Assembly (NCBI GenBank): GCA_030656095.1
Contig: JAUSOU010000047.1
Span: forward strand, 1 to 37,679
DNA length: 37,679 nt
Reading direction: 5' to 3'
Origin: Thermovirgaceae bacterium
GTDB taxonomy: Bacteria > Synergistota > Synergistia > Synergistales > Thermovirgaceae
Every line of letters begins with the position of its first letter. Position 1 is the first letter of the stretch. The notes under the pieces are model-generated. The model was not told where the DNA came from. It was given only the letters and a program-made list of their open reading frames with translations, and did not search any database. Positions 1 through 37,679 of this stretch are shown here, piece by piece. Made by a program: the position numbers and the translations under genes.

Positions 1-312
1 TCCAAGTCCCCTGAATGCCTCGTGGGTGCCCTTCTGTCCTTTGGTGAACCGCAAAGCCTCCTCCATCTGTGCCGCCGTTTGCCCCCTGGCCCCGCCGTAT
101 GTCATGGCCAGAGCGGAAGATATGCTGTAGGGGGAGAAGAACAGGTTGCCCTTCTCCTGCCGCAGTATCGAAAAGAGGTCGAACGCGAAAGCGCCGTTGT
201 CCGACGCCGTCGACAACATCCGTTCGGTCACATCATCAGCGGACACGGAAACGGCAAAAATGCAAAGGGCCGTAACGGCAACGATAATACTTACCCCACT
301 GCGTTTTTTCAT
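1..312 (-). CDS. Secreted serpin (serine protease inhibitor), N-terminal part only
   Basis: The reading frame starts at the ATG at 312 and runs off the left edge, so only the first 104 residues are visible. Residues 1-25 look like a Sec signal peptide: a basic MKKR start, a hydrophobic stretch, and a likely cleavage site after SVSA. Residues 55-75 read NLFFSPYSISSALAMTYGGA, the hallmark N-terminal serpin motif, followed by a QTAAQMEEAL segment typical of helix C/D. Serpins trap serine or cysteine proteases with a suicide loop near the C-terminus. That loop is outside the window, so inhibitory activity cannot be judged. A good ribosome site (GGAGG, 321-325) supports the start. It lies downstream of the signalling operon but is separated from it by a terminator, so it is probably its own unit. 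The fold is confident; the target protease is unknown. Confidence 0.85.
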   Translation of the reverse strand, partial: MKKRSGVSIIVAVTALCIFAVSVSADDVTERMLSTASDNGAFAFDLFSILRQEKGNLFFSPYSISSALAMTYGGARGQTAAQMEEALRFTKGQKGTHEAFRGLG

Positions 313-326
313 CCATCCCACCTCCG

Positions 327-376
327 AAAGTTTTTTAGAACTTTCTTCTGTCGCAGGCCCAGTGAAGCAGGGCCTG
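327..376 (-). promoter_or_regulatory. Two stem-loops in the serpin 5' leader
   Basis: Two hairpins lie between the operon terminator and the serpin start. One has 7-base arms CAGGCCC/GGGCCTG (354-360 and 370-376). The other has arms GAAAGTT/AACTTTC (327-333 and 340-346) and ends only two bases before the ribosome site. Neither has a U-tract in the proper place, so they look like leader structures rather than terminators. Their function is inferred only from position. Confidence 0.35.
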
Positions 377-445
377 ACGTTGAGCGTTCCGGCCCGGTCA
401 CCACACATACATACACCCTGCTGCATGAGGTCGTTTACGACGATC

Positions 446-473
446 TTTACAGCCGGAATGGCCATCAGTGCAA
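446..473 (-). promoter_or_regulatory. Possible sigma-70 promoter of the serpin gene
   Basis: On the minus strand TTGCAC (468-473) is followed after 16 bases by TGTAAA (446-451). The match is moderate. It would give a leader of about 130 bases containing the two stem-loops. No better candidate is seen between 313 and 480. Confidence 0.3.
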
Positions 474-483
474 GACCTCTTTT

Positions 484-511
484 AAAAAACCGGAATCCTC
501 AGGCCTCCGGT
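484..511 (-). terminator. Intrinsic terminator at the end of the signalling operon
   Basis: On the minus strand ACCGGA (506-511) pairs with TCCGGT (489-494), with an inner CCT/AGG pairing, followed directly by TTTTTT (484-489). The stem overlaps the stop codon of the HD-GYP gene. Confidence 0.75.
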
Positions 512-2211
512 AACTGAAACCCTTTTTTACGAAAAAGTACGAGGCAGGCATCCACAACTGCGGGATCGTAGAGAATTCCCCTGTTTTGCTCTATCTCCTC
601 CAGTGCTGCTTCAACCCCGAGGGATGGGCGGTAAGGGCGGTGCGACACCATGGCTTCAACCACGTCGGCCACGGCCAGGATCCGCGCTTCGAGCATAATT
701 GCCTCGCCTCTGAGACCGCTGGGGTAGCCGCTTCCGTCCATTCGCTCGTGATGCTGATATGTTATTTCTCCCAGCTGCCACGGGGATTCCACTTCCTTCA
801 GGATTTCGTATCCATGCCGGGGGTGTTCCCTGATGACATCCGTTTCGAATAACGACAGCCGGCCCGGTTTGCTGAGGATCTCCGAGGGTATGGAAACCTT
901 GCCGATGTCATGCACAAACCCCGCCATGGTAAGAGCCTCTATTGTTTCCGGAGACAGATGCATTTCGGCGGCTATGGCCGCTGCCAGGCCGGCAACTCGC
1001 CTCTGATGCCCGGCCGTGTAGGGGTCCCTGACATCCACTGTCCTCGCCATGGCCTGGATCGTTCCGACGAGAGCCTTTTTGAGTTTTTCGGACATTCTCA
1101 GGAGTTCCTCCGCGGTTCTCTTGCGGTCGGTGATATCCCGCATAAATGCAACGATCCTTCCGCCTTCGCCTTGGAGGTAAATGGTGCTGACTTCGGCGTC
1201 AAAAATGCCCCCGTCCTTTCGGCGCTGCCGGGTTTCAAAACGCTCCTCGCCCTGCTCCATGACCTTCCGGATGTGAGATTCCACCTCGGCGGCTGATTCG
1301 ACGACTTCAATGTCAGAAATACGCATGGCCAGCAATTCCTGTTCGCTATAGCCGCTCATCAGACAGTAGGCGATATTGACATTCAGCAGGCACCCCTGCA
1401 TGTCCGTGATCCAGATGCCGTCCATGGCAGTCTGGAGGATGGCGCGATGCCGTTCATCGCTCTCTTTCAGCATCAGCTCCGACCGCTTGCGCTCGGTGAC
1501 GTCGCGCATGGCGACAATGGAGCAAACCCCGCCGTCCCAGACGGTTTCAGAGACACTCATCTCAGCATTGCCCGGGCCACCTGACCTGTGCGGCAGGTCG
1601 ATCTCTAAAAATTTTCTGTTTTCCACGGAATATCCGAAAAGCGTCCCGACAAGTTCCCCCGAAGAATAGCCGAAGAGCCTCTCGGCGGCGGGATTGGAGA
1701 ACACAACGTATCCCTGTCTGTCGACCAGAACGATGCCGTCCGCCGTATTCTCGGCGAGGGCGCGGATATTGGCCTCCCTCTCCCTGAGCCTGGTCCTGTT
1801 TTCCTTGGCCTCCATAACCCGGAGGATGGTATTGGGCAGCTGGGCTATGTTGTGCAGTTTTTTGATTATATAGTCTTCCGCGCCTTCCTTGAGGGACTGC
1901 ACGGCAATCTCCTCGGATCCGGTTCCGGTCACAACGATGACAGGCGCCTCCGGATGCCGTTTCTTGACCTCCCGAATTACTTCAAGACCATCAAACCCGA
2001 GGATGTTGAAGTCCGTGAGGACCATATCAAAGTCACCTTCGGCCAGAAGCTTCTCAAACGTCTCCCGGTCGCTGGCTTCAATCATTACAAAGTTCCTCGC
2101 TTCTTTTTCCAGGGCATGGCGGATCAATTCTCTATCAAGGGCACTATCTTCTACACATAAAACCCGGATTTTTTGCACCAGTTCTGTTTTCTTCAAAACT
2201 TTTTTCATCAT
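499..2211 (-). CDS. Response regulator with receiver, two PAS domains and an HD-GYP phosphodiesterase
   Basis: A 570-residue protein. The receiver domain spans about 15-130, with the acidic pair E21/D22, phospho-acceptor D67, T95 and K117. Two PAS/PAC modules follow at about 145-240 and 255-365, each ending in an MRD(V/I)T(E/D)RKR linker. The C-terminal HD-GYP domain (about 375-565) keeps the metal ligands H402, H434-D435 (HDIGK), H463, H487-H488, and a G495-Y496-P497 signature. HD-GYP proteins hydrolyse cyclic di-GMP, so phosphorylation and PAS ligands probably tune local cyclic di-GMP levels. The start ATGATG at 2211 has GGAG about 9 bases upstream. It is the last gene of a kinase-receiver-effector operon, 25 bases after the small receiver gene. 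The input signal of the PAS domains is unknown. Confidence 0.9.
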   Translation of the reverse strand: MMKKVLKKTELVQKIRVLCVEDSALDRELIRHALEKEARNFVMIEASDRETFEKLLAEGDFDMVLTDFNILGFDGLEVIREVKKRHPEAPVIVVTGTGSEEIAVQSLKEGAEDYIIKKLHNIAQLPNTILRVMEAKENRTRLREREANIRALAENTADGIVLVDRQGYVVFSNPAAERLFGYSSGELVGTLFGYSVENRKFLEIDLPHRSGGPGNAEMSVSETVWDGGVCSIVAMRDVTERKRSELMLKESDERHRAILQTAMDGIWITDMQGCLLNVNIAYCLMSGYSEQELLAMRISDIEVVESAAEVESHIRKVMEQGEERFETRQRRKDGGIFDAEVSTIYLQGEGGRIVAFMRDITDRKRTAEELLRMSEKLKKALVGTIQAMARTVDVRDPYTAGHQRRVAGLAAAIAAEMHLSPETIEALTMAGFVHDIGKVSIPSEILSKPGRLSLFETDVIREHPRHGYEILKEVESPWQLGEITYQHHERMDGSGYPSGLRGEAIMLEARILAVADVVEAMVSHRPYRPSLGVEAALEEIEQNRGILYDPAVVDACLVLFRKKGFQLPEA

Positions 2212-2236
2212 CCTGCAGCTCCGATTGTTTTTTCTC

Positions 2237-2686
2237 TCATAATTTTATAAGCGGTGCATTCACATTGAGCGACAACCAATAGTCGCAAATATTCTTTGCC
2301 ACATCCAGAAACCCGGAAAAGGAGATGGGTTTGACCAGGTAGCTGTTGACTCCATGATCGTACCCTGCGACCCGGTCGCTTTCCTCTTGGGATGAGGTCA
2401 GGATAATAACCGGCAAACGCTTGAGAACTGGCGTCTGTTTGAGGGTTTTCAGAACATCCAGGCCGCTGATGCCAGGCAGTTTGAGATCGAGCAGCATCAG
2501 ATCCGGGAGTGGATGGCTCTCGCGGTCGGTAAAATTCCCGCGGCCCAGGAGGTAGTCCAGAGCTTCTTCCCCGGTCTTGACAGTTCGTATCTCATTTTCC
2601 AGTTTGACTTCCCTGAAGGCATCCAGTGTAATCTCGATGTCCATCCGATTGTCTTCAACGAGCAAAATAACGGCTCTTTTTTTCAT
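2237..2686 (-). CDS. Single-domain CheY-like response regulator (Rcp1 type)
   Basis: About 149 residues, almost entirely a receiver domain: acidic pair E11/D12, phospho-acceptor D67 in LLDLKLPG, T97 and K119. The insertion after the first helices (LLGRGNFTDRESHPLPD) is typical of the Rcp1-like family that pairs with phytochrome-like or PAS-type kinases. No output domain is present, so it probably relays phosphate or binds a partner. I chose the ATG at 2686 rather than the upstream in-frame ATG at 2701, because AAGGAGGA (2691-2698) sits correctly for 2686. The gene overlaps the end of the kinase gene by 32 bases, implying translational coupling. Confidence 0.88.
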   Translation of the reverse strand: MKKRAVILLVEDNRMDIEITLDAFREVKLENEIRTVKTGEEALDYLLGRGNFTDRESHPLPDLMLLDLKLPGISGLDVLKTLKQTPVLKRLPVIILTSSQEESDRVAGYDHGVNSYLVKPISFSGFLDVAKNICDYWLSLNVNAPLIKL

Positions 2687-4034
2687 CGTGTCCTCCTTCA
2701 TTCCCGGCGATCACACCTGCAGGGAGCTTCACCCAGAACACGCTTCCTTCACCAGGCCTGGATTCCACCCCTACCGTGCCGCCCATCAACTCAACTGCTT
2801 TTTTTACAATTGCCAGCCCGATCCCGGTGCCGGCAGAATCATCCGGGCTGTGGAGGCGTTGAAAGATATTGAAAATCCTGTCGTGGTGTTCCGTTGCAAT
2901 GCCGATGCCGTTGTCCGAAACGCGGACCACGACCCGGCTTCCTTCCATGGCGGCCCCTATCTCCACGCGATGTGAAACTCCGCCCCGGCGGTATTTCAGC
3001 GCATTCTCGATGAGGTTTGAAAGGATCTGCCGCAACAGGGTGCGGTTGCCTGTCACTACCGGCAGGTCCGGCTGCACCACAATTTCGGCGTCCCTTGCGA
3101 TCTGCCCTGATCCAGACTCGGAAAGGATCTCTGCAACCAGCGGGGAGAGCGCGATGGTCTTAAGGGGCGATACCTCTTTTCCCAGGCGCGAATATGCGAG
3201 AAGGTTGGTGATCAGTTCGTCCATGCGGCTGGACGCCTCAAGGATGTTGTCGAAGTAATGGCGGGCCTCCTCGTTGAGGCTGTCCCTGTGACGGCGGGCT
3301 ATGATCTCGGCAAAGCCGCTGATGGCCCTCAGGGGCTCCCGCAGATCGTGGGAGACCGAATAGGCAAAAGCCTCCAGCACCTCGTTGGCTCCTTCCAGTT
3401 CTGCGGTGCGCTGGCCCACGCGCTGTTCCAGCTCCGTTGTGAGATCCCTGAGGCTGCGCTCTGCAACGATGCGGGACTCCTCGTTTCCCAGAAGGACTCC
3501 CATCAGCACGGTGGCTACAGGAAAGACCATCATGACAGGCATCCAGATCCGGCTTATTACCGCAATCCCTGTTGGCCAGGGCTGCACGAGCAGTTGACAG
3601 ACAAGCATGACGATGTGAGCGCTGATGCCAAGACCGTAAAACGACAGGATACCGAGCCTCTCGGGGCGATCTCCGAAAGCACGCCGAAAAATCCGCCCTG
3701 TAATGGTGCAGCCCAGAACGGTCGCAAGTCCGGCCCACATTCCCGGACCTCCAAGGTGAACCCGGTAAAGAGCGGCCATCAGTGCTGCAATGCCGCCGGT
3801 CGACCATCCGCCGAACAGGCCCGCCATGGAAAGGACAATGGATCGGCCGTCATAGATGATCCCGGGAGCGTAATGGAACGGCATGTTCATGCCGGCCACG
3901 GCAACCCCGCCGAAGAGAAGCCCCGCAAGGATCCTTGGCCACACCTCACCGTCCCTCCGCAGCCGGGAGATCAGGCTGTAGAAGGTACAGAGTGCCACCA
4001 GCAGAGCGGCATTCTGGATCAGACTGACATACAC
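2655..4034 (-). CDS. Membrane sensor histidine kinase with 5TM LytS-like input domain
   Basis: A 459-residue kinase. Residues 1-185 hold about five to six membrane helices with the GLFGGWSTGGIAALMAALYR pattern of the 5TMR-LYT sensor family. A coiled linker (about 190-220) leads to a HisKA domain with the phospho-acceptor H229 in AYSVSHDLREPLRAI. The C-terminal HATPase_c domain (about 320-445) shows an N box (SNLIENALKY), a G1 box (VSDNGIGI), an F box (IFNIFQRL) and a G2 box (GTGIGLAIV). The GTG start at 4034 has GGAG 8 bases upstream; no in-frame ATG fits. It should phosphorylate one or both receivers encoded downstream. The ligand of 5TMR domains is generally uncertain; cell-wall or small-metabolite sensing is only a family guess. 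Confidence 0.9.
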   Translation of the reverse strand: MYVSLIQNAALLVALCTFYSLISRLRRDGEVWPRILAGLLFGGVAVAGMNMPFHYAPGIIYDGRSIVLSMAGLFGGWSTGGIAALMAALYRVHLGGPGMWAGLATVLGCTITGRIFRRAFGDRPERLGILSFYGLGISAHIVMLVCQLLVQPWPTGIAVISRIWMPVMMVFPVATVLMGVLLGNEESRIVAERSLRDLTTELEQRVGQRTAELEGANEVLEAFAYSVSHDLREPLRAISGFAEIIARRHRDSLNEEARHYFDNILEASSRMDELITNLLAYSRLGKEVSPLKTIALSPLVAEILSESGSGQIARDAEIVVQPDLPVVTGNRTLLRQILSNLIENALKYRRGGVSHRVEIGAAMEGSRVVVRVSDNGIGIATEHHDRIFNIFQRLHSPDDSAGTGIGLAIVKKAVELMGGTVGVESRPGEGSVFWVKLPAGVIAGNEGGHDEKKSRYFAR

Positions 4035-4161
4035 GATCTCATCTCCAGCTCACCTTCGGAATTTCGGGCCAGCAGTAATTTATTAAAATTGCGCACCTTT
4101 AGTATAATTGTCAATGAAATAGACTCCGCGCTAAATAGATTTTACACCATTGCAGGATCTA

Positions 4162-4190
4162 TTGACAAACTTCCCTTTAGGGGTTTAAAA
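4162..4190 (+). promoter_or_regulatory. Sigma-70 promoter of the trp operon
   Basis: A consensus TTGACA (4162-4167) is followed after exactly 17 bases by TTAAAA (4185-4190). Transcription would start near 4197, about 30 bases before the leader peptide. I see no obvious TrpR-like operator palindrome across it, so attenuation is probably the main transcriptional control. Confidence 0.7.
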
Positions 4191-4226
4191 TTCACGCCAA
4201 CAACCTGAAGACTGGAGCGGATGGTC

Positions 4227-4274
4227 ATGATTCGAGTTCCAACAACCCGGAATTGGTGGTGGCAGGCTTTCTAA
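4227..4274 (+). CDS. trpL: trp leader peptide (three tandem Trp codons)
   Basis: A 15-residue peptide, MIRVPTTRNWWWQAF, ends at a TAA at 4272. Three consecutive TGG codons occupy 4253-4261. GGAG (4214-4217) is 9 bases before this ATG; an in-frame ATG at 4221 would be too close to it and would add two residues. Ribosome stalling at the Trp codons when charged tRNA-Trp is scarce would mask the first hairpin arm and let the antiterminator form. Length, position and codon content match the trpL peptides of enteric bacteria, although the amino acid sequence is otherwise different. Confidence 0.85.
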   Translation: MIRVPTTRNWWWQAF

Positions 4275-4335
4275 GTCTGCCGCCAGGAGCCTGATCGATC
4301 GCAAAACCATAGATTGCGAGAGGCCTTGGAGGCGG
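4258..4335 (+). promoter_or_regulatory. trp attenuator: leader 1:2 hairpin and 2:3 antiterminator
   Basis: Segment 1, GGTGGCAG (4258-4265), overlaps the Trp codons and pairs with segment 2, CTGCCGCC (4277-4284). Segment 2 can alternatively pair with segment 3: CCGCC (4280-4284) with GGCGG (4331-4335), and GCCT (4289-4292) with AGGC (4321-4324). Segment 3 is also the 5' arm of the first terminator, giving the mutually exclusive folds needed for attenuation. The pairings were found by eye and no folding energies were computed. Confidence 0.7.
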
Positions 4336-4375
4336 ATCCCGTGTGGGATTCTCTTCAAGGCCTCTTTTGTTTTTT
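4320..4375 (+). terminator. trp attenuator terminator 1
   Basis: GAGGCCTTG (4320-4328) pairs with CAAGGCCTC (4356-4364). An inner GGATCCC/GGGATTC pairing makes a long stem, followed by the U-rich tract TTTTGTTTTTT (4365-4375). Confidence 0.8.
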
Positions 4376-4380
4376 CTCCG

Positions 4381-4413
4381 GGGAGAGGCCCGAAAAGGCC
4401 TCTCCCTATTTTT
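4381..4413 (+). terminator. trp attenuator terminator 2 (tandem)
   Basis: GGGAGAGGCC (4381-4390) pairs perfectly with GGCCTCTCCC (4397-4406) around a 6-base loop, followed by TATTTTTTT. It reuses the AGAGGCC/GGCCTCT module of terminator 1. The 3' arm of terminator 1 can therefore also pair with the 5' arm of terminator 2. Confidence 0.85.
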
Positions 4414-4458
4414 TTATCTCCTGCCCACAGAGGTGGGGAGAGGTTAAGGAGGCAGCAC

Positions 4459-6000
4459 ATGACGAGCAGAGTGGAGACAAGAGCGCAGCGGAGGGTAACG
4501 AGCCTGGAGACTTTCAGGGACATGGCGCGGGATCATGATCTGGTCCCACTGGTTATAAGAATGAACCCGCAAGAGCTGACACCGCTTTCGCTTTACCGGA
4601 AGCTCGGCAAAGAAAAGCACAACTCTTTTCTCCTGGAAAGCGGTGACCGGGGAAGTGCGGGAGGACGCTATTCCTTCATCGGGATCGAGCCGGAGAGAGT
4701 GTTCCGGGTGACGCCCGATGGATGTGAGGTCTGTGACGGGGATGGCAACCATCTCGAATTCCATCCTTCCGGACAGGGAACGAGAAAGGCTCTGGACTCC
4801 TATCTGGCCTGCCGACGGCCTCTGCGGGGAGATGATCTTCCTCCCTTCGCCGGAGGAGTGGCAGGTTACTTCGGCTACGGCATGGTGGAGGGTTGGGAGG
4901 ATCTGTTTCACGGCTGCACCAGGAAGTTGCGCCCCTCATCGCTTCCCAGGGCCCTGCTCATGGGCTTTGCTACAGTGGCTGCCTTCGACCACAAGACCGG
5001 ACAGCTCCTGCTGATACACAATATCCGCACGCCCGAAGGGGCTTTGGGTGAGGCGCTGGACACCCTCTACAGGGAAGGGTGCGGAAGGCTGGAGAGCCTT
5101 GCGGACCGGGTCGACGAACCGTTCACGGAGAACCCTCCGTCGGGCCCCTTCTCTTTGAGTGATATCCACGCCCACACTCCAAAAGAGGATTTTCTGGAGA
5201 TGGTGCGAAAAGGGCGGGAGCACATCATTTCCGGCGATATCTGCCAGGTGGTGCTTTCGCAACGGTTTTCCATCGAGACGGACCTCCCGTCGCTGGAGAT
5301 CTACCAAGCTTTGAAGGATGAAAACCCCTCGCCGTACCTGTTTTTCCTGAATCTTCCCGAGCTGGAACTCATCGGCTCCTCGCCGGAGGTCCTGGTGCGG
5401 GTCGAGAGGGATAGGGTCTTCTCACGTCCACTGGCGGGGACACGTCGACGCGGCGCCTCCGAGGCCGAGGATCGAGCCCTGGCCAAAGAGCTTCTGGCCG
5501 ACGAGAAGGAGCGGGCCGAGCATCTCATGCTGGTGGACCTCGCCCGCAACGACCTGGGGCGGGTCTGCAAGACCGGAACAATTGCCGTTACCGAGCTGAT
5601 GGGGCTTGAACGCTACTCCCAGGTGATGCACATCGTCTCCCAGGTGGAGGGCGACAAGCGCGGGGATCTGAGCGCCCTTGATGTCCTGGAATCGGCCTTT
5701 CCCGCGGGAACCGTGTCGGGAGCACCCAAGATACGCGCCATGGAGATCATCGAAGAACTCGAGCACGAACCGCGCGGCCCCTACGCGGGAGCCGTGGGTT
5801 ACGTCGGCTTCGATGGAGACATGGATACGTGCATCGTCATCCGGACGATGGTCCGTGAGGGGAACACCGTCAGCATCCAGGCAGGCGCTGGAGTGGTCTA
5901 TGATTCGGTCCCGGAAAAGGAGTACGAGGAGACGCGCAGTAAGGCCAGAGCTCTTTTTCGCGCCCTGGAGACAGCTCTTGAGAGGGAGAATGTCCGATGA
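4459..6000 (+). CDS. trpE: Anthranilate synthase component I
   Basis: 513 residues; converts chorismate to anthranilate using ammonia from TrpG, the first step of Trp synthesis. The N-terminal half carries the LLES motif (residues 58-61), which in this family forms the Trp feedback site. The C-terminal chorismate-binding half shows PAGTVSGAPKIRAMEII (about 415-431) and GPYAGAVGYVGFDGDMDTCI. The ATG at 4459 follows AAGGAGG (4446-4452) by 6 bases. It is the first structural gene after the attenuator and overlaps trpG by 4 bases. Length and motifs are normal for TrpE rather than PabB, and the neighbours confirm the role. Confidence 0.97.
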   Translation: MTSRVETRAQRRVTSLETFRDMARDHDLVPLVIRMNPQELTPLSLYRKLGKEKHNSFLLESGDRGSAGGRYSFIGIEPERVFRVTPDGCEVCDGDGNHLEFHPSGQGTRKALDSYLACRRPLRGDDLPPFAGGVAGYFGYGMVEGWEDLFHGCTRKLRPSSLPRALLMGFATVAAFDHKTGQLLLIHNIRTPEGALGEALDTLYREGCGRLESLADRVDEPFTENPPSGPFSLSDIHAHTPKEDFLEMVRKGREHIISGDICQVVLSQRFSIETDLPSLEIYQALKDENPSPYLFFLNLPELELIGSSPEVLVRVERDRVFSRPLAGTRRRGASEAEDRALAKELLADEKERAEHLMLVDLARNDLGRVCKTGTIAVTELMGLERYSQVMHIVSQVEGDKRGDLSALDVLESAFPAGTVSGAPKIRAMEIIEELEHEPRGPYAGAVGYVGFDGDMDTCIVIRTMVREGNTVSIQAGAGVVYDSVPEKEYEETRSKARALFRALETALERENVR

Positions 6001-6563
6001 TCCTGGTTATCGACAACTACGATTCCTTCACCTGGAACCTGGTTCAGTACCTTTCGGAGCTCGACGAGGTGGTGACGGTCCGCAACGACCGGATCACACT
6101 GCAGGAGATCGAGACCATGGATCCCGGCCATATCGTCATCTCGCCGGGGCCGGGAGCCCCATCCGAGTCGGGCATCTCAAAGGACGTGATCCGGACCTTT
6201 AAGGGATGCATCCCCATCCTTGGAGTCTGTCTGGGGCACCAGGCGATCGGCGAGGTCTTCGGGGCAGAAGTGGTTCGGGCCGCGGAACCTTTCCATGGAA
6301 AAGTTTCCGTCATCCATCACGAGGGCAGGGGTCTTATGAAGGGGCTGCCCGAGCCATTCCGCGGCACTCGATACCACTCGCTTGTAGTGAAATCGCCCCT
6401 CCCGGAGGAGCTGAAAGTGACGGCCCACACTGAGGACGGGACTGTCATGGCCATGGAACACCGTGAATACCCTCTTTTCGGGGTCCAGTTCCATCCCGAG
6501 TCCATCCTGACCGAGTCGGGCATGGATCTTCTGAAGAACTTTCACCGGCAAAGAATCGTCTGA
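5997..6563 (+). CDS. trpG: Anthranilate synthase component II (glutamine amidotransferase)
   Basis: 188 residues, a class I glutamine amidotransferase. The nucleophile C78 lies in GVCLGHQ, with the H166/E168 partners in FHPES. It supplies ammonia to TrpE. It starts inside the trpE stop (ATGA overlap) and is not fused to TrpD, unlike in enteric bacteria. Proteins of this type can also serve PabB, but the location in the trp operon argues for TrpG as the main role. Confidence 0.95.
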   Translation: MILVIDNYDSFTWNLVQYLSELDEVVTVRNDRITLQEIETMDPGHIVISPGPGAPSESGISKDVIRTFKGCIPILGVCLGHQAIGEVFGAEVVRAAEPFHGKVSVIHHEGRGLMKGLPEPFRGTRYHSLVVKSPLPEELKVTAHTEDGTVMAMEHREYPLFGVQFHPESILTESGMDLLKNFHRQRIV

Positions 6564-6587
6564 GAGAAAAGTTTGATAGGAGCTGAG

Positions 6588-7622
6588 ATGAGGATGTTGA
6601 GAGAGTATCTGGAAAAGATTTTGACGCGCAACGACCTGACTGCCGAAGAGATGGCCCGGGCCATGGAGGCCATCATGGAAGGGCGGGCTTCAGAAGCCCA
6701 GGTGGCCGCCTTTCTGGCCGCACTTCGCGTAAAGGGCGAGACGGTAGTGGAGATTGCTTCGGCGGCCCGTGTAATGCGGGAGAAGGCCTTGCCCGTAAAG
6801 GTGGACCGCCGCCCTCTGCTGGACGTGGTGGGGACCGGCGGAGACGGAACGGGCACTTTCAACATATCCACGGCGACAGCCCTGGTTGCCGCCGCCGCTG
6901 GTGTGGCGGTGGCCAAGCACGGCAACCGTTCCGTGTCCAGCAAGTGCGGCAGCGCCGACGTGATGGAACCGCTGGGGATCCCCCTCCTTGCGGACCCTGG
7001 AGACGTGGCCGATTGCGTGGAGAGAACGGGTTTCGGCTTCATCTTCGCCCCTCACTTCCACCGTGCCATGAAGAACGTGGCCCCGGTCCGGAAGGCCCTG
7101 GGGCTGCGAACTATCTTCAATGTTCTGGGACCCCTCACGAACCCCGCCCAACCCGACTGCCTGCTCATGGGCGTTTTCACGCCGGAGCTGGTCCGGCCCA
7201 TGGCGAAGGTTCTGGGACGACTCGGCCTGGAGCGGGCCATGGTGGTCCACGGTCACGGAGGGATGGACGAGCTTTCCCTGAGCGGATCCAACATGGCGTG
7301 CCTCCTGAAGGGCGGCGTGCTGGAAGACCTGGAGATCACTCCTGAAGACGCCGGGCTTTCCCGTGCAAAAGCCGGCTACGCTGCGGGAGGAACGGCCAAG
7401 GACAACTGCAGGATCATCAAGGACATCTTCGCAGGCAAGAGGGGAACTCACCGTGACGTGGTGGTCTTCAACGCCGCCGCCGCCCTGCTGACGGTCGGAA
7501 GGGCGGGCTCACTGCGGGAGGGGGCGCGGATGGCCGAGGAGGTTATAGACAGCGGCCTGGCCGCCGCAAAACTGCGGGAGGTGGCCGCCTTCGCCGGCTC
7601 CCGACAGGAGGGGGCGGCATGA
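6588..7622 (+). CDS. trpD: Anthranilate phosphoribosyltransferase
   Basis: 344 residues from the ATG at 6588, which follows AGGAG (6578-6582) by 5 bases. An in-frame TTG at 6573 would place the ribosome site inside the gene. The enzyme transfers phosphoribose from PRPP to anthranilate. The PRPP-binding glycine loop GTGGDGTGTFNIST spans about 82-95, and the KHGNRSVSSKCGSADV segment about 110-125. The stop overlaps the trpC start (ATGA). Confidence 0.96.
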   Translation: MRMLREYLEKILTRNDLTAEEMARAMEAIMEGRASEAQVAAFLAALRVKGETVVEIASAARVMREKALPVKVDRRPLLDVVGTGGDGTGTFNISTATALVAAAAGVAVAKHGNRSVSSKCGSADVMEPLGIPLLADPGDVADCVERTGFGFIFAPHFHRAMKNVAPVRKALGLRTIFNVLGPLTNPAQPDCLLMGVFTPELVRPMAKVLGRLGLERAMVVHGHGGMDELSLSGSNMACLLKGGVLEDLEITPEDAGLSRAKAGYAAGGTAKDNCRIIKDIFAGKRGTHRDVVVFNAAAALLTVGRAGSLREGARMAEEVIDSGLAAAKLREVAAFAGSRQEGAA

Positions 7623-8371
7623 TCCTGGACCGCATCGTGGCGGAAAAGGAGCGCGAGGTGGCCAGGCTTCGGGCGCCGCGGGCCTCCCTCTTCAAAGCTC
7701 TGGGAGAATGCGGAATTTCGGTCATCGCCGAGATCAAGAAGGCCTCGCCCAGCAAGGGAGTCATCGTCGGAGATTTTGATCACCTGCGGCAGATGGAATC
7801 TTACGTGCGGGGAGGGGCGGCCGCCGTTTCGGTGCTGACGGACCCGGTCTTTTTCAAGGGCAGCGGCGCCATCCTCAGGGACCTCAGCGGGAGAGCGGGG
7901 CTGCCGCTGCTGCGTAAGGATTTTCTCATCGACCCTCTCCAGGTGGAAGAGAGCTACTTCCTCGGGGCCGACGCGGTTCTCCTCATCGCGGCCATCCTGG
8001 AGGGTCCCAAATTGAAGGAGATGCTGGAACGGGTCCATTCCCTGAGGATGGAGGCGCTGGTTGAGGTCCACGATGAGGTCGAGCTCTACCGGGCCCTGGA
8101 AACGTCGGCCCGGGTCATCGGCATCAATAACCGGAGCCTCAAGGATTTTACGGTGGACCTGAAGACCTCGGAGCGGCTTATCGCCGAGATGGAGCGCCTT
8201 GGGGCCCGCTCCGGAAACCAGGTGGTGGCCGAAAGCGGCATCACATCCCGGGCCGATGTGGTGCGGCTGGAGGAGGCGGGGGCGGACGCCATTCTGGTGG
8301 GCGAGAGCCTCATGCGCTCCTCCGACCCTGCGGGGCTGATCGCGGAACTGAAGGGGGGCAAGAAGGCATGA
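7619..8371 (+). CDS. trpC: Indole-3-glycerol phosphate synthase
   Basis: 250 residues, a TIM barrel that closes the indole ring of CdRP. Signature elements are AEIKKASPSKG (37-47), LLRKDFLID with the catalytic K100, and VVAESGI near the C-terminus. It is a separate protein from TrpF. It overlaps trpD and trpF by 4 bases on each side. Confidence 0.96.
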   Translation: MILDRIVAEKEREVARLRAPRASLFKALGECGISVIAEIKKASPSKGVIVGDFDHLRQMESYVRGGAAAVSVLTDPVFFKGSGAILRDLSGRAGLPLLRKDFLIDPLQVEESYFLGADAVLLIAAILEGPKLKEMLERVHSLRMEALVEVHDEVELYRALETSARVIGINNRSLKDFTVDLKTSERLIAEMERLGARSGNQVVAESGITSRADVVRLEEAGADAILVGESLMRSSDPAGLIAELKGGKKA

Positions 8372-9000
8372 CACGGATCAAGGTCTGCGGCTTGACCTGC
8401 AGAGAGGACGTGGAGGCCGCTGTCGCGCTCGGGGTGGACGCACTGGGTTTTATCCTGACGGAAAGCGCCCGCCGTGTGACGCTGGAAAAGGTGGCTGCAA
8501 TCACGCGAGGGCTTTCCCTTTTCATTTCGACGGTGGCCGTGGTGGCGAACCCTAAAACAGGCGAACTGGCAAAAATCGCCGCAAGCGGGCTTTTCACTCA
8601 CATCCAGTTTCACGGACAGGAAGTCCCGGAAATGCTGGCCGGGGTCCAGATGAGGACCATCAAGGCCTTCGGCATTGCTTCGGCAGAGGACCTGGAGCAA
8701 GTCAAACTCTATGGGGCGGCCGACTATTTTCTCTTTGACAGCCGAGTGGGGGGTAGCTGCGGAGGGACAGGGAAAACCTTCGACTGGTCGCTGCTGAAGG
8801 ATATCGCTGTGGAAAAACCCGTTATCCTCGCGGGGGGCCTTGGGCCGGAAAACGTGGCTGAAGCCATCCGGGCTTGCCGGCCAGCTGCGGTGGACCTGAA
8901 CAGCCGACTGGAGTCGGAGCCCGGAAAAAAGGACCCGGAACGGATTCGACAGACCGTGATCGAAATCCGCGAAGCTGATAGTAATATTCTAAAGGAGTGA
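8368..9000 (+). CDS. trpF: Phosphoribosylanthranilate isomerase
   Basis: 210 residues. A small TIM barrel with the general base C7 in KVCGLT and the general acid Asp in the LFDSRVGGSCGGTG segment (about 126). It performs the Amadori rearrangement of PRA to CdRP. The start overlaps the trpC stop. An AAGGAG near its end (about 8992-8997) serves as the ribosome site of trpB. Confidence 0.95.
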   Translation: MTRIKVCGLTCREDVEAAVALGVDALGFILTESARRVTLEKVAAITRGLSLFISTVAVVANPKTGELAKIAASGLFTHIQFHGQEVPEMLAGVQMRTIKAFGIASAEDLEQVKLYGAADYFLFDSRVGGSCGGTGKTFDWSLLKDIAVEKPVILAGGLGPENVAEAIRACRPAAVDLNSRLESEPGKKDPERIRQTVIEIREADSNILKE

Positions 9001-9006
9001 GGCGAA

Positions 9007-10194
9007 ATGAGTAAAAAAGGCTATTATGCCGGTTTTGGAGGTCGATTCGTTCCCGAAACGCTGTTTCCGGCATTGGAAGAACTCGAGACAGCGTATGAAA
9101 AACTTCGGTGTGACTCGAGTTTCCAGGAAGAACTTAAGGGGCTGCTGACAAAGTACAGCGGGCGCCCCACGCCCCTCTACTTTGCCGGGAGACTTACCGG
9201 GCACCTGGGCGGCGCGAAGATCTACCTGAAGCGGGAGGATCTGAACCACACCGGCGCCCACAAGATCAACAATGCCCTGGGGCAGGCCCTCATCGCCATT
9301 AGACTGGGCAAGAAGCGCATCATCGCCGAGACCGGCGCGGGGCAGCACGGAGTGGCCTGCGCCACGGCAGCGGCCCGCTTCGGCCTGGAGTGCCGCGTCT
9401 TTATGGGCGAGGAGGATATGCGGCGCCAGGCCCTGAACGTGGACCGGATGCTGCTTCTGGGCGCCGAGGTCGTCCCGGTATCCTCGGGCAGCAGAACCCT
9501 GAAGGACGCCACCAACGAGGCCATCCGTCACTGGGTTGCCCACGTGGAGGACACCCACTACATCATCGGCTCCGTCGTGGGGCCCCATCCCTATCCGGCC
9601 ATCGTGAGGGACTTCCAGCGTGTCATCGGCGACGAGACTCGGGAGCAGATAATCGAGGCCGAAGGACGGCTTCCAGACCTTCTCATGGCCTGTGTGGGCG
9701 GCGGGAGCAACGCCATTGGGCTCTTTCACCCCTTCGTGGATGACGCCGCGGTTCGCATGATGGGCGTCGAGGCCGCCGGCAAGGGGATCGATACAGGGCA
9801 ACATGCCGCAACCCTTTCGGCCGGGCGGGTGGGAGTACTTCACGGAAGCCGATCCTACCTGCTCCAGGATGACGATGGCCAGATCATTGAAGCCTATTCC
9901 ATCTCGGCCGGACTCGACTATCCCGGGGTGGGGCCCGAGCACAGCGCCCTGATGGAATCGGGACGGGTAGAGTACACCTCTGTCACCGACAGAGAAGCCG
10001 TGGCGGCCTTCTCCCTCCTCTCCAGGCTTGAGGGGATCATTCCGGCGCTGGAGAGTTCTCACGCCGTAGCACAGGTGATCAAGACGGCGCCGACTCTCCC
10101 GCGGGGTACGCTGGTGGTGGTTAACCTCTCGGGGCGTGGCGACAAGGATATAAACTCGGTGCGGCCCTGGCTGCTGGAAGGAGTTGAGGCGTGA
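9007..10194 (+). CDS. trpB: Tryptophan synthase beta chain
   Basis: 395 residues, PLP-dependent. It condenses indole with serine. The PLP lysine is K86 in HTGAHKINN, and the phosphate-binding GGGSNAIG loop is at about 234-241. The sequence is of the TrpB1 class, with the usual length and a start [17 protein letters not shown], which normally works in an alpha2beta2 complex with TrpA. The adjacent, overlapping trpA fits that. Confidence 0.97.
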
Positions 10195-10979
10195 TGAATC
10201 GGTTTGGGAAAGCTTTCGAGAAGGGCAGGGCCCTTTTGCCCTTCGTTACGGCGGGAGATCCGGATCTGGAAACGACACGCTCGCTGGTCCTGGCCCTGGA
10301 AGAGGCCGGGGCCGATATTATAGAGCTGGGTGTTCCCTTCTCGGACCCTCAGGCCGATGGGCCCGTTATCCAGGCGGCGGGACAGAGGGCTCTGGAGGCT
10401 GGAACGACTCTTTCCGGGGTGCTTGAGATGGTCCGAAGTTTGAGGGGTGTAGTGAGCACTCCGCTGGTCCTCATGGGCTACTACAACCCCATCCTGAACT
10501 ACGGGGAAGACCGTTTCGCCCGGGACGCCGCCGAAGCGGGCGTAGCCGGTGTCATCGTACCCGACCTTCCCTTCGACGAGGGTGAAGATTTCTACGGAGT
10601 TCTGGAGAGAGAGGGAGTGGATGGCATCCTGATGGTGGCTCCCAACAGCGAGGAGAAAAGGTTGATAGAGACGGGGCGGAGAGCCAAGGGGTTTGTCTAC
10701 TGTGTGTCACTGATGGGGATCACCGGCCAGGAAAGCGGGCTTTACGACCGGATGGGTGATTACATAGACAGGGTGAAAAAGCACGTAACTGTCCCCCTGG
10801 TTCTGGGTTTCGGCATCGACAGCCCTGAGAGAGCCGCCAAGGCGGCGGCTCTCGTGGACGGTGTCGTCGTGGGCAGCGCCATCGTGCGGCTCGTGGAGAG
10901 GTTCGGCCATGACAGGAAAAGACTCCTGAACGAAGTCAAATCTTTCGCCGCCCGCCTCAAGGGAGCCATAAAGCCTTAA
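10191..10979 (+). CDS. trpA: Tryptophan synthase alpha chain
   Basis: 262 residues, a TIM barrel that cleaves indole-3-glycerol phosphate to indole and G3P. The catalytic pair is visible as E45 ([10 protein letters not shown]) and D56 (QADGPV), counting from the GTG at 10191. GGAAGGAG lies 7 bases before the GTG and 10 before the ATG at 10194, so either may be used; the GTG gives the 4-base overlap seen elsewhere in this operon. It is the last trp gene. Only 29 bases separate it from the convergent pheA stop, and no clear terminator is visible there. Confidence 0.95.
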
Positions 10980-11008
10980 ACCCAAACCCCATGCATGGAA
11001 GGCAGAAA

Positions 11009-12088
11009 TTAAAGATTTTGTCCGCCGCAGGGGTAGGAACCCAGGATCCGCAACCGGAAGCAGCGCGTGCGCATTCGTTCCAGAGCGCCCGATACGCGTT
11101 TGTCCTGAACATGCCCCTCCAGGTCGACGAAGAAAACATATTCGAAGGGGTTGCCCGGCATGGGTCTGGACTGGATAAAGGTCAGGTTCAGGCATGCCTG
11201 GAGCAGCGGCTCCAGGGCGGCGAGCAGGGATCCCGGCGTATGGGCCACAGCGAAGAGCAGCGACGTTTTGTTTTCCGGACCTGCTTTGGCCTCCTGGCGG
11301 CCCACGACCCAGAAGCGTGTCGTGTTGTGGGGCTGGTCCTGGATGTTTCTGACGAGAACCGGCAGTTCGTTGGTCTCGGCGGCGAGTTCATTGCAGACGG
11401 CGGCAAGCCCTTCGTCATCTGCGGCCATGCCGGCTGCGGCGCTGGTGGTTGACACGGAAGTCCTGGGGATACCCGGAAGATGAGTGTCAAGCCAGATGCG
11501 GCACTGGGCCAGGGCCTGGGGGTGGGAGCGCACTTCACGAATGTTCCGAAGTTCTCCAGTGCGGCTTGCCAGAACGTGTCGGATGGGAAGGCACACTTCC
11601 AGGACCACCTTCAGACCCTGATCCGAGACGGAAAAGCCGTCGAGCGTGGCGTAGACCACCCCTTCGATGGTGTTCTCCACCGGAACAACGGCCAGGCCGG
11701 CATCGCCATTCTCTACGGCCTGAAGGGCTTCCCGGGGATCCCGGACAAAAAGAGTTTTCACGCTCCGTCCCATGGCGAGGAAGGCCGCCTGCTGGGAGTA
11801 GGAACCTCCCGGCCCCATGCAGGCCACCTGCAGAGGAGCCTGCACGGAACGACAGAGAGAGATGATCTCCCGCTGGATGGCCGCCAGAGCTCCGGCCTCG
11901 ATACCGGGATGGAGTTTCTGGAGCCGCCGGATGACCTCGTGTTCACGTACCGGGTCGTAGACGACGTCCTCCCCCTTGGCGAGCCCTATGGCCCGGGCCG
12001 TCTCAAGGCGCTGCTCCAGAAGACTGGAGATGGCCTCGTCCAGCTCATCTATGTGGGAGCGCAGGTTTTCCAGTTCCTTGTTCTTCAT
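11009..12088 (-). CDS. pheA: Bifunctional chorismate mutase-prephenate dehydratase
   Basis: 359 residues in three parts. A chorismate mutase (AroQ class, about 1-82) starts LENLRSHIDELD. A prephenate dehydratase domain (about 87-265) has GPGGSYSQQAA and the catalytic NTTRFWVV motif. A C-terminal ACT domain (about 275-350) has HTPGSLL and QSRP in place of the usual GALV and ESRP Phe-binding motifs. It turns chorismate into phenylpyruvate and is probably inhibited by Phe. The start at 12088 has GGGAGGAG upstream; the longer frame to 12142 has no supporting ribosome site. It is transcribed away from the aro operon and convergently with trpA, outside both attenuated operons. Confidence 0.95.
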   Translation of the reverse strand: MKNKELENLRSHIDELDEAISSLLEQRLETARAIGLAKGEDVVYDPVREHEVIRRLQKLHPGIEAGALAAIQREIISLCRSVQAPLQVACMGPGGSYSQQAAFLAMGRSVKTLFVRDPREALQAVENGDAGLAVVPVENTIEGVVYATLDGFSVSDQGLKVVLEVCLPIRHVLASRTGELRNIREVRSHPQALAQCRIWLDTHLPGIPRTSVSTTSAAAGMAADDEGLAAVCNELAAETNELPVLVRNIQDQPHNTTRFWVVGRQEAKAGPENKTSLLFAVAHTPGSLLAALEPLLQACLNLTFIQSRPMPGNPFEYVFFVDLEGHVQDKRVSGALERMRTRCFRLRILGSYPCGGQNL

Positions 12089-12142
12089 GGGTTCACTCCT
12101 CCCTGGGATGTCGGTGCGACTCCGTAAATTCTGGTTCAACAA

Positions 12143-12171
12143 AGATTAGCGCAAAATCCCGAAATCATCAA
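12143..12171 (-). promoter_or_regulatory. Promoter of pheA
   Basis: On the minus strand TTGATG (12166-12171) is followed after 17 bases by TAATCT (12143-12148). The leader before pheA would be only about 50 bases, and I see no Phe-rich leader peptide or terminator in it. Confidence 0.65.
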
Positions 12172-12217
12172 ACGGAAACCACAGTTTTTTGTTAATCAAG
12201 CAGTTTGAGCCAAGGGC

Positions 12218-12246
12218 TTGACAAAATTCCCCAGCCCCTTCAGAAT
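12218..12246 (+). promoter_or_regulatory. Promoter of the aro/tyr operon
   Basis: TTGACA (12218-12223) is followed after 17 bases by CAGAAT (12241-12246); AGAATT one base on is an alternative. It faces away from the pheA promoter, 46 bases off. The 5' leader is about 310 bases and contains the Tyr-rich peptide and the attenuator. Confidence 0.65.
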
Positions 12247-12300
12247 TACCACCCAAGAAGCAGCCAATTCTTTAAAATATCGATGAAGGGAGTGAATCCG

Positions 12301-12444
12301 ATGACGGACCGGGCCGGCAAGGCGAAAAATCTCGATCTGAATAGTTATTATTACTTTACCGGCGGCCAGTGGCGATATTATGCCAGTGGTCTCTCCATAC
12401 GTGGAAATCCGTTATCGGCTCCCTCAGGACCCGCCGCTGGATAG
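12301..12444 (+). CDS. Tyr-rich leader peptide of the aro operon (attenuation)
   Basis: A 47-residue ORF starts with ATG at 12301, 8 bases after GGGAG, and ends at TAG 12442. It contains NSYYYFTGGQWRYYAS: three Tyr codons and a Phe codon in a row (12346-12357), a Trp codon (12370) and two more Tyr codons (12376-12381). It lies between the promoter and a strong terminator in front of aroF. The composition suggests that stalled ribosomes sense charged tRNA-Tyr, and perhaps tRNA-Phe or tRNA-Trp. It is longer than classical leader peptides. I do not know of this peptide from databases; the role is inferred from layout and codon content. Confidence 0.75.
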   Translation: MTDRAGKAKNLDLNSYYYFTGGQWRYYASGLSIRGNPLSAPSGPAAG

Positions 12445-12462
12445 TCCTACTTTCAGGGACTA
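12360..12462 (+). promoter_or_regulatory. aro attenuator, alternative leader hairpins
   Basis: By eye, CGGCGG (12360-12365) can pair with CCGCCG (12431-12436), enclosing the second Tyr pair. TAGTCC (12442-12447), at the leader stop codon, pairs with GGACTA (12457-12462). CTGGAT (12437-12442) could also pair with ATCCAG (12505-12510) inside the terminator, giving a possible antiterminator. These pairings are uncomputed and the antiterminator is weakly supported. Confidence 0.4.
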
Positions 12463-12483
12463 ACTGAAATAGATGGCAAGGTA

Positions 12484-12526
12484 AAGGCCGGAACCGGATT
12501 CCACATCCAGGTTCCGGCCTTTTTTA
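12484..12526 (+). terminator. aro operon attenuator terminator
   Basis: AAGGCCGGAACC (12484-12495) pairs perfectly with GGTTCCGGCCTT (12510-12521). An inner GGAT/ATCC pairing is present, and the stem runs directly into a T-run (12520-12525). It lies 35 bases before aroF, so it must be bypassed for expression. Confidence 0.9.
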
Positions 12527-12560
12527 TTGGTTTTCGAGAAGAGAGAGGGAGGTGCTCCAG

Positions 12561-13607
12561 ATGATGATCATCCAGATGAACGACCACTGCACGAGCCTTG
12601 ATGTTGCCCGGGTATGTGACCAGCAGGAAAGACCGGGTTGCCCGGTGCGGATCGTTCCCCGCAGCGGTGGTTCCTGTGTCGTGGTGGACGGAGACAGCGA
12701 TGCGGCGAGGCAGGCCGTGTCTGATCTTCCCGGCGTGAAGAGCGTCTCTATAACGAAGTGCTCCTACCCTCTGGCGAGCCGTGAAATTTTCGGTGCCGCC
12801 CATCCGGTGGAACTGGCGCCGGGCGTTCGAATCGGCGGCGGCGAGATCGTAGTCATGGCCGGGCCATGTTCGGTGGAGACCGGCGAGATCCTTCTGGAGA
12901 CGGCCCGGGGCGTGAAGGCATCGGGTGCTTCCGTGCTCAGGGGTGGAGCCTTCAAGCCCCGATCCAACCCCTACTCTTTCCAGGGGCTCGGAAGCGAAGG
13001 GATCGCGCTCCTCATGGAGGCGCGGCAGGCCACTGGCCTTCCCGTCATCACCGAGGTCATGGCTCCCGAGGACGTTGAGTGGCTGGCCCCTCACGTGGAC
13101 ATCCTCCAGGTGGGAACGCGAAACATGCAGAACTTCGCCCTTCTCAAGGCCCTGGGGCGGGTGGATAAGCCCGTCCTCCTGAAGCGGGGCATGATGTCCA
13201 CCGTCGACGAGTGGCTCCAGGCTGCCGAGTACATTCTGGTGGGAGGCAACGAACGAGTGGTCCTCTGTGAGCGCGGCATCCGCAGCTTCGACAAGAGTAC
13301 GCGGAACACGCTGGACCTGAGCATCGTTCCCCTCGTCAAATCCCTCACTCACCTGCCTGTCATCGTCGATCCGAGCCACGCCACGGGGAAGAGGGAGCTG
13401 GTCCTTCCCATGAGCCTGGCCGCGCTGGCTGCCGGGGCCGACGGACTCATCATCGAGGTCCACCCACGGCCGGAAGAGGCCCTCAGCGACGGCCCCCAGT
13501 CCCTGGATCTGGAGGCCTTCGACGAACTAATGCAGGCTGCGGGGCGGATTCTGGCGGCGTTGCAGTTTCAGGAGGGAAAGCGTTGCGGCTTGAAAATTGC
13601 CATGTAG
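12561..13607 (+). CDS. aroF: 3-deoxy-7-phosphoheptulonate (DAHP) synthase, type I-beta with ferredoxin-like domain
   Basis: 348 residues from the ATG at 12561, which follows GGGAGG by 8 bases. It joins PEP and erythrose-4-phosphate, the entry step to the shikimate pathway. Residues about 1-75 form a ferredoxin-like regulatory domain. The catalytic barrel follows with VMAGPCSVE, LRGGAFKPRSNPYSFQGLG, LLKRGMMSTVDEWL and VDPSHATGKR. The arrangement is that of the Thermotoga maritima enzyme, where the N-terminal domain mediates Tyr/Phe inhibition, so allosteric control by the same amino acids sensed by the leader is likely. It is the first gene of the aro operon and overlaps tyrA by 25 bases. Confidence 0.95.
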   Translation: MMIIQMNDHCTSLDVARVCDQQERPGCPVRIVPRSGGSCVVVDGDSDAARQAVSDLPGVKSVSITKCSYPLASREIFGAAHPVELAPGVRIGGGEIVVMAGPCSVETGEILLETARGVKASGASVLRGGAFKPRSNPYSFQGLGSEGIALLMEARQATGLPVITEVMAPEDVEWLAPHVDILQVGTRNMQNFALLKALGRVDKPVLLKRGMMSTVDEWLQAAEYILVGGNERVVLCERGIRSFDKSTRNTLDLSIVPLVKSLTHLPVIVDPSHATGKRELVLPMSLAALAAGADGLIIEVHPRPEEALSDGPQSLDLEAFDELMQAAGRILAALQFQEGKRCGLKIAM

Positions 13608-14458
13608 GAATTATCGGCGTGGGGCTCATCGGGGGCTCCATCGCCGCGGCTCTCATGGAAGGAGACCGTGTCCGGACGGTCTCCGGCTGGGACCATGATG
13701 CCGGCGCCCTCGAATCGGCTTGGGGCCGTGGAATTCTGACGAAAACGGCTCCCAGCCTCAAAAAACTTGTGTCGGAGGTGGACCTGCTGATTCTGGCTTT
13801 GCCCATCCGATACCTTGTCCCGGTGAGCTTCGATGCTCTTCCCTTTGTGGAAGATGGGCTTAAGGCAGTGCTGGACGTGGCCAGCGTCCGCGCAGGAGTG
13901 AGTCAGGAACTGGCAGACATATGGGGCCCCAGGCATCTTGGGTTCCACCCCATGGCGGGCAAGGAAAAGAGCGGCATCGCTAACGCCTCGGCGGATCTTT
14001 TTCGGGGGGCTACGGTTGCCCTGATCCCGTCGCCCCAAACGTCGGAAGAGGCAAAAGACTTTGGGGTGAAGCTCGCTTCAGCCATCGGAGCCAGTCCGCT
14101 GACGCTGGAACCGGAGGAGCACGACGAGATCGTGGCCTGCGTGAGCCACCTCCCTATGATTTTGGCCTCGGCCCTTTCGCTGGTGGCGGGAGAGCGCATG
14201 GAAGTGCTTCCTGACCTCCCCTCTCTTGCAGCAGGAGGTTTCAGGGACACGACCCGGGTGGCCTCGGGCCCTTCCTGGCTGGTCTCTGACGTCTGGGCCC
14301 GCAACGGTAAGGCCATCGGCGGGGTGCTGAGGCGTTTCGTGGAGGTGCTCCGGACAATGGAGGAAGCCACTCCCGGAGAGATGGAATATTTGGCGGAAAA
14401 GGCCGGGGCGGCCCGGGATGCAGTCCTGACCGGAGTTCCCAGGAGGTGTAGAGTTTGA
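13583..14458 (+). CDS. tyrA: Prephenate dehydrogenase
   Basis: 291 residues. An N-terminal Rossmann domain has the dinucleotide motif GIIGVGLIGGS (9-19), followed by the helical prephenate dehydrogenase domain with LGFHPMAGKEKSGI. It converts prephenate to 4-hydroxyphenylpyruvate. There is no ACT domain and no fused chorismate mutase, so it depends on PheA or another mutase for prephenate. The TTG start at 13583 follows GGAGG by 7 bases. No in-frame ATG precedes the Rossmann motif, so TTG is well supported. Cofactor preference (NAD or NADP) was not decided. Confidence 0.93.
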   Translation: MRLENCHVGIIGVGLIGGSIAAALMEGDRVRTVSGWDHDAGALESAWGRGILTKTAPSLKKLVSEVDLLILALPIRYLVPVSFDALPFVEDGLKAVLDVASVRAGVSQELADIWGPRHLGFHPMAGKEKSGIANASADLFRGATVALIPSPQTSEEAKDFGVKLASAIGASPLTLEPEEHDEIVACVSHLPMILASALSLVAGERMEVLPDLPSLAAGGFRDTTRVASGPSWLVSDVWARNGKAIGGVLRRFVEVLRTMEEATPGEMEYLAEKAGAARDAVLTGVPRRCRV

Positions 14459-15768
14459 GCCAGAGACTGAGCAAGTCAAGAGTTTTACCGGCCCGATCCA
14501 TTCGAGGCGAGATCCGTATTCCCGGTGACAAGTCCCTTTCCCACCGGGCTGGTTTTCTGGGAGCTCTCTCGACCCAGGGGATCGAGGTGACGAATTTCTC
14601 GCCCGGCGCGGATTGCGCCAGCACGTTGGCCTGCCTGGAGCAGCTGGGCTGCGATGTGGCCCGTGAAGGGGACCGGGTCAAGGTCAGTCGTGGCCGGGGG
14701 ATCCGTGAGACGGAGGGAACCCTGGATGCCGGCAATTCGGGAACGACGGCACGGTTGATGTGCGGCCTGCTGGCCGGGATACCGGGGGCTTTTTCTGTCA
14801 TTTCCGGTGACGAGAGCCTCAGGCGGCGGCCCATGAGCCGGGTGGTGGACCCCCTGAGAACTCTGGGGGCCCGCATCGACGGCCGGGACGGGGGACGGTG
14901 CCTCCCCCTTTCCATACGGGGAACCCGCCTTTGCGGCGGCAACTACCTTCTGCCCGTGCCCAGCGCACAGATCAAGACGGCCCTGCTGTTGGCGGGGCTC
15001 TCCGCCCAGGGAAGCGTGACCGTCACAGAGCCTGTGCCCACAAGAGATCACACGGAGATCATGCTGGAGTACCTGGGCGTTCCCATCAGAAGAGAAGGCT
15101 CGAGCATCACCGTCTACCCATTTGAAGACCTCCCGGGGGGAAGCTGGCGCATCCCCGGAGACTTCTCTTCGGCGGCTTTCTGGATCGTGGCCGCGGCCCT
15201 CCTTCCCGATTCCGATCTGATCCTGCGCGACGTGGGGCTCAACCCCACCCGCACCGGCATGCTGGATATCCTAAGGCGGATGGGACTGAACGTGCAGATC
15301 GGGTCTCCCTCCCTCTCAGGAGGGGAGAAAATGGGCGATCTGCGCGTGAAAGGTACCGGCCTGGCGGCCGTCAGCATCGACGCCGAAAACGTGCCGGCCC
15401 TTGTGGACGAACTGCCTGTTCTTGCCGTGGCCGCCACCCGGGCCGAAGGAGTGACTGAGATCCGCGGGGCAGGCGAGCTTCGGGTCAAGGAGTGCGACCG
15501 CATTTCCTCCATGACAGAAGGCCTCCGGGCGCTCGGAGCAGATCTGGACGAACACGATGACGGGTGGACCATCCGGGGGGGGCGGAAGCTTCACGGCGGA
15601 TCAGTATCCAGCTACGGCGATCATCGGATCGCCATGGCGTTGGCCATCGCAGGACTCGCAGCCGACGGCCCCGTGGAGATCGACGATGCCGCCTGTGTGT
15701 CCATCTCCTACCCGGGCTTCTTCGACCAGCTTGCGGCCGTTGTTCAGCGGGGAGAGTCTCCAGGATGA
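14455..15768 (+). CDS. aroA: EPSP synthase (3-phosphoshikimate 1-carboxyvinyltransferase), class II motifs
   Basis: 437 residues; transfers enolpyruvate from PEP to shikimate-3-phosphate. Motifs seen are GDKS (24-27), GNSGTTARLM, SAQIK (170-174), RDHTE (197-201) and NPTR (263-266). These fit the four motifs GDKX, SAQXK, RXHXE and NXTR that define class II enzymes, which as a class tolerate glyphosate naturally. Near the C-terminus LRVKECDRIS is the usual active-site segment. The TTG start overlaps the tyrA stop and follows AGGAGG by about 9 bases. The stop overlaps aroE by 4 bases. Function is certain; the class assignment rests on motif reading. Confidence 0.95.
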   Translation: MSQRLSKSRVLPARSIRGEIRIPGDKSLSHRAGFLGALSTQGIEVTNFSPGADCASTLACLEQLGCDVAREGDRVKVSRGRGIRETEGTLDAGNSGTTARLMCGLLAGIPGAFSVISGDESLRRRPMSRVVDPLRTLGARIDGRDGGRCLPLSIRGTRLCGGNYLLPVPSAQIKTALLLAGLSAQGSVTVTEPVPTRDHTEIMLEYLGVPIRREGSSITVYPFEDLPGGSWRIPGDFSSAAFWIVAAALLPDSDLILRDVGLNPTRTGMLDILRRMGLNVQIGSPSLSGGEKMGDLRVKGTGLAAVSIDAENVPALVDELPVLAVAATRAEGVTEIRGAGELRVKECDRISSMTEGLRALGADLDEHDDGWTIRGGRKLHGGSVSSYGDHRIAMALAIAGLAADGPVEIDDAACVSISYPGFFDQLAAVVQRGESPG

Positions 15769-16613
15769 CCGGCGCTGCCACGGGTCTCATCTGTCTTTTG
15801 GGGAACCCGGTTGAACACAGCCTTTCTCCGGTCATTCACAACGCCGCCTTCAGGCATCTGGGACTGGACATGCGCTACATGGCCTTTTGCGTGGATCGGG
15901 GCCGTTTCCCTGAAGCTCTGCAGGGATTAAAAGCTCTGGGCTGCCAGGGTGCCAACGTGACTGTGCCCTATAAAGAGGAGGCTTTTCCCCTGGTTGAACG
16001 GCTCGATCCCGCGGCCCGTGAACTAAGAGCCGTCAACACGGTGATCTTTCGGGATGGCGTGACCTGCGGCTACAACACGGACGTGGCTGGCGTGCGTGCT
16101 GCCATCCATCTTCTTGCACCCCTTGAAAAGAGCGCTCTCCTCCTGGGGGCGGGAGGCGCGGGCAGGGCGGCCGCCCTGGTTCTTGCCCGGGAGGGCTTTT
16201 GCCCGTTGGGGATCAGCAACCGCGATCCCCAACGGGCCGGAAAGCTCGTCGACGACATGGCTTCGATTATGGGGCGTTCCGTGGCCGAGGTCATCCCCTG
16301 GGGCGAAACGATGTCTCCTGCGCCAGGGATCCTGGTGAACTCCACGTCGCTGGGGCTCAGGGAAAACCCCTGGTCGGAAGATTTATTGGGGCATTACCTG
16401 TCGGCAATCGGTGAGGGAAAGGTCCTGGATCTTGTTTACTCCCCCCATGGCGAGACCTCTCTTGTGGCGGCAGCCAGGGCAAAGGGGCTGAAGGCCCAGG
16501 GCGGCAAAGAGGTCCTCCTCCGCCAGGGGGCTGAGGCCTTCCGTCTCTTCACCAGGCAGGAAGCTCCCCTGGAAGTTATGCGCCGGGCCCTTGCAGGGGC
16601 CTGTGAGGAGTGA
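15765..16613 (+). CDS. aroE: Shikimate dehydrogenase
   Basis: 282 residues; reduces 3-dehydroshikimate to shikimate. The substrate domain shows NPVEHSLSPVIHN and the catalytic lysine K70 in NVTVPYK. The NADP domain has GAGGAGRAAA, a following SNR segment and a late GILVNSTSLGL stretch. The ATG at 15765 overlaps the aroA stop (ATGA). The frame is open about 200 bases further upstream inside aroA, but that part is not protein-like. Confidence 0.95.
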   Translation: MTGAATGLICLLGNPVEHSLSPVIHNAAFRHLGLDMRYMAFCVDRGRFPEALQGLKALGCQGANVTVPYKEEAFPLVERLDPAARELRAVNTVIFRDGVTCGYNTDVAGVRAAIHLLAPLEKSALLLGAGGAGRAAALVLAREGFCPLGISNRDPQRAGKLVDDMASIMGRSVAEVIPWGETMSPAPGILVNSTSLGLRENPWSEDLLGHYLSAIGEGKVLDLVYSPHGETSLVAAARAKGLKAQGGKEVLLRQGAEAFRLFTRQEAPLEVMRRALAGACEE

Positions 16614-16618
16614 GGAGT

Positions 16619-17797
16619 ATGTCACTTCGTTTTCTTACCAGCGGAGAATCGCACGGACGGGGCTTTCTCGTCAACGTGGAAGGCCTTCCGGCGGGGCTGA
16701 TAGTCTCCACCTCGGCGCTTCGGGCCGAACTGGCGCGTCGGCGGAGAGGTTTCGGCCGGGGTCCCCGGATGAAACTCGAGAAAGACCTGCTTGGCATTTG
16801 GGGTGGCCTGAGGGACGGCCTCACCACTGGCTCGCCCCTGGGGCTGGTCCTGGAGAACACCGAGTGGGAACAGTGGCGACCCGTTCTTGATCCTGAGTCC
16901 GTGGATTCCGAAGCCGCCGCTTCCCGCGCCGCAACATGTCCCCGCCCCGGGCACGCCGACCTCGCGGGAGCCATCAAATACGGCCACAGGGACATTCGCA
17001 ACGTCATTGAACGCGCCAGTGCCAGGCTTACGGCCGCCTGGACCCTGGCCGGAACTGTGGCTCGTATGCTTCTGGCGGAGCTTGGCGTGGATATCCGCGG
17101 TGCCGTCACCTCCATCGGAGGTGTTCCCGTCAAGGCTCCCGTGAACGAAGAAGAATGGGAGCGGGCCCGGACGAACGATCTGGGCTGCCCGAGACCTGGC
17201 GACGAAGCAGGGCTCATAGAGCAGATCCGCATGGCAGGCGAGGAGGGCGACACCCTGGGAGGGACCTTTCTTGTCTCTTTGAAGGGGCTGCCGCCTGGCA
17301 TCGGCTCCCACGTGGAGTGGGACCGCCGGCTGGACGGCCGCTTCGCGGCAGGGCTCATGGGCATTCCCGGAATAAAAGGGGTCGAGGTGGGCGAAGGATT
17401 CCGGCTGGGTGGGGTTCCCGGAAGTATGGCCCACGACGAGATCGTCCTGCGGAGAGGGCAGCCTGTGCGCCTCTCCAACCGCGCAGGTGGTCTGGAGGGC
17501 GGCATGACCAACGGCGAAGAAGTCCTTCTCCATGCTGTTATGAAACCCATCCCGACCCTTCGCAAGCCCCTGAGATCCGTGGACATATCCACGGGCAAGG
17601 AGACATCGGCCCACTTCGAGCGAAGCGACGTCTGTGCCGTACCGGCCGCCTGTGTCGTCGGCGAGGCCATGGCGGCCTGGGTGGCCGCCTGCGCCGTTTC
17701 CGAGCAGTTTGGCGGCGACATCCTGGACGAGTTGCAGCAGCGGTTCGCGGACTACCGCCAGAGGGTGGAGGATTTTGTTCCCCATGGCGCGGAATAG
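16619..17797 (+). CDS. aroC: Chorismate synthase
   Basis: 392 residues from the ATG at 16619 (MSLRFLTSGESHG), with AGGAG (16606-16610) 8 bases upstream. It makes chorismate from EPSP with reduced FMN. Family signatures present are the N-terminal SGESHGRGF (active-site H12), RPGHADLAGAIKYGHRDIRNVIERASAR and GGMTNGE. No flavin reductase domain is attached, so reduced flavin must come from elsewhere. The end overlaps the aroKB start by 14 bases. Confidence 0.96.
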   Translation: MSLRFLTSGESHGRGFLVNVEGLPAGLIVSTSALRAELARRRRGFGRGPRMKLEKDLLGIWGGLRDGLTTGSPLGLVLENTEWEQWRPVLDPESVDSEAAASRAATCPRPGHADLAGAIKYGHRDIRNVIERASARLTAAWTLAGTVARMLLAELGVDIRGAVTSIGGVPVKAPVNEEEWERARTNDLGCPRPGDEAGLIEQIRMAGEEGDTLGGTFLVSLKGLPPGIGSHVEWDRRLDGRFAAGLMGIPGIKGVEVGEGFRLGGVPGSMAHDEIVLRRGQPVRLSNRAGGLEGGMTNGEEVLLHAVMKPIPTLRKPLRSVDISTGKETSAHFERSDVCAVPAACVVGEAMAAWVAACAVSEQFGGDILDELQQRFADYRQRVEDFVPHGAE

Positions 17798-19379
17798 AGG
17801 AAAGGCCAACATCTTCCTCGGCGGCTTCATGGCCTCGGGCAAAACTTCCGTTGGCCGCGAGCTTGCCAGGGTCACCGGCAGGCCATTTCTGGATGTGGAC
17901 GCCATTATAGAGCAGCGGGCCGGGATGACGGCGGCGGCGATCTTTGCCAGTGAAGGTGAGACCGAATTTCGAAGGATCGAGGCTCAGGTTCTGAAAGAGA
18001 TCTGCGAACTGGAAAACTGCATCGTCGCCCTGGGCGGCGGCGTGCTCGTCAATGATGAGAATCGGCGGATAGTCAAGGATTCCGGCCCTCTGGTTATTCT
18101 GGATGTCAAGCCCGAGACGGTGCGCTTTCGGGTTGCGGCCCAGCCGGGGCAGCGGCCGCTGCTGGAAATGGAGGACCTTGAGCAGCTTATGCGGGGCCGC
18201 CGCAAGGCCTATGATTGCGGAAGCTTTCGCCTGGAAACGGATGCTCTTCCCGTGGACAGGGTGGTTCTTGAGATCCAAAAAAAATTCAATCTGTCTTCCT
18301 TCCAGAAAGACGGCCGGGAACAGGTATTTTGCGGCGGCGGCCTTGGGAATACCGTCATTGTCGGCAGAGGAATTCTGGAGCGGCTGCCGGAGCTTCTGGG
18401 GCGGGACGTGAACCCCTTTGTGGTGGCCGATGCCCTTACCGCCCACCTCTTCGGTGACCGAATCGGCAAGAGCAAGGGGCTGGCTATTCTTCCACGGGGA
18501 GAAGCCGCCAAGAGCCTGGAGCAGGTGGGCGATCTTTACCGGGCCTTCTCCGGGGGCGGGGTCGACCGTTCCGACACGGTGGTGGCCCTTGGGGGCGGCG
18601 CCGTGGGTGACACGGCCGGCTTCGCCGCTGCCACCTGGATGAGGGGCGTTGAGCTGGTTCAGTGCCCCACCACTCTCCTGGCCCAGGTTGACAGCGCCAT
18701 CGGCGGCAAGGTGGGTGTCAATCTGCCGCAGGGGAAGAACCTGGTGGGCGCCTTCTACCAGCCCCGGCTCGTGCTGTCAGATGTGAACTGTCTGGCCTCC
18801 CTCTCCTGGCAGGACTACCGCCAGGGATTGAGCGAGGTGGTGAAATACGGTCTTGGCGAGGACCACTCCTTTTTTGAATGGCTGGAGAAAAATGCTTCGG
18901 CGCTGGAGGAAAGGAACCCGGACGTGCTGGCGGAAACGACGGCCTGGTGCGCCCGGCTCAAGCTCGAGGTGGTAGCCGGGGACGAGAAGGAGCGCACGGG
19001 AGCCAGGGCCCGCCTCAACCTGGGACACACTGTGGGGCACGCCCTGGAGGCTGCTTCGCAATACCGTACCTGGCGGCACGGGGATGGCGTGGCCGTCGGG
19101 ATGCTGGTTGCCACTCATCTGGCCTGTAAAACAGGTGACTGTGACGTGGAGACGCTTGACCGGCTCAGAACCCTTTTGTTCCGGCTGGGGCTGCCCCAGG
19201 CGCCGGACAGACCCTGGGAGGAAATTCTTCCCCACCTGGCGCGGGACAAAAAATTCGAGAGCGGAAAAGTGCGGCTCGTCCTTCCCCGGACGGGGGAAAA
19301 ATCCCGGGTGCGGGATGATATCTCTCTGGATCAGTTGCATGCAGCCTACGAGGAGGTCATTAAATGGAAGAGAGACTGA
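17784..19379 (+). CDS. aroKB: Fused shikimate kinase - 3-dehydroquinate synthase
   Basis: 531 residues carrying two enzymes. Residues about 8-170 are shikimate kinase: Walker A GFMASGKT (14-21), DVD (37-39), GGG (84-86) and the lid arginine in QRPLLEM. Residues about 178-531 are dehydroquinate synthase: GGGAVGDTAGF (270-280), TTLLAQVDSAIGGKVGVN, EVVKYG, and the zinc-ligand region NLGHTVGHALE. The enzymes catalyse steps 5 and 2 of the pathway, so the fusion does not join successive steps. The start at 17784 leaves GGAGG about 12 bases upstream and overlaps aroC. From memory, a comparable AroKB fusion in the same gene order occurs in Thermotoga. Confidence 0.95.
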   Translation: MARNRGKANIFLGGFMASGKTSVGRELARVTGRPFLDVDAIIEQRAGMTAAAIFASEGETEFRRIEAQVLKEICELENCIVALGGGVLVNDENRRIVKDSGPLVILDVKPETVRFRVAAQPGQRPLLEMEDLEQLMRGRRKAYDCGSFRLETDALPVDRVVLEIQKKFNLSSFQKDGREQVFCGGGLGNTVIVGRGILERLPELLGRDVNPFVVADALTAHLFGDRIGKSKGLAILPRGEAAKSLEQVGDLYRAFSGGGVDRSDTVVALGGGAVGDTAGFAAATWMRGVELVQCPTTLLAQVDSAIGGKVGVNLPQGKNLVGAFYQPRLVLSDVNCLASLSWQDYRQGLSEVVKYGLGEDHSFFEWLEKNASALEERNPDVLAETTAWCARLKLEVVAGDEKERTGARARLNLGHTVGHALEAASQYRTWRHGDGVAVGMLVATHLACKTGDCDVETLDRLRTLLFRLGLPQAPDRPWEEILPHLARDKKFESGKVRLVLPRTGEKSRVRDDISLDQLHAAYEEVIKWKRD

Positions 19380-19837
19380 GGTTCCTGGTCCTGAACGGAC
19401 CCAGCATCAACCTTCTCGGCGAGAGGGAACCGGAAATCTATGGAACTCTCACACTGGCGAACCTGGAAGATCTCTGTCGAGCGTGGGGTGAGGAGCGGAA
19501 CATTGAGATCCGCTGCGCCCAGAGCAACCACGAGGGTGAGCTGGTGGACATCCTCCAGGAGGCCAGACATGAGGTGGACGGTGTGGTCCTGAATGCCGCC
19601 GCCTACACTCACACCAGCGCGGTCCTGAGGGACTGCATCGCGGCCATTCAGCCGCCCGTCATCGAGGTCCACATATCAAATACCGCGAAAAGGGAGGCCT
19701 TTCGCAGCCGGAGCTACCTTACCGCAGTGGCGGCAGGGCTTGTTATGGGTTTCGGCATCCACGGCTATATCCTTGCTCTGGAGGGGCTGTTGGAGATGAC
19801 GGGCGGCAGTCGGATCCACCGAAAGAAGAACTCCTAG
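19364..19837 (+). CDS. aroQ: Type II 3-dehydroquinate dehydratase
   Basis: 157 residues; dehydrates 3-dehydroquinate by the type II mechanism. Seen are NGPSINLLGEREPEIYG, with the catalytic R21 and Y26, NHEGELVD, LNAAAYTHTS, and the catalytic H103 in VEVHISN. It overlaps aroKB by 16 bases and closes the operon, completing the route to chorismate in one cluster. No clear terminator with a U-tract is seen between it and the convergent cbiO. Confidence 0.96.
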   Translation: MEERLRFLVLNGPSINLLGEREPEIYGTLTLANLEDLCRAWGEERNIEIRCAQSNHEGELVDILQEARHEVDGVVLNAAAYTHTSAVLRDCIAAIQPPVIEVHISNTAKREAFRSRSYLTAVAAGLVMGFGIHGYILALEGLLEMTGGSRIHRKKNS

Positions 19838-19893
19838 GCCCATGAATGGAAACGCCTTGCCGAATACGACCAACAGACCTGAATGAGTGCCTT

Positions 19894-20634
19894 TCAGGAC
19901 CGAACTCCCTGCATGCAGAGCGGGGGTTCGAGGCTGCAGCGTTCGAGAAGCCCTTCATCGCGGAATATTTCCTCCGTATGACCGTCGGCGGCGATCTCTC
20001 CCCGGTGGAGGACGATCGTCCTGGGACAGACATCCAGGACAAGGTCGAGGTCATGTGTCGCTATAAGGCGCGTATGGGTGAAATCTCCAAGCAGTCCGAT
20101 CAGCATGCGGCGGTTCCGGGGGTCCAGACCGGAACTGGGCTCGTCCATTAAAAGAATGTCGGGGAGCATCGAAAGTACCGCAGCAATTGAGACGGCCCTT
20201 TTCTCACCGCCTGAGAGTCGGTACGCTGGACGATCCGAAAGATGCCCCGCGCCTACGCTCCGAAGCGCCTCTTCCACCCGAAAGGACACTTCACCGGCGG
20301 AAAGGCCCTGGTTGAGGGGGCCGAAAGCGACATCGTCAAAGACGGTGGGCATGAAGAGCTGGTCTTCCGGATCCTGAAAGATGAATCCCAGGCGCCGCCG
20401 TATCTCTCCGAGCGTTTTTTTGGAGAGGATCGCCCCCCCGATGTTTACCGTACCGGAACCGGAAAAAACCAGTCCGGCAACCGCCAGAAGCAGCGTCGAC
20501 TTTCCGGCGCCGTTGGCTCCTACAAGACCGACGGCCTCCCCATGCTCCAGCCGTAAGGAAACCCCCTTCAGAGCCTCCGTACCATCGGGATATGAATAGT
20601 ACAGGTCGTTTACTTCCAGGAAATGATGACTCAC
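19894..20634 (-). CDS. cbiO: ECF-type nickel/cobalt transporter ATPase
   Basis: 246 residues from the GTG at 20634, which overlaps the cbiQ stop (GTGA). An ATG at 20649 is possible, but it lies inside cbiQ without a ribosome site and lengthens the protein beyond the usual start. Motifs are Walker A GANGAGKST (39-47), a Q-loop FIFQDPEDQLF, the signature LSGGEKRA, Walker B ILLMDEPSSGLD, and an H-loop ATHDLD. It energises uptake through CbiM/CbiQ. The partner genes make a metal substrate (Ni or Co) likely. Confidence 0.92.
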   Translation of the reverse strand: MSHHFLEVNDLYYSYPDGTEALKGVSLRLEHGEAVGLVGANGAGKSTLLLAVAGLVFSGSGTVNIGGAILSKKTLGEIRRRLGFIFQDPEDQLFMPTVFDDVAFGPLNQGLSAGEVSFRVEEALRSVGAGHLSDRPAYRLSGGEKRAVSIAAVLSMLPDILLMDEPSSGLDPRNRRMLIGLLGDFTHTRLIATHDLDLVLDVCPRTIVLHRGEIAADGHTEEIFRDEGLLERCSLEPPLCMQGVRS

Positions 20635-21446
20635 TTCCCCACCGCCCATCCAAAAAGCAAAAAAGGAATATCGATGAACCTGACTGCTCCGAAGAAAGCA
20701 ACCCAGATAAGGACAAAGGCTCCGTCTCTTTGCCATGAAAACTTCAAGGGACAGGCTGTCCGAACTTCGCCGTCGAAACCACGAGCGAGCATTGCCCAGT
20801 GTACCCGGGCCGCCCTGTCCATGGATTTCAGAAGAAGAATGCCAAGCATGGAGCCGGATAAAAACAGGGAAACACTGTTTCTTCTGCTGCCGGACCTGAG
20901 AGAGTGAGCCCGGACGATCCGCTGGACTTCCCCTGCCAGCAGAAGAATGTACCTGTTCAGAAACTGGAGTTGAACCACAAAAATAGATGGAACCCCCAAC
21001 TCCCCCAACCCCGAAAAGAGCCTGTCAGATCGCGTGGTCAGAGAAAGCAGGACCACGGAAGAGACTACAAGAACGGATCTCAGGGTAATGGAAAGGAACG
21101 AAACCCACCCCCCGGTCAGGGGAAACCCCCACAGGCTGATGAGAACATGACGGTCGAAGAATGGGTTGAACAGACCTGCAAGCAGGATGAACGGGGCGGC
21201 GAGAGCTGTTCTCCTCAGAACATCCGCAACTGCGACCCCGGAAAGGGCGATCATGGCAAAGGGGTAAAAGAAAAGGGGCATAAGGCGGGCGATCTCGTAT
21301 TTCCCGAAGGAGGTTGCGGTAACGGCAAAAGCCAGGGTCACAAGCCACTTCGCCCGGGGGTCAAGGCGATGCACCAGGCTTGACCCCGAGGCCGCGGTTG
21401 AGCAGGAAACAAGTTCGTTAAAATTTATGTCAAGCTTTTTTGCCAT
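20631..21446 (-). CDS. cbiQ: ECF-type nickel/cobalt transporter transmembrane T component
   Basis: About 271 residues. It has several membrane helices and the conserved coupling motifs of T proteins that contact the ATPases, including the region around SGSRRNSVSLF and the later ARGFDGE. HRLDPRAKWL near the N-terminus is typical of CbiQ/EcfT. The ATG at 21446 is chosen by default; the frame allows a GTG at 21452, and no strong ribosome site is seen for either. It lies 21 bases after cbiM and overlaps cbiO. Confidence 0.9.
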   Translation of the reverse strand: MAKKLDINFNELVSCSTAASGSSLVHRLDPRAKWLVTLAFAVTATSFGKYEIARLMPLFFYPFAMIALSGVAVADVLRRTALAAPFILLAGLFNPFFDRHVLISLWGFPLTGGWVSFLSITLRSVLVVSSVVLLSLTTRSDRLFSGLGELGVPSIFVVQLQFLNRYILLLAGEVQRIVRAHSLRSGSRRNSVSLFLSGSMLGILLLKSMDRAARVHWAMLARGFDGEVRTACPLKFSWQRDGAFVLIWVAFFGAVRFIDIPFLLFGWAVGK

Positions 21447-21467
21447 CAACACAAAAGAGGTAACTGG

Positions 21468-22511
21468 TCATTTGCACCTGCCGGCCGTTCTGCTGAGAAG
21501 AAGACCTGCCGCTCCCGCAAGGAGCAGGGTCAAACCGCCGCCTACAAAACCCGAAACCGTTGTCCCTGGATCAACTGCAGGCCATCGGGTTTCCGTATCC
21601 GGTCGTTCCAATGTTACTGTCCCGCTTTGACGAAATCCGTAATCGGGAAGGAACGCCAGCTTTTCCTGAAGCCCTGCGAGAAAACCATGAGCTCCTCCCT
21701 CCGGTGCTTCAAGCTCCTCGACACCTGCAGTTCTGGCCATGGACCATTCGAGACCGTCGGGATAGCTGGATGCAAACCAGGACAGGATGCCGCCGGTGAA
21801 AAGCGCCGCAACCACAAAACCCGCCAGCACCTTTTTCAGGGGAAGCCCCCGCTGCAACGGCATATCATTGGAAGAGGCCTCCAGAACCTCGGGGCGCTCC
21901 TTCCAGACAAAGGACACTACCGCCGCGGTGACAAACCCTTCCACGATCCCGATCGCCAGATGGATCGGCTGCATCAGGAGCACAAACGTGTTGAAGGGCA
22001 GCTCGGAGATACCCGAGGCCATGGTTTCGATAACAACAGAGAACGCTCCAAGTTGAAGGGCAATAACGGCCGAAAGAGTGGTACCGATAAGTATTTTTTT
22101 ATACGTTGGATTCTGCCCCGCTATTTTCCTGTAAATAAAAGGGTACGCGAAAAAACATGGAAAAAAGGCCATGTTGAATATGTTGCACCCCAACGCCAGA
22201 ATGCCCCCATCGGCAAAGAAGAGGGCCTGGACAATCAGGACCGAGGCAAGCACAAGAAAGGCGGCGTAAGGGCCAAGCAGTATAGCCAGGATCATCCCGC
22301 CTCCCAGGTGACCGCTGGAACCCGTTACCGGAATGCTGAAGTTGATCATCTGGGCGGCAAAGATAAAGGCGCCAAGCACCCCCATCAGGGGGACCCGGGA
22401 ATCATCCGGCGAATCCTTGAGCTTTTTTGCCGAGTAGGCCGTGATCCCGGCGGTCACCGCCCACATGGTTCCCCCGACTGCCGGGGAAAGCAACGCATCT
22501 GCCATATGCAT
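21468..22511 (-). CDS. cbiM: ECF-type nickel/cobalt substrate-binding membrane protein with PDGL tail (CbiM/NikM-N fusion)
   Basis: 347 residues. It begins MHMADALLSP; in this family the free N-terminus and His2 bind the metal, so the exact start matters. AAGGAGG about 9 bases upstream fixes it. Residues about 1-215 contain the CbiM membrane core, including SGHLGGGMILAILLGP. A C-terminal extension carries SYPDGLEWSMART and a final helix, equivalent to the separate CbiN/NikN subunit. Fusion forms like this carry either nickel or cobalt. No cobalamin genes or nickel enzymes lie nearby to decide which. The possible NikR-like operator upstream favours nickel weakly. Confidence 0.92.
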   Translation of the reverse strand: MHMADALLSPAVGGTMWAVTAGITAYSAKKLKDSPDDSRVPLMGVLGAFIFAAQMINFSIPVTGSSGHLGGGMILAILLGPYAAFLVLASVLIVQALFFADGGILALGCNIFNMAFFPCFFAYPFIYRKIAGQNPTYKKILIGTTLSAVIALQLGAFSVVIETMASGISELPFNTFVLLMQPIHLAIGIVEGFVTAAVVSFVWKERPEVLEASSNDMPLQRGLPLKKVLAGFVVAALFTGGILSWFASSYPDGLEWSMARTAGVEELEAPEGGAHGFLAGLQEKLAFLPDYGFRQSGTVTLERPDTETRWPAVDPGTTVSGFVGGGLTLLLAGAAGLLLSRTAGRCK

Positions 22512-22529
22512 CAGATCTGCCTCCTTAAA

Positions 22530-22575
22530 TAATACAAACTCGGTTATTTGTAATACCGTTCCCCCTTCTTGTCAA
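22530..22575 (-). promoter_or_regulatory. cbiM promoter with overlapping NikR-like inverted repeat
   Basis: On the minus strand TTGACA (22570-22575) and TACAAA (22547-22552) are 17 bases apart. Over the -10 region lies TAATAC (22530-22535) - 14 bases - GTAATA (22550-22555). These half-sites match as an inverted repeat except for one base. Spaced GTAATA-like half-sites recall nickel-repressor (NikR) operators. The regulator is not in the window, so the assignment is tentative. Confidence 0.5.
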
Positions 22576-22683
22576 TACACGTCATATCCCATTTCAGCAT
22601 CCGCTCTTCAGATACAAGGTCCTTCAGGGCCCGAATCTGCCAACTGTTCCCGTCGTTTCGGGGTTTATCGCAAGAAGCTTCTT

Positions 22684-22711
22684 TTGACAATTCTTCGAGC
22701 GTCCGTATAGT
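22684..22711 (+). promoter_or_regulatory. Promoter of the DUF202 gene
   Basis: TTGACA (22684-22689) is followed after 16 bases by TATAGT (22706-22711); TAGTAT at 22708 is an alternative with 18. Transcription would begin near 22718, inside the palindrome. Confidence 0.6.
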
Positions 22712-22714
22712 ATT

Positions 22715-22740
22715 GTTCCGCACGAAGCTTCGTGCGGAAC
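22715..22740. repeat. Perfect 26-base palindrome
   Basis: Two perfect 13-base arms, GTTCCGCACGAAG and its complement, meet without a spacer over a central AAGCTT. It covers the predicted transcription start of the DUF202 gene and is not followed by a T-run. It could be an operator for a dimeric repressor or a 5'-end mRNA hairpin. Confidence 0.85.
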
Positions 22741-22765
22741 ACAAATCATTAAAAAGGAAAACGAC

Positions 22766-23089
22766 ATGAGAAAAGAGAAAACAGAAGAAACGCCTTTTTC
22801 CAGATTCGACTGCGCCAGCCTCATCCTAAGAGACGAACTGGCCATTGAGCGCACGCTGCTTGCAAACGAGAGGACTCTCATGGCTTATCTTCGATCCGGC
22901 GTGGCACTGATCATAGCCGGATTCACCATGATGCACTTTTCGATGGAAGGGAGCTGGTTCTGGGCGGCCGGTCTAGCCTGCCTGCCATTCGGAGTAATCG
23001 CCGGGGCTGTAGGGATAACGCGTTTTAAAAGGATGAACCGGATGATCTCCCGCATCCGTGATGCAGGAGATCACCCGGAGGACAAATAA
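22766..23089 (+). CDS. DUF202 family small membrane protein
   Basis: 107 residues. The family signature ELAIERTLLANERTLMAYLR (about 24-43) is followed by two hydrophobic helices (about 44-60 and 65-84) and a short basic, charged tail. DUF202 proteins (YidH-like) are inner-membrane proteins without a defined biochemical role. The ATG at 22766 has AAGGA about 8 bases upstream. The gene stands alone between divergent cbiM and the convergent glucan synthase gene, whose stop is 8 bases away. Confidence 0.8.
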   Translation: MRKEKTEETPFSRFDCASLILRDELAIERTLLANERTLMAYLRSGVALIIAGFTMMHFSMEGSWFWAAGLACLPFGVIAGAVGITRFKRMNRMISRIRDAGDHPEDK

Positions 23090-23097
23090 ATGCGGGG

Positions 23098-26000
23098 CTA
23101 TTTGCCCATGCGGACGATGACCCGGTGTTTTACAGGATCACGGCCAAGCCGGACCAATCCATCTTCCATGCGTTGCCCGTCCACCTCGACCCAGGCGACG
23201 CCATGCTCGCAATGTTCCGGGTTTTCGACCTGGATCTCGTACAACGCCTCTCCATGACGATAGCTCATCTGAAACCCATCCCACCATCCGGGGATGACCG
23301 GGGCGATCTGCATGGTCTCACCGCGCAACTTGAGGCCCAGCATCTCCTCCACCCAGGCACGGTACATCCACGCCGCCGAACCGGTATACCAGGACCAGCC
23401 GCCTTGCCCGATCCGTCCTGGCAAGCGATAGACATCGGCCGCCACCGCGTAGGGTTCTATCCCGTAACGCCAGACCGATTCCGGTTCGCGTGCGTGTTCG
23501 ACGGGATTGAGCATTCGCAGGATCTCAGCCGCTCGTGTTCCGTCACCGCGATGCGCAAAAGCCATGGCCAGCCAGATGGCGGCGTGGGTATATTGACCTC
23601 CATTTTCCCTCACTCCCGAAGGATAACCCTTGATATAGCCTGGGGATGGTTCAGATCTGTCAAATGGAGGTTCAAAGAGCAGAACCAGCCCTTCATCCTC
23701 GTGCACAAGATGGCTCCAGGCCGAATCCAGGGCTTTTCCGGCACGGACCGGATCGACATCGGCGCCACTGAGCCAGGCCCAGGATTGCGGCAGGGAATCG
23801 ATCCGCGCTTCGGTATTCGCCGCGGAACCAAGAGGTGTTCCGTCGTCAAAGGTAGCCCGCAGATACCACTCTCCATCCCAGGCGAATTGTTCGATATTCC
23901 CGATCAGCGTTTCCCGGTCCTGATTATATGACCGTGCCAGCTCGGGCTGGTCCATCAGGCCGGACATCTCCTCCATTTCCTGCATGACATTAACCATGAA
24001 CCACGCCAGCCATACGCTCTCCCCCCTGCCCTCCGCACCCACCATGTTCATTCCGTCGTTCCAGTCTCCGCTCCCCATCAAGGGTAGACCATGAATTCCA
24101 AAACTTCGGCTATGGGTCAACGCTCGGCGGCAGTGTTCGAAGAGCGTGGAACTTTCGAGAGAAACCACCGGCAGTTGGAATATCTCGCTCTGATCGTCAT
24201 TCAACACGGGCGCGTCCAGAAAGGGGACTATTTCAATCAGGATGCTGACATCGGCGGTAATCCTCAGGTATTGCGCGACTACGAATGGAAGCCACAGAAG
24301 ATCATCAGAGATCCGCGAGCGGATGCCTCCTCCACCCGGCGGATGCCACCAGTGCTGTACGTCGCCCTCCCTGAACTGGCGGCTTGCCGCAAGCAGGATG
24401 TGATCGCGCGCCAAAACGGGATCGGCATAGAGCAGGGCCATAACGTCCTGCAGCTGATCGCGGAAACCAAAGGCGCCGCCGGACTGATAAAAGCCGGAGC
24501 GCCCCCAGATCCGACAGCTCAGGTTTTGATAGAGCAGCCAGCGGTTTATCATGAGGTCCACGGCAGGCTCGGGAGTATGGACCTGGATAGTGCCGAGCAG
24601 ACTGTCCCACCATGTCCGGGTTTGCTTGAGCGCGGCCTCAAGCGCCAGATCATCCCGATAGGCAACAACTATCGCGTGGACCTGCGAGGGCGATGATGCC
24701 TGGCCTAGCATGAAGGTGATCTCCCTCCGTTCGCCGGGATCCAGATGGATATTGACCCGCAAAGCGGCGCACGGATCCAGGGCGGCTCCTGTTCGACGTG
24801 AAAGGTCGGTGTATTCCATACCCTCCGGATCTGCCAGCGAGCGGTTGCGGCCCAGAAAGCTCTTGCGGTCGGCTGTGTAAGACGCAGGGAGCACGCTCAT
24901 GGCCGCGAAGGCGACCCAGTCGGTGTAATCCGGATTGTAACGATTTCGGGCGATCAGCGCCTTGACCTCATCATCCCAGCTTGTCACGGTATGCATCAGG
25001 GAAGACTCGCGATTCTCGCCCAGCGTCCATTCAACGTAATATGTCAGCGACAACTTGCGCGGTCGATCTGTGTCGTTGCGTAAGACCAGCCGCTGCAGTT
25101 TGACCGGATCTCCCCCCTGATCATCCACGGGGACGAAGACAGTCAGTTCCTGCTCTATGCCGTGACTGTTATGCTCGAATACAGTGTAACCCGCCCCATG
25201 TCTGGCCCTGTAAGCTGTTCCCTCGCGGATGGGCGACGCGGTCGGTGTCCAGTAGATCCCTGTTTCCTCATCCCTTATATAGATCGCTTCGGCCGGCGGA
25301 TCCATCACCGGATCATTCGACCATTGAGTCAGGCGATTACGCTGGCTGTTGCCCTGCCAGGTAAAACCGGCTCCGGTTTCGCTGATCAGCGTTCCAAAGG
25401 TCTGGTTCGAGATGACGTTGATCCAGGGCGCGGGCGTGCTTATGCCAGGGCCGAGGTAGATCGCGTATTCGCGCCCGTCTGAAGTAAAACCGCCCAGACT
25501 GTTAAAGAAAAGAAGCTCCATGAAGGGTAGCGCCGCCGAGAGGTCCCGAGGGTTACGTTTCCTGACCACGGGCTTTGAAGAATCGGGCACTTTTTGCACC
25601 AGCGAGCCCAATTGTTTGGGCAGGGGACCGTAGGCAGCTACCATCACCACACTCGCCACGGCCTGCAACAGCGTAAGATCTTCCGCCGGGATCATGTCAG
25701 TGCTGCGCAAATAGACCCCCCCGGGGCAGTCTACTCCTGTATTGGCCGAATTCGACCGGATAAGGTGGTCAAGCTCTTCTCTCAGAGGCTGCAAATAGCC
25801 GACAGCTTCATCGTTCAGAATCACCAGATCGACCACGAGTCCGTGCAGGCGCCAATAGGTATGCGCCTGTAGCATTTTTCGTATCAAGCCCAGATCCTGC
25901 GACTCGCTGATGGAAACCAGAACCACGGGCAAGTCTCCCGATATGCCGTAAGCCCATAAGCCAGCCTGTCCCTTATGGTTTTCGGCAATGCGTTCAGCGT

Positions 26001-29000
26001 TTGAGCGAAGGAAGGGATCGGGATAGATCAGGTACCCCGCGAGTTGCTGGAAAAGGCGTGCGTCGTCGGGCTGGATGCGCAGCAGGCGCAGTTCAAGCAG
26101 CGCCGAGGCCCAAGCAAAATCCATCGCCCGGTCGATCGCATGAGAATCACCGTATTTGTTCAACAGGCCTATAACCTGTTCGCGCTCCCGACCGGCGGCC
26201 AGTATCAGTGAAACCTGAACTCTCTGGCCGGAAGCCAGCGTGAGGCCCCGGCGCAGACTGAGAATGGGATCAAGGACAAACCCCTGGCTGTTGCCAGGTT
26301 CCCGCAGGGCACCCATGGGATCGGCGAGCGTCCGGTTGCGGCCGATGAAACGGCGCCGGTCGGTTTCGAAGCGCAGCGCTCCATCCATGGATCCATTGGA
26401 AGCCTTCTCCAGCGTAAACCGGTGCGCGACAAAGACGGGGGGCTCGCTGCTGCTGCGGGGCCGGCGCCAGGCCAGAAGAGCATGCTGCCCTGGCAGCGCC
26501 GCGGTCTGGATAAACATCTTGTTGAACGCCGGATGCTGCAGATCCGCATTGTGCGGCGCAAGAGCCAGTTCGACGTAACTCGTCAGCTCCAGCCTGCGGG
26601 TACGGGAGGATCGGTTTGTAATCGTCATCCGCCGGATCTCCACATCGTCCTCCGGTGCGACGATGATCTCGGTGTCGCTCTCGATGTCATTGTCGAGGCG
26701 CCTGAACCTTGCACGGTCCAATGTGAAGCTGACGTCATACCGCTCTACCTTTCCGCCTGTCGGATGATAGCCGCTGCACCACAATAGTTTCGAATCGACA
26801 TCATGGATGTAGCAGAAGGTTCCAAACGAATCACGGGTCGGATCCGATCTCCACCGCGTGATGTCAATGCCGCCCCAGCGGCTGTAGCCGCCGCCTGCAC
26901 CCGTCACCATGAGTCCATATTGGCCGTTGCTCAGCAGTTGGGTCTTGGGTGTGATCGTGTGGGGTGTTTCGAACTGCCTCACCGCAGGCTCAACCTCTCC
27001 GATGGCCGCCACCGAAGTGATCCGCTCGCGCGTCGCAATGTGGTGCAGCGGAGGAAGGTTCGGAATGCGTTCCTGCAGCAATGGTTCAAAGGTGCGCACG
27101 CGCGGGTCAGATTGAAAATGGCGGCGCAGGCTGCCTTCGTGCAGGAAATTGGTCAGCGCCAGAAAGCTCATGCCTTGATGATGGGCCATGTAGGCCCTCA
27201 CGATCACACCAGGCTCGCCATCGCGGTTTGGCTGCCTGCTGTAGTCCAAAGCTTCGTAATAGCCGTAATCATTCAATAGTTTCAGCTCAGCCAGCCGTTT
27301 CAGGTTCTGCATGGCCTTTTGCGGCGCGATTCCGATGGCCAGAAGGGTGGCGTAAGGAGCGACTACGAGCTTTTCCGCGGAGGCGCGATTGAGCCCGAGT
27401 TCCGGCACCCCGAACGCAAAGTATTGATAGGTTTTTTTAATATCCAGATCCCCGAAGGCGCACTCCGAGATCCCCCACGGCGTCCCGTGCTTTTTCCCAT
27501 AGGCGATCTGGATCTCAACGGCTTCTCCGGCAGCTTTGCCCAACAACGAATTGCCGTACGAGTTCTGAAAAAGCAGAGGCATCAGGTATTCGAACATCGT
27601 GCCGGACCAGCTGAGCAGCACCCGACGCCGGCCGATGGAACCATACGGACGGTTCATGGCAAACCAGTGCGCGGAGGGAATGTCTCCCCGTGCGATGGCG
27701 GCAAAACTCCCAAGACGAGCTTCGCTCGCCAGGAGGTCATAATATGCGCGATCCAGACGTCCTTCCGAGGCATTGAATCCAACCGAAAAGAGGCGGCGTT
27801 CGGCGTTATAAAGGAAACGCATGTTGACAGAAGCGGAGAGTTCGCGGCAGGCATGAGAGATCTGCTCAACCACAGCCAGCGTTTCACCGGCAAGCCATTT
27901 GGACCGATCGAAAGACTCGGTCAAGCGGTCGATCCAGCCCGACATGCCGCGCCCGCCTCTGGGTTTGTCCTTAAGCGCATGCTCCCGGATCGCCCGGAGG
28001 GACGAGATGCAGGGTACGTTCCCGTCAGCCAGATCCTTCAGCGAAGGCGCCGCATCAAGAACCTGGCAAAAAGACTGCAGAGTGTCCGGGATTAGTTTGG
28101 ACAGATCTTTCTCCGTCTTCTCGGCCAGAATCTCGATCCATTCAAGGTACCTGTCTCCAATGCTCAGCCAGGCTGCCTGTTGACTCCGGACCTGCCCGGC
28201 CCAATAAGCCGCGCCCTCCTGGCCCGAAGAGATGCCGTCTGTCTCTTCGACCAGTTCACTGACACTCCGCTCTGTCCGCCGCAGCAGGATCAGTGCGTCA
28301 ATGGTTCGCTCCGGCGGGGATTCCCAGAGGCTCATCAATTCATCCAGTCCATGCTCGTTGAGACTGGAAATCTTCTCCCCGCGGGAGGTTTGCCGCAGAA
28401 TATCACCGCCGTCGCGAAGCCCCGTAAAGGTTTTCCCGTCAATAAGCGGCGCCCGTATCAGCGATTCAAGTCCCTGATCCAGCGCCCACAAGGCACCGAG
28501 CAGGTTGCCGCTATCCACAGTGGAGACATAGTTCGGCTTGAGCGGCTCCAGAGTCTGAATGTCGTACCAATTGAACAGATGGCCTTCATGACGCTCCAGC
28601 TTCCCGATAGTCTCCATCGTCTTCGTCAGCATTTGTACAACTCCATCTACCGTTAAATAGCCGAAATCACTGGCGCTCAGAACGCTGACAAGGTAGAGGC
28701 CGATATTGGTCGGGCTGGTCCGCATGGCCAGCTGATTCTTATGGGAGACCTGATAGTTGTCGGGCGGCAGCCATGAGGTTTCTTCATTCACAAAATCCCA
28801 AAAATAGCGCCATGTTCGCCGCGCTATATTGCGCAGGAAGAGCCTGTCCGATTCGGTAAGCATGTATTTGGGCTGAATGCCCTGCGGTCGGCGGACAAGA
28901 AGCCAGCCGACCGCCACAGACAGGAACCAGAGCATAAGCCATGGACCGGCTAGCCAGAAGCTTGCCGGTTGAAATCGCAGGATAGCCCATCCGGCAATTA

Positions 29001-32000
29001 TGCTGAACAGGCTCGCAAGAGTCATCGAAAGCAGGAACACGGGAACTTTGGCCTGAGCCCTGCCATGTACAACCCGGCCGGAAGTCCACTCAAGCAGAAG
29101 CCTGCCTGAGATGTATCTTCGATAGAAGACGCGAGCGACGGCATCCAGAGTCAGCCATGCCTGATACGGCAGCAACGCGGCTTCGGCCAGAACCCGCAGC
29201 AGATCATGCCCTATCCTGGCAACGGAGACTCCCTTGATACCCTGGCCAGTGGTTGCCCAGGTGAACGGCTGCACCAGGGAGTGAAAGAAGAGCTGCGTAG
29301 CGACCACAACAGCGGCGATCCACCCGGCCCGCGGGGAAACAAACCATGAAGCAAGCAGCAAACCCAGGCTGCTTGCGGGCAGCAGGCTGCGGCGCAGATT
29401 ATCGAATACCTTCCAGCGATCAAACCAGGAGAGTGGATTGGGAACACTGCCGCCGCCCGGCTTGGGAACGTGCGGCAAGATCCAGCCGGCTATTTGCCAG
29501 TCTCCCCGGATCCAGCGGTGCTGCCTCTTTACGTAGCTCAGATAATCCTGAGGAAACTCATCATACAGCTCGATGTCGCTGGCCAGCCCCACTCTGACGT
29601 AAGCGCCTTCGATCAGATCATGGCTGAGAATCCTGGATTCCGGGAGGCAGCCTGAAAGCACCCGGCTGAAGGCGCGTACGTCATAAATACCCTTGCCTTG
29701 ATAGGATGCTTCGCCGGTCAGGTCCTGATAGGCGTCGGAAACAGCATTGCTATAGGGGTCGATGCCAACCGGGTCCGAAAAGAGCCGGCTGAACGGTGAA
29801 CCGCTGGCACTTGGCAGGGAAGGGGTGACAAGCGGTTGGATGATGGTGTAGGAACCGGCCATGACCTTCCCTGCGCTGTCGAAGCGCGGCTGGTTAAGCG
29901 GGTGCTCCAGCGTCTCGATCATTCTGCGGGCAGTATCATGCGGCAATTGAGTGTCGCTGTCCAGGGTAATTACAAACCTTACATTGGTAAGCCGTTCCGG
30001 ATTTCCTGCGTAAACCAGGCGCTCGGCGTCGTGGGGGCGCGTACCAACTATCAGGTCATTGAGCTCTTCCAGCTTTCCCCGTTTGCGCTCCCAACCTATA
30101 AATGCCTGCTCGGATTCACTCCATTTCCGCTCCCGGTGCAGCAGGAAAAACCGCTCTCCGCCGTGGCGCCGATTGAGGGCTTCGATGCACGCCTTCGCAG
30201 TTTGCAGCAAGGCCGCGTCCGCTTCGCAATGCTGCTGCGGGGCGTCGGCGTAATCCGAGTAAAGGGCAAAGAAGAGGTTGGCCTCTTTATTGGCAAGATA
30301 GCGGATCTCGATCTTTTCCACCTCGACCTTGATCTCATCCTCGCCCACCAACATCATCGGCACGACAACCAGCGTCCGGCAGCCATCGGGAATACCCGAG
30401 ACCCTGAAATCCATCTTCGGTAGAGGGCACGGCGGTAACAGCCGCATCACAAGGTAGTTCATGATCTCGAGCGCCAGCTGACTCACAGGCACAAGCAAAA
30501 AAAGGGCGATCAAAAACAGGATCCAGGTCACCTTTTCGGGGAGTAAGGACAAAAAAAACAGAGAGATGAATGCGGTGGAGAAGAAACCGATCCCCAGAAG
30601 GTAAACTGCCGCATGATGACTATAAATCCAGTGCAAGACGCGGAAACGTAACGTCTCGCGGCATCCGATCAGTCGGGCCAGTTCTCCTCTTTTTTCGCCG
30701 ACGAGATAGGTCCCTACATGGATAGATCGTTCATCACTCACCGGATGCAGCACGTATCGGGCAGCCATCTCTACGGCACGCTGGGCAACCTGATCTTCCG
30801 GGAGACCTGATCCTCTATGCAGATCCTCAACCGCTCTACGATAACGGTCTCGCGTTGTGAAATCCATCTCGGTGTAGATGCCGGCCGGATCCTGGCGCAG
30901 CGTCCGTTCCACCCGACTAAGCCCCTCGAAGCATTCCTTCCAGTCTATCAGGGCGAGCCGGCGCAGGCTGCCAAAGGCATTGCCGATGGATATTTGATCC
31001 TTTGTCTGGCGGTTTTTCTCCCGTGCGATGAGATCGTTTATGGAGTTCTGGGACGTGCGTTCAAGCCAGCTTTGCACCGGTATCAGCACCGAACCTTTGT
31101 CGTATAGAAAATCAAAAAGCTGCACGGCGAAATTTGGGCTTGGATCGGGCTGGGTCTGGATCAGCTCCACTATCAACGAAAAGAGCTGGTTGGGACCCCT
31201 CTGGTTGGCCGTAATTAGGCGATTCGCCCAGAAATTGGCCATCTCGCGCTCGCGCAACTCTGTCAGCGCACGACCGGTAAGTTGCCGGATACCTTCTATA
31301 ACTGCTGCCCGAAGCATCTGCGGAACAGCCCAGAGCTCGGCGATCGATAAAGTCTCAGCGGATTGGTACGAGTCAACGAACGCCATGATGTTTTCCCGGT
31401 CCACGCAAAGATCCGAGTGAATGACCAGTTCACGCGCCAGGCTGAAAATTCGCGGCAAACCTCTGTCCGGTTCGTTCGCGAGCGCGGGCAATTGACGATA
31501 AAACCGCGGGGGCAGGTTCAGCAAAACATCTCGGGCATTGCTTTCAAGAATATATTCATTGTCCAGGAGCCACTCGGCGACAGGTGAAAGGCTTTGTTCC
31601 AGACGACTGGCTTCTGAGAGGTCCAGGCAGACCTGCTGGATCCACCTGCGGCTCCGCTCGAGCCGCTTGAGCAACCTGGTTCCCCGGAGAGGCTTTCTGT
31701 CCACCTGATGCTCAGCCGCCAAATACCGTGCATGCTCCTGCATCCGCGCCGGATCGAGCGGAGCCGCGGTATCCCAATCTTCCTGGAATGGACTTTTGCT
31801 CTTGGGATGCAGAACAAAAACCGCGGGCGGGATCTCGCCATTTTTCGACAGTGCAGCCATTGGGACCTGCAATGTCCTGATCGGCCCCTGGAGTATCAGG
31901 ACGAACTCTCCTGACACGAGCCAACGCGAATGATCCTTGATCAATTCCCTATCGACGCCGAACCTGGACCGACGAAACCATGCCGCGCAGAGCAATACCC

Positions 32001-32292
32001 CGAGGAATCCGCCCGTCAGGCCCGGGATCAAGGGAAATGCGGACCAACCGGGAGTTGATCCCGCCGATCGAAGAACCAGCGATATTGACTCTGCGAGACT
32101 TCCGAACAGGATGAACGCCACGAACACATGCCAAATCCGGCGCAAATTGAATGAATCCCATTGCCGCACCTCGCCATTCGCGCTTTTGCCAACCAATATG
32201 GAGCGATAGTATCCCGTCATCTGCAGTTTTCTGTAGGCTTCGCGAGCCTCATCCTGTTTTTGAAAGTAAGCAATGAGGATTCCTGTTTTCAT
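23098..32292 (-). CDS. Cyclic beta-1,2-glucan synthase (NdvB/ChvB type)
   Basis: A 3064-residue multi-domain membrane enzyme, slightly longer than the roughly 2830-2870 of the rhizobial and Brucella proteins. Order: an N-terminal extension with two helices (about 1-165); helices at about 580-640; a GT84 transferase domain with DSD at 778-780 and RQHRWIRGDW near 920-930; further helices at about 980-1150; a glycoamylase-like domain (about 1180-1600) in the position proposed to control length; and two GH94 phosphorylase-like N-terminal domains (about 1780 and 2280) with a catalytic region holding DWND (2743-2746). In characterised relatives the protein initiates, elongates, trims and cyclises beta-1,2-glucan from UDP-glucose into the periplasm. 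Cyclic glucans act in osmotic adaptation and host interaction. GGGGGA lies upstream of the ATG. No transporter (NdvA/Cgt) gene is adjacent. Confidence 0.9.
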   Translation of the reverse strand: MKTGILIAYFQKQDEAREAYRKLQMTGYYRSILVGKSANGEVRQWDSFNLRRIWHVFVAFILFGSLAESISLVLRSAGSTPGWSAFPLIPGLTGGFLGVLLCAAWFRRSRFGVDRELIKDHSRWLVSGEFVLILQGPIRTLQVPMAALSKNGEIPPAVFVLHPKSKSPFQEDWDTAAPLDPARMQEHARYLAAEHQVDRKPLRGTRLLKRLERSRRWIQQVCLDLSEASRLEQSLSPVAEWLLDNEYILESNARDVLLNLPPRFYRQLPALANEPDRGLPRIFSLARELVIHSDLCVDRENIMAFVDSYQSAETLSIAELWAVPQMLRAAVIEGIRQLTGRALTELREREMANFWANRLITANQRGPNQLFSLIVELIQTQPDPSPNFAVQLFDFLYDKGSVLIPVQSWLERTSQNSINDLIAREKNRQTKDQISIGNAFGSLRRLALIDWKECFEGLSRVERTLRQDPAGIYTEMDFTTRDRYRRAVEDLHRGSGLPEDQVAQRAVEMAARYVLHPVSDERSIHVGTYLVGEKRGELARLIGCRETLRFRVLHWIYSHHAAVYLLGIGFFSTAFISLFFLSLLPEKVTWILFLIALFLLVPVSQLALEIMNYLVMRLLPPCPLPKMDFRVSGIPDGCRTLVVVPMMLVGEDEIKVEVEKIEIRYLANKEANLFFALYSDYADAPQQHCEADAALLQTAKACIEALNRRHGGERFFLLHRERKWSESEQAFIGWERKRGKLEELNDLIVGTRPHDAERLVYAGNPERLTNVRFVITLDSDTQLPHDTARRMIETLEHPLNQPRFDSAGKVMAGSYTIIQPLVTPSLPSASGSPFSRLFSDPVGIDPYSNAVSDAYQDLTGEASYQGKGIYDVRAFSRVLSGCLPESRILSHDLIEGAYVRVGLASDIELYDEFPQDYLSYVKRQHRWIRGDWQIAGWILPHVPKPGGGSVPNPLSWFDRWKVFDNLRRSLLPASSLGLLLASWFVSPRAGWIAAVVVATQLFFHSLVQPFTWATTGQGIKGVSVARIGHDLLRVLAEAALLPYQAWLTLDAVARVFYRRYISGRLLLEWTSGRVVHGRAQAKVPVFLLSMTLASLFSIIAGWAILRFQPASFWLAGPWLMLWFLSVAVGWLLVRRPQGIQPKYMLTESDRLFLRNIARRTWRYFWDFVNEETSWLPPDNYQVSHKNQLAMRTSPTNIGLYLVSVLSASDFGYLTVDGVVQMLTKTMETIGKLERHEGHLFNWYDIQTLEPLKPNYVSTVDSGNLLGALWALDQGLESLIRAPLIDGKTFTGLRDGGDILRQTSRGEKISSLNEHGLDELMSLWESPPERTIDALILLRRTERSVSELVEETDGISSGQEGAAYWAGQVRSQQAAWLSIGDRYLEWIEILAEKTEKDLSKLIPDTLQSFCQVLDAAPSLKDLADGNVPCISSLRAIREHALKDKPRGGRGMSGWIDRLTESFDRSKWLAGETLAVVEQISHACRELSASVNMRFLYNAERRLFSVGFNASEGRLDRAYYDLLASEARLGSFAAIARGDIPSAHWFAMNRPYGSIGRRRVLLSWSGTMFEYLMPLLFQNSYGNSLLGKAAGEAVEIQIAYGKKHGTPWGISECAFGDLDIKKTYQYFAFGVPELGLNRASAEKLVVAPYATLLAIGIAPQKAMQNLKRLAELKLLNDYGYYEALDYSRQPNRDGEPGVIVRAYMAHHQGMSFLALTNFLHEGSLRRHFQSDPRVRTFEPLLQERIPNLPPLHHIATRERITSVAAIGEVEPAVRQFETPHTITPKTQLLSNGQYGLMVTGAGGGYSRWGGIDITRWRSDPTRDSFGTFCYIHDVDSKLLWCSGYHPTGGKVERYDVSFTLDRARFRRLDNDIESDTEIIVAPEDDVEIRRMTITNRSSRTRRLELTSYVELALAPHNADLQHPAFNKMFIQTAALPGQHALLAWRRPRSSSEPPVFVAHRFTLEKASNGSMDGALRFETDRRRFIGRNRTLADPMGALREPGNSQGFVLDPILSLRRGLTLASGQRVQVSLILAAGREREQVIGLLNKYGDSHAIDRAMDFAWASALLELRLLRIQPDDARLFQQLAGYLIYPDPFLRSNAERIAENHKGQAGLWAYGISGDLPVVLVSISESQDLGLIRKMLQAHTYWRLHGLVVDLVILNDEAVGYLQPLREELDHLIRSNSANTGVDCPGGVYLRSTDMIPAEDLTLLQAVASVVMVAAYGPLPKQLGSLVQKVPDSSKPVVRKRNPRDLSAALPFMELLFFNSLGGFTSDGREYAIYLGPGISTPAPWINVISNQTFGTLISETGAGFTWQGNSQRNRLTQWSNDPVMDPPAEAIYIRDEETGIYWTPTASPIREGTAYRARHGAGYTVFEHNSHGIEQELTVFVPVDDQGGDPVKLQRLVLRNDTDRPRKLSLTYYVEWTLGENRESSLMHTVTSWDDEVKALIARNRYNPDYTDWVAFAAMSVLPASYTADRKSFLGRNRSLADPEGMEYTDLSRRTGAALDPCAALRVNIHLDPGERREITFMLGQASSPSQVHAIVVAYRDDLALEAALKQTRTWWDSLLGTIQVHTPEPAVDLMINRWLLYQNLSCRIWGRSGFYQSGGAFGFRDQLQDVMALLYADPVLARDHILLAASRQFREGDVQHWWHPPGGGGIRSRISDDLLWLPFVVAQYLRITADVSILIEIVPFLDAPVLNDDQSEIFQLPVVSLESSTLFEHCRRALTHSRSFGIHGLPLMGSGDWNDGMNMVGAEGRGESVWLAWFMVNVMQEMEEMSGLMDQPELARSYNQDRETLIGNIEQFAWDGEWYLRATFDDGTPLGSAANTEARIDSLPQSWAWLSGADVDPVRAGKALDSAWSHLVHEDEGLVLLFEPPFDRSEPSPGYIKGYPSGVRENGGQYTHAAIWLAMAFAHRGDGTRAAEILRMLNPVEHAREPESVWRYGIEPYAVAADVYRLPGRIGQGGWSWYTGSAAWMYRAWVEEMLGLKLRGETMQIAPVIPGWWDGFQMSYRHGEALYEIQVENPEHCEHGVAWVEVDGQRMEDGLVRLGRDPVKHRVIVRMGK

Positions 32293-32643
32293 CTATTTTC
32301 CCCCATGATGAGCCAATGCTTTTATTTAAAGTTTTATTTTAACATAACGTCTGTCAGGGTTTGTACAGCTCTTCACTTCTTCCGGAACGCGCAAAAGACC
32401 TGCAATTGCTCTCCTGGGTCCAGGATCTGATCCCGGGGGAGCCTGGCAAATCATCAACCGTTTCAAACTCCTTAAACCGTCTTTGCATCGCCAAATATTC
32501 AGTTCCAGACCGATCGAAAGCCATAGCTCTCAACCCTTTAGGCACCGGCTCCTCAGTCACCGTACCGGTTCCCGCCACATTTTTTGCTCCTCCGTTTTTG
32601 CCGGCATGGGGGGGGGAATCCGCCGAAACGTGAGGTTTCGCAC
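32293..32643. other. Intergenic region, no assignable gene
   Basis: This stretch holds the presumed leader of the glucan synthase gene and short open frames on both strands. A 74-codon minus-strand frame at 32354-32578 is the longest I considered. It has no ribosome site and no recognisable motif. A run of nine G residues lies near 32609-32617. Confidence 0.5.
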
Positions 32644-32671
32644 TTGACTTGTTTGCCTTATTTGCTATATT
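32644..32671 (+). promoter_or_regulatory. Possible promoter upstream of the HD-GYP fragment
   Basis: TTGACT (32644-32649), 16 bases, then TATATT (32666-32671). Downstream, AGACGGT near 32708 and ACCGTCT near 32740 can form a stem. The promoter may have served the intact ancestor of the fragment. Confidence 0.5.
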
Positions 32672-32765
32672 TTGCTAAATAATTGCATACTTATTAGTCG
32701 AGAGAGTAGACGGTGGAGTACATTCAAATGGAAAAATCGACCGTCTGTATGCTGTTCCGTGAAAG

Positions 32766-33203
32766 TTGCATCCCTTCCCCAAAGGCCGGGCGCGTTTGCA
32801 TGATATCGGAAAGATGGGCGTACCAGACCACATTCTTTTCAAGCCGGGTAAATTGACCGACGAAGAGTGGTGTATCATGCGCGAACATCCCACTTATGCC
32901 TTTGAGTTGATCTCACCGATAGCATATTTGCGCCCCGCTCTGGACATTCCATACTGCCACCATGAAAAATGGGACGGAAGCGGTTACCCGCGCGGGCTGA
33001 AAGGCGAGCAGATCCCTCTTGCTGCGCGTCTCTTCGCAATAGTAGATGTTTGGGACGCCCTTCTCTCTGATCGTCCGTATCGTCAAGGCTGGCCAGAGGA
33101 GAAAGTCCTTGAACACATCCGGGCTCTGGCCGGAACGCATTTTAAACCAGAGGATGTGGACATGTTCCTGCGGATGGTAAGCGAGGAAACTGAAGAACAA
33201 TAA
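32766..33203 (+). pseudogene. 5'-truncated HD-GYP domain gene
   Basis: The frame encodes most of an HD-GYP domain: LHDIGKMGVPDHIL, IMREHPTYAFELI, the double His in CHHEKWDGSGYP, and AIVDVWDALLSDRPYR. It begins at a TTG just after an in-frame stop (32760-32762). It therefore lacks the first helix with its usual HxxRV histidine and any sensor domain. There is no ATG before the HD motif and no ribosome site. The remaining metal ligands are intact, so the decay looks like a 5' deletion or replacement. A short product starting at the internal ATG of MGVPD is possible but unlikely to be active. It is followed directly by the terminator in repeat copy A. Confidence 0.7.
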
Positions 33204-33205
33204 AA

Positions 33206-33268
33206 CGCAGGTTCGAGCCTGCCCAAATAAAAAGACGGCCTTCTCAGGCCGTCTGATGTTTTTTTGGC
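33206..33268. repeat. Direct repeat copy A (T-arm-like hairpin plus bidirectional terminator)
   Basis: These 63 bases are identical to 35279-35341. They contain GCAGG-TTCGAG-CCTGC, like a tRNA T-arm but with a 6-base loop, then AGACGGCC (33233-33240) and GGCCGTCT (33247-33254), flanked by A- and T-runs that let it terminate in either direction. The similarity to copy B extends to GGCGTCG at 33272. Confidence 0.9.
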
Positions 33269-33409
33269 GTCGCTGTTCAAATGATCACGTGAGCCGGATG
33301 CGGGGCTGGCCAATTTGACTTGATCTTCTCAACAGCAGGCAACATCCCGTTAAGGGGAAAAGGTAGTTTCCATTACACCATCGGCATTGCACGCAAGAAC
33401 AAAGTGTTG

Positions 33410-34303
33410 CTACAGGGCTTCATTGGCAATACTTCTGGCCATCTCCCTTACAGTCGCGAAGGAACGATCCAGGTCGAACTCCTCAAAATCCCTCTCCCGG
33501 AGCACCGATTTGAGTTGAGACTCTACCTGCCTGCGAAGCGTGTCCAGCCGGGCAGATGAAACGTCCGCAGGCTCGTTGCCGGGAATCGCCATCTTCTCAC
33601 GGACCAATCCAACCAGGCCAGGCTTCCTGGCATTGATGCCGAGCCTTCTTTCGGCGTAATCAATGTCAAAGAAATCCCGAATGGCCGGATCACGCCGCGA
33701 AAGCGCCGCACGAAACTTTTCGGCAAAGCTCTCAAGAAGCGAAAGACAGGTGATCGTCACCGGGGCAACAGAGGGTTTCGCTGTGATCGGATTGAGCAGG
33801 ATCGTTAGTGCCGGAGCGACTGCCACCGGAGTCAGCAGTGGTTCGCTCAACGACACTTCCAGCTTGATCGTTTCCAGTTCTCCGGTGTTCAGGGAAGTGT
33901 ATCCGATCTCGGCCAGATATTGCGTCGAGGCATTGGCTCCTCTCAGCGGCTGATCGACACGAAAGACGGGTAAGAGACCTGGCAGTTCCTGGATTCCCTT
34001 CTTGAGATTCACAACGCGTGAACTCCTTTCTTTGCGCGAGGCATCGCAGGAAGAAGAAATGACGAAATCCAGGTCTTCGCTCATCCGGTAGAAATCAGCA
34101 TGCACCTTGGCCAGGCAGGTTCCGCCCTTGAAAACAATCTCTGTGTTAAGCGTAGCGAGATAGGAAAGCAAGACCGTGCAGAAATAATCCTTCTCGATCA
34201 GGCGTGCAGCGAAACCTGTTTCGGCCACGGTATATGCCAAAGCCGCGCGAAACAATTCCGGATCGTCATGATGGCGAACAGGAGCCGGATCAGGCTCGTT
34301 CAT
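33410..34303 (-). CDS. abiEii: AbiEii-type nucleotidyltransferase toxin
   Basis: 297 residues of the AbiEii/AbiGii (DUF1814) nucleotidyltransferase family. Motif I is KGGT at 59-62, followed by SEDLDF at 75-80 with D77/D79 as probable metal ligands. IEKDYF (36-41), EKFRAAL and RDFFDID are the later family motifs. AbiEii toxins are bacteriostatic and, with AbiEi, give abortive phage resistance; relatives have been shown to modify tRNA 3' ends. The ATG at 34303 is preferred over a GTG at 34315; it overlaps the antitoxin gene by 14 bases, so translation is coupled. Substrate here is unknown. Confidence 0.85.
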   Translation of the reverse strand: MNEPDPAPVRHHDDPELFRAALAYTVAETGFAARLIEKDYFCTVLLSYLATLNTEIVFKGGTCLAKVHADFYRMSEDLDFVISSSCDASRKERSSRVVNLKKGIQELPGLLPVFRVDQPLRGANASTQYLAEIGYTSLNTGELETIKLEVSLSEPLLTPVAVAPALTILLNPITAKPSVAPVTITCLSLLESFAEKFRAALSRRDPAIRDFFDIDYAERRLGINARKPGLVGLVREKMAIPGNEPADVSSARLDTLRRQVESQLKSVLRERDFEEFDLDRSFATVREMARSIANEAL

Positions 34304-35090
34304 TGTCAACCACACCCCATCTCTGGCTGGTCCTTCCTGTCTTTGGGCTGGTTGGTATCCACGGGATAGGACCAGTTGTGGGCTTCAGTTTCTGTTCCAG
34401 CTTCCGAAGCAATTTCTCTTCCACGCCTTCGCGTTCGAGCAAAAAACCCATTCTCCGGATCGTCCCAATGTCTCCGAATCTTACTGTGCTTTCCACGAGT
34501 TGCTCTGCCTCGACGCGGCCGTCAGCAAGCTCCTTGCGTATCCATTCGTATCCTCGCGGCAGGCTGTTGAATCTTGACCAGTCATAGACGGCGTCTACAA
34601 GCGAGCGGACTCGTGATGCGTAGACAAGAACCAAACCACCCTTTGTTGCAGATTCCTCCGTGTCGCCCAGCCTTTGTTCGGCCACCTTGATCAGGGTCAA
34701 CGCCACCTTTCCGATCATGCGGTCTCCTGAAAGGCGGGTGTTGTAAGCATAGGTTCGCGCCGGAATTTGCTCGTCAAACCGATAACGATTGAATGCATTG
34801 GGGCCGCACACCTGGTATCTTGCCCCCTGTTCCTCCATGAGCGCAGTCAAAGCAAGGGCTTCGCCCGGATCCCATACGCCTCCCAATGGCAGTCGCGGCG
34901 GCAACAGGTATAGCCCTCGCTGGACACGGGCAATAGTTCCGGCCTTTGCGAGCCGGCTGAGGAGATGTTGTTCCTGACTCCTGGTCAGCCCAAGTGGCTC
35001 CGCAAGATCTCCAAACCTTACGGTTTTCATGCCGCGCATCTGCGCGTAAGCTAACAATTGTGATTCGATCTGTCCCAAGCGCGTCTTCAT
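34290..35090 (-). CDS. abiEi: AbiEi-type antitoxin with winged helix-turn-helix
   Basis: 266 residues. An N-terminal winged HTH (about 15-62: VRFGDLAEPLGLTRSQEQHL through a RVQRGLYLLP wing) is followed by the AbiEi C-terminal domain. In studied systems this antitoxin neutralises AbiEii without a tight protein complex (type IV) and represses its own promoter by binding inverted repeats. It is the first gene of the pair. There is no ribosome site before the ATG at 35090, and the predicted -10 box ends 7 bases upstream, which suggests a leaderless mRNA. The tail after about residue 245 overlaps the toxin start. Confidence 0.83.
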   Translation of the reverse strand: MKTRLGQIESQLLAYAQMRGMKTVRFGDLAEPLGLTRSQEQHLLSRLAKAGTIARVQRGLYLLPPRLPLGGVWDPGEALALTALMEEQGARYQVCGPNAFNRYRFDEQIPARTYAYNTRLSGDRMIGKVALTLIKVAEQRLGDTEESATKGGLVLVYASRVRSLVDAVYDWSRFNSLPRGYEWIRKELADGRVEAEQLVESTVRFGDIGTIRRMGFLLEREGVEEKLLRKLEQKLKPTTGPIPWIPTSPKTGRTSQRWGVVDNERA

Positions 35091-35096
35091 ACTCGT

Positions 35097-35133
35097 ATTC
35101 TATTCTTGAATAATCGCCTGTCAAGCGATTATA
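35097..35133 (-). promoter_or_regulatory. abiE promoter(s) with inverted-repeat operator
   Basis: On the minus strand TTGACA (35119-35124) and TAGAAT (35097-35102) are 16 bases apart. An upstream TGCTATAAT (TATAAT at 35128-35133) is an extended -10 for a second start. Perfect 8-base arms ATAATCGC (35110-35117) and GCGATTAT (35125-35132) enclose the -35 box. A protein bound there would block both promoters; AbiEi itself is the likely ligand. Confidence 0.65.
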
Positions 35134-35151
35134 GCAAAATACAATACGAGA

Positions 35152-35207
35152 CCTGCCCAAATAAAAAAGACGGCCTTCTCAGGCCGTCTGATGTTTTTTT
35201 GGCGTCG
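35152..35207. repeat. Direct repeat copy B (partial, terminator part)
   Basis: It shares CCTGCCCAAATAAAAA, the AGACGGCC/GGCCGTCT hairpin (35168-35175 and 35182-35189), the T-run and GGCGTCG with copy A, with one extra A. The T-arm-like part is missing except for CCTGCCC. A different T-arm-like hairpin, GCGGA-TTCGAG-TCCGC on the minus strand, follows at about 35210-35226. Confidence 0.85.
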
Positions 35208-35278
35208 GGTGCGGACTCGAATCCGCCGGCTGGCGGATTAACAGCCGGTGGGCGGGCAGGAAGGAAGGAGATTTTTAT

Positions 35279-35341
35279 CGCAGGTTCGAGCCTGCCCAAA
35301 TAAAAAGACGGCCTTCTCAGGCCGTCTGATGTTTTTTTGGC
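35279..35341. repeat. Direct repeat copy C, serving as tRNA operon terminator
   Basis: Identical to copy A over 63 bases. Its AGACGGCC/GGCCGTCT stem (35306-35313 and 35320-35327) lies just after the 3' end of tRNA-Asn. On the minus strand it is followed by a T-rich tract, so it terminates the tRNA operon. Its other flank faces the AbiE segment. Confidence 0.9.
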
Positions 35342-35413
35342 TCCTCGGGCAGGACTCGAACCTACGACCTAGTGGTTAACAGCCACCCGCTCTGCCAACT
35401 GAGCTACCGAGGA
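35341..35413 (-). tRNA. tRNA-Asn(GTT)
   Basis: Full cloverleaf: acceptor TCCTCGG/CCGAGGA, anticodon loop with GTT, T-loop TTCGAGT. CCA is not encoded (the next bases are GCC), unlike its neighbours. It is the last gene of the tRNA operon. Confidence 0.95.
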
Positions 35414-35440
35414 ATATTTATTCTCTCTTGGGACCTGAAG

Positions 35441-35514
35441 TGGAGGCGGCACCCGGATTCGAACCGGGGATAAAGGATTTGCAGTCCTCTGCCTTACCAC
35501 TTGGCTATGCCGCC
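35441..35514 (-). tRNA. tRNA-Cys(GCA)
   Basis: Acceptor GGCGGCA/TGCCGCC with encoded CCA, anticodon GCA in GGACTGCAAATCC, and a canonical T-loop TTCGAAT. Confidence 0.95.
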
Positions 35515-35525
35515 CTCAATGAAAA

Positions 35526-35600
35526 TGGAGCGGAAGACGGGATTTGAACCCGCGACCCCAACCTTGGCAAGGTTGTGCTCTACCACTGAGCTACTTCCGC
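35526..35600 (-). tRNA. tRNA-Gly(GCC)
   Basis: Acceptor GCGGAAG/CTTCCGC with encoded CCA, anticodon GCC in CCTTGCCAAGG, T-loop TTCAAAT. Confidence 0.95.
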
Positions 35601-35619
35601 TTCTCATCCCGATTAGAAG

Positions 35620-35695
<76 letters not shown>

Positions 35696-35711
35696 TTACT
35701 TTTCAAGGAAA

Positions 35712-35788
<77 letters not shown>

Positions 35789-35820
35789 ATTACCTCTATT
35801 GGAGCCACTGAAAAGAATCC

Positions 35821-35895
35821 TGGTGGGCGAAACAGGGTTCGAACCTGTGACCCCCTGCGTGTAAGGCAGGTGCTCTTCCGCTGAGCTATACGCCC
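35821..35895 (-). tRNA. tRNA-Val(TAC)
   Basis: First gene of the tRNA operon. Anticodon TAC in CCTTACACG, encoded CCA. The acceptor GGGCGTA faces TTCGCCC, leaving a T-T mismatch at pair 6-67, which is unusual; all other arms pair normally. Confidence 0.92.
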
Positions 35896-35899
35896 TCTT

Positions 35900-35914
35900 G
35901 CGCCATAGAGGCGC
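35900..35914 (-). promoter_or_regulatory. Leader hairpin before the tRNA operon
   Basis: GCGCC (35900-35904) and GGCGC (35910-35914) form a small stem between the promoter and tRNA-Val. It could guide 5' processing. Confidence 0.4.
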
Positions 35915-35921
35915 GATGGAT

Positions 35922-35950
35922 AGTATATCGACCCATGAACAGTCTGTCAA
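35922..35950 (-). promoter_or_regulatory. Promoter of the tRNA operon
   Basis: TTGACA (35945-35950), exactly 17 bases, TATACT (35922-35927) on the minus strand. The following bases are G+C-rich (CGCGCC), as in promoters under stringent control. Confidence 0.85.
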
Positions 35951-36074
35951 CACTTGCAGTATATGCCGGAATGATGACAGAAACATCCGAAATAGGCTAT
36001 TCTTGTCCAGACTTTACGAAGGGGTGGATGTCTCGTGGAGCCTGCCTCGTTTCCCTGGCAGGAATACAGAAGGA

Positions 36075-36926
36075 TCAAAGGCTGGAGTTGGCACGTTCCA
36101 GAAGATCGAGGGCATTTGCTCCCATTATTGATCGTTTCTGGCCCTTAGAAAGAGCAGCCGCGTTGAACAACTCCTCATACCGCCGTGCATCAAGTATTGG
36201 GAAGTCACTGCCGTAGAGGATCTTGTCTCCCGCACCGGCAGCGACCGCCGCGTTCAACACCTCAGATCCATATAAGAACGGCATTGCAGCCGTGTCGTAC
36301 CATGCGTTCCGGAGAACGATCTTCATTTCCGGCATCGTTTCGTAGGACCACAAACCCCCGCCCATGTGCGCGAATACTACCTTCACCTCGGGGTGATTTG
36401 AGCAGAACTTTGAGGCCTCTTTGGGACCTGATCCACCCTTGCCGGGGTATTTGCTCCCCACAGGCTCCGCTGTGTGAAGCAGGAGGAACATTCCGTTTTC
36501 ATGACACTGCGCGGCCAGGCGCCAGGTCTGGCGCATATCGGTGATGTCGAAGACCTGGCCGTCGGGAAAGAGTTCGCCGACCCCTATAAAACCAGCCTCG
36601 CGACAGCGCAATATCTCTTCCTCGAAACCTCGAGAGAGCGGATTGACCACAGCAAGCCCCTTGAGGCGTCCTCCGGAGCCATCTACGGCATTGATAACGT
36701 AGTCGTTGCACAGGCGACAGAGTCCTGGATCACGGAAAGCGAAACCTGCGATCCATGAAACATCGATGCTGTCCTCTTTCATTCTGGCCAGCACGTCCTC
36801 AGCAGTACCCCACCTGTGAACCCTGCCGGAACACAGGGAGGCAAAATGCGGCTCGTATACGGCTATCTTCTCCCAGTCAGCCTGTATTTCAGGGGGATGA
36901 ACGTGTACATGGGTGTCTATTTTCAT
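36075..36926 (-). CDS. Metal-dependent hydrolase, amidohydrolase-2 (COG2159) type
   Basis: 283 residues from the ATG at 36926, which puts MKIDTHVHVH at the N-terminus as usual for the family; an in-frame ATG at 36944 would add six residues. Neither start has a clear ribosome site. Likely metal ligands are H6, H8, H151 (LLLHTAEP), H187 (VFAHMGG) and D241 (LYGSDFP), with E118 as a further candidate: a TIM-barrel amidohydrolase or decarboxylase. Substrate cannot be told. It begins 21 bases after the preceding gene, on the same strand. No intrinsic terminator is seen after it; a CCTGCC/GGCAGG stem (36041-36062) lacks a U-tract. Confidence 0.85.
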   Translation of the reverse strand: MKIDTHVHVHPPEIQADWEKIAVYEPHFASLCSGRVHRWGTAEDVLARMKEDSIDVSWIAGFAFRDPGLCRLCNDYVINAVDGSGGRLKGLAVVNPLSRGFEEEILRCREAGFIGVGELFPDGQVFDITDMRQTWRLAAQCHENGMFLLLHTAEPVGSKYPGKGGSGPKEASKFCSNHPEVKVVFAHMGGGLWSYETMPEMKIVLRNAWYDTAAMPFLYGSEVLNAAVAAGAGDKILYGSDFPILDARRYEELFNAAALSKGQKRSIMGANALDLLERANSSL

Positions 36927-36947
36927 GTCGGTATTATAGGCCATTTT

Positions 36948-37679
36948 TCAGTCGGTTCTTTTCCAGTAAAGGACCTCTACGTCGTCTGAAGCGGCTCCGC
37001 CGCTCCCCGGTGCATCAAGCCCGAACTCGGTCAGGTCAAGGCTCAAGATCGTTCCATCGGAAGTAACCACCCTGAGAATGCCGCTCTCGTCCACCAGCGA
37101 GCCGCCCACCAGCTGCGTATCCTGGTATGTCTCGGTTTGGACTTCCCCTGTCAGGGGATCGGCAATATATATTTTTCCGTAAAAACCGTCCACGCCAGCT
37201 GTCGATTGATAACCTGTAGCAGCAATTATTAGCTTGCCGTCGTAGAAAAATGGAGCTGATACCGGGAAAGCCTCGTTACCCTGCATCTGTTCCGCAAGGT
37301 ACATGCTCTGCACTGAAGTGCTCTCCGTTCGGAAGACATTCGTCTGTCCCCACGCCGTGCCGATCGTAAGTGTCTGCGGCAGCGAGCCGCCGTTCTTGAG
37401 TTTCGTAACGTCCACCACGATCGCCCCGTAGATAACTCCGCCGCCCTGTCCGACACCGGCTTTTTCAAGCCGCACGACAAAAGCGACAAAACGGTGGATC
37501 TCTCCGTCTACCATGAGGAATGTCCCGTCGAAGTCCTGCACCACCTCAGCGTTGTAGTACTCGTTCGAAAGCCTGAATTCCATGTTCAGAAGAGCCTGCG
37601 GGGAGGTCCCGGCGTTGAGGTCCCAGGTATAGAAGGAGCCGTTGGAGAGGTAGAAGTAGATCTCCTCGAGTTTTGGAGT
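36948..37679 (-). CDS. Probable beta-propeller protein, C-terminal part only
   Basis: The frame is open to the right edge; the last 243 residues are visible. Repeating strand patterns such as LEEIYFYLSNGSFYTWDL, FFYDGKLIIAATGY, GKIYIADPLTGEV and ILRVVTSDGTILSLDL resemble blades of PQQ-like or PilY1-type beta-propellers. The N-terminus, any signal peptide and any pilus-related domain are outside the window. The protein is probably extracytoplasmic, but this is inferred from fold type only. It ends 3 to 21 bases before the hydrolase, so the two may be co-transcribed. Confidence 0.6.
   Translation of the reverse strand, partial: TPKLEEIYFYLSNGSFYTWDLNAGTSPQALLNMEFRLSNEYYNAEVVQDFDGTFLMVDGEIHRFVAFVVRLEKAGVGQGGGVIYGAIVVDVTKLKNGGSLPQTLTIGTAWGQTNVFRTESTSVQSMYLAEQMQGNEAFPVSAPFFYDGKLIIAATGYQSTAGVDGFYGKIYIADPLTGEVQTETYQDTQLVGGSLVDESGILRVVTSDGTILSLDLTEFGLDAPGSGGAASDDVEVLYWKRTD

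Follow-up and report, generated by a model that had tools for sequence, protein, structure and literature searches.

A 37,679-nt contig of a Thermovirgaceae bacterium (JAUSOU010000047.1, hereafter the window) carries, immediately upstream of its shikimate operon, what is very probably a ribosome-mediated transcription attenuator through which the supply of charged tRNA-Tyr and tRNA-Phe would set expression of the operon. On comparative sequence evidence, we put the probability of this reading at about 87%. The element belongs to a phylum-level RNA family of Synergistota that is apparently undescribed, with a variant anatomy within a known mechanism class. Ribosome-mediated attenuation of this operon had been suggested in an earlier note made from the letters of the window alone; it is now strongly supported by comparative evidence for four pairings, namely a hairpin within the leader ORF (P1), an antiterminator (R2:R3), the terminator (R3:R4), and a pairing that would sequester the antiterminator strand (R1:R2).

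The leader peptide ORF spans positions 12301-12444 (all features of the element and its operon lie on the forward strand), with an ATG at 12301, a TAG at 12442-12444 and 47 codons encoding MTDRAGKAKNLDLNSYYYFTGGQWRYYASGLSIRGNPLSAPSGPAAG, and it has homologs in relatives. Upstream are a Shine-Dalgarno sequence (GGGAG, 12288-12292) and a sigma-70-type promoter-like sequence (12218-12246) composed of TTGACA (12218-12223), a 17-nt spacer and CAGAAT (12241-12246). TTGAC precedes 38 of the 38 homologous leaders examined, in line with the good promoter claimed for the window. Within the ORF are two blocks of aromatic codons: block 1 (TAT TAT TAC TTT, encoding YYYF, 12346-12357) and block 2 (TAT TAT, encoding YY, 12376-12381). 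The coordinates and motifs confirm the description of a Tyr-rich, 47-codon ORF between promoter and terminator, as well as both codon blocks, but the blocks are separated by six codons rather than seven. A short leader ORF with a start codon, a ribosome-binding site and runs of codons for pathway products is hence present, and it is presumably translated.

Between this leader and the first structural gene lies an intrinsic terminator with a U6 tail (R3:R4, 12483-12525), which is supported by a covarying stem and by its folding energy (-27.8 kcal/mol, z -8.1). Its outer stem consists of 13 unbroken base pairs (AAAGGCCGGAACC/GGTTCCGGCCTTT), followed by a 1-nt bulge and four inner pairs; the perfect 12-bp terminator reported before was correctly recognized as strong, but its length was given slightly short. 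A simple terminator scanner did not include the 12483-12525 terminator in its list. The operon begins with the DAHP synthase gene aroF (12561-13607) and continues with tyrA, aroA, aroE, aroC, a fused aroKB and aroQ (13583-19837). NCBIfam models confirm all seven genes in the order originally assigned, directly behind the leader. The closest named relatives of the DAHP synthase, at 70-73% identity, come from Synergistota or Synergistales genomes.

The surroundings of the operon hold several further features. A fused chorismate mutase-prephenate dehydratase gene (pheA, 11009-12142, reverse strand) is divergent from the aro operon and sits between it and the trp operon, making one aromatic supercluster. 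Directly before trpE and the trp operon is a trpL-like leader with three Trp codons (WWW; MIRVPTTRNWWWQAF, 4227-4274, forward strand), followed, still ahead of trpE, by two terminator-like hairpins at about 4321-4417; no Rfam match above threshold was found for it. With this WWW leader on the same contig, ribosome-mediated attenuation is probably a general device of the bacterium. The aro operon is followed at once, on the reverse strand, by CbiQ- and CbiM/PDGLE-like cobalt uptake transporter genes (20631-22511), and these by a gene for a 3064-aa cyclic beta-glucan synthase-like protein in which a glucoamylase domain accompanies GH94 supersandwich and catalytic domains (23098-32292, reverse strand). 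Beyond it, AbiEii-like and AbiEi_4-like genes (33410-35090, reverse strand) form a type IV toxin-antitoxin-like pair, adjoined by a cluster of six tRNA genes (35338-35895).

Homologs of the DAHP synthase were found by protein search in 75 of 188 Synergistota genomes, and many of the genes have an upstream leader ORF with the motif [Y/F]n-(T/S)-x-GQWR-YY-ASG-xxx-RGNPxSA. A covariance model built on the 80-nt core of the element finds it in 38 Synergistota genomes from ten families, once two marginal matches located in unrelated sequence (G124 and G100) are dropped. A broader model recovers the same 38 genomes, together with another marginal match (G141). Among 392 relatives, including genomes outside the phylum, there was one further match only, a marginal one (G219, outside the phylum) that we rejected as antisense to an apparent recA, judged by eye. 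Across the ten families the element stands before aroF; one of them has it before aroA and aroE as well. Comparative folding across relatives, proposed in the earlier note as a check, shows the layout recurring in these 38 genomes with compensatory base changes, which indicates more than chance; the Tyr codons and the terminator, whose loss from relatives was to count against attenuation, are both kept. No family in Rfam 15 matches the element. Across 12200-12560, the Trp, Phe, His, Leu and Thr leader families of Rfam give no match at the gathering threshold or at E-values up to 10, and the T-box riboswitch model gave none either. No paper describing the element was found in the literature searched, which is weak evidence of novelty, as subscription papers were mostly outside the reach of that search.

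Central to the proposed switch is R2 (12401-12424; GUGGAAAUCCG at 12401-12411, CGGC at 12416-12419), the 5′ strand of the antiterminator, whose 3′ half can also pair with R1. Its partner R3 (12487-12504; GCCGGAACCGGAUUCCAC) comprises the 5′ arm and loop of the terminator and is the 3′ strand of the antiterminator. In the 27 distinct elements read by codon, R2 (GUGGAAAUCCGnnnnCGGC) encodes RGNPxSA and is complementary to R3. To quantify these pairings, we used a spliced alignment of 22 distinct elements; in two of them a single bulged base was left out, and the gap in the window was written as N. P1, R2:R3 and the terminator stem together have 93.1% of their pair cells paired in this alignment, with changes on both sides at 17 of 29 pairs, no shuffle out of 500 reaching the observed value on any of five measures, and pairing falling to 51% or less when partners are slid by one base; as the arms were cut and joined by script, the alignment is fitted to the structure, and these slide and shuffle controls answer that only partly. 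R2:R3 alone is 93.4% paired, with double changes at 8 of 11 pairs (G-C to A-U, U-A to C-G and C-G to G-C among them) and a covariation score reached in 0 of 500 shuffles. The mutually exclusive antiterminator is thus conserved by covariation, and in the window itself R3 lacks one nucleotide of the antiterminator helix. Our conclusion on R2:R3 rests on this pair-count test and not on a first cross-swap test, in which 72% of swaps were weaker; that test is weak, given the strong conservation of R2 and R3 and a mis-called terminator in one element (L032).

The third pairing, of the 1:2 type, involves R1 (12286-12311; AAGGGAG...TCCGATGACGGACC), the stretch in which the leader ORF has its start codon and ribosome-binding site; it is complementary to R2 in the 3′ half of that segment. 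The start-codon region of the window, AAGGGAGTGAATCCGATGACGGACC, is predicted to form a duplex with this half at -30.2 kcal/mol, below all 300 shuffles, and relatives form the pairing with other sequences (UCAGCCGAAUGACGGUUUCC with GGAAAUCCGAGAUCGGCUGA in L003; GGUGAUCGAU with AUCGAUCACC in L034). Native R1:R2 combinations beat species-permuted ones (p = 5e-5 for 27 elements; p = 2e-4 for 38, with the start-codon segment giving the largest effect). The leader segment +22..+66 passes the same test with a smaller effect (p = 2e-4), and such permutations are blind to ancestry, so part of the R1 signal may reflect shared ancestry and composition. Scanned loosely against all upstream segments, R2 gives a mean z of -1.8, and RNAalifold over the whole leader recovers P1 clearly and R1:R2 in fragments only. 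A pairing able to sequester the antiterminator strand is present, but it is weak or missing in one family (f3, L036-L039) as well as in some others. Resemblance between R1 and R3 is frequent, as it should be for two segments that partner one strand.

The hairpin P1 (12364-12391; arms GGCCAGUGGC and GCCAGUGGUC) holds block 2 in its loop and folds at -14.9 kcal/mol (z -4.2). In relatives it reads GGCCAGUGGC ... GCCAGUGGYC, with arms that encode GQWR and ASG. Its covariation score was reached in 0 of 500 shuffles across 28 elements including paralogs, and one central pair is unpaired in half of this set. The loop measures 8, 11 or 14 nt, so that its length changes in steps of whole codons, and in 27 elements 63 of its 67 codons are aromatic: 58 Tyr (33 TAT, 25 TAC) and 5 Phe. 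At all three loop lengths R2 begins 19-20 nt past the last loop codon; the leading edge of a ribosome stalled at that codon would be expected at about this place. Block 1 in relatives is a mixture, with 61 Phe and 43 Tyr among 189 codons, and between the start codon and this block Tyr or Phe accounts for just 18 of 393 codons. Tyr had been put forward as the main signal. Block 2 agrees with this, but in block 1 of relatives Phe outnumbers Tyr; a Tyr-dominated second block behind a mixed first one makes it most likely, as far as codon content can tell, that the element reads Tyr and Phe together.

From the parts that comparison supports (the ORF, the Tyr/Phe blocks, P1, R2:R3, R3:R4 and R1:R2), we infer a course of events in which the stalling, its signal, the polymerase pause and a queued ribosome are predicted steps. 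In an untranslated leader, R1 would take R2, leaving R3 free to pair with R4, and the terminator would keep the operon off. In a freely translated leader, the ribosome would cross R2 and R1:R2 could re-form behind it, and again the terminator would win. Under a shortage of charged tRNA-Tyr or tRNA-Phe, the ribosome would halt within block 1 or on the codons of the P1 loop, and R2, about 19 nt beyond the last stall codon, would stay exposed. R1 would be barred from R2 by the stalled ribosome, by a second ribosome at the start codon, or by both, and the exposed R2 would pair with R3, preventing the terminator and turning the operon on. P1 probably pauses RNA polymerase while the ribosome catches up, a role played by the 1:2 hairpin of the E. 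coli trp leader.

We calculated partition functions on transcripts in which R4 is still unmade. For the window element, the probability of R2:R3 is 0.00 on the ribosome-free transcript, 0.01 once a ribosome sits on block 2, 0.88 with both block 2 and the start codon covered, and 0.00 with a ribosome on R2; the corresponding means for 26 elements are 0.41, 0.45, 0.86 and 0.00. A stall alone leaves R2 captive in the window and barely raises the mean, so equilibrium folding does not reproduce the simple one-ribosome version, and the rise upon covering the start codon suggests that R1 occupancy matters in the model. R1 may be occupied by a second ribosome or blocked sterically by the stalled one, an effect that the model ignores. 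In most elements, the roughly 50-66 nt that separate the start codon from the end of block 1 would accommodate a second ribosome. We entertain, tentatively, a ribosome-queue sensor with two codon blocks, in which a second ribosome behind the one stalled for Tyr or Phe, and not the stall alone, would free the antiterminator. With an equally modest degree of belief, the leader's own ribosome-binding site could then serve as an anti-antiterminator, in a phylum-specific regulon whose module was copied before split pieces of the pathway.

The element also occurs away from aroF. Several genomes of one family (f6) have a second element before aroA, and two genomes have one before aroE. The aroA copies have a different P1 stem (GACCAGGG ... 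CCCCUGGUC), keep 3-5 Tyr codons in the loop, replace Trp by Gly (GGA or GGT), and encode another peptide (QGYYYYPLV) with the same RNA anatomy; P1 covariation holds with the aroA and aroE copies included. That the element follows pathway genes to other loci is the strongest functional argument after covariation, and it portrays a leader module that follows its pathway as the operon breaks up.

It is also these copies that speak most strongly against the attenuator taking Trp as a third signal, a possibility that we consider rather unlikely. A TGG codon between the two blocks is invariant among the 27 distinct aroF-type elements, and all three aromatic amino acids depend on the common pathway. 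This TGG, however, is part of the 5′ arm of P1 and so is conserved for another reason, the aroA copies do without it, and in the window the trp genes are served by a WWW leader of their own. The proposal that one leader might sense several aromatic tRNAs accordingly stands for Tyr and Phe but not for Trp.

Conservation of the leader peptide (FTxGQWRYYASGxxxRGNPxSA) over ten families, beyond what is usual for attenuator leaders, raises the alternative that the nascent peptide itself causes ribosome arrest, possibly together with a small molecule, in the manner of TnaC or ErmCL. Several lines of evidence make this very improbable. First, the conserved residues fall on the P1 arms and on R2, both of which covary as RNA. 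Second, in two genomes (L016 and L018) a one-base deletion shifts the frame after block 2, scrambling RGNP and ending the leader at another stop, and the R2 sequence is intact; with the RNA kept and the peptide scrambled, selection there appears to act on the RNA rather than the nascent peptide. Finally, the aroA copies join their different peptide to an unchanged RNA anatomy. We rejected peptide arrest on this natural frameshift and these paralogs, which do not show conservation of peptide in place of RNA. Codon-by-codon reading of the 27 distinct elements indicates that the conserved peptide is mostly a by-product of RNA pairing.

Slightly less probable still is a metabolite riboswitch or protein-binding attenuator, in which P1 and its surroundings would bind a ligand or regulator and the ORF would be incidental. 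The P1 sequence is highly conserved among aroF copies and R1:R2 could work without ribosomes, but the P1 stem differs in the aroA and aroE copies, the loop varies by whole codons only, nearly all of them Tyr with TAT and TAC both used, and no Rfam family fits. The least credible alternative is that the same leader controls aroF at the level of translation and not of transcription, to which the closeness of the element to the aroF start might point, given the U run after R4 in the elements listed and an aroF ribosome-binding site outside the pairing segments.

The probable Tyr- and Phe-reading attenuator represents an RNA family outside Rfam 15 that is predicted to control the common aromatic pathway across ten families of Synergistota, a phylum that has been little studied. 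It gives strong comparative support to a Tyr-reading attenuator, so far a mainly hypothetical device, and offers a natural test case for the integration of two tRNAs by attenuators, with ribosome queuing as a possible signal. In other Synergistota lineages, we noted by eye unrelated Tyr/Phe-rich leaders before DAHP synthase genes (FYYFYC, YYYFYFF, GYYYFFF, FFFGYFYFF and others), followed by terminator-like hairpins. At least four such types (L056, L068, L070, L071, L075, L078-L081, L047, L050, L053, L063) are candidate attenuator families in their own right. Synergistota thus seem to be in the habit of controlling aroF through Tyr/Phe leaders, by means of several different RNAs.

The E. coli trp and pheA leaders and the enterobacterial his leaders combine a leader peptide, alternative 1:2, 2:3 and 3:4 pairings and a terminator. 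The Synergistota element shares the leader peptide, alternative pairing and terminator, and departs from them in three respects: its segment 1 is the leader ribosome-binding site and start codon instead of the regulatory codons, its second regulatory codon block lies in a separate hairpin (P1), and its R2 lies within the ORF, upstream of the stop codon. A Tyr attenuator of the common pathway had been called notable in the earlier note, but precedents before DAHP synthase genes are known or proposed. The C. glutamicum aroR-aroF attenuator (Neshat et al. 2014, as described in PMC11802643) has a Phe-Tyr-Phe leader and is described there as responding to Phe and not to Tyr. By that description it resembles our element functionally, in placing a Phe/Tyr-codon leader peptide and attenuation before a DAHP synthase gene, whereas in Synergistota a hairpin loop carries a Tyr block of its own. 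For E. coli aroF-tyrA, sensing of Tyr-tRNA by a DAHP synthase operon was likewise proposed (Camakaris et al. 1980, as cited in PMC2659441), there as a hypothetical attenuation without the conserved RNA found in Synergistota. The uORFC-13-1 motif of Acholeplasma aroF, for which attenuation has also been proposed (PMC8632094), similarly pairs a uORF with a terminator before aroF, but it has Phe codon(s) only and belongs to another phylum, and we claim no relation. In the uORFC-8-2 motif of Rhodobacterales cysS (PMC8632094), Cys codons lie inside a conserved hairpin with a terminator downstream, so that regulatory codons are held in a hairpin as in P1, while amino acid, gene and phylum differ.

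Follow-up and report, generated by a model that had tools for sequence, protein, structure and literature searches.

The AbiE toxin–antitoxin (TA) pair of a Thermovirgaceae bacterium lies between near-identical copies of the intrinsic terminator that closes a tRNA operon. We analysed the 37,679-nt stretch of DNA that carries it (the window; contig JAUSOU010000047.1 of assembly GCA_030656095.1). On balance the pair is probably an acquired TA cassette that came without a recombinase of its own and lodged in the terminator at the operon end, through one crossover with a circle that joined a gene end to the cassette. Comparable layouts recur at AbiE loci of unrelated phyla, most of them at the ends of protein-coding genes.

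Anatomy of the AbiE locus

Read on the minus strand, the locus runs from tRNA-Asn through repeat copy C, a 75-nt stretch holding a displaced 3' half of tRNA-Asn, copy B, abiEi, abiEii and copy A to an HD-domain fragment on the opposite strand (Table 1). In this AbiE type IV TA pair the toxin is assigned by a PF08843 match of 96.5 bits (cut-off 22.5), and abiEi by an above-cut-off PF13338 match together with its position adjoining the toxin gene, which it overlaps at 34290–34315. AbiE systems are further marked by neutralisation of the toxin through AbiEi, by abortive infection of phage and by AbiEi autorepression at inverted repeats. The inverted repeat at the promoter is likely the AbiEi operator, judging from its sequence and place; in a by-eye comparison, homology to a 73%-identical relative (G009) visibly starts at this operator/promoter. 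The HD-domain fragment has a 65% relative in the same genus that is a 312-codon open frame, and the Val-Asp-Phe-Gly-Cys-Asn operon is kept in relatives.

Table 1. Features of the AbiE locus in the window, followed by other AbiE loci with repeats (positions of the latter are those of each locus)
Feature	Position	Strand	Description
HD-domain gene fragment	32766..33203	+	N-terminally truncated; Pfam HD_5 positions 48-168 of 170; stop 2 nt before copy A
Repeat copy A	33206..33268	.	Bidirectional intrinsic terminator with T-arm-like stem (CGCAGGTTCGAGCCTGC); equals copy C; from repeat search, folding and terminator match
Segment of A common to B	33218..33272	.	CCTGCCC..GGCGTCG, 55 nt; copies compared in register; read here as the duplication that AbiE entry would have created
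abiEii, nucleotidyltransferase-type toxin	33410..34315	-	301 aa from GTG, ATG 4 codons in; Pfam AbiEii PF08843 E 3e-27; PADLOC AbiEii
abiEi, winged-helix antitoxin/regulator	34290..35090	-	266 aa; Pfam AbiEi_4 PF13338 E 1.1e-10; PADLOC AbiEi
AbiE promoter	35097..35130	-	TTGACA-16-TAGAAT; overlaps inverted repeat AATCGCCTGTCAAGCGATT
Repeat copy B	35141-35203 (repeat search); 35152..35207 (as terminator)	.	Directly upstream of abiEi; borders the AbiE insert on the side opposite to A
Displaced degenerate tRNA-Asn 3' half	35200..35248	-	Anticodon stem-loop CTGTTAA to 3' end; palindrome AATCCGCCAGCCGGCGGATT; aligned to tRNA-Asn
Repeat copy C	35279..35341	.	Terminator of the tRNA operon; begins at the tRNA-Asn 3' end
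tRNA-Asn(GTT), intact	35338..35413	-	ARAGORN; last in the Val-Asp-Phe-Gly-Cys-Asn operon (35338-35895)
L114			400 nt, 100%; FtsX-like 3' end
L079			261 nt, 92%; hrpA 3' end
L076			226 nt, 95%; 5' end of a LysE-type gene
L091	1-4675		Ldh_2 3' end present three times; between the copies, two different cassettes of TA type, one AbiE, the other an MqsA-like/DUF4258 pair
L122			70-nt repeat, 84% identity
L123, Neomarinimicrobiota	3005-9262		Terminator-repeat array whose successive gaps hold Fic-like, AbiE and VapC-like genes
L086	2434-10304		Array of five ~200-nt repeats that contain conserved palindromes; in between lie small genes, AbiE and a RhuM-like gene
L101	7869-9716		Below threshold; hsdS and hsdR flank AbiE, and a diverged 31-nt copy of the start of hsdR lies on the side away from hsdR

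A repeat search of the window bore out the first-pass annotation in finding A and C identical (63 of 63 positions) and B just upstream of abiEi. Compared in register, A and B agree in 55 of 56 nt, B having one extra A. Copy B carries the right part of the A/C repeat, has the terminator core in common with A and C, and lacks the outer CGCAGGTTCGAG that is present in A and C. On the minus strand, A and B have CGACGCCA, the terminator and GGGCAGG in common; a T-arm-like stem (CTCGAACCTGCG) is further common to A and C and missing from B, and GTCG (minus strand CGAC) is common to A and B and missing from C. A, B and C each match a bidirectional intrinsic terminator, and copy A folds much more strongly than its shuffles on both strands (z about −4.6). 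The first bases of copy C are the last four (GCCA) of tRNA-Asn, and its start there, with its terminator match, agrees with the earlier assignment of C as the terminator of the tRNA operon. Also as first described, no recombinase or transposase ORF lies between A and C. The accompanying statement that A and C bracket only abiEi and abiEii holds in part: the pair is inside, and so are B and the tRNA-Asn fragment.

The search for more copies that had been proposed found the repeat in exactly three places of the 1.92-Mb genome, all at the AbiE locus. A scan of 60 relatives gave no match above chance, and scans of viral contigs and other members of the order gave none. A widely used general terminator with no link to insertions, named in advance as the outcome that would speak against an insertion spot, is excluded for the A/B/C repeat by the scans of the genome and the 60 relatives; a dispersed genome-wide terminator or REP was likewise rejected, there being only three copies, all at one locus.

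On the plus strand, behind the terminator, 33206–33224 and 35279–35297 hold an inverted sequence that resembles the tRNA-Asn T-arm (CGCAGGTTCGAG-CCTGCCC); in G017, a genome of the same order, the terminator is also followed by a tRNA-Asn remnant in inverted orientation. A palindrome, AATCCGCCAGCYGGCGGATTCGAG, sits inside the displaced tRNA-Asn pieces of the window (35200–35248) and of G017 (L143:764–798 and 1300–1334, one of them a variant); its core is found elsewhere too in G002 (L144:1316 and 7062, listed with the palindrome sites), and it is possibly a REP-like palindromic element.

A proposed two-event history of the repeats

The simplest order of events has two steps. An older insertion or duplication at tRNA-Asn would have produced the displaced 3' half and a second terminator (C as against the ancestor of A and B). 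AbiE, with its own operator, its promoter and both genes, would then have entered the distal terminator, where 55 nt were duplicated to give A and B; with the terminator duplicated over 55 nt, neither the tRNA nor its terminator would have been broken. The GTCG flank that A and B have and C lacks would follow from one event that both inserted AbiE and made the A/B duplication. In this order, which we read from the sequences of the copies, the identity of A and C would be a relic of the first event and A/B the scar of AbiE. The earlier reading of A and C as the bracket is modified accordingly: the closest bracket of AbiE is A/B, and the A/C identity is real and may date from the older event. 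Recombination between repeats that were already there, as had also been suggested, is not supported, the repeats having more probably been created by the insertion.

AbiE as a mobile pair

Within the phylum, AbiEi is confined to 2 of 188 genomes. The other copy, the 73% relative in G009, belongs to the same family and has a different neighbourhood, with neither tRNA nor repeats beside AbiE, and relatives of 60–68% identity are scattered through many other phyla. The AbiE pair of the window is thus a recent arrival, a horizontally acquired cassette, and it moves on its own, because its 73% relative sits elsewhere without tRNA or repeats. The nearest AbiE-free genomes (G003 and G006, of other species than that of the window) have unrelated terminators at the site. 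A link to tRNA genes as a rule for AbiE was rejected, most AbiE relatives having no tRNA nearby.

We also weighed an assembly artefact, in which a misjoin at the 63-nt repeat would have put a foreign AbiE fragment here. The window is a contig of a metagenome-assembled genome (MAG), and the contigs of G002 and G007 end inside tRNA-Asn, so the site is hard to assemble. Against a misjoin stand the G+C of AbiE (0.545–0.556), which is similar to that of its surroundings, the 73% relative in the same family and the same layout on the contigs of other genomes; we regard this explanation as very improbable.

Gene-end brackets at other AbiE loci

Brackets were counted as direct repeats scoring at least 25 between the two flanks, at 56 testable loci of the AbiE subfamily, the window included, and at control intervals from the same loci, drawn irrespective of recent acquisition. 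Such repeats span the AbiE pair at 8 of the 56 loci, compared with 4 of 972 control intervals (Fisher 2e-8), so that bracketing is about 35 times commoner at AbiE; with two repeat-array loci left out, the counts are 6/54 and 1/951 (Fisher 1e-7). A detectable bracket is absent at 48 of the 56. The repeats of L106 and L213 are transposase or insertion sequence (IS) genes and were not counted as gene-end scars, and matches at L134 and L135 were dropped as flank artefacts at contig starts.

The bracketed loci belong to unrelated phyla, and four of the brackets (L114, L079, L076 and L091) are the ends of intact neighbouring genes (Table 1). The layout of L091 suggests repeated entry at one gene end. 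The copies of L123 are arranged as in the window, the outer two being identical over 57 nt and the middle one a mosaic with only the terminator in common. At L101, whose hsd names were read from ORF sequences, AbiE apparently lies inside a type I restriction–modification operon. The first-pass annotation had spoken of entry at tRNA-linked terminator repeats. What stands of this is that integrase-less TA cassettes recur within terminator or gene-end repeats; the tRNA is not specific to them, most AbiE cases being at protein-gene ends. 'tRNA-linked' is therefore too narrow, and terminators and gene ends generally serve.

Divergence between gene-end copies

Useless remnants that decay in place collect changes without regard to codon position. 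In L091, 21 of the 24 differences between copies fall at codon position 3, with 2 nonsynonymous codons against 16.9 expected (none of 5000 simulations was as low), and in L079 third positions hold 13 of 20 differences, with 9 nonsynonymous against 14.1 expected (P=0.009). The copies of L076 differ too little for a codon-position bias to be read. The silent-site bias in L091 and L079 means that one copy came as a functional allele from another genome, a conclusion drawn for at least these two loci from their substitution patterns; an imported allele is what would be expected if the donor DNA brought the gene end along with the cassette.

An empty site for a second TA pair

The comparison of related genomes for presence or absence of the cassette, proposed at the outset, gave a positive case for HicAB, another TA pair of the same order. 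In the sister species G029 (L201) and G052 (L204), HicAB lies between two 88–89% copies of an approximately 140-nt terminator, a repeat that also contains the 3' end of the downstream gene, which is convergent. G021 (L232), of the same genus, lacks HicAB and has one terminator between the flanking genes. Among 24 HicA loci of the order that served as a comparison set, 5 have repeats; that of L213 is an IS, and those of two others are weak. Bracketing is therefore not specific to AbiE.

That this empty site has one terminator and not two bears on the possibility that the repeats came first. The terminator would then have been duplicated by slippage or with the tRNA, AbiE would have come later by any means, and the bracketing would be incidental or kept by gene conversion. 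Duplications of tRNA-Asn without cassettes are indeed frequent in the order (G021, G048 and G026), and multi-copy arrays surround AbiE in L086 and L123. The excess of brackets at AbiE over control intervals and the GTCG flank confined to A and B argue, together with the empty site, against such a history, which we consider improbable. A second tRNA-Asn 12–14 kb away in G021, G029, G052 and G048 was rejected as an island border: the 82-nt gene alone is duplicated, with ordinary genes between (G021 and G048 inspected).

The tRNA-Asn end in the order and the case for an integrase

Several other genomes of the order carry extra genes at the tRNA-Asn end. In G017 (L143, G017:C1:8800-16000, 833–1416), tRNA-Asn and its terminator are followed by one small GIY-YIG gene and then by a second tRNA-Asn 3' half with terminator, the two tRNA-end and terminator copies being 84.6% identical over 123 bp. 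A 424-bp segment, beginning in the anticodon region of tRNA-Cys and containing tRNA-Asn, occurs twice in G056 (L191, G056:C1:2099500-2106000); between its copies lie IS genes and a PDC-M25A/B pair, which is a two-gene PADLOC candidate defence pair. In G003, a sizeable group of methylase, helicase, SIR2 and HerA genes begins just downstream of tRNA-Asn, and in G026 a GIY-YIG gene adjoins this tRNA. With the contig breaks inside tRNA-Asn in G002 and G007, these cases support the tRNA-Asn end as a spot for cassettes and defence genes in the order. As side observations, the stop codon of the G017 GIY-YIG gene lies inside the anticodon-loop sequence of the displaced tRNA-Asn 3' half, and G017 has a further degenerate tRNA-Asn between Cys and Asn.

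The main rival to a single crossover is the scar of an integrase. In this reading a tyrosine integrase that has since been lost, or that acts in trans, would have worked at the tRNA-Asn end, A, B and C would be copies of its attachment site, and AbiE would be a non-autonomous remnant of the CIME or satellite kind. Displaced tRNA 3' halves start in the anticodon stem-loop in the older event of the window, in G017 (Asn) and in G056 (Cys), and the anticodon stem-loop is a known integrase subsite (PMC4383910), which makes an integrase a fair rival for the tRNA cases. Tyrosine integrases cut in such stem-loops, and the starts of the displaced copies in G017 and G056 favour an integrase for those two. 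The genome itself has tyrosine recombinases beside tRNA-Arg(CCG) (G000:C142, L149) and tmRNA (G000:C83, L150), and on an Elusimicrobiota contig (L066) the AbiE pair has an Xer-type tyrosine recombinase gene on either side. Other features fit an integrase less well. Between A and C there is no integrase or other element gene; the A/B duplication begins within the final 8 nt of the tRNA-like end rather than at a site in the anticodon or T-loop; across loci the repeats range from 55 to 424+ nt, at different genes and at 5' as well as 3' ends, which misfits one fixed att core; and the repeat occurs nowhere else in the genome, a search near its integrases having found no attachment-site copies. We take an integrase origin to be possible and rather doubtful.

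Known systems provide partial parallels. Like Islander tRNA islands (PMC4383910), the window has an intact tRNA, an insert and a displaced tRNA 3' piece in the same orientation, the fragment at 35200–35248 of the minus strand aligning with the 3' half of tRNA-Asn, and its older event has the anticodon-side break. Unlike them, the insert is a single TA pair with no integrase ORF between A and C (the integrases of the genome are on other contigs), the youngest duplication covers the terminator and not the tRNA, and the same layout occurs elsewhere at protein-gene ends. As in CIMEs, the cassette has neither integrase nor transfer genes and is flanked by direct repeats at a tRNA end; in the window, however, no ICE/IME remnants or att core were recognised, the repeat scans having turned up no reference element with such a core, and the repeats are terminators or gene ends of variable length. 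Integrons resemble these loci in that TA cassettes gather between structured repeats, L123 and L086 being array-like. They differ in that the window repeat is an intrinsic terminator. No attC core motifs were recognised in it; the L086 alignment, too, has no clear attC core, and no integron integrase was recognised among the four Phage_integrase (PF00589) matches of the genome (an 89% complete MAG). Nor does the locus have the marks of a transposon or IS: there is no transposase ORF between A and C, and no inverted-repeat pair flanks AbiE except the self-complementary terminators.

A proposed route by a circle and a single crossover

For the second event at the window, and for the gene-end loci, we favour a route by homologous recombination. 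After trimming and circularisation, a donor piece holding a gene end or terminator together with the cassette would integrate through one RecA-type crossover within the common gene end. A single crossover of this kind would automatically leave a partial copy of the gene end on the far side, and terminators and gene ends would be favoured because the host gene survives only there. We infer the steps of uptake, trimming, circularisation and crossover; together they would explain the variable repeat length, the use of 5' and 3' ends, the many genes involved, the missing recombinase and the divergence of imported alleles.

The route has an experimental counterpart in E. coli, where a conjugating plasmid with one gene end was cut and the rare recombinants that inactivated the gene were studied (Amarir-Bouhram et al., PMC3240628). 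Most of these were interpreted as trimmed molecules that had recircularised and then integrated by a single crossover, and the ones that were sequenced had partial gene-end duplications of 109–950 bp (PMC3240628), compared with 55–424+ in the natural loci. Both settings show a direct partial duplication of a gene end, foreign DNA between the copies and no recombinase; they differ in that the E. coli system was a laboratory one with a selectable plasmid, while the natural loci are read back from their sequences.

Significance

These loci bear on how small defence genes without a recombinase spread; defence hotspots without an identifiable mode of mobilisation have been noted in E. coli and Pseudomonas (PMC10121019). 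A literature search, drawn largely from sources other than subscription journals, did not find AbiE or other TA pairs without an integrase described between gene-end copies. We tentatively propose that terminators and 3' (sometimes 5') gene ends may be general docking points for small TA and defence cassettes that lack a recombinase, each entry using a circle and one crossover, and that repeated rounds may build integron-like arrays (as in the window, L091 and L123) without integron machinery. The scar, with partial copies of a gene end or terminator on both sides and silent-site-biased divergence between them, would allow such entries to be recognised and dated in any genome and the RecA-crossover route to be tested directly. 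The recurrence of the layout in unrelated bacteria points to a general way for small cassettes to enter genomes without breaking genes.
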